Source: Alphaproteobacteria bacterium
GTDB taxonomy: Bacteria; Pseudomonadota; Alphaproteobacteria; Caulobacterales; Aquidulcibacteraceae
Assembly (NCBI GenBank): GCA_016124255.1
Contig: WGOB01000031.1
Coordinates: forward strand, 1-46,519
Reading direction: 5' to 3'
Length of the DNA: 46,519 bases
Shown here in pieces: positions 1 through 46,519 of the stretch. The first letter of the stretch is position 1; the number at the start of each line of letters is the position of its first letter. A model generated the notes under the pieces. It saw nothing but the letters and a program-made list of their open reading frames with translations, made no database searches and was not told the origin of the DNA. The position numbers and the translations under genes were made by a program.

Positions 1-739
<739 letters not shown>

Positions 740-753
740 TTACCTCAACGTGT

Positions 754-1632
754 TCAGGGCTGGGCCGGCGCGTCGGCCGGCACGGGCGCTGGCGCATCGG
801 CCGGCGCCGCCTCGGCGGACGCCGCCTCTTCGGCCGGCGGCGCAAGCGATCCGCCCTGCTCCACCACCCAGCGCTCGAATTCCGGGCGCGACACGGCGCG
901 CACCTCGATCGGCATGTAGGCGTGGTTGATCCCGCACAATTCCGAGCACTGCCCGTAATAGGTTCCCGGCCGATCGACGTTGAACCAGCCGACATTCGTG
1001 CGGCCCTGGATCGCGTCCTGCTTCACCCCGAACGCAGGCACCGTCCATGAATGGATGACGTCGCTCGACGTGATCAGCACGCGCACGTTCTCGCCGACGG
1101 GCACATAGATCGGGTTGTCGACCGCAAGCAGGTAAGGGCGCTGTTGCGCGATCGCCTGATCTTCCGGCAGCAGGTTCGAGTTCACCTGGACGCCGAGATC
1201 TTCGTAGGCGTAGCTCCAGGCCCAGGAACTGGCGGTGACCTTGATCGTGATCTCCGCCGGCGGCGCGCGCTCTTGCGCGTGCAGGATCGGGAACGAGCGG
1301 ATCGCGATCACCACCAGGATGAGCACCGGCACGACCGTCCAGATCACTTCCACCAGCATGTTGTGCGTGAACTTGCGCGGCGTCGGGTTGGTCCAGCGAT
1401 TGTAGCGGATCACCACCCAGGCCAGCAGCACCAGCACGAGCAACGTGATCGCGACGATGATCGGCAGGATGAAATTATGGAAATCCACGATCTGGCGCAT
1501 GGATTCCGTGGCCGGCGCCTGGAAGTCGATTCCGCCATCTTTGGGCTGGCCAGCGAAAGCAGGCGCAGCGCCGATCAGCGCCAAGCCCGCCAGCATAGCC
1601 GCTCTACAGATTCCTGATCGGCTCACCCGCAT
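754..1632 (-). CDS. ctaC: Cytochrome c oxidase subunit II
   Basis: Subunit II carries the binuclear CuA centre that takes electrons from cytochrome c and passes them to subunit I. The 292-residue product has a signal peptide (about residues 1-28), two membrane helices (about 53-76 and 95-113) and a periplasmic cupredoxin domain. All CuA ligands are visible: His194, Cys229, Glu231, Cys233, His237 and Met240, in the motif GQCSELCGINHAYMP. After residue 262 there is a Pro/Ala/Glu-rich tail that is not part of the conserved fold. The ATG at 1632 follows GGAGA by only one or two bases. A GTG two codons later (1626) has better spacing from the same Shine-Dalgarno, so the true start may be 1626. ctaD follows directly. 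Confidence 0.96.
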   Translation of the reverse strand: MRVSRSGICRAAMLAGLALIGAAPAFAGQPKDGGIDFQAPATESMRQIVDFHNFILPIIVAITLLVLVLLAWVVIRYNRWTNPTPRKFTHNMLVEVIWTVVPVLILVVIAIRSFPILHAQERAPPAEITIKVTASSWAWSYAYEDLGVQVNSNLLPEDQAIAQQRPYLLAVDNPIYVPVGENVRVLITSSDVIHSWTVPAFGVKQDAIQGRTNVGWFNVDRPGTYYGQCSELCGINHAYMPIEVRAVSRPEFERWVVEQGGSLAPPAEEAASAEAAPADAPAPVPADAPAQP

Positions 1633-1843
1633 TCTCCACACAGCCCCGACGGTCCTGCTATGGCGCGGGTCGGGCGCAAGTCCTATACTCGCCGGGCGCG
1701 GCAAAAGGACCGGCAGGCCGGGTCCCGTCGCGCCTTGGATAATTCTGTTGCGGCCCAGAATCTTGGGCCGACGCCAGGGTTCAGAGTTGCAGTCCACACA
1801 GCCGCTGCCGCGGCGAGTCCGGACCAAGGCGAAGGGTGCTACC
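1633..1843. promoter_or_regulatory. Divergent intergenic region between ctaC and TPR gene, with inverted repeat
   Basis: This 211-base gap separates the minus-strand oxidase operon from the plus-strand TPR genes, so it should hold both promoters. It contains a perfect inverted repeat at 1751-1770, CGGCCCA-gaatct-TGGGCCG. No T-tract follows on either strand, so an operator is as likely as a terminator. I could not identify convincing -35/-10 boxes. Confidence 0.4.
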
Positions 1844-2539
1844 ATGAGCGGGCGCGACCGTCCAAGGCGGTTCCACGACGCATGCCGTACAGCGTTCGGC
1901 GCGGTCGCCGCCGTGTTTGCGCTCGCCGTTTGTGCGCCGTCCGAGGCCGTCGCGCAGCCGCGCCCGGACGCCGCCGCCCGCACCCAGATCGGCGGGACAA
2001 GCGCCGCCGGCCGCTGCCACCGCGCTGTCGAGACCGGAAACACCGACGACAACGCCATCAACCAGTGCACGCGCGCGATCGAGCAGGAGCGTCTGGTCCG
2101 CGCCGACCTCATCGCCGCCTACAATAATCGCGGCGTCCTGCGCTTGCGCCGGCGCGAGGGGGTGCTCGCCCTGGCCGACTTCGAGGCGGCGCTCCAGCTC
2201 GACCCCGAGGTCGGCGAGGTGCACCTCAACCGCGGCGCCGCGCTGGTGATGGTGAACCGGCCTGGGCCGGCCGTCGCCGCCATCACCGAAGCGCTCTCGC
2301 TCGGCGTGGCCGAGCCGCACAAGGCCTATTTCAACCGCGCCGCCGCCCGCGAGTCGCTGGGCGATGTCCGCGGCGCGTACGAAGATTATTCCGCCGCACT
2401 CCAGATCCGCCCGGACTGGCCCGCGGCCGAGGCGGAATTGGAGCGCTTTGTCCGCAGCGGACGAGACCGCATGGAACAGGCCATGCGCAACGAGGCCGCG
2501 GCCGACGAGCCCGAGGCAGAAGGCGACGGCTACAACTAG
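1844..2539 (+). CDS. Exported TPR-repeat protein (first of a tandem pair)
   Basis: The 231-residue product begins with a basic stretch and a hydrophobic segment ending in an Ala-rich cleavage region (about residues 16-38), so it is probably exported to the periplasm. Residues from about 85 to 205 form three TPR-like units, recognisable from NNRGVLRLRRREGVLALADF, HLNRGAALV and AYFNRAAARESLGD. Such repeats bind protein partners and have no catalytic role. The ATG at 1844 was chosen because it precedes the signal-like segment and follows a GAAGG sequence; the frame is open much further upstream without coding character. A paralogue starts 55 bases downstream in the same orientation. The C-terminus is acidic. 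The partner and process are unknown. Confidence 0.85.
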   Translation: MSGRDRPRRFHDACRTAFGAVAAVFALAVCAPSEAVAQPRPDAAARTQIGGTSAAGRCHRAVETGNTDDNAINQCTRAIEQERLVRADLIAAYNNRGVLRLRRREGVLALADFEAALQLDPEVGEVHLNRGAALVMVNRPGPAVAAITEALSLGVAEPHKAYFNRAAARESLGDVRGAYEDYSAALQIRPDWPAAEAELERFVRSGRDRMEQAMRNEAAADEPEAEGDGYN

Positions 2540-2594
2540 ACGGAGGACCCGTCCAAGCCCACACTCCGGTGTCGAGACGTTCAGGGAGAGCCCC

Positions 2595-3152
2595 ATGCTG
2601 AGAACCGTCATCGCCTGCGCCGCGCTCGGCGCAATAAGCTTCGCCGGATCCGCCTCCGCGGCGGTGATGGTGCTGGGAGAGGGCCCGGCGCGCGCCTGCT
2701 ATGAGGCGGCCCGCGCAGACCGCGGCGACCGCGATGCGCTGCACGATTGCGATGTCGCCCTACAGGGCCCGATAACGCCGAGCGACCGGGTGGCCACCCG
2801 CATCAATCGCGGCATCATCTACGTCAATCGCCGGCAGGCCAATCTCGCGCTGGCCGATTTCGATGAGGCGATCCGTTTGGCCCCGACCCGCGGCGAAGCC
2901 CACGTCAATCGCGGCGCCGCGCTGATGCTGAATGGCGACTACCAGGGCGCGATTGAGAGCATCAACGAGGGCATCGCCCTCGACACCAACGAGGTCCACA
3001 AGGCCTATTTCAATCGCGCCATCGCGCATGAGGAATTGGGCCAACTGCGCGCCGCCTATGAGGATTACCAGCAGGCTGCGAGCCTTGCGCCCGAATGGCA
3101 GTCGCCGCGGATGGAGCTGGCGCGGTTCACCGTACGCCGCCGCGACGACTGA
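2595..3152 (+). CDS. Exported TPR-repeat protein (second of a tandem pair)
   Basis: The 185-residue protein has a clear signal peptide (residues 1-23, ending SASA) followed by TPR units containing INRGIIYVNRRQANLALADF, HVNRGAALMLNGDYQGAIES and AYFNRAIAHEELGQLRAAYE. It aligns along its length with the upstream 1844-2539 product: both have ALADF, NRGAAL, HKAYFNRA and AYEDY at equivalent positions, so the two arose by tandem duplication. A GGGAGAG Shine-Dalgarno precedes the ATG. The short spacing suggests co-transcription. The stop codon lies three bases from the stop of the convergent DUF3291 gene, leaving no room for a terminator between them. Function is unknown beyond probable protein binding in the periplasm. 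Confidence 0.85.
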   Translation: MLRTVIACAALGAISFAGSASAAVMVLGEGPARACYEAARADRGDRDALHDCDVALQGPITPSDRVATRINRGIIYVNRRQANLALADFDEAIRLAPTRGEAHVNRGAALMLNGDYQGAIESINEGIALDTNEVHKAYFNRAIAHEELGQLRAAYEDYQQAASLAPEWQSPRMELARFTVRRRDD

Positions 3153-3155
3153 CGC

Positions 3156-3638
3156 TCACGCGCATTCATCCAGGACCGGGCGGACCTCGCGTTCGCCCGG
3201 CGCCGGGAACGGCGTCTTGAACGTGAACGCGGCGGGCGTCGGCCCGAGGCGCGCAAGCGTCTCCAGCGCAGCCTGGCCGTCAGCAATCGTAGGCGTGCGT
3301 CCCGCTTCCACCCACCAGAGCGCCATGTAGACGTCCATGTGCTCGAACCATTCGCGGCGCCGACGCATGATCGTCCGGTGTGCGCCGTTGCGATAGACGA
3401 AAGCCGCGAGCGCATCGAGATCACGCCACAAGGACATGTTCACAGCGATCAGCGGATCGGGATAGGGGCGGAGGTCGACGGCGTTGTTCCCGTCGCCCGT
3501 TAGTCTCCAGATGAACCCGTCCTGCGTCTCGGCGATGGCGTTCACCTCGTCCAGGGCGTTCATAAAATCGGTGTTTGCAGGATGCTCCGAGGGCAGGCGG
3601 AAACGCCCGATGTTTATCTGTGCGAGATGGTGCGCCAC
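3156..3638 (-). CDS. DUF3291 family protein
   Basis: The 160-residue product resembles the DUF3291 family, a ferredoxin-like fold related to antibiotic-biosynthesis monooxygenases; no activity can be assigned. Family features are the N-terminal AHHLAQINIGRFRLP, GFIWRLTGDGNNAVDLRPY and MSLWRDLDALAAFVY. I chose the GTG at 3638 because a strong GAGGAG lies seven bases upstream and the family normally starts at this point; an ATG five codons earlier (3653) has only a weak site. The gene lies 34 bases downstream of lpxL on the same strand and may be the last gene of the lipid A operon, although nothing in the sequence ties it to lipid A. Confidence 0.82.
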   Translation of the reverse strand: MAHHLAQINIGRFRLPSEHPANTDFMNALDEVNAIAETQDGFIWRLTGDGNNAVDLRPYPDPLIAVNMSLWRDLDALAAFVYRNGAHRTIMRRRREWFEHMDVYMALWWVEAGRTPTIADGQAALETLARLGPTPAAFTFKTPFPAPGEREVRPVLDECA

Positions 3639-3672
3639 GAACCCACTCCTCATTCTCGTTACGGCCTCTGAT

Positions 3673-4581
3673 TTAGAGCACGCCGGCGGCGCGCCAAGCT
3701 TCCTTCGGCCAACGGCGATGCACCCAGAACCATTGCTCCGGCGCCTCACGGATGCGCGCCTCCATGAACGCGTTCACACGCCGCACCGTCTCCGCCACGG
3801 CAGCGTCGCCCTTGTCGTAGTCGATCGGAATGGCTTCGTGCACGGTAGAGCGGAAGCGCAGCCCGCCGAGGCGCTTCAGTGAAAACGGAATGAGCGGCAC
3901 GCGATTGGCGATGGCGAGGCGTGCGGGCCCATCCGCGGTCATCGCGTCGTGCCCGAACAGCGGCGCCGCCACGCCCTCATTGTACTTCTGGTCGTTCATC
4001 AGCACGATCGTCTCCTTGCGCTTCAGCGCCCGAATGAGCGCCATGCCGCCTTCGCGGCCCTTCGCTGCCTGCAGATCAACGCCGTAGCGGCGCCGCGTCT
4101 CGATGATGCGCCGATCGATGATCGGATTGTTGGCCGGCCGGTAGGTGACGTGGCATGTCACGCCGCTTTCGACGAGTGTGATCGCCATGATTTCCCAGTT
4201 CGAGAAATGCCCCGCGATGAACACCGCCCCCGTCTTCGCCGCATCCTGATAGCGCGCCCCGCCCACCACTTCGATCTCGGCGAGACGCTCGGCTCGCCGA
4301 AATTTGTCCATGTGCGGAAATTCCCCGAACGTGCGCCCGAGATCGTCCCACATCGCGCGCGCGACGTCGCGCCGCCACGCCTCGCTCTCGTCAGGAAAGG
4401 CGAGCCGGAGATTGCGCAGCGCGGTCGTGTGCGCACCGGTAAGCGGACCGAACGTCCGCGCGAGCGCTGCCCCCGCGGCGGAGGCGCGTTCAACGCCCAT
4501 AGCCCCGAACCCACCGAGATAGGCGTCGAACGCCAGCGCCTCGATGCGATGCCCGAACGTGATCTCGGTGTTGACCGCCAT
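3673..4581 (-). CDS. lpxL: Lipid A late acyltransferase (LpxL/HtrB family)
   Basis: LpxL-type enzymes add a secondary acyl chain from acyl-ACP to Kdo-lipid A at the cytoplasmic face of the inner membrane. The 302-residue protein has the catalytic HX4E motif as GHFSNWE (His125, Glu130), the downstream block NDQKYNEGVAAPLFG and the C-terminal family signature QWFWVHRRWPK. A weakly hydrophobic N-terminus probably mediates membrane association. Its ATG shares one base with the lpxK stop (TGATG), which indicates translational coupling. Placement directly after waaA and lpxK fits the pathway order, because these acyltransferases normally need Kdo-bearing lipid A. The acyl-chain specificity (LpxL, LpxM or another type) cannot be told from the sequence. 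Confidence 0.9.
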   Translation of the reverse strand: MAVNTEITFGHRIEALAFDAYLGGFGAMGVERASAAGAALARTFGPLTGAHTTALRNLRLAFPDESEAWRRDVARAMWDDLGRTFGEFPHMDKFRRAERLAEIEVVGGARYQDAAKTGAVFIAGHFSNWEIMAITLVESGVTCHVTYRPANNPIIDRRIIETRRRYGVDLQAAKGREGGMALIRALKRKETIVLMNDQKYNEGVAAPLFGHDAMTADGPARLAIANRVPLIPFSLKRLGGLRFRSTVHEAIPIDYDKGDAAVAETVRRVNAFMEARIREAPEQWFWVHRRWPKEAWRAAGVL

Positions 4582-5546
4582 CAGCGCACGGCCTTCGCCA
4601 ACAGCGCCGCAAGCGCGGCCTCATCCTCGAAGTGCGCGGCGACCTTGAACGCTGTGATGCGGCCCCGCCACGCCGGCGCCAGGCGCGCGCAATCCTTCTC
4701 GGTGGCGACGAGCGTCGCGCCGCGCTCCGCAGCGAGCGTCGCAAGCCAGCGCAATTCGCCTTCATCGAACGGGTGATGGTCCGTGTACGGAATCGCCTCG
4801 GCGATCTCGCCGCCCGCGCCCCTGAGGCCGTCGAAGAACTTCTCCGGCCGCGCAATCCCCGCGAACGCGATGAGCGGGCCCGCAGGCGGCGCAGCGAGCG
4901 GCGCGAGATGCGCGCGCAGCAGCGGCTTGCCCGTCGCCGCCGCCCAATCGGGCGCCTCGCCCTCGCCCATCAGCACAAACGCGTCGGCGCGGGCAAGACC
5001 GTCCGCAAGCCGCTCGCGCAGCGGTCCCGCCGGAAAGACCTTGCGGTTGCCCACGCCCGCCCGCGCATCGACCACGACGAGCGCGAGGTCCTTGACGAGG
5101 GTCGGGTTCTGGAAGCCGTCGTCCATGACGATGACGCGCGCGCCGGCGGCGATCGCCGCTTTGGCGCCGGCGACCCGATCGCGCGCGATCCAGGTCGGAC
5201 CGTCCCGGGCGTGCAGCAGCGCCTCGTCGCCGACATCGCGGAAGTCCGCGTCGGCCGCGACGTTGAGCGGTCCCTTCTCACGCCCGCCATAGCCGCGCAG
5301 CAGGACGTGCGCCCCCGCGCCAAGCACCGCACGCACCGCGCGCGCGACCGGCGTCTTGCCCGCGCCGCCCAAAGTGAGATTGCCGACGCAGATGACCGGC
5401 GCAGCCGCGCGCGTCGGAACCGTCCACCGCCGCCGCCCCGCCGCCGCGGCGGCGTAGACCCAGCTCACCGGCGCAAGCGCGAGCTGCAGCATGTGCACCG
5501 CGTCGCGTCCCTTTGCTTCGCCTGACCAGAACAGCGGCGCCCGCAC
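4581..5546 (-). CDS. lpxK: Tetraacyldisaccharide 4'-kinase
   Basis: LpxK phosphorylates the 4' position of the lipid A disaccharide using ATP at the inner membrane. The 321-residue product is of normal length. It shows the N-terminal MRAPLFW block, a hydrophobic segment near residues 20-36, the P-loop GNLTLGGAGKTPVAR (about residues 55-69), and the DDGFQN motif at 142-147. The start is a GTG immediately following the waaA stop (stop at 5547-5549, start at 5546), and MRAPxFW is the usual start in the family, which supports it. Tight packing with waaA upstream and lpxL downstream makes this one translationally coupled operon. Confidence 0.96.
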   Translation of the reverse strand: MRAPLFWSGEAKGRDAVHMLQLALAPVSWVYAAAAAGRRRWTVPTRAAAPVICVGNLTLGGAGKTPVARAVRAVLGAGAHVLLRGYGGREKGPLNVAADADFRDVGDEALLHARDGPTWIARDRVAGAKAAIAAGARVIVMDDGFQNPTLVKDLALVVVDARAGVGNRKVFPAGPLRERLADGLARADAFVLMGEGEAPDWAAATGKPLLRAHLAPLAAPPAGPLIAFAGIARPEKFFDGLRGAGGEIAEAIPYTDHHPFDEGELRWLATLAAERGATLVATEKDCARLAPAWRGRITAFKVAAHFEDEAALAALLAKAVR

Positions 5547-6833
5547 TCAGGCGCTCGCCTGCGTCGGCGCGTGCGCGACCCCGAGCCGCGCCGAAAGCGC
5601 ATCGAGCGTCGCCGCCAGCGCCGGCGCACCGGCGTCCGCCGCCTTCAGCGCTGCGACCGTCAACCGGGTGCGCGCGGCCTCATCGGCCCACAGCCGCGCC
5701 ACCGCCGCCTCCAGATCCTGCGGCGTTTCTACGGTGACGGCGGCGTCCGCCTGCGCGAGCGCATCGTAGAGATCGGAAAAACTCTCCACGTGCGGGCCGG
5801 TGATGATCGCCGAGCCGAGCTTCGCGGGTTCGATCGGATTGTGGCCGCGCAGACCCGGCTGCAGGCTGCCGCACACCACCGAGACCGGCGCCAGGCGATA
5901 GAACATGCCCAGTTCGCCGATCGTGTCGGCGACATAGAACGGCGCGGCCCCGATCGGCTGCCCCAGCGAACGCCGCGGCGCGCGCTCGGCGATCTGCGCC
6001 ACGCTCGCGCCGCGTTCGGGATGGCGCGGCGCGATGATCAGCAGCGCATTGGGATGGCGCGTACGCAAGCGAGAATGCACGCCGGCGACGATGTCTTCTT
6101 CTCCTTCGTGCGTGCTGGCCGCCAGCCACACTGGACGCTCGCCGATCGCTTCGCGGAGCGCCGCCAGCGCCGCCTCGTCGACATGCGGCGCCGCGGCGGC
6201 GAGCTTCAGATTGCCGATCCCCGGCACATCGCGCCCGGCCAAATCCGAGAGGCCGTCCGCCGTCCGCGCGTCCGCCGCGAGGATCGGATCGAAGCACTCC
6301 AAGAGATGCCGGATGCTCGCGCGCATGCGCCGCCAGCGCCCGAGCGAGGCCTCGCTCATGCGCGCGTTGACCAGCGCGAGCGGCACGCCCATGGCGCGCG
6401 CCTCGAGCGCCAGATTGGGCCAGAGCTCGCTTTCGACGAACACGCCAAGATCAGGCCGCCAATGCGCCAGGAAACGCTGCACGCACGCCACCCGGTCGAG
6501 CGGCGCGTATTGGTGCAGCGCCTTGGGCGCACGCGTCTTGAACAAGTCCGCCGACGTGCGCGTGCCGGTCGTGACGAGAAACGAAAGCTCCGGATCGCGC
6601 AACGCCAGTCCGTGCTGCAGCTGCAAGACCACGCCCATCTCGCCGACGCTCGCGCCGTGCAGCCACACCAGCCGGCCCGGCGGCCGCGCGATTTCCGTGC
6701 GGCCGTAGCGTTCGCCGATGCGCTGGGCGTCTTCCTTGCCGATCTGTGTGCGCATCTTGAGCCAGGCGGTGAGTGCGGGCGCGAGCGCGCCGGCCCCGGC
6801 GCGATAGAGCGAGAGCGCAAGCGGGCGCTTCAC
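5547..6833 (-). CDS. waaA: 3-deoxy-D-manno-octulosonic acid (Kdo) transferase
   Basis: WaaA (KdtA) is a GT-B glycosyltransferase that transfers Kdo from CMP-Kdo to the lipid A precursor on the cytoplasmic face of the inner membrane. The 428-residue protein has an N-terminal hydrophobic anchor, followed by WLHGASVGE with the presumed catalytic base Glu65. Later come family blocks such as FVESELWPNL, LVNARMSE, ASTHEGEE and NPIEPAKLGSAIITGPH. The start is GTG at 6833 and overlaps the stop of the upstream acyltransferase gene by four bases (GTGA). Whether the enzyme adds one or two Kdo residues cannot be read from the sequence. Confidence 0.96.
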   Translation of the reverse strand: MKRPLALSLYRAGAGALAPALTAWLKMRTQIGKEDAQRIGERYGRTEIARPPGRLVWLHGASVGEMGVVLQLQHGLALRDPELSFLVTTGTRTSADLFKTRAPKALHQYAPLDRVACVQRFLAHWRPDLGVFVESELWPNLALEARAMGVPLALVNARMSEASLGRWRRMRASIRHLLECFDPILAADARTADGLSDLAGRDVPGIGNLKLAAAAPHVDEAALAALREAIGERPVWLAASTHEGEEDIVAGVHSRLRTRHPNALLIIAPRHPERGASVAQIAERAPRRSLGQPIGAAPFYVADTIGELGMFYRLAPVSVVCGSLQPGLRGHNPIEPAKLGSAIITGPHVESFSDLYDALAQADAAVTVETPQDLEAAVARLWADEAARTRLTVAALKAADAGAPALAATLDALSARLGVAHAPTQASA

Positions 6834-7579
6834 GATGCCGCCGCCTCCAGCTCTGCCGGCTCGCCGCGCGGCGCCGGCTCGATCACCGTCGCGCCGGCGA
6901 GCCTGTCGGCCTCCGCGGTGAGCCGGTTGAGCTCCAACTCAAGCGCAGCGCGGGCGCGCTCAAGCGCCGCCTCGTCGGCGTCTGGGGCGACGCGCAGCGC
7001 GTCGCCCCAGACGATGATCCCCCGGCCGAACCAATAGGGCAGCACGAACCGGTCCCAGGATTTGAAGACCTTGGCGCGGCTGACGCTCCACGCGAACGGC
7101 ACGATCGGCGCGTTCATACGCTTGGCGAGCTGGACCACGCCCAATTGCGCCTGCATGCGCGGCCCGCGCGGACCGTCCGGCGCGATCGCGATGGCGCCGC
7201 CGCCCTCCATGTGACGGATCATCCGGCGCATCGCCTCCACCGCGCCCTTGCGGTCCCGCCCGCGCGGAGACGACCCGCGGATCACGTCATGCCCGACGGT
7301 GCGCGTGGCGGCCGCGACGATCCCGCCGTCGCGCGAGTGCGAGATCAGCACTTTCGCCGGCTGCGCGCCAAGCTTCTTCAGCCAGCCCCGGTGCGAGAGC
7401 ACGATGCGGCCGTGCCAGAAACAAACGAGCGCCGGGCCGCCGGCGCGCCAGACGGCCTCCGCGGCCTCTCGATTGATCAGCCGCCAGCGCGTCGTCCAGC
7501 CGCAGACGAGCATGTAGGCCCCGAGAAGACGGCCGATGATCGCCTGAGCGAATGGGGATTGGGCGAGGCGCTTGAGCAT
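6830..7579 (-). CDS. Lysophospholipid acyltransferase family protein (DUF374)
   Basis: The 249-residue protein belongs to the DUF374 branch of the LPLAT/PlsC-like acyltransferases, which in alphaproteobacteria usually sits directly upstream of waaA. It has a hydrophobic N-terminus (about residues 10-28), an FWHGRIVLSH block with His56, SHSRDGG (80-86) and the conserved DGPRGP (135-140). The likely role is acylation of a lipid A or lipid intermediate; the substrate is unknown. It heads the minus-strand operon DUF374-waaA-lpxK-lpxL. The last roughly 50 residues are Ala/Glu-rich and poorly conserved in appearance. The operon promoter should lie in 7580-7731, which it shares with the divergent phosphatase gene. 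Confidence 0.88.
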   Translation of the reverse strand: MLKRLAQSPFAQAIIGRLLGAYMLVCGWTTRWRLINREAAEAVWRAGGPALVCFWHGRIVLSHRGWLKKLGAQPAKVLISHSRDGGIVAAATRTVGHDVIRGSSPRGRDRKGAVEAMRRMIRHMEGGGAIAIAPDGPRGPRMQAQLGVVQLAKRMNAPIVPFAWSVSRAKVFKSWDRFVLPYWFGRGIIVWGDALRVAPDADEAALERARAALELELNRLTAEADRLAGATVIEPAPRGEPAELEAAAS

Positions 7580-7731
7580 GGCCTTAGGGGGCGGGGCGGC
7601 GGGCGCCCGGGGTTGTGGCGCCCTTATATTTGGTGGACGGCCCCGTTATAGGAGCCCCTCGCCGATTTGCGCCAGCCTCGGCGGCGCGCTTTCCAGACCC
7701 GCCGGCAGGCGGACCGCTGCCCCCCAACGTC

Positions 7732-8418
7732 ATGACCGCACAGATCGCCCCCTCCGCCCGGTACGACCTCGCCACGCCCGAAGGACGCAGGCGCGCGAAC
7801 GCTGACTTGATGTGGGGCGATCACGGCTTTCTGCGGCTGCGGTTTCAGAACTTCCACTGGATCGAGCCCGGCAAGATGGCGCGTGCGAACCAGCCCTCGC
7901 CGGCGCATCTGGAGCGCTATCGCGACGAGGGCATCAAGACGATCCTCAATCTCCGCGGCGTGAGTGACACCGGCTATTACGCGCTTGAACGCGAAGCGTG
8001 CGCGGCGCTGGGGCTGACGCTCATCGACGCCCCGCATGGCTCTAGGGAACCCCCGAAGAAAGAACGCATCCACCGCGCCAAGGAAATCTTCGAAACGATC
8101 GAGTATCCGGCGCTGATGCACTGCAAATCCGGCGCAGACCGAGCGGGCATAATGGCCGTCTTCTACAAGCACTTTCACATGGGCTTGCCGATCGAAGAGG
8201 CGATCGACCAGCTTTCCCTCAAGTACCTGCACGTAAAGGCCGGCAAGACGGGCATGCTCGACTTCTTCTTTCAGACATACCTGGCCGAGACGGCCCACTC
8301 GAAGAAGTCGTTCCTGCAATGGGTCGACGAAGACTACGATCCCGAAGCTGTTCGCCAAGCCTTCAGGGCCCAATGGTGGGGAACAATTCTGACGGAAGGC
8401 GTGTTAAGACGCGAATAA
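7732..8418 (+). CDS. Dual-specificity/tyrosine phosphatase family protein
   Basis: The 228-residue product carries the Cys-based phosphatase signature HCKSGADRAG (His130, nucleophile Cys131, Arg137), the CX5R loop of the DSP/PTP superfamily. Upstream residues ILNLRGVSDT (71-80) match the strand and general-acid region of these enzymes. The substrate could be phosphotyrosine, phosphoserine, a phosphoinositide-like molecule or a phospholipid; none can be chosen from sequence. It is transcribed divergently from the lipid A operon, and the two share a 152-base intergenic region. The ATG at 7732 lacks a clear Shine-Dalgarno, so the start is uncertain; the frame continues upstream to a GTG at 7615 without coding character, and another ATG lies at 7810. 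Confidence 0.83.
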   Translation: MTAQIAPSARYDLATPEGRRRANADLMWGDHGFLRLRFQNFHWIEPGKMARANQPSPAHLERYRDEGIKTILNLRGVSDTGYYALEREACAALGLTLIDAPHGSREPPKKERIHRAKEIFETIEYPALMHCKSGADRAGIMAVFYKHFHMGLPIEEAIDQLSLKYLHVKAGKTGMLDFFFQTYLAETAHSKKSFLQWVDEDYDPEAVRQAFRAQWWGTILTEGVLRRE

Positions 8419-8505
8419 GCCCATTGGACTTCGCAATCGGCGCGATCTTATAGTTCCACTCGTTCCAAGCGCCGCGCAGCCGGCGGATTCGGGGGAGAGT
8501 TTCGC

Positions 8506-9093
8506 ATGCGGACCCATCTGGCCAGCCTCGTGATTAGTGTCGGCGCCTTGGCGCTGGCCGCGTGCGCGCCCCCAACCACGAAATCCACGCCCGCAAGCGA
8601 AGCCGCGAACGCCGAGACCGGTGAGGCTGCGCCCACCGCGGAAGCCGCCCTCGCCGTCGCCGCGATTCCGCGCGGCGCATACAGCGCCGTCTCGCGCACC
8701 GCGACGTCCGTAACCGGAGACCTGACGCTGGCCGACAACGCGATGACGTTCGCGCGCGCACAGAGCTATCAAACCGCGCCGGCCGGCGTTCTGGACGCGT
8801 CTGCGGAATATGCCCCTGGAACCGGCCCGTTGGCGCAAGTCCTTGGCGTGCCCCCCGGCACAGGTATCGAAGTGCGCCGCGTGACGTCGTCTCAGATCGG
8901 CTCAGGCGCGCCCAATGGCGGCTTGTGCGGACGCGATACTGTGACGTTCGTCGCCCTCGCCGCCGCGACCGACAACACCAACATGCCGGGCCTGTGGCTC
9001 GCGGCGTTCAAGGGCGCGAACGCGCCGGGCGAAGGCCGTGGCGCAGAAGGCGATCTCTGCGCCATCTACACGTACGCGCCGGCGTCGCTCTGA
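8506..9093 (+). CDS. Putative lipoprotein of unknown function
   Basis: The 195-residue product has a short basic start, a hydrophobic segment and the lipobox LAAC with Cys20 as the expected lipidated residue, so it is probably anchored in the inner or outer membrane. An Ala/Thr/Glu-rich linker (about residues 21-50) precedes a domain I do not recognise, which contains two Cys residues (in LCGRDT and DLCAIY) that could pair in the periplasm. A GGGGGAGAG Shine-Dalgarno precedes the ATG. Its stop is about 20 bases from the stop of the convergent phasin-like gene. No family-level function can be given. Confidence 0.75.
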   Translation: MRTHLASLVISVGALALAACAPPTTKSTPASEAANAETGEAAPTAEAALAVAAIPRGAYSAVSRTATSVTGDLTLADNAMTFARAQSYQTAPAGVLDASAEYAPGTGPLAQVLGVPPGTGIEVRRVTSSQIGSGAPNGGLCGRDTVTFVALAAATDNTNMPGLWLAAFKGANAPGEGRGAEGDLCAIYTYAPASL

Positions 9094-9094
9094 C

Positions 9095-9128
9095 GTTTAA
9101 GCGCTCTGCGGTTTAGGCGCTCGTGCGG
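9095..9128. repeat. Short tandem repeat at convergent gene ends
   Basis: Two near-identical units, GTTTAAGCGCTCTGCG and GTTTAGGCGCTCGTGCGG, lie head to tail immediately after the lipoprotein stop and cover the stop codon of the convergent phasin-like gene. The most economical explanation is a local duplication. It shows no hairpin or T-tract. Confidence 0.5.
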
Positions 9129-9457
9129 TCGCCGCCATTGGAGGCTTCGACTGAGGCTTTCGCCTGCTGGTCGGCGGCGTCGCCGAGCAGAGTCGCAAAC
9201 GCATCGGTCTCCGCGGCGTAGTCACGGCGCATGCGCTCCACGAAACGCTGCTGGGCGCCGGCGAAATCCTCGACGCTCGCGCACCGCGCGAACTCCTCCA
9301 TCTGGTCTGCATAAGCGTGCATCCGGCGCGCCCAAAACCGCGCCGCTTCAAGCGCGAGCTTCTGGCTGAGCAGGAAACCGTTCGCCGCAGGCATGTGCGC
9401 GAAGGTCGCGAGGGTGCTTGCATGATCGCCGCCTCGGGCGGCGCGTTTGGCGGTCAT
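9113..9457 (-). CDS. Phasin-like protein
   Basis: The 114-residue protein is mainly amphipathic helix and resembles short phasin-family proteins, which coat polyhydroxyalkanoate granules or act as general amphipathic stress proteins. Supporting features are LLSQKLALEAARFWARRMHA followed by an FAGAQQRFVERMRRDY segment. The ATG at 9457 was chosen because an AGGAG lies just upstream; an ATG 21 codons earlier abuts its own AGGAGG with no spacing. No PHA synthase or depolymerase gene lies in the window, so the granule role is family-based inference only. The gene is downstream of pyruvate kinase on the same strand, separated by 224 bases with no recognisable gene. Confidence 0.65.
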   Translation of the reverse strand: MTAKRAARGGDHASTLATFAHMPAANGFLLSQKLALEAARFWARRMHAYADQMEEFARCASVEDFAGAQQRFVERMRRDYAAETDAFATLLGDAADQQAKASVEASNGGDRTSA

Positions 9458-9681
9458 CGAAGTCTCCTCTTGGTTTGGAAACGCGCGCGCGCGGCGCAGC
9501 GTTCCCGCTTTGCGCCCCATCCTCCTTCACCCGTTCTGGACAGCGCCATGCGCCGGATCAATGCGACGCATGCAGGATGCGGGGCCAGCGCAAAGCGTGG
9601 TACGCCCCCGGGCGCCGCGTTTCCATGGCGCCGCGCCCGCCAAAAGCAGAACGCGCTGACTCTGCTACGCAATAAAGCGAG

Positions 9682-11100
9682 CTATGCCGATTCCAGCCGC
9701 AGGATGCGGATCATGTTCGTCTTCCCGGGCCGGCCGAAGGGCACGCCGGCGGTGATGACGACGCGGTCGTCATCTTTGGCGACGCCGAGCGCGCGCACGG
9801 TCTGCTCCGCTTTCGCCGTCATGTCCTCCATGCTGGTGGCGTCGTCGGTGACGATGCTGCGCACGCCCCAGGCCAGGCACAGCCGCCGCGCCGTGGCCGC
9901 ATGCGGCGTCATCGAGACGACGCCGCATTGCGGCCGCTCGCGCGCGATGCGCAGCGCCGTCGATCCTGTGGACGTGTAAGCGACGACGGCGGCGCAATTG
10001 AGCACGTCCGCGACCTCACGCGCCGAAAGAGAGATGGCGTCGGCGGTGGTCGGCTCCGGGCGCGCGGTGTCGCGCTTGAGGCCGGCCCAATGATCGGGAT
10101 CGTCCTCCACCGCGCGGATGATGCGGTCCATGATCGCGACGACCGTCTGCGGATGGCGCCCGACTGCGCTTTCCGCCGACAGCATGACCGCGTCCGCGCC
10201 CTGATAGACCGCCGTGGCCACATCGCTCGCCTCCGCGCGTGTGGGCGTCGGCGCGTCGATCATGCTCTCTAGCATGTGCGTGGCGATGATGACCGGCTTG
10301 CCCGCAGCGCGGGCGGCGCGGATGATCTTGCGCTGCGCGATCGGCACCTGCTCCGGCGCGAGTTCGACGCCCAGATCCCCGCGCGCGACCATGATCGCGT
10401 CGGAGAGATCCACGATCTCGGGAAGATCGTCGAGCGCGGCCGGCTTCTCGATCTTCGACAGGATCGCAGCGCGCCCGTCGATCAGCATCGCCGCCTCGCG
10501 CACATCGTCCGCTGATTGCACGAAGGAGAGCGCCACGTAATCGACGCCGAGGTCCAGCGCGCAGGCGAGGTCGGCGCGGTCCTTCTCCGTCAGCGCGGAG
10601 ATCGGGATGCGGCGCGTCGGCACGTTGAGGCCCTTCTGGCTCTTCAACTCCCCCCCGAAATCGACGCGGGCGGACAGTCCGGCCGCAGATTTCTCCACCA
10701 CCGTCATCTGCAGCTTGCCGTCGTCGAATTTGAGCACGTCGCCCGCTTCCAGCGCATCCACGATCTTGGGATGCGGCAGGCGAACGACGCGGTCGTCGCC
10801 CGGGCGATCGGACGCTTCCAGCTTGAGCACATCGCCGTACTTGAGCCGGATCGAACCGGCCTCGAATGCGCCAACGCGAATCTTCGGCCCCTGCAGATCG
10901 GCGATGATCCCGATCGGCCAGCCCAGCCGCGCCTCGGCCTCGCGCACGGCGTCGTAGCGACGCTTGTGGTCTTCCTTTGCGCCGTGGCTGAAATTGAGCC
11001 GGAAACAATTCACGCCGGCTTCCACCAGCATGATCAGACGTTGCGGACTGTCGCTGGCTGGCCCCAGGGTCGCGACGATCTTGCATGCGCGGGTGTGCAT
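9682..11100 (-). CDS. pyk: Pyruvate kinase
   Basis: This enzyme converts phosphoenolpyruvate and ADP to pyruvate and ATP, the last step of glycolysis, in the cytoplasm. The 472-residue product is typical in length. It begins with KIVATLGPAS and RLNFSHG, has the B domain at about residues 70-165, and the active-site signature ILSKIEKPAAL with Lys216 and the metal ligand Glu218. The C-terminal GVPFGRPGKTNMIRI block is also family-typical. The ATG at 11100 was preferred over the longer open frame because family homology starts there and a GAGG precedes it. It lies 73 bases downstream of the MsbA-like gene and could be read from either its own promoter or that operon. Confidence 0.96.
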   Translation of the reverse strand: MHTRACKIVATLGPASDSPQRLIMLVEAGVNCFRLNFSHGAKEDHKRRYDAVREAEARLGWPIGIIADLQGPKIRVGAFEAGSIRLKYGDVLKLEASDRPGDDRVVRLPHPKIVDALEAGDVLKFDDGKLQMTVVEKSAAGLSARVDFGGELKSQKGLNVPTRRIPISALTEKDRADLACALDLGVDYVALSFVQSADDVREAAMLIDGRAAILSKIEKPAALDDLPEIVDLSDAIMVARGDLGVELAPEQVPIAQRKIIRAARAAGKPVIIATHMLESMIDAPTPTRAEASDVATAVYQGADAVMLSAESAVGRHPQTVVAIMDRIIRAVEDDPDHWAGLKRDTARPEPTTADAISLSAREVADVLNCAAVVAYTSTGSTALRIARERPQCGVVSMTPHAATARRLCLAWGVRSIVTDDATSMEDMTAKAEQTVRALGVAKDDDRVVITAGVPFGRPGKTNMIRILRLESA

Positions 11101-11173
11101 GGGCGCCTCGTTAGCTCCTGCTGCTAAGCCGCGCTGGTGCGGCGATTCGATGACAACACTTTCACCGAACGCC

Positions 11174-12943
11174 TCATTCCTGAAACTGCAATCGGCAAAG
11201 GCGCGCATAAAGGCCGTCTTTGGCGACGAGTTCATCGTGACGCCCGACCTCGACGATCCGCCCTTGATCGAGCGCGATGATCTTGTCGGCGTCGCGCACG
11301 GTGGCGAGCCGGTGGGCGATGACGATCGTGGTGCGCCCGGCGGAGAGCCGCTTCAGCGCCGCCTGCACCCGCGCCTCCACCTCCGCGTCGAGCGCGCTCG
11401 TCGGTTCGTCGAGCAGCAGGATCGGCGCGTCGCGCAGGAATGCGCGCGCAAGCGCGATGCGCTGTCGTTCGCCCCCGGAGAGCAAAGACCCCCGCTCGCC
11501 GACCATCGCATCATAGCCGCCGGGCATGGCGCGAATGAACGCGTCCGCGGCGGCGGCCCGCGCAGCCGCGACAATCTCGTCATCGCCGGCGTCTGGCCGG
11601 CCAAGCCGGATGTTGGCGCGGATGGTGTCGTTGAACAGCACCGCATCTTGACTGACGAGCGCGATCGCGCTGCGCAGGCTTTCGAGCGTGACGTCGCGCA
11701 CGTCGTAGCCGTCGATCGTCACCGCGCCGGCCGTGACGTCATAGAGCCGCGGAATAAGGTTGAAGACCGTCGACTTGCCCGCGCCGGAGGGCCCGACGAG
11801 CGCGACGGTCTCGCCGGGATCGGCGGTGAAGCTCACGCCCTCAAGCGCCGCGCCCTCGCCATAGGAAAAGCCGACATGCGTGAAGGCGACGCGCCCGCGC
11901 GCCGGGGGAAGCATCGCCGCGCCGGGCTGGTCGACGATCGTCGGCTTTTCGTCCAACAGCGCGAATACGCGCGTGACCGCGGCCAGACCTTCATTGGCCA
12001 TGGTGTTGAACCCGCCAAGCGCGCGCGCGGATGCGGACGCGACGCCGACGGCGGCGATGGTGCCGGTGAGTTCGCCAACGGTCATCGCGCCGTCCGCGAT
12101 GCGATACGCCGCGACCAGGAAGATGAGGGCGAAGGCGGCGCCGCCGAGCACCTCCAGGATCGGATCGGATTGCGCGCGGTTGCGCGCCAGCTTCATCGCC
12201 GCCTTGCGGCGTGCTTCAAAGCCTTGTTCCGCGCGTGCGCGTTCGTGCGCCTCCAGGCTGTAGACGCGGATCGTGCGCGCCGCCGCGAGGCTCTCGCCCA
12301 GGAGCGCCGTGAGCGCCCCCAATTGCAGCTGCGCCGCTTCGGTCTGCCGGCGCGCGCGCCGCGCAATCGCGGCCATCGGCGGCGCCGCGAATGCGAACAC
12401 CACCACGAACACCAGCGCCAGCAGCCAGTCGAAAAAGATCATCGACGCGAGCGCGCCCAGGATGGTGAGCGAATCGCGGATGAACACCTGCACCGCGCGG
12501 ATCAGCCCCTCGGCGATGACGTTGATGTCGTTGGTGAAGCGCGACACCAGCCGCCCGGTCTCCTCGCGTCCGAAGCGGGCGTAATCGGCTTGCGTCAGCT
12601 TGGCGAACATCGCGCTTTGCAGATCGCGGATGACCTTGAGCCCGAGCCCTTGCGACGCCACGGCCTGCACATAGATCGCTGCGCCGCGCGCGGCGGTGAC
12701 GCCCAGCACGACGAGCGGCCCCCACACCAGCACGGCGCCGGCGTTCGTCGCCAGACCATCCACCAGCCGCTGTACGATCGCGGCGTAGGCGACGCCAGCC
12801 GCCGCGACGACGACGAGCGCCGGCGCCAGCAGCCAGAGATCGCCGGCGTGCTGGCGGACGAACGCGCGCCACAGCCGCGCAGCGAGCGCGCCGGCGCGAA
12901 CCTCGCGCTCCGCCTCAATCGTCGTCGTGGTCGTGGTCTTCAT
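11174..12943 (-). CDS. ABC exporter, MsbA-like
   Basis: This is a fused permease-ATPase half-transporter that works as a homodimer in the inner membrane. The 589-residue product has a six-helix exporter domain (about residues 35-305), then the ATPase: Walker A GPSGAGKST (384-392), signature LSGGERQR (489-496) and Walker B ILLLDEPTSALD (508-519). Its length and the C-terminal LCRLQFQE resemble MsbA, the lipid A flippase, and the neighbouring lipid A genes agree; drug export remains possible. It starts inside the end of the DUF4170 gene, at ATG 12943 or ATG 12949, because no usable later start exists before the first helix. The N-terminus contains six consecutive Thr residues, a product of the overlap. 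Confidence 0.88.
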   Translation of the reverse strand: MKTTTTTTIEAEREVRAGALAARLWRAFVRQHAGDLWLLAPALVVVAAAGVAYAAIVQRLVDGLATNAGAVLVWGPLVVLGVTAARGAAIYVQAVASQGLGLKVIRDLQSAMFAKLTQADYARFGREETGRLVSRFTNDINVIAEGLIRAVQVFIRDSLTILGALASMIFFDWLLALVFVVVFAFAAPPMAAIARRARRQTEAAQLQLGALTALLGESLAAARTIRVYSLEAHERARAEQGFEARRKAAMKLARNRAQSDPILEVLGGAAFALIFLVAAYRIADGAMTVGELTGTIAAVGVASASARALGGFNTMANEGLAAVTRVFALLDEKPTIVDQPGAAMLPPARGRVAFTHVGFSYGEGAALEGVSFTADPGETVALVGPSGAGKSTVFNLIPRLYDVTAGAVTIDGYDVRDVTLESLRSAIALVSQDAVLFNDTIRANIRLGRPDAGDDEIVAAARAAAADAFIRAMPGGYDAMVGERGSLLSGGERQRIALARAFLRDAPILLLDEPTSALDAEVEARVQAALKRLSAGRTTIVIAHRLATVRDADKIIALDQGRIVEVGRHDELVAKDGLYARLCRLQFQE

Positions 12944-13163
12944 CCGCATCCGGATCGAGCAGGCGGTGCGCGTGGATGATGAAATAGCGCATGCGCGCAT
13001 TGTCGACGGTGCGCTGAGCAGCGGCCTTCCAGGCGTCGTAGGCGGCTTTGTAGTTGGGGTAGGCGCCGACGAAGTGAACGGCGTCGAGGTCCACGAACTC
13101 GGGGCGCTCCAGCGCCTTGAGTTCGCCGCCGATGACGAGGTGCAGCAATTGCCGTTCGCTCAT
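12915..13163 (-). CDS. DUF4170 protein
   Basis: This small protein of 82 residues belongs to DUF4170, an uncharacterised family typical of alphaproteobacteria. The core (about residues 5-70) contains LLHLVIGGELKAL, FVGAYPNYKAAYDAWKAAAQ and YFIIHAHRLLDP. After residue 70 comes an unusual Asp/Glu/His tail, DADEDHDHDDD, encoded by DNA that also encodes the start of the ABC exporter in another frame. The ATG overlaps the stop of the upstream phosphatase gene by four bases, so it is translationally coupled. In alphaproteobacteria these genes often sit near cysQ-like and lipid A genes, as here. No biochemical function is known to me. Confidence 0.88.
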   Translation of the reverse strand: MSERQLLHLVIGGELKALERPEFVDLDAVHFVGAYPNYKAAYDAWKAAAQRTVDNARMRYFIIHAHRLLDPDADEDHDHDDD

Positions 13164-13972
13164 GAGCGGCCCTCTCCCTTGCCGTGATCCCAGCCCTTAG
13201 GACCCCAATCCTTCGGATGCGGCAGCCCTTGCACGCGTTCGATGATCGAAGGGTAAAGCCCCGTCCCGCACGCGACGACGCCGGCGACGCGCGGATCGGC
13301 CCGATTGAACGCCAGCGGCGCGCCCGTCGTCTCGCTGACGACGCCGCCCGCGGCCGTGACGATGGCGACGCCCGCGGCGACGTCCCATTCGTTCTTGAAG
13401 CCCAGCATCAACGCGGCGTCGTAGCTTCCGCCGGCGACCAGGGCGAGCCGGTAGGCGATCGAGTGGCGCGGCTCGATCTCCAGTTTTGGCCACGGCCGCG
13501 CCCAGCGTTTGGCCTTGAACGTGCTCGGCTGCCCGATCATCCGCGCGCCCTCCAGTTCGCTGCGGACGCTGGCGCGGACGGGGCGCCCGTTCACGCTGGC
13601 AGGCGCGCCTTCGCCGCCCATGAACATTTCATCCGTCATCGGATTATAGACCGCGCCGGCGACGGCGCGGCCATTCTCAGCCAGGCCGACGGAAATCGTG
13701 TATTGCGGCACGCCCTGGATGAAGGCCTGCGTTCCATCGATGGGATCGATGATCCAGGCGCGGGCGCGGAAGAGCCGCTGATCGTTGTCCTCCGTCTCCT
13801 CGGAGAGCCAGCCGTAATCCGGCCGCGCCGTCATCAGGCGCTCCTTGATGAGCGCATCGACCGCAAGATCGATTTCGGTCACGGGCCCGGCAGCGCCCTT
13901 GGACCATGTCTTCACCGCGCGGCCGAAATGCTGGCGCGTCAGCGCGCCCGCCTCGCGAGCGGCCGCTTCCAT
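13160..13972 (-). CDS. cysQ: Inositol monophosphatase / 3'(2'),5'-bisphosphate nucleotidase family protein
   Basis: Members of this Mg-dependent, Li-sensitive phosphatase superfamily hydrolyse 3'-phosphoadenosine 5'-phosphate (CysQ), inositol phosphates or sugar phosphates. The metal-site motifs are all present: GWLSEET, IIDPIDGTQAFI and EWDVAAGVAIVTAAGG. The alphaproteobacterial context between pmbA and a DUF4170 gene suggests a CysQ-like enzyme, but substrate specificity is inference. The start is uncertain. ATG 13972 lies 10 bases after the pmbA stop; relatives usually carry about ten more residues resembling the translated ASDLAL segment upstream, so a TTG at 14002 or 14014, overlapping pmbA, is possible. 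The stop overlaps the DUF4170 start by four bases. Confidence 0.88.
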   Translation of the reverse strand: MEAAAREAGALTRQHFGRAVKTWSKGAAGPVTEIDLAVDALIKERLMTARPDYGWLSEETEDNDQRLFRARAWIIDPIDGTQAFIQGVPQYTISVGLAENGRAVAGAVYNPMTDEMFMGGEGAPASVNGRPVRASVRSELEGARMIGQPSTFKAKRWARPWPKLEIEPRHSIAYRLALVAGGSYDAALMLGFKNEWDVAAGVAIVTAAGGVVSETTGAPLAFNRADPRVAGVVACGTGLYPSIIERVQGLPHPKDWGPKGWDHGKGEGRS

Positions 13973-13982
13973 CAATGCAAGA

Positions 13983-15332
13983 TCAGAGGCCGCCGATGGC
14001 AAGATCGTCCACAAACAAGCTGGGGGCTGAAAGCGCGCCGCGTTCTTCGACGTCGCCGCCCGCGATCACACGGGCGAAGATGTCGTTGAGATCGCCGGCG
14101 ACGGTGACTTCGCTGACCGGAAACGCGATGGCGCCGTTCTCGAACCATTGGCCCGAAACGCCGACCGACCAATCGCCGGTGTTCATGTTGAGCGAGGGCG
14201 AAAACATCTCGGTGACGAAGAGGCCGCGCCCCGCGCTGCGCATCATCGCAGCGGCGTCGTCCGCGCCCGGTAGGACGCAGAGATTGGACGCGCCGATGCC
14301 GGGCGGCCCGCCATGGCCGAGCGTGGCGTGGCCGGTGGGCGCCATCCCGAGCTGCCGCGCAGCGCTCGCGTTGAGCAGCCAAGTCGTTGCGACCCCGTCC
14401 TCCACGATTTTGCGCATGCTCGTGGCTGCGCCTTCGCCGTCGAACGCGCGCGACGCCAGGCCGCGCCGCTTGAACGGATCCTCCGCGATCTCGAAGCCTT
14501 CCGCGAACACGCGCTGGCCAAGCTTGTGTTTCAGGAAAGACACGCCGCGCGCGACCGCGCCGCCGTTGATCGCGCCTATGAAGGGACCGATGATCCGGCC
14601 TGCGAGGCGCGGCTCGAAGATGATCGCGGCGCGCGTGCTCTCTACTTTGCGTGAGCCGAGACGCGCGGCGGCCCGCGCAGCGGCGATCCGGCCGATCTGC
14701 TCCGGATCGGGAAGATCCGCGAGAAAGCGGCGCGTTTTGTACTCGTAGTCGCGCTCCTTAAGCCCGTCGCGCTCGGCGATGGGCGAGACGCCGACGCTGT
14801 AGTGCGTGCCGGCTGCCTGGCCGATGAAGCCGTCGCTCGTGGCGTATGCAGCCTGGCTCCGGTCCCACGACGCTTCCGCGCCGCCGGAATTGCCGATGTC
14901 TTTGCCGGCGAGCGCGGCGCCTTCGCAGGCGCGCGCCATCGCCTCGAGGGCCGCAGCGTCCGGCGATGCATGATCGGCGATATCGAGATCGGGAAACGCC
15001 GTGGCGCGACAGCCGGGATCGACCAGACCCGCATATCTGTCCTCCGGCGCGGAGCGGGCCATCGCCGCCACCCGCTCGGCGAGCGCCGCAAGGCCCCCGG
15101 GCGAGATGTCGGAGGACGAGGCCGCCGCCTGCTGACGCCCGAAAAAAGCGCGCAAAGCCACCGAGCGCGTCTCTTCGCGCTCGACGCCCTCAAGATCGCC
15201 CAGGCGCACTTCTACCGAGAGGCTTTCACGCCAGACGAGGCTGGCGTCGGCGGCGTCAGCGCCGTGCTTTCTGGCGTGCGCCAGGAGGTCGGCCAACGCC
15301 GAGCCCGCATCCGCGTCATAGGGCATACGCAT
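13983..15332 (-). CDS. pmbA: TldD/PmbA family protein, TldE-type subunit
   Basis: TldE (PmbA) is the non-metal-binding partner of TldD; in characterised bacteria the heterodimer degrades unfolded peptides, matures microcin B17 and affects CcdA stability. The 449-residue protein shows the family pattern: DGFIGQAAGTHYSVGVSPIA in the middle, GRIIGPFIGAINGGAVARG, GHGGPPGIGASNL and a C-terminal FPVSEVTVAGDLNDIF. It lacks the HExxxH zinc motif of TldD, as expected for this subunit. Two in-frame ATGs (15332, 15326) are near-equivalent starts and neither has a strong Shine-Dalgarno. It heads the operon pmbA-cysQ-DUF4170-msbA-like. The tldD gene lies about 21 kb away at 36796. Confidence 0.92.
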   Translation of the reverse strand: MRMPYDADAGSALADLLAHARKHGADAADASLVWRESLSVEVRLGDLEGVEREETRSVALRAFFGRQQAAASSSDISPGGLAALAERVAAMARSAPEDRYAGLVDPGCRATAFPDLDIADHASPDAAALEAMARACEGAALAGKDIGNSGGAEASWDRSQAAYATSDGFIGQAAGTHYSVGVSPIAERDGLKERDYEYKTRRFLADLPDPEQIGRIAAARAAARLGSRKVESTRAAIIFEPRLAGRIIGPFIGAINGGAVARGVSFLKHKLGQRVFAEGFEIAEDPFKRRGLASRAFDGEGAATSMRKIVEDGVATTWLLNASAARQLGMAPTGHATLGHGGPPGIGASNLCVLPGADDAAAMMRSAGRGLFVTEMFSPSLNMNTGDWSVGVSGQWFENGAIAFPVSEVTVAGDLNDIFARVIAGGDVEERGALSAPSLFVDDLAIGGL

Positions 15333-15436
15333 TAAATGGCTGCTTCGCCGCCCGCCGGCAACTGCGCGGTTCCCCCGGGCTGCCTTGCGTTCCCTCGCGT
15401 CGGCGTGAAACAAGCGGGAAAATCGGAGGAGATGCC

Positions 15437-16477
15437 ATGCGTTGCCAGGCCATGACCGCGTTCGGACAGCCGCTGGAGGATCTGGAGCGCGAGACGCCGC
15501 AGCCAGGACCGGGGGAAGCGCTGGTGAAGATCACGCGGGCCGGCCTCTGCCACAGCGACCTTCATATTCACGAGGGCTTCTTCAATGTCGGCGGCGACGC
15601 CAAACAGCCGGTCGCGGTTCAGTTTCCCTGCGTGCTCGGCCACGAGATCGAGGGCGAGGTCGCCGCACTCGGCGACGGCGCCAAAGGGCCCGCGCCGGGA
15701 ACGCGCGTCGCCGTCTTTCCCTGGATCGGGTGCGGGCAATGCACCGCGTGCAAGCGCGGCGACCAGCACCTCTGCGGGCCGAACCGTGTCCTGGGCGTGG
15801 CGCGCTGGGGCGGCCTCGCCGACCATGTGCTGGTGCCGGACGCCGACGCGCTCATCCCGATCGGCGACCTGGCGCCGGGGGTCGGGGCGCTGGCGATGTG
15901 CTCCGGGCTGACCGCGTTCAGCGCGCTCAAGAAAATCGGAAAGCCCCGCGCGGAAGAGCCGATCGTGCTCGTCGGCATGGGCGGCGTGGGCCTCGCAGGA
16001 CTAGCGCTGGCGAAGGCGCTCTTCCCCAACCCCATCGTGGCGGTGGACATCGATCCTGCCAAGCGCGAAGCGGCGCTCAAGCGCGGCGCGGCCGAAGCAA
16101 TCGATCCCGCCGCCGCTGACGCGGCCAAGACGTTCGTGAAGCAGTCCGGCGGCGCGGTCGCGGCGGTGGATTTCGTCGGCGCCGGCGACACTTACGCCTT
16201 CGCCTCCGGCAGCATCCGGCGCGGCGGCACGGTGGTCGTGGTCGGGCTCTTCGGCGGCCTGGCCAACATTCCCCTCATCACGCTGCCGCTGCGCGCGATG
16301 ACGATCGCGGGGTCGTTCGTGGGGTCGCTGGATGAAGCGCGCGAACTGGTGGACCTGCTCAAGACCGGCAAGGTCGCCACGCCCTTGATGGAGGAGCGCC
16401 CGCTCGCGGCGGCCAATTCCGCATTCGACGACCTCCGCGCCGGCAAGGTCGTCGGCCGGGTTGTTCTGACGCCCTAG
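15437..16477 (+). CDS. Zinc-dependent alcohol dehydrogenase (MDR family)
   Basis: This cytoplasmic medium-chain dehydrogenase should oxidise an alcohol with NAD(P)+. The 346-residue product has the catalytic-zinc region with Cys38 and His69-Glu70 (GHE), four structural-zinc cysteines at 99, 102, 105 and 113, and the Rossmann motif GMGGVG (180-185). An acidic Asp204 at the end of the second Rossmann strand favours NAD+ over NADP+. The ATG at 15437 follows a strong GGAGGA with ideal spacing. It diverges from pmbA across about 100 bases. It ends 25 bases from the convergent MAPEG gene. The natural substrate cannot be determined. Confidence 0.92.
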   Translation: MRCQAMTAFGQPLEDLERETPQPGPGEALVKITRAGLCHSDLHIHEGFFNVGGDAKQPVAVQFPCVLGHEIEGEVAALGDGAKGPAPGTRVAVFPWIGCGQCTACKRGDQHLCGPNRVLGVARWGGLADHVLVPDADALIPIGDLAPGVGALAMCSGLTAFSALKKIGKPRAEEPIVLVGMGGVGLAGLALAKALFPNPIVAVDIDPAKREAALKRGAAEAIDPAAADAAKTFVKQSGGAVAAVDFVGAGDTYAFASGSIRRGGTVVVVGLFGGLANIPLITLPLRAMTIAGSFVGSLDEARELVDLLKTGKVATPLMEERPLAAANSAFDDLRAGKVVGRVVLTP

Positions 16478-16502
16478 TCGACCCAACCGTGAGCCGACTC
16501 CG

Positions 16503-16904
16503 CTAGAAGCGCTCGGTCATGCTCAGCAGGATCAGGCCGCCGCCGATCAGCGCGTAGCTCGCCATCGTCAGCAGGATGCCGATCACCCGCCCGGCGTTGA
16601 GCGGGCCCATGATCAGTCCGGCGGCGTGCAGGATCCGTCCGGCCGTGAGCGAGAGGCCCGCCGCGTGGATAAGCCAGGCCGGCGTAGCCGGCGCCATGAT
16701 CGCGAGCAGAATGAGCCCGGCGATGCCGGCGGGGATGTATTCCGCGGCGTTGCCGTGCGCGCGCACCATGCGCTGCAACACCTCATCACCGCCGTCCCCA
16801 AGGACAACGCGGCGCCGCTGGCGCGTCCGCGCCGTCGCGAAGGCGAGGCCAAGCAGCAAGAGGATGTTAATGCCGGCATAGAGCGCGACGATCTTTACGA
16901 ACAT
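16503..16904 (-). CDS. MAPEG family membrane protein
   Basis: The 133-residue protein has four hydrophobic helices (about residues 3-22, 53-70, 73-95 and 104-128) and the family's conserved RAHGNAAEYIPAGI motif after the first helix. MAPEG proteins include glutathione S-transferases and eicosanoid-related enzymes; most bacterial members have no known substrate. gshA is present elsewhere in the window, so glutathione should be available, but this is only a consistent observation. The ATG at 16904 diverges from the small membrane-protein gene at 17058. The gene stands alone. Confidence 0.88.
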   Translation of the reverse strand: MFVKIVALYAGINILLLLGLAFATARTRQRRRVVLGDGGDEVLQRMVRAHGNAAEYIPAGIAGLILLAIMAPATPAWLIHAAGLSLTAGRILHAAGLIMGPLNAGRVIGILLTMASYALIGGGLILLSMTERF

Positions 16905-17057
16905 GACGGCCTCCGGCGCGGCTCACCCGATGGCGAGGCAACGGAAGATTCACCACGAATAGTGCGATTTCAAGGCTTTGTTCGCCATTTCGCAACCGCG
17001 CGTTCATCCGTGTACGGCATAACAGCGAGGTCAACGAGATGCCGAAGGCGGCCGGAT

Positions 17058-17273
17058 ATGGGTGGGATGGCGACGATGAGCGCTCAGAGCGGCGGCGGGG
17101 CCGTGCTCTGGGCGCTCGCAGCGCTTGTGGCGGGCGCAGCGCTCTACCGCGGCGGCCGCTGGGCGTTTGCGCGCGTGCGCGCGCTGATCGCCTTTCCGGA
17201 CCTCGATTTCTCCCGCGGCTATGACGCGCTCGCGCCGATCACCGCCCCGCGCCTCTATCTCGTGAAGCGCTAA
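17058..17273 (+). CDS. Small single-pass membrane protein, unknown
   Basis: The predicted product is up to 71 residues with one membrane helix (VLWALAALVAGAALY) followed by an Arg-rich segment and a short C-terminal domain containing FPDLDFSRGYDALAP. Codon third positions are almost all G or C, like the real genes around it, which supports coding. Three in-frame ATGs (17058, 17067, 17076) precede the helix and none has a clearly superior Shine-Dalgarno, so the length is uncertain. A different frame starting at ATG 17039 has a better Shine-Dalgarno but encodes an Arg/Gly-rich sequence that looks non-coding. The stop shares the bases CTAA with the stop of the convergent VOC gene. Family is not recognised. 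Confidence 0.62.
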   Translation: MGGMATMSAQSGGGAVLWALAALVAGAALYRGGRWAFARVRALIAFPDLDFSRGYDALAPITAPRLYLVKR

Positions 17274-17611
17274 CGATCGCTCCACACCGCCAGGATGTTG
17301 CCGGCGGGATCACGGAAATGGAAACGCCGCCCGCCCGGAAACTCGTGGCGCTTGGTGATGCGTCCGCCTGCGGCCTCCACCTCAGCGGCCATGGCGTCAA
17401 GATCGCCGGCATAGACGATCACCAGAGGATGCGGGTGCGCCTCCTGCGCATCCGACTGGAAGCCGCCATCGACGCCCGCGTTTTCGAACGCGACATAGTC
17501 CGGCCCGTAGCTCTGGAACTCCCAGCCGAACGCGGCGCGGTAGAAATGCTTCACCGCCTCCATGTTGCGGCCCGGCAGCTCTACATAATCGATGCATCCG
17601 CTCTTGCGCAT
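17270..17611 (-). CDS. VOC family protein (glyoxalase/bleomycin-resistance fold)
   Basis: The 113-residue product is a single vicinal-oxygen-chelate domain. Visible elements are CIDYVELPGRNMEAVKHFY at the start, an AFGWEFQSYGPDYVAF strand-loop, the central GGRITKRHEFPGGRRFHFRD and the terminal PAGNILAVWSD, which matches the metal-binding C-terminal strand of the family. The reaction is unknown because the fold covers lyases, dioxygenases and binding proteins. An AAGGAGG precedes ATG 17611 with good spacing, which decides the start over longer open frames. The stop overlaps that of the convergent small membrane gene. The methyltransferase gene lies 47 bases upstream on the same strand and may be co-transcribed. 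Confidence 0.88.
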   Translation of the reverse strand: MRKSGCIDYVELPGRNMEAVKHFYRAAFGWEFQSYGPDYVAFENAGVDGGFQSDAQEAHPHPLVIVYAGDLDAMAAEVEAAGGRITKRHEFPGGRRFHFRDPAGNILAVWSDR

Positions 17612-17658
17612 AGGCGCCTCCTTGTTCGCTTTTTGTTCTAGCGCCGAAATAGGCTGTG

Positions 17659-18303
17659 TCAACGCAGCCTCCACACGCCGGTGCGTTTGACTTCGGAATC
17701 CTCCAACGCGCGGATCGTGGGGACCGCGTATTCGGCGACGCGCTCGAGCGCGTCCTTCGGCAAATAGGTGCGCCCCGGATCGCCGATGAACACGACCGCG
17801 CCCCGCGCCTCCTCCGCGCGCAGCCAAGCGAGGAGCGGCGGCGAGACGTCGCGATCGTAGAAGAGATCGCCGACGAGGATGACGTCCGCGTCCGCCGGCT
17901 TGCCGATCGGATCGTCCGTGACCGGATCAAGGGCGACATCGTTGAGCGCGGCGTTCACACGCGCTGCGTCGGCGGCGAACGCATCGATGTCCCACGCGGT
18001 CGCGGACGCCGCGCCGGCCCGCATCGCAGCGATAGCGACGAGGCCGCAGCCGCTCGCGACATCCATCACCCTCTTGCCGCGCACGATGTCGGGATGGTCG
18101 AGCACGAACCGCGCCAGCGCCTGGCCGCCCGCCCAGGCGAAGGCCCAGAACGGCGGAGGCAGACCGATTTCGCCCAACTCCTCTTCCGTCATCTCCCAGA
18201 GGCTGACGGCGTCGTCGGCAAGATGCAACCGCACTTCCGGCACGTGCGGCGGCGCAGAAACGCGGGTATTGGCGCGGATGAAGGCGGGAACGTCAGCGAT
18301 CAT
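17659..18303 (-). CDS. Class I SAM methyltransferase, ETF-beta lysine methyltransferase (METTL20) type
   Basis: Proteins of this type trimethylate lysines of the electron transfer flavoprotein beta subunit; a bacterial enzyme is known from Agrobacterium. The 214-residue protein has the group's PFWAFAWAGGQALARF block (51-66), SAM-binding motif DVASGCGLVA (81-90), acidic DID after strand 2 and GDLFYD (145-150), corresponding to the DxxY-type substrate-site motif. ATG 18303 follows an AAGG with suitable spacing. A palindromic REP-like element fills the gap upstream. No ETF gene lies in the window, so the substrate assignment rests on family resemblance. Confidence 0.82.
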   Translation of the reverse strand: MIADVPAFIRANTRVSAPPHVPEVRLHLADDAVSLWEMTEEELGEIGLPPPFWAFAWAGGQALARFVLDHPDIVRGKRVMDVASGCGLVAIAAMRAGAASATAWDIDAFAADAARVNAALNDVALDPVTDDPIGKPADADVILVGDLFYDRDVSPPLLAWLRAEEARGAVVFIGDPGRTYLPKDALERVAEYAVPTIRALEDSEVKRTGVWRLR

Positions 18304-18310
18304 GCGCCGC

Positions 18311-18360
18311 CTTGGACCGCGGCCGTCCAGGCCGCATGCGGGCACGATGCCCGCGGCCCG
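18311..18360. repeat. REP-like double palindrome
   Basis: Two adjacent inverted repeats occupy the gap between the methyltransferase and desaturase genes: GCGGCC-gtcca-GGCCGC at 18319-18335 and GCGGGCA-cga-TGCCCGC at 18338-18354. Paired hairpins of this size between genes are typical of repetitive extragenic palindromes. The core GGGCA-tcg-TGCCC recurs at 30962-30974 ahead of the VirD4-like gene. Whether it is dispersed in the genome cannot be seen here. It could also serve as a transcription or mRNA-stability barrier. Confidence 0.55.
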
Positions 18361-18364
18361 GCCG

Positions 18365-19291
18365 TCATGCAGCCTTGCTCGTCGCGACGCGCAGCATGGC
18401 GGGATAGCTTTCCGCGATCGCCATGCGCGGGGCGAAGCCCTTCTCCATCAACAATCCGTGCAGCTGCTCCAGCCGATAGCACGGCACATGCATGAACACG
18501 TGATGCTCAGAATGGTAATGCACCCAATAGGGCGCGATCAGCAGGCGCTCCAGCGGATTGGCCAGCGTCGTGCGCGCGTGGCGGAAGGGATCGTCGTGCT
18601 TGCCGACGCAGGCGTGCTCGGCGATGTTGCGCAAGCGCGTGATCAATTGCTGCCACGTCGCGAAGGGCACGAGCCAAAGCGCGAACCACGCCCACCAATA
18701 GCCCAGCACGGTCGTCACGCCGATGATGATCCCGTTGGTCACCCAGAAGCGCAGCGCGGTCTCGTCCATCTCCTTCGTCGGTTGTTTTCCAGACAGGAAC
18801 GCCTGGATGCTCGGCGCGATGCGCTGCTTGTAGAACGTTTGCCCAGTCAGATCGCGCACAACCTTGCGCCAGAAGCTGCCCTTGGTGATCGGAAACGGCC
18901 GCGAGAGGCCGAGGTCGGGATCCTCCGGCTGCTCGGTGAAGCGGTGGTGCTGGAGGTGGTACGGGCGATAGCGCAGCACGTCCGTGCCGATCGGGCCGGC
19001 GCAGAGCCATTGGCCGATCCAGTCATTGACCTTCTGATGGGGGCTGAGCGCGCCGTGCGCGGCGTCATGCATCAGGATGGCGAGGCCGAGCTGCCGCGCC
19101 CCGATGATCGTTACCGCGAGGATGTAAGTCAGCGGGTTGGGCCAGACGATGACGAGCGCGCCCGCCGCAATGATCAGCGCATAGGCGTGCGCCACGCAGC
19201 CGAGCGCCCGCAACGTCGAGCGCTTGGCGAGCGGGGCCCATTCGTCATCGGAAAAGATCGTCTTGGGGGCGATGCGCTGAACGGCAGGCAT
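18365..19291 (-). CDS. Fatty acid desaturase
   Basis: This is an integral membrane di-iron enzyme that introduces a double bond into an acyl chain. The 308-residue protein has the three histidine boxes: HDAAH (75-79), HLQHH (112-116) and HSEHH (260-264), plus an extra His at 258. Hydrophobic segments lie near residues 30-50, 54-72 and 183-215. The spacing matches the membrane desaturase superfamily. That superfamily also contains hydroxylases and carotenoid or sphingolipid enzymes, so the acyl substrate is not certain. Electron donor genes are not adjacent. The start overlaps no neighbour; the AlkA-like gene lies 13 bases upstream on the same strand, so it may be transcribed with ubiA and alkA. 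Confidence 0.9.
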   Translation of the reverse strand: MPAVQRIAPKTIFSDDEWAPLAKRSTLRALGCVAHAYALIIAAGALVIVWPNPLTYILAVTIIGARQLGLAILMHDAAHGALSPHQKVNDWIGQWLCAGPIGTDVLRYRPYHLQHHRFTEQPEDPDLGLSRPFPITKGSFWRKVVRDLTGQTFYKQRIAPSIQAFLSGKQPTKEMDETALRFWVTNGIIIGVTTVLGYWWAWFALWLVPFATWQQLITRLRNIAEHACVGKHDDPFRHARTTLANPLERLLIAPYWVHYHSEHHVFMHVPCYRLEQLHGLLMEKGFAPRMAIAESYPAMLRVATSKAA

Positions 19292-19304
19292 GACGCGGAC
19301 TCTA

Positions 19305-19925
19305 TCACGTATCCATCAGCACTGTCTCGGCGGCGCGCCAGCAATGCCATGCCGCTGCGGAACGCCACGGCGCCCAGCGCGCGCCGTATTCGCCGAGCGT
19401 CTTGATATCGATCTCGCGCCCGAGCATCCTCGATGCGCCTTTGCGCACGCCGAGATCGTCCACCGGCAGCACGTCAGGACGGCCGAGGGAGAACATCAAG
19501 TACATTTCCACCGTCCAGCGGCCGACGCCCTTTACCTGCGTCAGTCGCTCGATGATCTCCGCGTCCGGCAGATGCGCGATGGAGCGCTGGTGCGGGACGA
19601 TCTTGTCCAGGCGCTTCTGCGCGATGTCGCGGATGGCGGCGATCTTCTGCCGCGACAGCCCCGCGGCGCGAAAGGTCTCGTCCTTCGCCGCGAGGATGTC
19701 CTCGGGATCGGGATGCGTCTTGTTCGGAAAGAGCGCGATGACGCGGCCATAGATCGTGCCCGCCGCCTTGCCCGACAGCTGCTGGTACACCACCGCCCGG
19801 ATCAGCGCCTTGTAGGGGTCCTTGAAGCGGGTGAATTCCGTCGGGTAGGGCTCATGATTCGGCACATGTTTCTTCATCGCCGGGCAGACCTTCATCAGGT
19901 GCTTCTCGGCCGGACCAAACGGCAT
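19305..19925 (-). CDS. DNA-3-methyladenine glycosylase, AlkA-like
   Basis: This is a helix-hairpin-helix/GPD base-excision repair glycosylase that removes alkylated purines. The 206-residue protein has the HhH motif LTQVKGVGRWTVEMYL (128-143) followed by LPVDDLGVRKG, with the catalytic Asp in the pair 156-157. The N-terminal block FTRFKDPYKALIRAVVYQQL is typical of compact AlkA/Mag-type enzymes lacking the extra N-terminal domain of E. coli AlkA, consistent with the short length. A TAGGA precedes ATG 19925, and ubiA ends six bases upstream, so the two are probably co-transcribed. It is separate from the AlkD-like protein at 32399. Confidence 0.9.
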   Translation of the reverse strand: MPFGPAEKHLMKVCPAMKKHVPNHEPYPTEFTRFKDPYKALIRAVVYQQLSGKAAGTIYGRVIALFPNKTHPDPEDILAAKDETFRAAGLSRQKIAAIRDIAQKRLDKIVPHQRSIAHLPDAEIIERLTQVKGVGRWTVEMYLMFSLGRPDVLPVDDLGVRKGASRMLGREIDIKTLGEYGARWAPWRSAAAWHCWRAAETVLMDT

Positions 19926-19931
19926 GGCGTC

Positions 19932-20909
19932 CTACCCCGCCCCATAGAGAAAATAGCTTTGCAGCATACGCCACGCAGGCTCGAACGCGAACACGATGAC
20001 GATCGACAAACCAATCAACGCATTCGCCTTGAACGCGACGAGCGCCGTCGTCGGCGCGGCGTCATCGATCCGGGAGAACACCGGCCAGATCACCAGCGCG
20101 CCCGCCATCACCAGCACCACAAAGCTCGGCCATGCAGCCCCGCCGACATAGAGCGCCGTGCTCCACAGAAAAAGCGCCGCCGCATAAAACCCGAGCACCC
20201 AATCGCGCCACCGATCCTTGAACAGAAGCGCCGTTGATTTGACGCCCACGAGCGCATCGTCCTCGCGATCCTGCAACGCGTAGATCGTGTCGTAGGCCAT
20301 CACCCAGAAGAAGCAGCCGACATAGAGCAGGAGCGTCTCCGGCGTCAGCGCGTTGGCCGTCGCCGCCCCGCCGACGAGCGCGCCCCAGGCGAACACGATC
20401 CCCAGCCACGCCTGCGGCCACCAGGTGACGCGTTTCATGAACGGATAGATCGCCACGAACGGCACAGCGATCAGCGCCGTGATCTGCGCCAGCGGCGGCA
20501 GCGCGAGCAGAACAACGAGCCCAATCGCGCACTGTGCGCCAAGCCAAGCCCACCCTTGCCAGAGCGTCACACGTCCGGACGGCAGCGGGCGCCCTTTCGT
20601 GCGTTCCACTTTCGCATCGATGTCGCGATCGACGATGTCGTTGAGCACGCACCCCGCGCCCCGCATCGCGATGGCGCCGATCAGGAAATAGAGCCCATGC
20701 GCATAATCGCGCGGCCAGAAGCCGAGTTGCGTGCTCTCCAGCGCAATGCCCATCCAGCATGGCAGCAACAGCAATTGCCAGCCGATCGGCCGATCGAGCC
20801 GCGACAGCTGCGCATAGGGAAGAAGCGGCGCCGGCAAGAGCTTGGTCCAGTGGCGCGCAAGCGCGTCCGCGGGCGTCGCCTCGCCGCCAGAGGGATGAGG
20901 GCCTGTCAT
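19932..20909 (-). CDS. ubiA: 4-hydroxybenzoate polyprenyltransferase
   Basis: UbiA prenylates 4-hydroxybenzoate in ubiquinone biosynthesis at the inner membrane. The 325-residue product is polytopic and has both Asp-rich motifs: NDIVDRDID (90-98) with RTKGRPLPSG following, and YDTIYALQDREDD (206-218), which bind the Mg-diphosphate of the prenyl donor. This length and motif spacing are typical. The ATG at 20909 has no strong Shine-Dalgarno. In many alphaproteobacteria ubiA is close to rsmE and gshA; here those lie about 5 kb away on the opposite strand with four genes between, suggesting a rearrangement. Confidence 0.95.
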   Translation of the reverse strand: MTGPHPSGGEATPADALARHWTKLLPAPLLPYAQLSRLDRPIGWQLLLLPCWMGIALESTQLGFWPRDYAHGLYFLIGAIAMRGAGCVLNDIVDRDIDAKVERTKGRPLPSGRVTLWQGWAWLGAQCAIGLVVLLALPPLAQITALIAVPFVAIYPFMKRVTWWPQAWLGIVFAWGALVGGAATANALTPETLLLYVGCFFWVMAYDTIYALQDREDDALVGVKSTALLFKDRWRDWVLGFYAAALFLWSTALYVGGAAWPSFVVLVMAGALVIWPVFSRIDDAAPTTALVAFKANALIGLSIVIVFAFEPAWRMLQSYFLYGAG

Positions 20910-21327
20910 GGCTTTTGGGTCACAGGCGTGACGATGAAAGCGCGCTGCGCGCGATGCAAGCCTGGACGGAATGCCGCACGCAGCTTATGTGTCGCGCGAT
21001 GTTGATCGCTTTCTTGGATCTTGATGGCCCGATACTGACCTCCGCGGCGCATCCTTCTCAGGCGTTGGCTCAACCAGCATCATGAGAATGGCGGCAGGAC
21101 GCCGTGCGAAGCGCTCCCTGCGCGATGCAGGACGCGCTTGCGAATCCTCCTCGCCGCGCGCCGAAAACCAGAGGTCCAGTCGGGTCCCGATCCGCCGTTC
21201 CATAGCTTGAACCGGATCCGCTCCTGCGGGAGCGACCCAAGCCGATCCTCGCGCTTCCGCGCCTGTCCTACAATTCACCACGATCTACGCCGTGCGGTGA
21301 TCCGCGCGGCCCGACCACGAGATCATC
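20910..21327. other. Intergenic region with no supported gene
   Basis: This 418-base stretch separates divergent ubiA and an ABC exporter gene and should contain both promoters. Reading frames exist on both strands but none has a Shine-Dalgarno, recognisable domain or codon pattern like its neighbours. A small inverted repeat, CGCTCC-tgcg-GGAGCG, lies at 21219-21234. No tRNA fold or riboswitch core was recognised. Confidence 0.5.
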
Positions 21328-23130
21328 ATGTCCGACGATTATTTCGACGACGAGTCGCCCGATCGCCCCGCGAAGGCGAGCGTCCGCGAGATCGCCCGCT
21401 ACATGTGGCGCCATTGGCGCTCGCAGCCGGGGAAGCTCGCCGCCTTTGGCGCGCTCTTCGGCCTCTCCGCGACGGCGGAGCTGATGCTGCCGTTCATGGC
21501 GCAGCGTCTGGTGAACGCGCTGACCCAATCCGAGCCAGGGGCGGCGCCGGGCGTCATGTGGGCCTACGGCGCCTTCGCACTGGTGGCGTTCGTCTTTTTC
21601 GCCCTGCGCAACATCGCGGTGCGCTTCTGGATTCCGTTCGCCTCCAATAACATGCGCAACCTGGTGCAGAGCGGCTTCAAGGACGTGCAGCGGTTCAGCG
21701 CCGACTGGCACGCCAACAATTTCGCCGGCGCGACGGTGCGCCGCGTCTCGCGCGCCATGTGGGCGTACGACACCATCTCCGACACGATCGCCTGGTTCGT
21801 TCTACCGGCGATCATCGTGCTCGTCGGGATCACCGTCTCCACCGCGATTCAATGGCCAATGATCGGTGTGTTCGTGGCCGCCACGATCGTCGCCTTCTTC
21901 GCGTCGGTCTATTTCTTCGGGCGCTATTACATCGCGCGCGTGAACCGCGAATCGAACGCGGCCGACACCGCCATCGGCGCAGCGCTCGCCGATGCGGTCG
22001 GCTCCAACGCCACAGTTAAGGCGTTCGGCGCGGAATCGCGTGAGGAGGCGCGCTTCAACGCCGTCGCCCAGGACTGGCGCGACAAGGCCAACCGCACATG
22101 GATGCGGTTCACCAACGCCTGGATCGTACAGAACCTGCTCTTGTTTGCGCTGCAGGCGGGCGTGGTCGGGCTTGTCGTGCTCGAATGGGCCGCCGGCCGC
22201 GCAAATGCCGGCGACGCCGCTTTCGCGCTGACGAGCTTCTTCCTCGTCAACGGCTATCTCCGGGTGCTCGGCGAGAACTTCCAGATGCTGCAGAAGGGCT
22301 TCGCCGAGATCGAGGACGTCGTGGCCTATTCCAAGCAATCGGCCGATATCGTCGATGCGCCGCACGCAGCAGACTTCAAGCCCGGCGCAGGCGCGATCGC
22401 GTTCGAACGCGTGTCCTTCCGGTACAACGGCCAGGAGACGCCGCTCTATTCGGATTTCTCGCTGACGATTTCGCCTGGCGAGACGGTGGCGCTTGTCGGT
22501 CCCACCGGATCCGGCAAATCGACGTTCGTGAAGCTGGTGCAGCGTCTCTATGACGTGAACGCCGGCGCGATCCTGATCGACGGCCAGGACGTGCGCGACG
22601 TGCGCCAGGCGAGCCTGCGTCGGGCCGTCGCGCTCGTGCCGCAGGACCCCGCGCTCTTCCACCGGAGCTTGAAGGAAAATATCGCCTACGCCGATCCGGA
22701 CGCGCCGTTGGAGCGTGTGATCGCCTGCGCCAAGCGTGCGCGCGCCCACGACTTCATCATGCGTCTGCCCAAAGGGTACGACACCGAAGTCGGCGAGCGC
22801 GGCGTGAAGCTTTCCGGCGGCGAGCGGCAGCGCGTGGCGCTGGCGCGCGCGTTCCTGGCAGATGCGCCGGTCCTGATCCTCGACGAGGCCACCTCTTCGC
22901 TCGATACCGAGACCGAACGCGACGTGCAGGCGGCGATGGCGGAACTGATGGCGGGGCGCACCACCATCGTCATCGCCCACCGGCTCTCCACCGTGCGCGA
23001 GGCGGACCGCATCCTGGTCTTCGATCACGGTCGGATCGTCGAACAGGGCGCTCATGCCGATCTCGTGCGCGGCGGCGGGCTGTACGCCCGTCTCCATGCC
23101 CTGAGCGTTGGCGACAAGCTGGTGGCATAG
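21328..23130 (+). CDS. ABC exporter (fused permease and ATPase)
   Basis: This 600-residue half-transporter should homodimerise in the inner membrane and export an unknown substrate. The permease spans about residues 35-320 with hydrophobic segments near 38-56, 80-100, 155-178, 178-198 and 268-288. The ATPase has Walker A GPTGSGKST (391-399), then LSGGERQRVALAR, Walker B LILDEATSSLD and the H-loop IVIAHRLSTV. It differs from the MsbA-like exporter at 11174 in its charged N-terminus (DDYFDDESPDRP) and in a more typical heavy-metal/peptide-exporter style ATPase. A hairpin immediately after the stop (23135-23159) suggests monocistronic transcription. The substrate cannot be inferred. Confidence 0.9.
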   Translation: MSDDYFDDESPDRPAKASVREIARYMWRHWRSQPGKLAAFGALFGLSATAELMLPFMAQRLVNALTQSEPGAAPGVMWAYGAFALVAFVFFALRNIAVRFWIPFASNNMRNLVQSGFKDVQRFSADWHANNFAGATVRRVSRAMWAYDTISDTIAWFVLPAIIVLVGITVSTAIQWPMIGVFVAATIVAFFASVYFFGRYYIARVNRESNAADTAIGAALADAVGSNATVKAFGAESREEARFNAVAQDWRDKANRTWMRFTNAWIVQNLLLFALQAGVVGLVVLEWAAGRANAGDAAFALTSFFLVNGYLRVLGENFQMLQKGFAEIEDVVAYSKQSADIVDAPHAADFKPGAGAIAFERVSFRYNGQETPLYSDFSLTISPGETVALVGPTGSGKSTFVKLVQRLYDVNAGAILIDGQDVRDVRQASLRRAVALVPQDPALFHRSLKENIAYADPDAPLERVIACAKRARAHDFIMRLPKGYDTEVGERGVKLSGGERQRVALARAFLADAPVLILDEATSSLDTETERDVQAAMAELMAGRTTIVIAHRLSTVREADRILVFDHGRIVEQGAHADLVRGGGLYARLHALSVGDKLVA

Positions 23131-23134
23131 GGCC

Positions 23135-23159
23135 GGCCCCGGGGTCGCCGCCCGGGGCC
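23135..23159 (+). terminator. GC-rich hairpin after ABC exporter
   Basis: A nine-pair stem, GGCCCCGGG-gtcgccg-CCCGGGGCC, begins four bases after the exporter stop. No T-tract follows, so it is either a weak intrinsic terminator or an mRNA 3' stabiliser. Confidence 0.5.
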
Positions 23160-23277
23160 CCATGCCTGCCGGCGACGAGGGCGAAATCAACCGCTCCAGC
23201 CAGCCCGGAAGGCGCGAGGGTGTCACCGGCCCGAGCGGCTATGTTACAAAGCGCCTGCTTCGTTCGGGAGGGACCCC

Positions 23278-25335
23278 TTGGCCGCAGCCGCTCCGACCAG
23301 ACTCGCGCCCAGGGTCGCCAAACGCGCGAATGCCGCGTCTGCGACGGCGCACGACCTGTCGCCGTCGATCGCGATCATCGGCGCGGGCTTTGGCGGGCTC
23401 ACGGCCGCCATCCGTTTAAGAGAGGCTGGCTTTCAGAAGATTCGCATCTTTGACAAAGCGTCCCGCGTGGGCGGCGTTTGGCACTACAACACCTACCCCG
23501 GCTGCGCCTGCGACGTGCCCGTCGCGCTCTACTCGCTCTCGTTCGCGCCGAAGCCGGACTGGAGCCATCATTTCGCACGCGCCGCTGAGATCCAGGGCTA
23601 TTGCGAGCAGCTGGCGGACGATTTCGAGCTGCACGGTTCTCTGGAGCTCGGCCGCGAAGTCGTATCGGCCGTCTGGCGTCAGGATCGCATGAAATGGCGC
23701 GTCAGCTTCGCGGCCGGCGATCCCGTCGACGTCGACGTGCTGATCTCGTCAGTCGGACAATTGAACGAACCGTGCTTCCCCGACATACCCGGACGCGAGA
23801 CATTCGCGAGCAACAGCTTCCATTCCGCACGCTGGCAGCACGATGTGCCGCTGCAGGGCAAGCGCATTGGCGTCATCGGCACGGCCGCAAGCGCGGTGCA
23901 GCTTATCCCTGAGATCGCCAAGGTCGCGCAGCGGCTGACGATCTTCCAGCGCACGCCGAACTACATCCTGCCGCGCCACGACCGGGCCCTGAGCGGGTTG
24001 GACAAAGGCCTCACCAAGATCGCGCCCTGGCTGCAGCGCATCACCCGCAACCGCGTCTATTGGTGGGCCGATTGGATGTTCTGGGGCGCGTTCGAACCGA
24101 AGGATTGGCGCGCGCGTCTGTTCACGTCCGTCGCGCTGAAGCACCTTGAGAAACAGGTGCCCGATCCCGTGCTGCGCAAACGGCTGACGCCTGACTATCC
24201 GATCGGCTGCAAGCGCATCCTTTTCTCCGATGATTACTACCCCGCGCTCAACGAGCCGAACGTGCACCTCGTTGACGCGCCGATCGCGGAGATCGTGCCG
24301 GAAGGCGTCAAGACCGAAAAAGGCGTCGAGCCGCTCGACGTCCTGATCTACGCCACAGGGTTCAAGGCCAGCGGCTTCGATTGGTCGTTCTCGGTTTCGG
24401 GCCGCGACGGGCTGACATTGAAAGAGGCCTGGAAGGACGGGCCCGAAGCTTATCTCGGCATCGCCGTGAAGGGCTTCCCAAACCTCTTCATGACCTACGG
24501 CCCCAACACCAATCTCGGCCACAACTCGATCCTGTTCATGATCGAGCAGCAGGCAAACTACATCGTCCAATGCATTGAGCGCATGGATCGCGGCAATCTC
24601 GGACGCATCGAGGTGCGCACCGAAGCGCAAGACGAGTTCAACCGCGATCTGCAGGCCAGGCTCGCGGGCGCCGCATGGGCGGGCGCGTGCGGCTCCTGGT
24701 ACAAGACCGCGTCCGGCAAGATCACCAACAATTGGATGGGCACCACGCGCGCCTACAAGCACGCGACCGATGTCGTCGACTTTTCCGACTATGATCTCTT
24801 CCCGCGCGTCGACACCGGCGAGCGGCGCGTACCGGTGGATACCGAGGCGGATATCGTGACTGCCGTTGCGGTAGCCCCCGCCCCCGCGGTTTCGCCTGCA
24901 CCCGAAGTCCGGGCTGCGCCGCCGGCGCCGCCAAAGGCCGAAGCGGCGCCGCCGGAGCCGCCCGCCCCGCCGCAGCACACAATCCAGGCCCCGCCTCCGC
25001 CGACGCCGGCCGAGGCGCCAGCGCCGCCTACGGAGACGCCCCCGGAGACGGAAGCGAGCGCAGCGACGACAGAGGGTGTGATCGAAACTCCGCCCGAAGA
25101 ACCCGTCGATGAGCCTACGCCGACGGCGTCCCAGGCTGCGGCGGCGACGCCTGCGGCGGTGGAGGGGGAGTCGCCGGCGCAGCAGGCGCAGCCGGAATCG
25201 CCGGACCCGGCGCAGCCGCAGCAGCCTGCGTCGGCGGCGGAGGAGGCGCGGCCCCTGCCGTCGCTGTCGACGGATGAGACGGCGCCGGCGCGTCCGCCCC
25301 GGGGGCTGCCTTCAATTTCTGATGTAACGCCGTGA
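23278..25335 (+). CDS. Flavin-dependent monooxygenase (Baeyer-Villiger-like) with long Pro/Ala tail
   Basis: The first roughly 515 residues form a two-dinucleotide-domain flavoprotein: FAD motif GAGFGG (35-40), NADPH motif GTAASA (201-206) and DVLIYATGF (354-362). The BVMO fingerprint FxGxxxHxxxW appears as Phe176, Ser178, His182, Trp186, so the usual Gly is Ser. Such enzymes oxygenate ketones or related substrates using NADPH and O2. The start is TTG at 23278, supported by GGGAGGG five bases upstream. From about residue 520 to 685 is a low-complexity Pro/Ala/Glu/Thr tail absent from ordinary members, which are near 500 residues. Its last 73 codons overlap, tail to tail, the coding sequence of the opposite-strand membrane protein. 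The substrate is unknown. Confidence 0.88.
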   Translation: MAAAAPTRLAPRVAKRANAASATAHDLSPSIAIIGAGFGGLTAAIRLREAGFQKIRIFDKASRVGGVWHYNTYPGCACDVPVALYSLSFAPKPDWSHHFARAAEIQGYCEQLADDFELHGSLELGREVVSAVWRQDRMKWRVSFAAGDPVDVDVLISSVGQLNEPCFPDIPGRETFASNSFHSARWQHDVPLQGKRIGVIGTAASAVQLIPEIAKVAQRLTIFQRTPNYILPRHDRALSGLDKGLTKIAPWLQRITRNRVYWWADWMFWGAFEPKDWRARLFTSVALKHLEKQVPDPVLRKRLTPDYPIGCKRILFSDDYYPALNEPNVHLVDAPIAEIVPEGVKTEKGVEPLDVLIYATGFKASGFDWSFSVSGRDGLTLKEAWKDGPEAYLGIAVKGFPNLFMTYGPNTNLGHNSILFMIEQQANYIVQCIERMDRGNLGRIEVRTEAQDEFNRDLQARLAGAAWAGACGSWYKTASGKITNNWMGTTRAYKHATDVVDFSDYDLFPRVDTGERRVPVDTEADIVTAVAVAPAPAVSPAPEVRAAPPAPPKAEAAPPEPPAPPQHTIQAPPPPTPAEAPAPPTETPPETEASAATTEGVIETPPEEPVDEPTPTASQAAAATPAAVEGESPAQQAQPESPDPAQPQQPASAAEEARPLPSLSTDETAPARPPRGLPSISDVTP

Positions 25336-25936
25336 TCAGCGCACGCCGCCGCTCGCGTTGCGCGCGACCGCGATAGACGATGAGTCCGCCCCAAAATACA
25401 AAATAGAGCACCAGCGTGAACAGCAGCGGCCAGGTGAACCACCAGATCGCCGACGCGCTCGGCATCGCGATAAACCGGAAGACCAGATAGAGCAGGACGA
25501 ACGACGCGATCGCAGCCAAGAGCGCCTTGGTGCGCACTTCGATGCGCGGCGGCGGCGCCAGGATTTCCAGCCCCTGCGGGAACGGCCAGGCTTCATCCAT
25601 CGTACGATTGAGCAGCATCACATTGATTGCAGCCGCGCGCTTGCGCCGCCGCGCTGGAATGCGCGCGAATGCAACCTCCTGCTCGCGCCGCACGGCGAGT
25701 TCGCAGCGATCGAAATCGTAGTGCGGATCCTTCGCCCCCGGCCCGTCCACAAAGATGCGCTGGCGCCCGATGATGGTGGCGGGCTGCGCCGAGGGGGCGG
25801 CGGGTCGCGGGGGGCGGCCCTTGCGGCCTCCGCCAGGCGGCGGCGCGGCGGCAGGCTCCATGAGCCGCTCGATGATCTGCACATCGACCACCCGGCCGAC
25901 GATGACTTCCAGCTTGTCGAGATTGCGCCAGCGCAT
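25115..25936 (-). CDS. Two-helix membrane protein with Pro/Ala-rich tail, unknown
   Basis: The 273-residue product has an N-terminal soluble region starting MRWRNLDKLEVIVGRVVDVQ with a Pro/Gly/Arg insert (about 28-50). Two strong membrane helices follow (about 140-157 and 164-187), then a basic stretch and a Pro/Ala-rich tail (about 205-273). A GAGGGGAG six bases before the ATG supports the start. No family is recognised. The tail is encoded opposite the tail of the flavin monooxygenase gene; the 221 shared bases encode the last 73 residues of each protein. The membrane helices lie wholly outside the overlap. It diverges from rsmE over 130 bases. Confidence 0.78.
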   Translation of the reverse strand: MRWRNLDKLEVIVGRVVDVQIIERLMEPAAAPPPGGGRKGRPPRPAAPSAQPATIIGRQRIFVDGPGAKDPHYDFDRCELAVRREQEVAFARIPARRRKRAAAINVMLLNRTMDEAWPFPQGLEILAPPPRIEVRTKALLAAIASFVLLYLVFRFIAMPSASAIWWFTWPLLFTLVLYFVFWGGLIVYRGRAQRERRRALITALHQKLKAAPGADAPAPSHPSTATAGAAPPPPPTQAAAAAPGPAIPAAPAAPATPPPPPQASPPQPGTPSA

Positions 25937-26066
25937 CGGCGGCTCCCCTCATCGCCGTCCAGGACGGCTGGCCCCCCAAAAGTATCGGCGGGGCCGGATT
26001 CACCGGGGCCGCGCAGGCGAAGTCAAGCCGCTTGCGGGGGCATCGTGAACCGCGCAGGGATGCGTG

Positions 26067-26834
26067 ATGCCCGATCCACGCCTGATGACCGACGCGTCGC
26101 TCACGCCCGGCGCCGAAATCGCGCTTGACGCCGAGCAGACGCACAAACTGGCGACCGTCCTGCGTCTCAAGCCCGGCGCGTCGGTGCGGGCGTTCAATAG
26201 CCGCGATGGCGAATGGCGGTGCGAGCTGTTGCGGGCCGACAAGCGCGGCGGCGCGCTCGCCATCCGCGAGCAGGTGCGCGCACCGACCCCGTCGCCGGAC
26301 GTTGACCTCCTGTTCGCACCCGTAAAGCGCCACGCAACCGACCTCATCATAGAGAAGGCGACGGAGCTGGGCGTACGCGGGCTCCAGCCTGTAATCACCA
26401 AGCGCACCATCGTCGATACGGTGCGCCTTGACCGGCTGGCGCTGATCGCGCGCGAAGCGGCGGAGCAGACCGAACGTTTCGATGCGCCGGCAGTGTCGGC
26501 GGCCCTGCCGCTCGGCCGCGTTCTCGACGGTTGGGACCCCGCGCGCACGCTGATCTACGCCGATGAGCGCGGCGATGCGCCCGATGCGCAATGGGGCGGC
26601 GATAAAGGCCGTGCAGCACCGATTGCGGACGTCGTCGCCGCGCTGTCGCCAGGGCAGCCGCTGGCGCTGCTGATCGGTCCCGAAGGCGGCTTCGATCCAG
26701 CCGAACGTCAGCTCCTGCGCAGCCTTGCCTTTGTTGCAGCTGTCTCGCTCGGCCCGCGAATCCTCCGCGCCGAGACCGCCACGATCGCAGCCCTCAGCGT
26801 CATCCAGGCGATGTGGGGCGATTGGCGCGGCTGA
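26067..26834 (+). CDS. rsmE: 16S rRNA (uracil1498-N3)-methyltransferase
   Basis: RsmE methylates U1498 of 16S rRNA in the 30S subunit using SAM. The 255-residue protein has an N-terminal PUA-like domain (about 1-75) and a SPOUT methyltransferase domain with KATELGV (97-103), [13 protein letters not shown] (201-213) and the knot-forming [11 protein letters not shown] (228-238). ATG 26067 is preceded by AGGGA; a GTG one codon earlier is an alternative. gshA begins 71 bases downstream with its own Shine-Dalgarno, matching the common alphaproteobacterial rsmE-gshA order. Confidence 0.95.
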
Positions 26835-26905
26835 CGCCGCGCAACGCCCTTGCGCGCGCTGGCGTACTGGCCCACATCGAGCGCGGATCGCGGGAGGAGC
26901 GACAT

Positions 26906-28273
26906 ATGGCGGCCACGGAAGAAGCGCTCCGGCCGATCGAGAACAAGCGCGAACTCGTCGCGCACCTCGAACACGGATCGAAGCCGAACGCCTCTGCCTG
27001 GCGCATCGGCACCGAGCACGAGAAGTTCGGCTTTTACACCGATACGCTGGCGCCCGTTCCCTATGAAGGCGACCGGGGCATTGGCGCGCTTCTCGCGGCA
27101 CTCGCCGATCGTTTCAATTGGGAGCGCGTGCTGGAAAAAGGCGCCGTCATCGCCTTGAAGAAGGACGGCGCGTCGATTTCTTTGGAGCCAGGCGGGCAGT
27201 TCGAATTGTCCGGCGCGCCGCTTGAGCATCTGCACCAGACCTGCAGCGAGGTGAGCTCGCACCTGATGCAATTGCGCGAAGTGGCCGGCGCGATGGGAAT
27301 CGCGTTCCTGGGTCTCGGCGCCTCCCCGATCTGGTCGCTCGAAGACACGCCGATGATGCCGAAGGGGCGCTATGAGATCATGCGCCGCTACATGGGAAAG
27401 GTTGGCCGGCTGGGCCGGCAGATGATGTTCCGGTCCTGCACGGTGCAGACCAATCTCGATTTCGGCTCCGAAGCCGACATGGTGAAGAAGTTTCGCGTCT
27501 CGCTGGCCCTGCAGCCGATCGCGACGGCGCTGTTCGCCAATTCGCCGTTCATGGACGGACGCCCCAACGGCTTTCTCTCTTATCGCGGCCACATCTGGAC
27601 CGACACCGACCCCGACCGCACCGGGATGCTGCCCTTCGTGTTCGAAAGCGGCATGAGCTTTGAGCGGTACACCGACTACGCGCTCGATGTGCCGATGTAC
27701 TTCGTCTATCGCAACGGCGCGTATGTCGACGTCGCCGGGCGCTCCTTCCGCGATTTCATGCAGGGCAAGCTCCCCGAACTGCCGGGCGAATTGCCGACGA
27801 TCAAGGACTGGGAAGACCATTTGACGACGATCTTTCCCGAGGTGCGGCTGAAGACGTTTCTGGAAATGCGCGGCGCCGATTCAGGCCCGTGGAGCAGGCT
27901 CTGCGCGCTGCCCGCCTTCTGGGCCGGCATTCTCTATTGCGACGCCGCACTCGAAGCTGCGTGGAGCCTCGTCAAATCCTGGACCGCCGAAGACCGCGAG
28001 GCGCTGCGCCTTTCCGTGCCGGTGCTCGGCCTCAAAGCGCCGATCCGCGGCGGCCGCGCACGCGAGATCGCGCAGGCGGCGCTGGCGATCTCGCGCCAGG
28101 GCTTGCGGTCGCGCGCGCGGCTCGATTCCGCCGGCGAAGACGAAACCCATTTTCTCTCCGAACTCGATGACGTCGCCGCCAGCGGCGTCACGCCCGCGGA
28201 ACGATTGCTCGAGCGCTATCACACCGAGTGGGGCGGCGATCTGAAACACGTCTTCGCCGCCTGCGCCTATTGA
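26906..28273 (+). CDS. gshA: Glutamate-cysteine ligase, plant-type
   Basis: This cytoplasmic enzyme joins glutamate and cysteine with ATP, the first and controlling step of glutathione synthesis. The 455-residue product belongs to the class found in plants and alphaproteobacteria, not the E. coli class. Supporting blocks are [48 protein letters not shown] and [13 protein letters not shown]. The start at ATG 26906 is set by a strong GGAGGAG; the open frame upstream overlaps rsmE in another frame. No gshB is in the window. A redox-active disulfide regulates the plant enzyme; I cannot tell whether it is conserved here. Confidence 0.95.
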
Positions 28274-28311
28274 GCGCTTGACCGCGCCCCGCGGCGTGAG
28301 ACCATCGCTGC

Positions 28312-28848
28312 ATGGATCCGTTCGACCGGCCGCTCTATACCGCGCGCCTCCGGCTTGAGCCGGTGACGGAAGAAGTGTTCGCGCTCGCCAATGCGAGCGT
28401 CGATAAGCTCGCTGCACACCTGCGCGCCGATATTCCCGAGGACTGGCGCCGCGCCGGCCTGCCGCTGGTGCGCCGCCGCCCGCAGGGCGAGCGCTGGCGC
28501 GCGGCGCGCTGCGTCGCCATCCATCTCGCCGACAACCGCGTGATCGGCGACTTCCGCTTCGAGGCGGTCGGCGATGGCGGCGAAACGTTCGAGATCGGCT
28601 ATTCGGTGATCCCCGCCTACCGCCAGCAGGGCCTCGCCTCTGAGGCGACCGGGCGGGTGATCGACGCCCTCTTTCGGGACGCCGGCGCCCAACTGATCAT
28701 TGCCGGGTGCGATCGCCGGAACCGGTCGTCCGTAAAAACCCTTAGACGACTAGGTTTCTGGCTCGACGGGGCGCGCGGAACCGCGTTCTGGTGGCGTCTG
28801 ACCGCAGACCTGTGGGCCGACTGCCGAAGATCGGGCGAGCGCGCTTGA
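28312..28848 (+). CDS. GNAT family N-acetyltransferase (RimJ/RimL-like)
   Basis: The 178-residue protein has the GNAT layout of the RimJ/RimL group: an N-terminal LYTARLRLEPVTEE segment, a central strand with VIGDFRFEAV and FEIGYSVIPAYRQQGLASEA, which carries the acetyl-CoA pyrophosphate loop (R/QxxGxA), and a C-terminal NRSSVKTLRRLGF. It should transfer an acetyl group from acetyl-CoA to an amine on a protein or small molecule; the target is unknown. The ATG lies 39 bases after gshA, in the same direction and without a strong Shine-Dalgarno, so it may be co-expressed. Confidence 0.88.
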   Translation: MDPFDRPLYTARLRLEPVTEEVFALANASVDKLAAHLRADIPEDWRRAGLPLVRRRPQGERWRAARCVAIHLADNRVIGDFRFEAVGDGGETFEIGYSVIPAYRQQGLASEATGRVIDALFRDAGAQLIIAGCDRRNRSSVKTLRRLGFWLDGARGTAFWWRLTADLWADCRRSGERA

Positions 28849-28930
28849 GGGCCCCCGCCCGGCGTGCTTGGTAATCGCAAAACGCCAGGCTGGGCCGCCG
28901 CGGAGCTGCCCCCGGGGGAGCTAGACACGC

Positions 28931-30862
28931 ATGAACATCGTCATCCTCGCCGGGATCCTCGTCACACTCGTGACGATCATTCCGGTCCTGATCCAGTTGC
29001 GGAACCATCCCCGCGGGCTTGTGATCCTGTTCTTCGCCGAGATGTGGGAGCGCTTCTCATTCTACGGCATGCGCGGGCTGCTGATTTTCTATCTGACGCA
29101 GCACTTCCTGTTCAGCGATCGGTTCAGCCAGGGACAGTACGGCTCCTATTTGTCGATGACATACCTGATGCCGCTGCTTGGCGGCATCATCGCTGACCGC
29201 TGGCTCGGCACACGCAAAGCGATCGCGTTCGGCGCGCTTCTATTGGTGGCCGGCCACTTCCTGATGGGCGTTGAGCAACAGCCCGCCACGCAAGTCCTCA
29301 CCTACCAGGGCGCCCAATACGAGTTCGTCGCCGAAGGCCGGATGAACGACCGCGAAGTGCAGCTGATGGTCGATGGACAGGGCTACCAGGTCGGACCCGC
29401 CGACGGCGGCGGCATGGCGATCGTCGGGCTGCCGGCCGGCGCGTCGCTGCCGCAGACGCTGCCCACGGGCAGCTACGAATTGTCCGTAACCGGACAAGAT
29501 CCATTCTTCATCATGGTGTTCTATCTGGCGCTGTCGCTGATCATCATGGGCGTCGGCTTCCTGAAGCCGAACATCTCCACCATCGTCGGCCAGCTTTATG
29601 GCGAGAAGGATCCGCGGCGCGATCCCGGCTTTACCCTCTACTATTATGGCATCAATCTCGGGGCGTTCTGGGCCTCGATCCTGTGCGGTTATGTCGGCCA
29701 GACGATCGGCTGGTGGGCGGGCTTCGGTCTCGCTGGCGTCGGCATGGCGCTTGGCTGGATCGTCTTCATGCTCGGCAAGCCATTGCTCGAAGGCAACGGC
29801 GAGCCGCCCGAGCCGGAGAAGCTGCGCCAGCCCGTGCTCGGCCCGCTCAACCGAGAGGTCGTGATCTACGCCTTCGGGATCGCCTGCGTGTTCGCCGTGT
29901 TCGCCATCCTGCGCCTCGACGCAGTTGTGCGCGATTGGATCGCCACCGCCATCGCGGCGCTGCCGAAGAACGAAGCCGGCGAACCGATCATGACGCTGGG
30001 GCTAGGCGCGGCGAACTTCTTCGCCGTCGTCGGCGGCGCTTTGGCGATCGGATCGATCGCAGTTCTGGCGTACCTCTTCTGGTTCATGGCGGCCAAATGC
30101 GAGAAGGTCGTGCGCGAGCGGATGACTCTGGCGCTGATTCTTATCGCCGCCTCCGTCGTGTTCTGGACCCTCTTCGAACAGGCGGGCTCTTCGCTGAACC
30201 AGTTCGCCGAACGCAACACGCAGTTGCAGATCTGGCCGACCGAGACGCTCAATGTCATGGGCCTGTCGATCGACATGAGCTTCGCGGCGGCGCAGGCGCA
30301 GAGCTTCAACGCCGGCTTCATCCTCATCTTCGCGCCTGTGTTCTCAGCCCTCTGGGCGTTCCTGGAGAAGCTGCGGCGCGATCCCAACGACACCCTCAAA
30401 TTCGCGCTGGCGCTGATCCAGGTCGGGCTCGGCTTCATGGTGCTCGTCTATGGCGCGCAATTCGCCAGCGACGATTACCGCGTGCCGCTGATCTTCCTGG
30501 CGCTCGCCTATCTCCTGCACACGACGGGCGAGCTTTGCCTCTCGCCGGTCGGCCTTTCCATGGTGACGAAGATGTCGGCTGCAGCGGTGGTCTCCACGAT
30601 GATGGCGGTCTGGTTCTTGTCGAGCGCCTGGGCGCAATGGCTGGGCGGGCTGATCGCCCAGCTGACCGCGAGCGAGACGGTGGCTGGCCAAGTGCTCGAT
30701 CCCGCGCGCGCCCTGGCGACGTACAACAGCGTCTTCCAGACCATCGGCCTTTGGTCGATCGGCATTGGGGTCGGGCTTGGACTGCTCTCGTTCTGGCTTA
30801 ACAAGCTGGCGCACGATGAAGCGCGCGGCGGCGATCGCAGCCAGGAGGTCCCTGCCGAATAG
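28931..30862 (+). CDS. POT-family proton-coupled peptide transporter with extra periplasmic domain
   Basis: POT/PTR2 carriers import di- and tripeptides with protons across the inner membrane. The 643-residue product has the family signatures AEMWERFSFYGMR (36-48), GGIIADRWLGTRK (84-96) and FTLYYYGINLGAF. It is longer than most bacterial members (about 450-520) for two reasons. There is an extra hydrophobic segment at residues 3-21, and about 75 soluble, strand-rich residues (114-190) lie between the third core helix and the next, on the expected periplasmic side. A GGGGGAGC precedes the ATG, but it can pair with upstream CCCCC. A nested hairpin follows the stop. No peptidase gene adjoins. 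Confidence 0.92.
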   Translation: MNIVILAGILVTLVTIIPVLIQLRNHPRGLVILFFAEMWERFSFYGMRGLLIFYLTQHFLFSDRFSQGQYGSYLSMTYLMPLLGGIIADRWLGTRKAIAFGALLLVAGHFLMGVEQQPATQVLTYQGAQYEFVAEGRMNDREVQLMVDGQGYQVGPADGGGMAIVGLPAGASLPQTLPTGSYELSVTGQDPFFIMVFYLALSLIIMGVGFLKPNISTIVGQLYGEKDPRRDPGFTLYYYGINLGAFWASILCGYVGQTIGWWAGFGLAGVGMALGWIVFMLGKPLLEGNGEPPEPEKLRQPVLGPLNREVVIYAFGIACVFAVFAILRLDAVVRDWIATAIAALPKNEAGEPIMTLGLGAANFFAVVGGALAIGSIAVLAYLFWFMAAKCEKVVRERMTLALILIAASVVFWTLFEQAGSSLNQFAERNTQLQIWPTETLNVMGLSIDMSFAAAQAQSFNAGFILIFAPVFSALWAFLEKLRRDPNDTLKFALALIQVGLGFMVLVYGAQFASDDYRVPLIFLALAYLLHTTGELCLSPVGLSMVTKMSAAAVVSTMMAVWFLSSAWAQWLGGLIAQLTASETVAGQVLDPARALATYNSVFQTIGLWSIGIGVGLGLLSFWLNKLAHDEARGGDRSQEVPAE

Positions 30863-30901
30863 CGCGCCGCGTGTGCGCTCCCCGATTGGGGCGCGGCGCG
30901 C
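30862..30901 (+). terminator. Nested GC-rich hairpin after peptide transporter
   Basis: Outer arms GCGCGCCGC (30862-30870) and GCGGCGCGC (30893-30901) enclose an inner CCCC-gatt-GGGG hairpin. It begins on the last base of the transporter stop codon. No T-tract follows, so terminator function is probable but not certain. Confidence 0.45.
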
Positions 30902-30961
30902 CGCATTCTGGCGTCAGCCGGCCGCGATTGCTTACTAGATCATGACCTCGGCGCACGTTTC

Positions 30962-30974
30962 GGGCATCGTGCCC
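30962..30974. repeat. Small palindrome upstream of VirD4-like gene
   Basis: GGGCA-tcg-TGCCC lies 26 bases before the VirD4-like ATG. The same core, on the other strand, is in the REP-like element at 18338-18354. It may be a REP remnant or a regulatory site. Confidence 0.35.
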
Positions 30975-31000
30975 TCTCACCCGCCGGCCAGGAGCCCCGC

Positions 31001-32395
31001 ATGACGAAGAAACGAACCCGCACTCCCGCGAAATCGGCGCCCGCCGGTTCGCCAGGCGGGTTCGAATTGCTGCTCGGCTGGCGCCAGGACGACGCCAAGG
31101 ACCCCATCGGCTTTGGCGCGCCCCGCGCAGCGCCGCTGGAAGCGCCCGCGGAAGCGCCGCTGCTCTACGGCGAGGACCGCCACCTTGTGACGATTGCGCC
31201 CACTGGCGCAGGCAAGGGCCGCGGCGTCATCATCCCCAACCTCCTGCGCTTCGAAGGCTCGGTGATCGTCATCGACCCCAAGGGCGAAACATGGCACGTC
31301 ACGCACCGCCGTCGCCGCGAAATGGGCCAGGAAGTGCGCCTCCTCGATCCCTTCGGCGCGGTCTCGCGGCGCACGGACAGCCTCAATCCATTCGATCTCT
31401 TCGATCGTCCCGGCGCGCTGCTCGACGCCGACGCGGAAATGCTCGCGTCCTTGCTGGCGGGCGACGCCGGCTTCCACAAGGAGCCGTTCTGGGACAATTG
31501 GGGCCGCTCGCTCATGGCCGGTGTGATCGCCGGCGTAGCCGAGACGGCCGGTGCCGGCGAACGCCACTTCGGCAAGGTCCGCGAACTGATGATGAGCGAC
31601 GACGCGGTCTACAACCTCGCCGCGCTCCTCGATCAGAACCCCGAGATCAACCGGCTCTCGAAACAGAACATCTCAAGCTTCCTGCCGATCACCGAGCAAA
31701 CCCGTTCCGGGATCCTGTCCACCGCGCAGAGCTATCTGAAGGTCGTCAATTCCGATTCCGCGTTGCGCTCGCTCTCGCGCTCGACGATCGATCTGGGCGC
31801 GGTGCGGCGCGGCGATCCGATGACGATCTACATCGTCATCCCGCCTGACAAGCTGGAGAGCCACGGCGCTTTGCTGCGCCTCTGGGTCGGCGCTCTGATG
31901 CTCACGGTGATGGGCCGACGCAAGCGCCCGAAGCGTTCCACGCTCTTCCTCCTCGATGAATGCGCGCAGCTCGGCGAGTTCGGCCCGCTCCGCCAATCCA
32001 TGACGCTCCTGCGCGGCTACGGGCTGCAGGTGTGGCCGTTCTTCCAGGATCTTTCGCAGCTGCAGCGGCTCTACCCGAAGGACTGGCGCACGATCTTCAA
32101 CAACGCCGGCGTCTTCCAGCTGTTCGGCGTCGCCAACCACCTGATGGCGAAGGAATCGAGCGAACTGATCGGCGATCTCGACGCCGATCTCATCCGCCAC
32201 ATGCCTAAGGATCGTCAGATCATCGCGACCTCGGGCGCCAAGGCGATGAGCGCGCGGCTGGCGGATTACCTTGAGGACAAAGCCTTCAACGGTCTTTGGG
32301 ATCCCAACCCGATGTTCGAGGTCCACGACGCGCCACCGCGTGCGCCGGCGCGCTCGCGCGCCGCGCGCCCAAAACGCGGCGGGCCGGCGCGCTGA
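31001..32395 (+). CDS. VirD4/TraG-like conjugative coupling ATPase, soluble and orphan
   Basis: Coupling proteins of this family are hexameric inner-membrane ATPases that feed DNA-protein complexes into type IV secretion systems. The 464-residue product has a clear TraG/VirD4 core: Walker A APTGAGKGRG (66-75), VIDPKGE (90-96), the block NISSFLPITEQTRSGILS and Walker B TLFLLDECAQLGEFGPL (314-330), with LRGYGLQVWPFFQDLSQL after it. It lacks the N-terminal membrane helices of VirD4; only about 60 mostly Pro/Ala/charged residues precede the ATPase. No relaxase, VirB or pilus gene occurs in the window. AGGAG precedes the ATG with good spacing. The C-terminus is basic (PARSRAARPKRGG), which could bind nucleic acid. 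The frame is intact. Confidence 0.9.
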   Translation: MTKKRTRTPAKSAPAGSPGGFELLLGWRQDDAKDPIGFGAPRAAPLEAPAEAPLLYGEDRHLVTIAPTGAGKGRGVIIPNLLRFEGSVIVIDPKGETWHVTHRRRREMGQEVRLLDPFGAVSRRTDSLNPFDLFDRPGALLDADAEMLASLLAGDAGFHKEPFWDNWGRSLMAGVIAGVAETAGAGERHFGKVRELMMSDDAVYNLAALLDQNPEINRLSKQNISSFLPITEQTRSGILSTAQSYLKVVNSDSALRSLSRSTIDLGAVRRGDPMTIYIVIPPDKLESHGALLRLWVGALMLTVMGRRKRPKRSTLFLLDECAQLGEFGPLRQSMTLLRGYGLQVWPFFQDLSQLQRLYPKDWRTIFNNAGVFQLFGVANHLMAKESSELIGDLDADLIRHMPKDRQIIATSGAKAMSARLADYLEDKAFNGLWDPNPMFEVHDAPPRAPARSRAARPKRGGPAR

Positions 32396-32398
32396 TCT

Positions 32399-33148
32399 CT
32401 ACGTCGCCGCGCGTTTCCTGACTGCCGGACGCAGGAGGTCACGCAGCGAGTCTCGGCCCACCCAGCGCGCAGCCGCGTCGTCCGATTGCGACAACCGCTC
32501 CGCCAGCGCGACGCAACGTCCATGCAGCGCGGTGCGGCGCCCGCCGATGCTGCGCAGCGCCCAGCTCACGCCTTTCTTGACGAAGTTGCGGTCATCACGC
32601 GCGGCGCGTTCGATCAGCTGCAGGCGCGCGGCGAAATCCTTGTCGGCGATGTCCTTGCGATGCAGCGCGACGCTGGCGAGGAGGGCGAACGCGGCGCGCC
32701 GCACGAATTCTTCCGTCCGCGGCGCCCAGGCGTCGACACGCCCAAGCGCGTGCGGCGTGCGGTCGAACAGCGTGAAGCAGAGCGTGTCGCACACGCTCCA
32801 ATTGTCGAAATCCTTGGCCCATCGATCCATCTGGGCGACGGTGACTTTTTCCGGCTCGTCGACCATCGAGGCGAGCAGGCGCGCATCGTAGACGCCCGTT
32901 CGCCACAGCGCCGCGGCGAGCGCATGGTTGCGCCCGACCCCTTTCGCGATCGCCTTGATCTTCGCCATTGGCGCGCCGAACGCCGTCTTGGCGACGATGC
33001 CGTAGCGCGGACCGAGATCGGCGCGGAACTTGGCCGAGCTCTCCCGCTCCAAGCGCCGGATCACGGCGCCGACTTCCGGCGCGCCGCGCGATTGCGGCGC
33101 GGCCGTGCGGGCCGCGCCGGTTGTCTTGGGACGTTTCAGCTTCGCCAT
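32399..33148 (-). CDS. DNA alkylation repair protein, AlkD-like
   Basis: AlkD-type proteins are built of HEAT-like helical repeats and excise positively charged alkylated bases without base flipping. The 249-residue protein matches in helical pattern and in motifs: FGAPMAKIKAIAKG near the start, an MVDEPEKVTVAQMDRWAKDFDNWSVCDTLC segment with the family's WxxxxxxWxxxD spacing, and DDRNFVKKGVSWALRSIG. The catalytic Asp assignment is not secure from reading alone. The first 25 residues are basic and Ala-rich. Its stop is three bases from the stop of the convergent VirD4-like gene. Together with the AlkA-like gene at 19305 it gives two alkylation-repair activities. Confidence 0.88.
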   Translation of the reverse strand: MAKLKRPKTTGAARTAAPQSRGAPEVGAVIRRLERESSAKFRADLGPRYGIVAKTAFGAPMAKIKAIAKGVGRNHALAAALWRTGVYDARLLASMVDEPEKVTVAQMDRWAKDFDNWSVCDTLCFTLFDRTPHALGRVDAWAPRTEEFVRRAAFALLASVALHRKDIADKDFAARLQLIERAARDDRNFVKKGVSWALRSIGGRRTALHGRCVALAERLSQSDDAAARWVGRDSLRDLLRPAVRKRAAT

Positions 33149-33153
33149 ACGCC

Positions 33154-33651
33154 TCAGCGTCTCAATTCGTCGTCGAGAGTGGCGTAGCTCATCTCCATAC
33201 CGTCGGTCATCCCGGTCGACACGGCGGCGTCGCGGGCGGCCTGGGTCTTGAAGTCCATCCGCGACGTGAGCAACGTGCCGCCGTCAATATCTTCGAACGT
33301 CAGCACGATGTCTGCGCCCTCGCCCATATCGCCGCCGACATCGCCGGGATCGTAGAACTCGGTGTGCGCCAGCTTGGCGGCCTCCACGACATCGGTGAAT
33401 GTCCCGTGGAAGCCGAACTCCTTGCCGTCTTCAATGCTGCGCCAGCGATAGCGATAGGCGCCGCCGACGCGCACATCCATCTCGCACACCGGCATCGTCC
33501 AGCCCGGCGGCCCGAGCATCCAGCGCTGCATCAGCGCCGGCGTGACGTGCGCTTTCCAGACAAGCGCGCGCGGCGCAGCGAACGCGCGGCGCACGAGCAC
33601 TTCGCGATCGCTCGGCATGCTCACCTGGGCCTTCTCTCCGATCTTGGCCAT
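33154..33651 (-). CDS. SRPBCC/AHSA1 domain protein
   Basis: The 165-residue product is a START-like SRPBCC (AHSA1) domain, a hydrophobic-pocket fold. It shows VLVRRAFAAPRALVWKAHVTPALMQRWMLGP at the N-terminal side, VCEMDVRVGGAYRYRWR in the middle and a C-terminal helix ending MEMSYATLDDELRR. Such proteins are typically encoded next to an ArsR-type regulator, as here; their ligand is usually unknown. AAGGAGA precedes ATG 33651 and fixes the start. The regulator gene is 32 bases upstream, so the pair is one operon. The protein may bind or transform the compound that controls the regulator, but that is inference. Confidence 0.9.
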   Translation of the reverse strand: MAKIGEKAQVSMPSDREVLVRRAFAAPRALVWKAHVTPALMQRWMLGPPGWTMPVCEMDVRVGGAYRYRWRSIEDGKEFGFHGTFTDVVEAAKLAHTEFYDPGDVGGDMGEGADIVLTFEDIDGGTLLTSRMDFKTQAARDAAVSTGMTDGMEMSYATLDDELRR

Positions 33652-33683
33652 GACGTCTCTCCTTGGGGGCAATCGTTCCCTGC

Positions 33684-34073
33684 TCACGACGGCTTCTTCT
33701 TCCGCCGCGCACGCTTCTTCGCGCCTGCAGCGCGCCGCGGCGTCGCCGCGCGCTGCATCACTTCAAGAAGCGCATCGAGCCGCTGATAGTTCGCCTCCAC
33801 CGCCTCCCGAAACCGCTCGATCCACGCCGCCGCCTCCTGAAGCGCATCCGCTTCGACGCGGCGGGGACGGCGCTGCGCGTCCTGCCCGACCGAGATAAGG
33901 CCCGCGCGCTCCAGCATCTTGAGATGCTTCGAGATCGCCGGCTGCGAGATGTCGAACGGCGCCGCCAGTTCCGCGACCGATGCTTCCCCGGACGCCAGGC
34001 GCGCCAGGATTGCGCGTCGGGTGGGGTCGGCAAGAGCTGCAAAAGCGGCGTCAAGGCGGGAGGAGGCGTTCAT
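33684..34073 (-). CDS. ArsR-family transcriptional regulator
   Basis: This is a winged-helix repressor of 129 residues. The N-terminal FAALADPTRRAILARLASGE and the helix-turn-helix FDISQPAISKHLKMLERAGLI (about residues 40-60) are typical of the ArsR subgroup linked to SRPBCC proteins. There is no CxC metal-binding motif in the recognition helix, so it is unlikely to sense arsenic or other metals directly. The C-terminus after residue 110 is very basic (KKRARRKKK). A perfect 18-base palindrome lies 18 bases before the ATG and is the probable autoregulatory operator. Confidence 0.92.
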   Translation of the reverse strand: MNASSRLDAAFAALADPTRRAILARLASGEASVAELAAPFDISQPAISKHLKMLERAGLISVGQDAQRRPRRVEADALQEAAAWIERFREAVEANYQRLDALLEVMQRAATPRRAAGAKKRARRKKKPS

Positions 34074-34090
34074 CGAAAACTCATCAGGTC

Positions 34091-34108
34091 CATAACTGAT
34101 CAGTTATG
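34091..34108. promoter_or_regulatory. Palindromic operator for the ArsR-SRPBCC operon
   Basis: CATAACTGATCAGTTATG is a perfect 18-base palindrome located 18 bases upstream of the ArsR start. Half-sites of the type ATAAC-n4-6-GTTAT fit ArsR-family operators. It is notably AT-rich for this genome. Its position suggests that the repressor blocks its own promoter. Confidence 0.75.
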
Positions 34109-34193
34109 TAACCGAACGCGACTTGTCAAGCGCCGCCGCGCAGCGGCGCGGCGCGAACGGGCGGTTCAAGAGAATAGCGGGGTCGCGCGCGCC

Positions 34194-36263
34194 CTAGAGC
34201 GTGCCGCTGATCCGCACGCCCCAGAGCGGTCCGAAATTGCGCCGCCGCTCCTCCACGCGGTCGAGCGCCCCGTTGCGGTCGGGCGTGAAGAACCGGCGTT
34301 CGCGCACGAAATCGTTGGCGGTGAGATTGGCGCCGTAGACGCGGATTTTCACGTTGGGAACCGCCGTCGTCTCCACCCAGAGATCGACGAACGGGCCCTC
34401 TTCATACGTGTCGAGTTCATTCAGCCGGTAGGTGACGTTCTCAGCCTCCTTGTAGAAGAAGATCCCCCACGCGAGTTTCTGCGCCGTCAGGTCCTGGCGG
34501 AAATTCCCCTCCACGCGGCTCTGCCGCCAGCCGGAGATGTCGCGGGGCCGGCCGGTCGCGGGATCGGTGACTTCGGACTCTTCCGTCACCGCCGTGAGCG
34601 TCAGCCGCGAATGCGGGAGGAGGAAGCCCAACGGGATCGTCGCGTTGAGCTCCAGCCCCTGCAGCCAGCCGTCGCCGATATTGCCCGGCGCATCGAATTG
34701 CATGCCGGGCGGCCCGACCGGCACCACGTCGCTTGCGTCCTCAAGCCAGTGGCGATAGGCGCGCAGCGAGATCGCGCCGTCCCCGCCATAGCGCCAGTCC
34801 CCCGCCGCCTCGAGCCGCCACGACGTCTCAGGACGCAGATTGGGATTGCCGCCGAACACAATGTCGTCGGCAAGACCGGCCGCGGAAACGAAGTCGCCGA
34901 AGTCGAGCTGATCCACGTCGCGGTAGAAGCGCACGCGCACTTGGTTGCGCGCCCCGATGCGCCGCGTCGCCTGGATCGACGGCTTGATGTAGGCGAGCTC
35001 GGTTTCGAGATTGGTGTCGCCGGTCTGGGTCAGCGTCGAAGTCTCGCCCGCGAGCGTTGCATCGATCGTCCAGCGTGGGCTGGGCCGCACGACGAGCGTG
35101 GCGAACGCTTCCGCGCGTTCTTCCTCAACCAGCACGTTGGCCGAAGGCAACGGCACCGGCACGGGCCCGGCGCCCAGATCTTCGGTCAACGCGAGCCCCG
35201 CGTCGAGCGAGTTGAACGCAGCCTCCCCGCCGATATCGAAACGCGCATAGGGCGCAAGCGGCCATGAAAGCGTCCCGCGCAGAATCGTTTCGCCCGACTC
35301 GTTGCGGCGCACCTGCGCAAGTTCGCCGAGAAACGCGCCGGCCTCGTCGCGGAAGGCGGTGGACTCGTCGGTGTTATAGTTCCGGCGTGTCGCCAGCCCG
35401 ATGAGCTCCAGGTTCACGCGCCCGAAGCTGCGGTCGAAATTGAACCCAACCTCTTCGGTCTGTTCGCGCTCGTGAAAGTCGAACACGAAATCGTCGGTTG
35501 GCGCGCCCGCCGGGTTGAAGCTGGGCGACCACAACACGGTTTGGAAGTCCCAGTACGCGATCTGGCCGTTGACGCGCAACGACCCGCCCGCGAGCGGAAA
35601 TGTCATGTCGCCGTTGGCGGAATCCTCGAAATAGGTGCGCGGCGTGATGTCGTCGCGGCGCTGGATGAGCCCGCCTGCGCTGTCGCGGACGGTGCGGCCC
35701 CCGTCGAGCGGCCGATATTCGCTGTAGTGCGAGGCGCCGACCGAATAATCGAGCTGACCGAAACGACCCGACCAGGACGCCTCGCCGCGCGGCATGTAGC
35801 GGGGCCCTTCCGTGCCTTGAACCTCCGCCTCCCAAACGCCGCTGCCGCCGCTGGGCGTGCGCACCACGTTCACCAGGGTCGATTGGCCGGCTGCGTCCGC
35901 CGTGTCGGCTGCGTCGCGGATCAGCTCGATGTGCGCGACCTGGGACGCCGGAATCCGCGAGAGAATCGAGGACAGGCTTTGGCTTTTGGCGCTCGGGCGG
36001 CGCCCGTCGATGAGCACGTTGCCGACAGCGCCCGAGAACCCGCGGCGATCATCGCCTTCGTCGAGTGTGAAGCCGGGCACGCGCGCGACCATGTCGTTGG
36101 CGGTCTGCGGCGCAAAGCGTGCGAAGAACGCGCCGTCATAGATCACACGGCCATCGGCGCTCGGCGCTGGGCTTTGCGGCGCAGGCGCCGCCTCTTCCGC
36201 CGGCGCCTCCTCGGCGAACGCGGCGCCCGCCGTCGCCAGCAGCATCAAGACGGACCTCTTCAC
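34194..36263 (-). CDS. TonB-dependent receptor
   Basis: This is an outer-membrane beta-barrel of 689 residues for energy-dependent import. GTG 36263 starts a standard signal peptide (KRSVLMLLATAGAAFA) and is preceded by GGGAG; the frame upstream lacks coding character. A plug domain spans about residues 35-140 (NDMVARVPGFTL, GNVLIDGRRPSAKSQSLSS, IPASQVAHIELIRD), followed by a barrel ending GPLWGVRISGTL. The terminal residue is Leu, where Phe or Trp is usual for barrel insertion. I see no clear TonB box. Its substrate (siderophore, sugar, peptide or other) is unknown. No linked regulator or inner-membrane transporter is next to it; the ArsR gene lies 120 bases downstream. Confidence 0.9.
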   Translation of the reverse strand: MKRSVLMLLATAGAAFAEEAPAEEAAPAPQSPAPSADGRVIYDGAFFARFAPQTANDMVARVPGFTLDEGDDRRGFSGAVGNVLIDGRRPSAKSQSLSSILSRIPASQVAHIELIRDAADTADAAGQSTLVNVVRTPSGGSGVWEAEVQGTEGPRYMPRGEASWSGRFGQLDYSVGASHYSEYRPLDGGRTVRDSAGGLIQRRDDITPRTYFEDSANGDMTFPLAGGSLRVNGQIAYWDFQTVLWSPSFNPAGAPTDDFVFDFHEREQTEEVGFNFDRSFGRVNLELIGLATRRNYNTDESTAFRDEAGAFLGELAQVRRNESGETILRGTLSWPLAPYARFDIGGEAAFNSLDAGLALTEDLGAGPVPVPLPSANVLVEEERAEAFATLVVRPSPRWTIDATLAGETSTLTQTGDTNLETELAYIKPSIQATRRIGARNQVRVRFYRDVDQLDFGDFVSAAGLADDIVFGGNPNLRPETSWRLEAAGDWRYGGDGAISLRAYRHWLEDASDVVPVGPPGMQFDAPGNIGDGWLQGLELNATIPLGFLLPHSRLTLTAVTEESEVTDPATGRPRDISGWRQSRVEGNFRQDLTAQKLAWGIFFYKEAENVTYRLNELDTYEEGPFVDLWVETTAVPNVKIRVYGANLTANDFVRERRFFTPDRNGALDRVEERRRNFGPLWGVRISGTL

Positions 36264-36641
36264 ACAGCGCTCCCCTCGCGCGGGCCATATCGAAAAACGA
36301 AACATGTTTATTGAAAAACGGCGAAAACCGGGCGCGGCCTTCACCGTTCGTCGCAAACACGCCCTCACCGCTCATGGGCCTTGTTGTGCGGAGATGCGCG
36401 CGGTCTCGCCTGTGGATGCGTCGTCGTCGCCGCGGGCGGCAGCGGCGTGAGCGTTCAGCGCGCGCGATTGTTGCGGAGTCGGCGTAACGCGTCGAAAGCG
36501 GACGGCGTGAAGCGTGGCGGCGCAGGCGGGTCGTGCCCCAGCGAGTCGAACCAGCGAGTCGGGCGGTGCGTCCGCAAAGAGAAACGCCGCGGGGTCTCCC
36601 CCGCGGCGTTCCCAAACTCAACTTCGCTTTCGCGAAGCGGC
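36264..36641. other. Intergenic region upstream of TonB-dependent receptor
   Basis: This 378-base stretch holds the receptor's leader and presumed promoter, on the minus strand near 36270-36330, where the sequence is AT-richer (runs such as GTTTTTC). It also holds a direct repeat of CCAGCGAGTCG (36538-36548 and 36551-36561) and the terminator of the microprotein gene at 36583-36610. I found no tRNA fold or supported reading frame in it. Confidence 0.5.
36583..36610 (-). terminator. Intrinsic terminator of the Lys/Ala microprotein gene
   Basis: A perfect 12-pair stem, AACGCCGCGGGG and its complement around a TCTC loop on the plus strand, lies 31 bases beyond the microprotein stop. Read on the minus strand it is followed by TCTCTTTG, a partial T-tract. 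It is the strongest intrinsic terminator candidate in the window. Confidence 0.72.
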
Positions 36642-36719
36642 CTACTTCTTCTTCTTCGCGGCCTTCTTCGCGGCAGGCTTTGCGGCCTTCTTCGCGACTT
36701 TCTTCTTTGCAGCAGCCAT
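36642..36719 (-). CDS. Lys/Ala-rich 25-residue microprotein, histone H1-tail-like
   Basis: The minus strand encodes a 25-residue peptide, beginning MAAAKKKVAKKAAK and ending in KKKK, with 12 Lys and 10 Ala. Such AKK-type repeats resemble the C-terminal tails of histone H1 and of bacterial H1-like proteins and would bind DNA or RNA electrostatically; this is inference from composition. GGGGAGC lies about seven bases before the ATG, and a strong terminator follows, so the unit looks like a complete small gene. An inverted repeat, GTGAGT-gacg-ACTCAC, sits upstream at 36740-36755. It lies 76 bases downstream of tldD on the same strand. It is too short for routine gene calling. Confidence 0.68.
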   Translation of the reverse strand: MAAAKKKVAKKAAKPAAKKAAKKKK

Positions 36720-36739
36720 CGTTATTGCTCCCCGAAATG

Positions 36740-36755
36740 GTGAGTGACGACTCAC
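36740..36755. promoter_or_regulatory. Inverted repeat upstream of microprotein gene
   Basis: GTGAGT-gacg-ACTCAC lies 20 bases upstream of the microprotein ATG, in the gap between it and tldD. It may be an operator or an mRNA leader hairpin. No assigned regulator. Confidence 0.4.
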
Positions 36756-36795
36756 GTATCTAATGAGAGTCGCGAAAAGTAAACTGTGCGAAGCT

Positions 36796-38214
36796 TCACG
36801 CGCCGCCGATTGTCAGACCAGTGATGTAAAGCGACGGCTGTCCCACGCCCACCGGCACGCTCTGTCCGCCCTTGCCGCACGTGCCCACGCCTTCGTCCAG
36901 CTTGAGATCGTTGCCCACCATCGTGACGCGCGTGAGCGCGGAGGGGCCGTCTCCGATCAGGGTCGCTCCTTTGATCGGCGAAACGATCGCGCCGTTCTCA
37001 ACGAGATACGCTTCGGTGCATTGGAACACGAACTTGCCGGACGTGATGTCCACCTGGCCCCCGCCAAAGTTCACCGCGTAGACGCCGCGCTTAAGGCTGG
37101 CGAGGATCTCAGCCGGCTCATGCGCGCCCGCGGCCATGAAGGTGTTGGTCATACGCGGCATCGGGCGATGGGCGTAGGATTCGCGGCGGCCGTTGCCGGT
37201 CGGCGCCACGCCCATCAGCCGCGCATTCATGCGATCCTGCAAATACCCTTTCAAAACGCCGTTTTCGATGAGCACGGTGCGTCCGGTCGGGGTGCCTTCA
37301 TCATCGATCGTGAGCGAGCCGCGGCGGTTCTCGAACGTCCCCTCGTCGATCACGGTGACGCCGGGCGAGGCGACCCGCTCGCCGATCTTGCCGGCGAAGG
37401 CGGAGGTTCCCTTGCGGTTGAAATCGCCTTCAAGGCCGTGGCCCACCGCCTCGTGCAGCAACACGCCCGGCCAGCCGGGACCCAACACGACGTCCATCTC
37501 GCCCGTCGGCGCAGGTACGGCGTCGAGGTTCACAAGCGCGATCCGCAACGCTTCGTCAGCCAAAGCTTTCCACCGCTCGGGCCGAATGAAAACATCATAG
37601 GCCTCGCGTCCGCCTGCGCCCGCGGAGCCGGACTCGCGGCGTCCGTCGCGCTCCACCGTGATCGACACGTTCACGCGCACCAGCGGCCGCGCGTCCTCGT
37701 AGCGTGCGCCATCGGGCCGCAGGATCGTGACGCCGCGGCGCGAGCCCGCGAGCGACGCCGCCACCTGCACCACGCGCGGATCCTTCGCGCGCGCATAGGC
37801 GTCGATCTCCGCGAGCAAAGCGGTCTTGTCAGTGAACGCAGGCGCTTCAAGCGGATCGAGATCGGCGTAGAGCTTGCGATTCGTCCGGGGCGGTGCGGCG
37901 TCCAAGACCCCTTCGCCGCCGCGCTTCACACTCGCCGCAGCGTCCGCCGCACGCGCGATCGCGTCGGTGTCGAACACGCTCGCGTGCCCATATCCAGCGC
38001 GCTCGCCGCTCACCACACGCAGTCCGAAGCCCTGCGTGGCGTCATAAGAGGCTGATTTCAGACGGCCGTCGTCCCACAGAAACGATTCCGAGCGGCTGTC
38101 TTCAACGAAGAGCTCCGCGTCGTCGGCGCCATGCGCCGCGTCCGCCAGAATTTTCTCAGCCGCGCCCCAGTCCAGTTCCGCGGCTTTTTCCGCCGCGCTC
38201 ACGCCATCCGCCAT
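36796..38214 (-). CDS. tldD: TldD metalloprotease subunit
   Basis: TldD is the zinc-binding half of the TldD/TldE heterodimeric protease. The 472-residue product is of normal length and has the zinc motif HEAVGH (254-259) in LLHEAVGHGLEGDFNRKG. Further family blocks are NGRRESYAHRPMPRMTNTF and, near the C-terminus, GTCGKGGQSVPVGVGQPS, whose Cys is expected to be the further zinc ligand. AAGGAG precedes ATG 38214. Its partner gene (pmbA/tldE) is at 13983-15332. The M23 peptidase gene lies 66 bases upstream on the same strand and may be in the same transcript. Confidence 0.95.
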   Translation of the reverse strand: MADGVSAAEKAAELDWGAAEKILADAAHGADDAELFVEDSRSESFLWDDGRLKSASYDATQGFGLRVVSGERAGYGHASVFDTDAIARAADAAASVKRGGEGVLDAAPPRTNRKLYADLDPLEAPAFTDKTALLAEIDAYARAKDPRVVQVAASLAGSRRGVTILRPDGARYEDARPLVRVNVSITVERDGRRESGSAGAGGREAYDVFIRPERWKALADEALRIALVNLDAVPAPTGEMDVVLGPGWPGVLLHEAVGHGLEGDFNRKGTSAFAGKIGERVASPGVTVIDEGTFENRRGSLTIDDEGTPTGRTVLIENGVLKGYLQDRMNARLMGVAPTGNGRRESYAHRPMPRMTNTFMAAGAHEPAEILASLKRGVYAVNFGGGQVDITSGKFVFQCTEAYLVENGAIVSPIKGATLIGDGPSALTRVTMVGNDLKLDEGVGTCGKGGQSVPVGVGQPSLYITGLTIGGA

Positions 38215-38280
38215 GTCGGCTCCTTGAGAAATTGGGCTCGTTCAGGATGCACATAGGAAGTCTGCACCTTCGGCGCCGGC

Positions 38281-39306
38281 CTACGTACCGCTCGCCAGCG
38301 CGCGCCGCGCCTCGGCAAGGCCGAGGATGGCGAAGGCGGGGTCGAGATTGCGGTCCCGCCACTTGAGCCGCCAGCACAGATGCGGACCAGTCGTACGCCC
38401 GCTCGAACCGACCGCGCCGATCACCTGCCCCTGCGTGACGGCGTCGCCGGCGCGCACATCGAGCCGGCTCATGTGCAGATACATCGAGATCAGGCCCTGG
38501 CCGTGATCGATGAGAACGAGGCCGCCCTCGAAATGCAGATCCGGTTCCGCCAAGGACACCACGCCGCCGGCGGGCGCGCGGATCGGCGTGCCGGTCGGCA
38601 TGGCGATATCGACGCCGTAGTGTGGGCTCCGCGGCTCCCCGTTGAGCACGCGCTGATTGCCCCAGGACGAGGAGATGCGCCCTTCCACCGGCCACCTGAA
38701 CCCGTCGAGCCAGCCTTCCGCGTTGGCGCGCGATGCGAAGCCGACGTTCTTGATATCGCGCTCGCGCGCAATGCGGGCGAGCACCGCCGGGTCGGTCGGC
38801 GTCACCGTCTGCGGCGGCAGGCCGTCCACGCGCTGCACATCGAACGAACGCGGCAGGATCACGAACGACTCGCGCGCCGCAGCGGCGCCCGCGCGCGCCT
38901 CAACAACGCTCTCGCCGGGCGAATCGCGATCGAAGCCGATGACGGCCCAGCCGTTGGCGTCGGCTGCGCCGCGATCGGCGCCGTCGACGACGATGCGCGC
39001 GCCTGGCTGCGTCCGGCAGAGCGCGGCGCCGCCTTGTTGAAACGCCCCGGCGCAGCGAAGCGTAAGGTCGCGCGGCGCGGGGCTTGCCCCGATCGGCTGC
39101 AGCGTCGGCGCGGCGACTGCGTCGGTGTGGCCGGCGGCCAGCGGCTGCGCCACCGTGGGATCAAACACCGGCGCGGTCGCCGCCGGCGGAGGCGCGGGCG
39201 CGGGCGTCTCCACGATCGGTTCTGCAACGGGCTGGGGCTCAGGCGGCGTCTCCGCCGCAGCGCAACCTGCGAGCGCGATCAGCGCCGCCGCGAGCAACCG
39301 CTTCAT
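38281..39306 (-). CDS. M23 family metallopeptidase lipoprotein
   Basis: This is a LytM/M23-type peptidoglycan endopeptidase homologue of 341 residues. The lipobox LAGC (Cys15) indicates a lipoprotein. A Pro/Ala linker and an uncharacterised middle region precede the M23 domain (about 205-320): HYGVD (His229, Asp233), YLHMS (His278) and GPHLCW (His309, then Cys311). In active enzymes the last motif is HxH, with the second His a zinc ligand; here it is Cys, which may still bind zinc. GGAGGTG fixes ATG 39306, which overlaps the DUF2093 stop by four bases. It may cut peptidoglycan or act as a regulator of amidases. Confidence 0.9.
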   Translation of the reverse strand: MKRLLAAALIALAGCAAAETPPEPQPVAEPIVETPAPAPPPAATAPVFDPTVAQPLAAGHTDAVAAPTLQPIGASPAPRDLTLRCAGAFQQGGAALCRTQPGARIVVDGADRGAADANGWAVIGFDRDSPGESVVEARAGAAAARESFVILPRSFDVQRVDGLPPQTVTPTDPAVLARIARERDIKNVGFASRANAEGWLDGFRWPVEGRISSSWGNQRVLNGEPRSPHYGVDIAMPTGTPIRAPAGGVVSLAEPDLHFEGGLVLIDHGQGLISMYLHMSRLDVRAGDAVTQGQVIGAVGSSGRTTGPHLCWRLKWRDRNLDPAFAILGLAEARRALASGT

Positions 39307-39518
39307 GGCTTCACCTCCAGCGCGCGCCAGCGCTGCATCGCTTCCTCCGGGCCGCGATAGGCTTCCTGCAGGTCCACGTTCCAATAGCGCAGTTCATCGA
39401 GCGGGATATGCGCCCCGCTCACCGCGCACCGGACATAATAGCCCTGCCGGAGGATGGTGAAATCGTTGTCCTCGTACCGAAGCACCGCCTCCGGCCCGCC
39501 GAGCTCATGTTTGTTCAT
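39303..39518 (-). CDS. DUF2093 protein
   Basis: The 71-residue product belongs to DUF2093, a short alphaproteobacterial family without known function. It contains EAVLRYEDNDFTILRQGYYVRCAVSGAHIPLDELRYW as its core and ends in a helix with GPEEAMQRWRAL. The compact strand-rich core with one Cys gives no catalytic hint. Its gene lies between xseA (37 bases upstream) and the M23 peptidase gene (four-base overlap), all on the minus strand, so xseA-DUF2093-M23 probably form an operon. In other alphaproteobacteria DUF2093 genes are often near lpxK, a link not seen here. Confidence 0.9.
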   Translation of the reverse strand: MNKHELGGPEAVLRYEDNDFTILRQGYYVRCAVSGAHIPLDELRYWNVDLQEAYRGPEEAMQRWRALEVKP

Positions 39519-39555
39519 CGCGATCGCCTTTGGCCGATTCTACGTCTGCAGGAGC

Positions 39556-40950
39556 TTAGAACAAGGACCCTTGGCCGCCGCCGTCCTTCCGGGTCGGCTT
39601 CTTGCGGTCCCCCCCGATCGTGGCGGGCGCCTCGCCGTCGGCGAACGTCAGCGACACCGCATCGCCGGACGCCAGATCCTTCGCCGCCCGCACCAGCTTG
39701 CCGTCGCGCTGCACCATTGCGAAGCCGCGCGCGAGCGTCGCCTTGTGCGAGAGCGTTTCCAGCATGCGCGCGCACGCCTCCAGCGCGTCGCGCTTCTGCT
39801 TCAGCATCCGCGTCGCAGCGTGGCCGAGACGCGTGACTTGCTCAGCGAGCCGCTCGCGGCGCTTGGCGACGTCTCGGGTCAGCGCGTCGGGCCGCAGCCG
39901 CCCGGCGATGCGGTCGAAACTTGACTGCGCGGCGCGCACATTGGCCCGCAGCGCATAGCCGAGCTTGTCGCCGACGCGATCGAGCCGTTGCTGCGCCGGG
40001 CCGAGCAGCGTCTCCGGCCGCGGCAAACGCGCGGTGATTGCACGCAGATGCGCCCGGCGCAGATCGACGCCGCGGACAAGGCCCGTGCCAAGCCGCGCGC
40101 CGAGCGTGCTCACGCGCTCGATCAGTTCGGCCCGCACCGGCACCGCGCGCTCGGCCGCGGCGGTGGGCGTGGGCGCGCGCAGATCGGAGGCGAAGTCGAT
40201 CAGCGTCGTATCCGTCTCGTGGCCCACCGCGGAGATCAGCGGGATCACGCTCGCGGCTGCGGCGCGCACCACCGGCTCTTCGTTGAACGCCCAAAGATCT
40301 TCGATCGAACCGCCCCCGCGCGCCACGATCAGCACATCGGGGCGGATCTCGCCTTCGAGTGCATTGAAGCCGCGGATGGCGTTGGCGATTTGCGCAGCGG
40401 CGTACTCGCCCTGGACCAGCACCGGCCAGAGAATCACACGCCGCGGAAACCGCTCCTCCAACCGATGCAGGATGTCGCGGATCACGGCGCCGGACGGCGA
40501 CGTCACCACCCCGATCACCCGCGGCAACATCGGGATAGGCTTCTTCCGGGCGCTGTCGAAGAGCCCCTCCGCCGCGAGGCGCGCCTTCAGTTTCTCCAGC
40601 TGCGCCAGCAACGCGCCGACGCCGGCGGGCTCGAGACGATCCGCAATCAACTGATACTGCGAGCGCCCGGGGAAAGTCGTAAGGCGGCCCTCGGCGATCA
40701 CCTCAAGCCCTTCCTCCGGCTTGAACTTCAAGTGCTGGACATTCGATTTCCACATCACCAGGGAGAGAGCCGCCTGGTCATCCTTCAGATCGACGTAGAG
40801 ATGGCCCGACCGCGCAATCAGCGTACGCCCCAATTCGCCGCGCACGCGCACGCGCTCGAAACTGCTTTCCATCGTGCGCTTCACCGCCTGGGCGAGCTCC
40901 GAGACGGAGAGCTCCGGCAGATTGGAGACGGCGGGGGCGGAATCGGCCAT
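39556..40950 (-). CDS. xseA: Exodeoxyribonuclease VII large subunit
   Basis: XseA with the small subunit XseB degrades single-stranded DNA in both directions in mismatch and recombination repair. The 464-residue protein has an N-terminal OB-fold (about 10-105; VRGELGRTLIARSGHLYVDL, FPGRSQYQLI), the catalytic core with GVVTSPSGAVIRDI, ARGGGSIEDLWAFN and SAVGHETDTTLIDF, and a long coiled-coil region. The last 20 residues are Gly/Lys-rich and end QGSLF. ATG 40950 was chosen; another in-frame ATG lies at 40959, and neither has a strong Shine-Dalgarno. It is divergent from purD over about 100 bases. xseB is not in the window. Confidence 0.95.
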   Translation of the reverse strand: MADSAPAVSNLPELSVSELAQAVKRTMESSFERVRVRGELGRTLIARSGHLYVDLKDDQAALSLVMWKSNVQHLKFKPEEGLEVIAEGRLTTFPGRSQYQLIADRLEPAGVGALLAQLEKLKARLAAEGLFDSARKKPIPMLPRVIGVVTSPSGAVIRDILHRLEERFPRRVILWPVLVQGEYAAAQIANAIRGFNALEGEIRPDVLIVARGGGSIEDLWAFNEEPVVRAAAASVIPLISAVGHETDTTLIDFASDLRAPTPTAAAERAVPVRAELIERVSTLGARLGTGLVRGVDLRRAHLRAITARLPRPETLLGPAQQRLDRVGDKLGYALRANVRAAQSSFDRIAGRLRPDALTRDVAKRRERLAEQVTRLGHAATRMLKQKRDALEACARMLETLSHKATLARGFAMVQRDGKLVRAAKDLASGDAVSLTFADGEAPATIGGDRKKPTRKDGGGQGSLF

Positions 40951-41056
40951 GGCTCTCATATAGGCGACTCGCGCCCCGCAATCGCCTGTCGCCCCCACCT
41001 GCGCTTGCGCGCGGGGCGCTTCTAGCCCACCCCTTCGCCAGGACGAGTCGCAAGCC

Positions 41057-42334
41057 ATGAAGGTTCTGATTGTCGGCGGCGGCGGACGCGAGCATGGGCT
41101 CGGCTGGAAGCTTGCGCAAAGCCCGCTGGTGGAGGCGGTCATCGCCGCGCCGGGCAATCCGGGGCTGGCCGACCTCGGGCGTTGCGCGCCGGTCAAGGCT
41201 GAGGACGTGGCAGAGATCGCCGCCCTCGCCGTGCGCGAACAGATAGGGCTCGTCGTGATCGGGCCCGAGGCGCCGCTGGCGGCGGGGCTCGCAGATCGGC
41301 TGGCGGCCGTGGGTGTGCCGGTGTTCGGACCCAGCGCGGCGGCAGCCGAACTCGAATCCTCAAAAGCATTCTCCAAGGAATTCTGCGCCCGCCACGCCAT
41401 CCCGTCCGCCGGCTACAAAGTCTTCGACGACGCCGTGCGCGCCAAAGCCTATCTCGGCGAACGCGAGCCGCCATTCGTCATCAAGGCCGACGGCCTCGCG
41501 TCGGGAAAGGGCGTCGTCATCGCCGAGACCCGCGCAGAGGCGGACGCGGCGGTCGATCAGATCCTGTTCCTGCGCAAGTTCGGCACGGCGGGACAGCGCA
41601 TCGTGATCGAGGATTTTCTGCCCGGCGAGGAAGCGAGCTTCTTTGCGCTCTGCGACGGCGAGACGGCGATGCCGCTGATCGCGGCGCAGGATCACAAGCG
41701 CGCGTTTGACGACGACAAAGGTCCCAACACTGGCGGCATGGGCGCCTACAGCCCCGCGCCGGTCTTCACCGATGCGGTCCGCGATCAGACGATGGAGCGG
41801 ATCATCCTGCCGGCGGTGCGCGGCATGAAGGCCGAAGGACGCCCATTCAAGGGCGTGTTGTTCGCCGGCCTGATGATCAGCGCCGACGGGCCCAAGCTCA
41901 TCGAGTTCAATGTCCGCTTCGGCGATCCCGAATGCGAAGTGCTGATGCGCCGGCTCAAGAGCGATCTCGCGCCGCTCCTGCTCGCATGCGCTGAGGGGAC
42001 GCTTGCGGCCGCGCCGCCGCCGGACTGGGATCCGCGCCCCTGCGCGACCGTGATCTTCGCCGCCAACGGCTACCCCGACGAGCCGCTGACCGGGTCGGTT
42101 GTTCGCGGCGTGGAGCGCGCCGATGCGGTTGAAGATGTCGTCGTCTTCCACGCAGGCACCCGCCGTGACGAGGACGGCCTCCTCCGCGCCAACGGCGGAC
42201 GCGTGCTGGCGGTCACCGCGCTCGGCGACACCCTCGCGCACGCCCTCGCCGGCGCCTATCACGCGCTCGAACGGATCGACTGGCCCGGCGGCTTCTACCG
42301 TCGCGATATCGGCTGGCGCGCGCTGAAGCGCTGA
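41057..42334 (+). CDS. purD: Phosphoribosylamine-glycine ligase (GAR synthetase)
   Basis: PurD is an ATP-grasp enzyme that joins phosphoribosylamine and glycine in purine synthesis. The 425-residue protein has the N-terminal KVLIVGGGGREHGLGWKL, the ATP-grasp core with FVIKADGLASGKGVVIAE, EDFLPGEEASFFALCDG, and the PurD signature FNVRFGDPECEVLM. It ends with the typical RRDIGWRAL. The length is standard. The divergent arrangement with xseA is common in alphaproteobacteria. The ATG at 41057 follows AGGACGAG at moderate distance. Confidence 0.96.
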   Translation: MKVLIVGGGGREHGLGWKLAQSPLVEAVIAAPGNPGLADLGRCAPVKAEDVAEIAALAVREQIGLVVIGPEAPLAAGLADRLAAVGVPVFGPSAAAAELESSKAFSKEFCARHAIPSAGYKVFDDAVRAKAYLGEREPPFVIKADGLASGKGVVIAETRAEADAAVDQILFLRKFGTAGQRIVIEDFLPGEEASFFALCDGETAMPLIAAQDHKRAFDDDKGPNTGGMGAYSPAPVFTDAVRDQTMERIILPAVRGMKAEGRPFKGVLFAGLMISADGPKLIEFNVRFGDPECEVLMRRLKSDLAPLLLACAEGTLAAAPPPDWDPRPCATVIFAANGYPDEPLTGSVVRGVERADAVEDVVVFHAGTRRDEDGLLRANGGRVLAVTALGDTLAHALAGAYHALERIDWPGGFYRRDIGWRALKR

Positions 42335-42366
42335 CGCCGCCGCCGCTTGCCCTCCACGCGCGAGCG

Positions 42367-42378
42367 TTCTTTAAAGAA
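42367..42378. promoter_or_regulatory. Palindrome before phosphotransferase gene
   Basis: TTCTTTAAAGAA is a perfect 12-base AT-rich palindrome ending 16 bases before the ATG at 42395 and just before its GGAGGA. It could be an operator overlapping the promoter of this gene. No regulator gene adjoins, so identity is open. Confidence 0.35.
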
Positions 42379-42394
42379 GGGCGGAGGAACGCCC

Positions 42395-43489
42395 ATGGCC
42401 GAACCGGCCCAAGACGAAACGGTTGACGCACAGGAAGCGTTTTCCGGAACTAAGCCCGTCGAAGAGCGCCATCGCATCGACGAAACCGCCTTGACCCGTT
42501 GGCTGGAGGCGAACGTCGAGGGCTTCGGGGGCCCACTCGAAGTGCGCCAGTTCAAGGGCGGCCAATCGAACCCGACCTACCAATTGGTGACGCTCGCGCG
42601 GAAATATGTCCTGCGCCGTAAGCCGCCGGGGAAATTGCTCCCCTCCGCGCACGCCGTCGACCGCGAGTTCAAGGTGATCTCGGCGCTCCATCCTACCGGC
42701 TTTCCGGTTGCGCGGCCCTATGGTCTGTGTACGGACGAAAGCGTCATCGGCACGATCTTCTACGTCATGGACAATGTGGAGGGCCGCATCCTGTGGGACG
42801 GCTCCCTGCCGGACTCCACGCCCGACGAACGACGCAGGATTTACGAAGCCAAGTGCAAGACGCTCGCGCAGCTGCACACCACCGACTATAAGGCCGTAGG
42901 CCTCGAGGATTTCGGCAAGGCCGGCTCTTATTTCGCCCGCCAGATCAGCCGCTGGACAAAGCAATACCAACTCTCCGAGACCATGACGATTCCGGAGATG
43001 AACAAGCTGATCGACTGGCTGCCCAAGACCATTCCGCCCGGCGAGACGACAACGATCGTGCACGGCGATTATCGCTTGGACAACATGGTGCTTCACCCGA
43101 CCGAACCGCGCGTCCTCGCCGTGCTCGACTGGGAGCTGTCCACGCTCGGCGATCCGCTGGGCGATTTCACCTATCATCTGATGAACTGGGTGATGGGCGC
43201 CAACCAGCGTTCCGGGCTCGCCGGCCTCGATTTGCCCGCAATGGGCATCCCGACGATGGACGAATACGTCGCCCTCTACTGCAAGCACACCGGCCGCGAC
43301 GGCATCGCCCACCTCGAGTGGTACTTCGCCTACAATATGTTCCGCCTCGCCGGCATCCTGCAGGGCATCGTCGGCCGCGTCCGTGACGGCACCGCAGCCA
43401 GCGCGCATGCTGAAGCCAACGCCGAGCGTGTCGTCCCGCTCGCGCAGGCGGCGTACGCATTTGCGCTGAAGGCCGGCATGCCGGCCTGA
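42395..43489 (+). CDS. Phosphotransferase family protein (APH/ACAD10-type)
   Basis: The 364-residue protein has the aminoglycoside phosphotransferase/choline kinase fold: catalytic loop HGDYRLDN (223-230) and metal-binding LDWE (244-247), with a lysine-containing YVLRRKPPGKLL in the N-lobe. It is closest in style to the domain found at the N-terminus of the eukaryotic acyl-CoA dehydrogenase ACAD10/ACAD11, where it phosphorylates hydroxyacyl-CoA before dehydration. In bacteria such genes often accompany acyl-CoA dehydrogenases, but none is in this window. GGAGGA sets ATG 42395. Antibiotic resistance is unlikely given this subgroup. A 12-base palindrome precedes the gene. Confidence 0.87.
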   Translation: MAEPAQDETVDAQEAFSGTKPVEERHRIDETALTRWLEANVEGFGGPLEVRQFKGGQSNPTYQLVTLARKYVLRRKPPGKLLPSAHAVDREFKVISALHPTGFPVARPYGLCTDESVIGTIFYVMDNVEGRILWDGSLPDSTPDERRRIYEAKCKTLAQLHTTDYKAVGLEDFGKAGSYFARQISRWTKQYQLSETMTIPEMNKLIDWLPKTIPPGETTTIVHGDYRLDNMVLHPTEPRVLAVLDWELSTLGDPLGDFTYHLMNWVMGANQRSGLAGLDLPAMGIPTMDEYVALYCKHTGRDGIAHLEWYFAYNMFRLAGILQGIVGRVRDGTAASAHAEANAERVVPLAQAAYAFALKAGMPA

Positions 43490-43502
43490 TCAGCGCTGCA
43501 CC

Positions 43503-43979
43503 ATGAACGAACGGCAGCGCGATCTTTTTCTGTGGCTGTGGAGCCGCAGGCGTGCGCGCGGGCGCATGGGGGCAGCCATCGTCGGCGCCCTGATCGGCCT
43601 CGCCGGCGGCCTTGTCTTCACCGTGCTGTTCTTCGGTCTGCCGGAAATGGCCGGCCAATCAGTCGGCGAACTCAACACCGACGAGATGAGCCCGTTCACC
43701 ATCGCCATCGCCAACCAGCTCGGTCCCCGCGGATTTGTCTTGCTGCTCGCGGGAGGGCTCTTCGGGCTCCTTGGCGCAGGCCTCGCATGGCGCGTCTACG
43801 GCATGCAGGAAGGGCAATACCAGGCCCTTCTCGCCCAAGGCGCGCGCGTGCCTGCGGCGCGCCCGCACCTGCGTTTCTCCGATCGCGCGCCCCTCTTCGC
43901 AGTGTTCGCGGTCGTCGCCGCCATCGCGATCTTCCTCATTGTCATGCTCGTGATCGAGTTCGGCCGCGGCGGGCTCTAG
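43503..43979 (+). CDS. Three-helix membrane protein, unknown
   Basis: The 158-residue protein has a basic N-terminus (WSRRRARGR), then hydrophobic helices at about 22-45, 76-97 and 128-152, and no recognised domain. The arrangement predicts the N-terminus in the cytoplasm and the C-terminus in the periplasm. It lies 13 bases after the phosphotransferase stop in the same orientation, so co-transcription is likely, although no functional link is evident. The Shine-Dalgarno is weak (no clear AGG before ATG 43503), which makes the start less certain than the frame. Confidence 0.75.
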   Translation: MNERQRDLFLWLWSRRRARGRMGAAIVGALIGLAGGLVFTVLFFGLPEMAGQSVGELNTDEMSPFTIAIANQLGPRGFVLLLAGGLFGLLGAGLAWRVYGMQEGQYQALLAQGARVPAARPHLRFSDRAPLFAVFAVVAAIAIFLIVMLVIEFGRGGL

Positions 43980-44083
43980 TCTCAAGGTTCGGGGCGAATT
44001 TCTGAATCGCCGCACGCGATTGACGCCGCCGCCCGGGCCGGGACAGAGTGCGCGCCAACGGAAGAAGTCCGCGAGGGGAAACG

Positions 44084-45385
44084 ATGATCCGCACACTGAC
44101 AGGCGCGCTGGCGGCGCTTTGGCTCGTGGCCGCGCCGGCGGCGCTGGCCCAGGACGGCGAAACCACGATCATTCACGCCGGGCGCCTGCTCGCCGATCCC
44201 GCGACCGGACAGGTCCTCACCGAACGCTCGATCCTCGTCAGCCCCGACGGCCGCATCGCCGGCGTCGAGGCAGGCTTCGTGACGCGCGACGGCGCCCGCG
44301 TGATCGATCTGCGCGATCGCTTCGTGCTGCCGGGGCTGATCGACAGCCACGTGCACCTGACGAGCGAACTCGGTCCCAATCAGATCATGGACGAAGTGAC
44401 CCTCACCGCATCGGACGCGGCGCTGCGCGGCGCCGAGAACGCACGCATCACGGTGATGGCTGGCTTCACCACGGTCGCCGACGTCGGCGCCGCAAACGAC
44501 GCGATCTTCGCCTTGCGGCGCGCGGTGGCGGAAGGCCGCGTGCCCGGACCTCGGATCCTCGCGTCCGGCTACGGGATCACGCCGGACGGCGGCCATGGCG
44601 ACGTGGCGGGTTTCTCCCCTGCGGTGAACGATGCGCTTCGCTCTCCGGGCGCGTGCTCGGGCGCGGACGCCTGCCGCCGCGCAGTGCGCCGCCAGATCCA
44701 GGCCGGCGCCGACCTGATCAAGATCACGGCGACAGGAGGCGTGCTCTCCAACACCGCCGCCGGCGTCGAGCAGCAATTCAGCGACGAAGAATTACGCGCC
44801 ATCGTAGACGCCGCGCACGCGATGGGACGCCGCGTCACCGCGCACGCCCATGGCGCCGGCGGCATCAACGCCGCCCTGCGCGCCGGCGTCGATTCCATCG
44901 AGCACGGCTCCTACACCGACGCAGAATCGCTCCGTCTCTTCCGCGCCACCGGCGCCTATCTCGTGCCGACGATCCTGGCGGGAGTCACAGTGGAGGAAAT
45001 GGCGAACGCTGGCGAAGTCCTGACCCCGGCGCAGGCTGACAAGGCCCGCGAAGTCGGCACCAGGATGCGCCAGTCGATCCGCAACGCGCGCCGCGCCGGC
45101 GTGCGCGTGGCGTTCGGCACCGATACCGGCGTCTCCCGCCACGGCCTAAACGCCCGCGAGTTCGAGTTTCTGGTCGAAGGCGGCTTCACCCCGACCGAAG
45201 CGATCCGGCTCGCCACCGTCGACGCCGCCGACCACCTCCAACTCACCGGCACGGCCGGGCGGATCGCGCCGGGCTATTCCGCCGACGTCATCGCCGTAGC
45301 CGGCGACCCGACCGCGGACGTCGGCGTGCTCATGGACATGCGCTTCGTGATGGCGCGCGGCGAGGTGCTCAGAGACCCGCAATAG
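44084..45385 (+). CDS. Exported amidohydrolase family protein
   Basis: This binuclear-metal hydrolase has 433 residues. A signal peptide (about 1-22, ending AAPAALAQ) predicts export. The amidohydrolase metal site is visible: HVH (89-91), a Lys at 213 in LIKITATGG that could be carbamylated, His254/His256 (HAHG), His274 and Asp347 (FGTDTG). The group contains imidazolonepropionase-like proteins and Xaa-Pro/Xaa-Arg dipeptidases; the substrate is probably a dipeptide or small amide, by inference. GAGGGGAA precedes ATG 44084 and excludes an upstream in-frame start. The gene could act together with the POT peptide transporter, but they are 13 kb apart. Confidence 0.9.
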   Translation: MIRTLTGALAALWLVAAPAALAQDGETTIIHAGRLLADPATGQVLTERSILVSPDGRIAGVEAGFVTRDGARVIDLRDRFVLPGLIDSHVHLTSELGPNQIMDEVTLTASDAALRGAENARITVMAGFTTVADVGAANDAIFALRRAVAEGRVPGPRILASGYGITPDGGHGDVAGFSPAVNDALRSPGACSGADACRRAVRRQIQAGADLIKITATGGVLSNTAAGVEQQFSDEELRAIVDAAHAMGRRVTAHAHGAGGINAALRAGVDSIEHGSYTDAESLRLFRATGAYLVPTILAGVTVEEMANAGEVLTPAQADKAREVGTRMRQSIRNARRAGVRVAFGTDTGVSRHGLNAREFEFLVEGGFTPTEAIRLATVDAADHLQLTGTAGRIAPGYSADVIAVAGDPTADVGVLMDMRFVMARGEVLRDPQ

Positions 45386-45424
45386 AAGCTTGCTCGGCAG
45401 CGCGGCGCGCCGCATGCAACGGCG

Positions 45425-46378
45425 ATGTTGACGATCCACGCCAGGGCCGCCGGCGCGCCTCTCACGGTTCGGCCCGAGGCCGCCCCCGCCGATCCCGAGT
45501 CGGTATGGATCGACCTCTACCAGCCGACAGCGCAGGAGGAAGAGCGTGTCGAGCAGGCGCTCGGCATCGATGCGCCGCTGCCGCATGAACGGGTCGGCGA
45601 AGAAGATTCCGCGCGCTTCTTCGAGGAGGACGGCGCTCTTTTCCTGACGGCGACATTGCTTGGGCGGCGCGAGGACGGCCCGTTCATTTCCGACGCTGTG
45701 ACCTTCATTCTCGCCAAAGGCAAGCTCGTCACCGTTCGTGAGATTCGCCCGCGCGCCTTCGATGTCGGCACCGGTCGGGCTTCGGCGCGCGTCGGCCAGG
45801 CTGACAGGGGCGCGGCGGTGCTGATGGCGTTGCTCGGCGGCACAGTCGAGCGGCTGGCGGATGTGATCGCGGAAACGCGCAAGCAGGCGCGCGATCTTTC
45901 CACTGAGATCCTCTCCGACGAGGACTCAACGCCGCAGCTGCGCGCAACGCTGCGGATGCTGGGCAGGCTCGGCGCCACGACGGCGCTGGTGCAGGAGAGC
46001 CTCGCGAGCCTGCAGCGCCTCGCGCTCTACGCCTCTCAGGTGTGCGAAAAGCATGGCTTGGCCGGGGGCGAACTCGACGCGCTGCAGCGCGACGTGACAG
46101 AACTCGCCCACAACGCAGGGACGCTGGAATCGCACCTTAACCTCCTCCAGGACGCGACCCTCGGCATGGTCGGCGCGACGCAGAGCGAGACCCTGAAGGC
46201 GCTCGCCCTCGCCACGATAGCGTTCGTCCCGCCGACGCTTGTGGCCTCCGTGTTCGGCATGAACTTCAAGCATATGACTTGGTTCGACGCCGCTTGGGGG
46301 CCATGGGCGGGCTTTGCACTGATGGTGGCGGCGCCAGTCGCTCTCTTTTTCCTCGCCCGCTGGCGCAGATGGTTCTGA
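45425..46378 (+). CDS. CorA family divalent-cation transporter
   Basis: CorA proteins are pentameric channels for Mg2+ (or, in the ZntB branch, Zn2+). The 317-residue product has a long cytoplasmic region with helices (about residues 60-255) and two C-terminal membrane segments. The signature GMN is at residues 278-280 in VFGMNFKHM. Many Mg2+ CorAs have MPEL after the second segment's loop; here the loop is FKHMTWFD, so the ion cannot be assigned. The first segment is TIAFVPPTLVASVFG, the second GFALMVAAPVALFFLA. It lies 39 bases after the amidohydrolase gene and has only a weak Shine-Dalgarno. Confidence 0.9.
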   Translation: MLTIHARAAGAPLTVRPEAAPADPESVWIDLYQPTAQEEERVEQALGIDAPLPHERVGEEDSARFFEEDGALFLTATLLGRREDGPFISDAVTFILAKGKLVTVREIRPRAFDVGTGRASARVGQADRGAAVLMALLGGTVERLADVIAETRKQARDLSTEILSDEDSTPQLRATLRMLGRLGATTALVQESLASLQRLALYASQVCEKHGLAGGELDALQRDVTELAHNAGTLESHLNLLQDATLGMVGATQSETLKALALATIAFVPPTLVASVFGMNFKHMTWFDAAWGPWAGFALMVAAPVALFFLARWRRWF

Positions 46379-46409
46379 GACGAGGCGCGGGACTTGCAGC
46401 GCGTGGGCG

Positions 46410-46519
46410 ATGGTCCGGACACTGAGCATCGCGGCGAGCTTAATCTTAACGGCGTGCGCGACTGTCGCGCCAAAGGTCGCTGTTCCCGCGGCGAGCGAAA
46501 CGGCGCTTGCGGTCGAGAC
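46410..46519 (+). CDS. Putative lipoprotein, 5' part only
   Basis: The window ends inside this frame. The visible 36 residues start MVRTLSIAASLILTAC, a basic start, hydrophobic core and a lipobox (LTAC) with the expected lipidated Cys16, followed by an Ala/Val-rich linker. The frame is open to the window end. No Shine-Dalgarno is obvious. The function is unknown. Confidence 0.6.
   Translation, partial: MVRTLSIAASLILTACATVAPKVAVPAASETALAVE

Follow-up and report, generated by a model that had tools for sequence, protein, structure and literature searches.

Here, we describe a gene of 25 codons, located behind tldD on the minus strand of the window (the whole stretch of 46,519 nucleotides that was analysed), whose product is rich in Lys and Ala. 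At the level of sequence, we showed that the gene occupies a conserved place, that its frame is under coding selection, and that it comes with its own Shine-Dalgarno (SD) sequence, a promoter-like block, a terminator and a CcrM site in the leader, while the encoded peptide is highly charged. Our overall reading, which we consider to have about the same chance of being right as of being wrong, is that the gene is a free-standing unit for an unfolded, strongly cationic microprotein, resembling an H1-type tail without a globular domain, that would bind DNA and be under GcrA/CcrM control.

The microprotein frame and its surroundings

The peptide starts with Met and continues in runs of Ala and Lys. 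It contains 12 Lys, 10 Ala, one Val and one Pro, with no acidic and no aromatic residues, which confirms the 25-residue Lys/Ala frame (12 Lys, 10 Ala) claimed in the preliminary description. Among the 358 short ORFs (15–80 aa) of the window, it is extreme: 12 Lys fall within 25 residues, as against 4 in the runner-up. The frame is read from an ATG to a TAG and lies 76 nt past the tldD stop codon; the features of the locus are collected in Table 1. No Pfam family matched the microprotein at E values up to 10 and no NCBIfam family at E values up to 1, although such models detect 25 low-complexity residues poorly. No description of the gene was found in a literature search, which had most subscription papers outside its reach.

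Table 1. Features at the microprotein locus (positions in the window)
Feature	Position	Strand	Remarks
TonB-dependent-receptor-like gene, downstream neighbour	34194–36314	-	NCBIfam, Pfam
Intrinsic terminator, 12-pair stem, GAGA loop, T-rich tail	36576–36610	-	conserved with covariation
Small hairpin directly past the stop codon	36622–36639	-	form in the window; most relatives have a stop-spanning hairpin instead
Lys/Ala-rich microprotein reading frame, 25 codons	36642–36719	-	orthologues and purifying selection
Shine-Dalgarno GGGGAG (most relatives GGGGAGG)	36728–36733	-	8 nt before ATG
Inverted repeat GTGAGT-CGTC-ACTCAC	36740–36755	-	not conserved as a repeat
GANTC site 2, GAGTC, within TGAGTCG	36749–36753	-	fits the extended GcrA motif YGAKTCK
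-10-like TAGATA	36757–36762	-	15 nt after the -35-like hexamer; putative
GANTC (CcrM) site 1, GACTC	36767–36771	-	between the -35-like and -10-like elements
-35-like hexamer TTTACT	36778–36783	-	putative promoter role
tldD, upstream neighbour	36796–38214	-	NCBIfam TldD, E 2.6e-172; Pfam

Conservation behind tldD

A protein search with the peptide gave hits in only 3 of 61 genomes, of which one was due to chance, and a profile built from 30 rows found only 18 of 60. These similarity searches failed, probably because the scoring penalises sequence of low complexity, so we used synteny with tldD instead. (A start-codon pattern search, of whose matches a part was read, also drew unrelated frames, by eye a ribosomal protein L30, a glycosylase and chance frames.) Sought in 101 related genomes, tldD had a match in 98. 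The stretch downstream of it was read in 90 genomes and, separately, in G074, G075, G082 and G083; five genomes of the order (G048, G052, G055, G060 and G099) fall outside this reading.

All 33 loci whose TldD is at least 80.3% identical (L004–L036) carry the microprotein frame. It lies within 72–148 nt of tldD in 32 of them, one being frameshifted, and in the remaining locus (G066) about 2.3 kb further on, beyond two inserted genes that by eye look like those of a secreted protein and an alpha/beta-hydrolase (L206, G066:C82). The four genomes read separately, with partial tldD or contig ends, also have the frame, which is thus found downstream of tldD in 37 genomes from four genera of the family (three in g1, one in g8, three in g9 and 30 in g11). 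G002, also of g1, gave no tldD match, and its locus was not readable. By their names, the genomes of the clade belong among metagenome assemblies of Hyphomonadaceae/Caulobacterales, with Terricaulis as the label of one, and wherever the place downstream of tldD is readable in these genomes the frame is there. No frame was seen within 700 nt in the 57 loci of lower identity (L037–L093), three of which had less than 400 nt downstream; the nearest of them is in G016, whose TldD is 79.5% identical in the locus alignment and 81% in the initial search. As similarity searches miss such sequence, a copy could lie elsewhere in those genomes.

Two of the 38 copies are damaged, by sequencing error or by decay: L010 (G068) is frameshifted and L208 (G075) reads beyond the usual stop. 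G068 also has an unlinked second cassette (G068:C1; locus L211 1–1501, L343), encoding 23 aa, with two GANTC sites and its own terminator, so that in this genome the tldD-linked copy is frameshifted while an unlinked copy is present. Since the FecR-like gene beside the second copy is also split over two frames, assembly indel errors may explain the frameshift.

Selection on the coding frame

In 54 equal-length pairs, pS was 0.42 and pN 0.069, with differences at the three codon positions of 132/73/433, i.e. an excess at the third, these pairs having been picked at ≥70% amino-acid identity, which favours low pN. In 49 pairs picked by DNA identity, pN/pS was 0.156 for the coding frame. The two remaining forward frames gave 2.8 and 2.7, and the reverse frames 1.6, 0.24 and 8.0; we read the low reverse value of 0.24 as belonging to the frame where silent positions coincide. 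All nine substitutions between L019 and L020 are silent, and the start codon and SD are kept in relatives. Over the 36 rows used for the peptide and the terminator (the set leaves out L010 and L208), the length is 21–41 residues and the number of Lys 10–15, and Asp plus Glu is zero in every row. Charge and composition, rather than exact sequence, seem to be the selected property. The conservation with synonymous bias that had been proposed as a check is therefore seen in relatives (pN/pS 0.16), and the 25-codon frame is, on this comparison of codons, almost certainly a real protein-coding gene.

The leader, the terminator and RNA structure

At the position of the -35-like hexamer, most relatives of g1, g8 and g11 have TTTACA, TAGACA or TAGACT. 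Most g11 leaders read TTTACA-N7-GAATCG-N2-GCAGA, then GGGGAGG and ATGGCTGC, and the leaders of g1 and g8 are related forms with TAGACA, TAGACT or TTTACT; those of g9 and of the second copy in G068 have a form unlike that of g11. The block TTTACNNTTNNNNGAATCGNNGCAG, drawn from these leaders, had one match each in 25 of 60 family genomes, all at the cassette, and its reversed control pattern had no match in the 60. In G066 the block stays beside the frame although two genes part the frame from tldD. Because the block moves with the frame in G066, and because the second copy in G068 is unlinked, we regard the microprotein gene as very probably an independent transcription unit. The preliminary description of a self-contained gene thus held up, in that the gene is found after tldD in relatives at a pN/pS of 0.16 and has its own promoter block, SD and terminator; the SD it had named is present as well. 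The upstream inverted repeat that it also reported is perfect in this genome but is not the conserved signal. By eye, it is kept only partly in L005 and L007 of the same genus and is missing from the leaders of other genera, and the element common to relatives within this region is the GANTC site. We dropped the repeat as an operator, since it is not kept in relatives.

In the terminator stem, 11 of the 12 consensus pairs are formed in 31–36 of the 36 rows, and the final one is formed in 27; the pairs exchange among G-C, C-G, A-T, T-A and G-T. A terminator with a conserved stem therefore does stand behind the gene, as had been claimed, but its rank as the best intrinsic terminator in the window was not confirmed: a consensus terminator scan of 30000–46519 did not list it. 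The stretch 36570–36770 folds with a z of -4.35, none of 200 shuffles being as stable. In 30 of the 36 rows the stop codon sits within a hairpin of at least five pairs (for example GAAGAAG-TAAG-CTTCTTC), with z against shuffled downstream letters of +0.4 to -5.5, and by eye the downstream arm is altered to match in rows that end in Arg. In 26 of 36 rows at least four of the five SD bases are paired in a hairpin, a count made without a shuffled control and on which no claim rests.

Such strong structure, together with the hairpin kept at the stop codon in most rows, would also be expected if a small RNA with strong hairpins were the functional product and the frame incidental. We consider this very unlikely, since most changes affect third codon positions and preserve the peptide, the start codon and SD are retained, and a search of the window against Rfam at gathering thresholds returned nothing.

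GANTC sites and possible GcrA/CcrM control

At least one GANTC site is present in all 38 leaders (37 linked ones and the second copy in G068), which are related and hence not 38 independent cases, compared with 15% of random 75-nt stretches from the same loci, a baseline that mixes coding and intergenic DNA. Among the 16 palindromes of the form XYNY'X', GANTC alone is present in every leader. Its middle base varies by lineage (30 GAATC, 8 GAGTC, 7 GACTC and 3 GATTC), while the site itself is kept. In g1 and g11 it lies, as we read these leaders, between the -35-like and -10-like elements. Counting both strands, 35 of the 38 leaders fit the extended motif YGAKTCK, whereas for the GANTC sites of these loci at large the figure is 107 of 312, and GANTC occurs in only 3 of 32 cases in the 75 nt beyond the terminator.

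The genome encodes a CcrM-like ORF (E 2.7e-160 to 6pbd) and GcrA (E 2.8e-48 to 7ye1); a second GcrA match has an internal stop. CcrM methylates GANTC, and GcrA reads the site. On a methylated promoter of Caulobacter, the stretch from -35 to -10 is protected by GcrA, and several promoters of this bacterium were weakened by 60–80% once their GANTC had been mutated to GCNTC (accessible part of PMC3667746). According to the accessible part of PMC7987155, which gives YGAKTCK as the extended GcrA motif, the presence of GANTC is by itself little indication that GcrA is in control, intergenic GANTC is enriched in general, and no preference for the extended motif was found in Brevundimonas. Our locus resembles the Caulobacter GcrA/CcrM promoters of mipZ, podJ and ctrA (P1) in having GANTC in the promoter of a genome with both regulators, but here the control is predicted from sequence, and GANTC by itself is no proof. 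Taking these points together, we think it somewhat more probable than its opposite that the microprotein gene is under GcrA/CcrM control.

In 23 of 29 loci, the 75 nt that precede the nominal start of tldD hold a GANTC as well. This applies to most of g11 (e.g. L008, L014 and L028) and to g9, and not to the window, g1 or g8. In the g11 and g9 loci that have this upstream site, tldD may be under CcrM control too.

The genes downstream

All 28 loci checked (27 genomes, G010 counted twice) have a relative of the TonB-receptor-like gene downstream, and in 25 of them, the window included, a co-directional receptor-like frame starts within 600 nt of tldD; the other three are g9 loci. Owing to this constant neighbour, the strongest rival to our reading is that the frame encodes the leader peptide of an attenuator, in which the ribosome on the Lys/Ala codons would set terminator formation and thereby control the receptor-like gene. 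The layout of a short frame rich in one residue, a terminator and a conserved co-directional receptor gene fits, and a possible Thr/Lys leader peptide, SEP5, is known from Sinorhizobium (accessible part of PMC10117765). Attenuator leader peptides share with our cassette the short frame followed by a terminator, but they need a co-directional next gene, and in four cases the cassette has none directly behind its terminator. Three of these cases are the g9 genomes, whose next gene is convergent and encodes about 280 aa (by Pfam a methyltransferase in both of those searched); the fourth is the second copy in G068, beyond which convergent frames for FecR-like and sigma-factor proteins stand. Moreover, the hairpin at the stop codon shares no sequence with the terminator and hence would not itself act as an antiterminator, and in L126 a related receptor gene lies 112 nt after tldD with no microprotein frame found. 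We rejected the attenuator on the four cases, and hold it to be improbable, though slightly less so than an RNA product.

By eye, g11 relatives (e.g. L023) have repeated CGTCGC/TCGTCGCA words in common in the stretch from the terminator to the receptor gene (36314–36575 in the window); they are perhaps the receptor gene's own operator. The preliminary description had mentioned neither the downstream receptor-like gene nor the GANTC site, the stop-codon hairpin and the frames in other families described below.

Possible partners and role of the microprotein

Judged by its composition, the microprotein is probably disordered. In composition it matches the Lys/Ala-rich tails by which H1-like proteins (AlgP, PhaF, Hc1 and Hc2) are recognised. 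AlgP (AlgR3) and PhaF of Pseudomonas are likewise Lys/Ala/Pro-rich, disordered and H1-tail-like, but AlgP carries a repeat tail of 154 residues behind a helical N-terminal domain, whereas the microprotein has 21–41 residues and no other domain. Chlamydial Hc2 and the C-terminal tail of eukaryotic histone H1 are also alike in composition. Hc2 varies in size with the number of its lysine-rich pentamers (accessible part of PMC2848022), and its 165–237 residues are far from the microprotein, which no Pfam model matches. We do not assign the microprotein to the AlgP, Hc1/Hc2 or H1 families, since no model matches it and its DNA binding is only predicted.

We argue that GcrA, together with RNA polymerase, would start transcription at the methylated GANTC promoter, tying synthesis of the microprotein to the cycle of replication and methylation. 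The peptide would then bind polyanions by its charge, DNA first, and could help to neutralise and compact the newly replicated chromosome in the manner of the Lys/Ala/Pro tails of AlgP, PhaF or H1. The role in nucleic acid binding or chromosome compaction suggested earlier is consistent with the composition, and KPAA-repeat peptides of AlgP bind DNA in vitro (accessible part of PMC9239181). We give DNA an even chance of being the main partner.

As charge alone cannot choose among polyanions, the main partner could instead be RNA, the ribosome or polyphosphate, making the peptide a ribosome-associated basic peptide or an organiser of polyphosphate granules. AlgP, with its KPAA tail, sits on polyphosphate granules (accessible part of PMC9239181). 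The microprotein, however, is nearly all Lys in its basic residues, with at most two Arg, and has no fixed core motif beyond Lys/Ala. Folded small ribosomal proteins differ from such a near-pure Lys composition without a core motif. We judge these other polyanions unlikely as the main partner, at about half the weight we give to DNA. A short cationic peptide might also be secreted or membrane-active, as an antimicrobial or a small toxin, but none of the 36 rows contains Leu, Ile, Phe, Trp or Tyr, so that a hydrophobic segment able to enter a membrane or to serve as a signal peptide is lacking; of all the readings considered, we find this the least credible.

If the preferred reading of a DNA-binding microprotein is true, a protein that binds polyanions such as the chromosome has here been reduced to its bare tail, outside the Pfam and NCBIfam models. 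If GcrA reads the methylated GANTC promoter, the methylation state of DNA would be linked to the supply of a chromosome-binding polycation. H1-tail microproteins, if widespread, would have been overlooked owing to their shortness. Synteny and codon statistics can bring such Lys-rich microproteins to light, even though trypsin would destroy them and similarity searches give them low scores.

Similar frames in other alphaproteobacteria

A fixed start pattern had matches in 99 of 385 genomes of the class. Of about 137 listed matches, 70 were read, a non-random set of which 30 were delivered automatically and 40 picked by hand. Of these 70, 21 are short frames that encode 16–49 residues with at least 30% Lys and have what looks by eye like a purine-rich SD; they come from 19 genomes in nine families outside the order. 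Eight of the 21 carry a GANTC in the 100 nt before the frame. Random stretches of that length from Terricaulis-like loci do so in 20% of cases, so the excess is only suggestive. In family f9 the frames of three genomes have GANTC at -39, -39 and -47. These frames may be homologues of the microprotein or independent inventions. We tentatively propose, as a possibility we would not yet favour, that Alphaproteobacteria repeatedly use free-standing H1-tail microproteins of 16–50 residues, gated by CcrM/GcrA in the Terricaulis-like clade and perhaps elsewhere, so that a pulse of polycation would reach the chromosome at a fixed point in the cell cycle.

Short Lys/Ala-rich frames that start with MAAKKK and have their own SD were seen in nine other families of Alphaproteobacteria (loci L271, L272, L281, L282, L303, L305, L307–L314, L318–L320, L322, L329, L332 and L335), and several of them are, by eye, common to species with a nearly identical leader. 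A plasmid search with the region of one related frame found nothing. At L186 1501–3017, a UvrA frame (Pfam) is extended at its N terminus by a Lys-rich stretch, MATKKKALTKKTALTKK, and GANTC occurs three times within 120 nt upstream of it.
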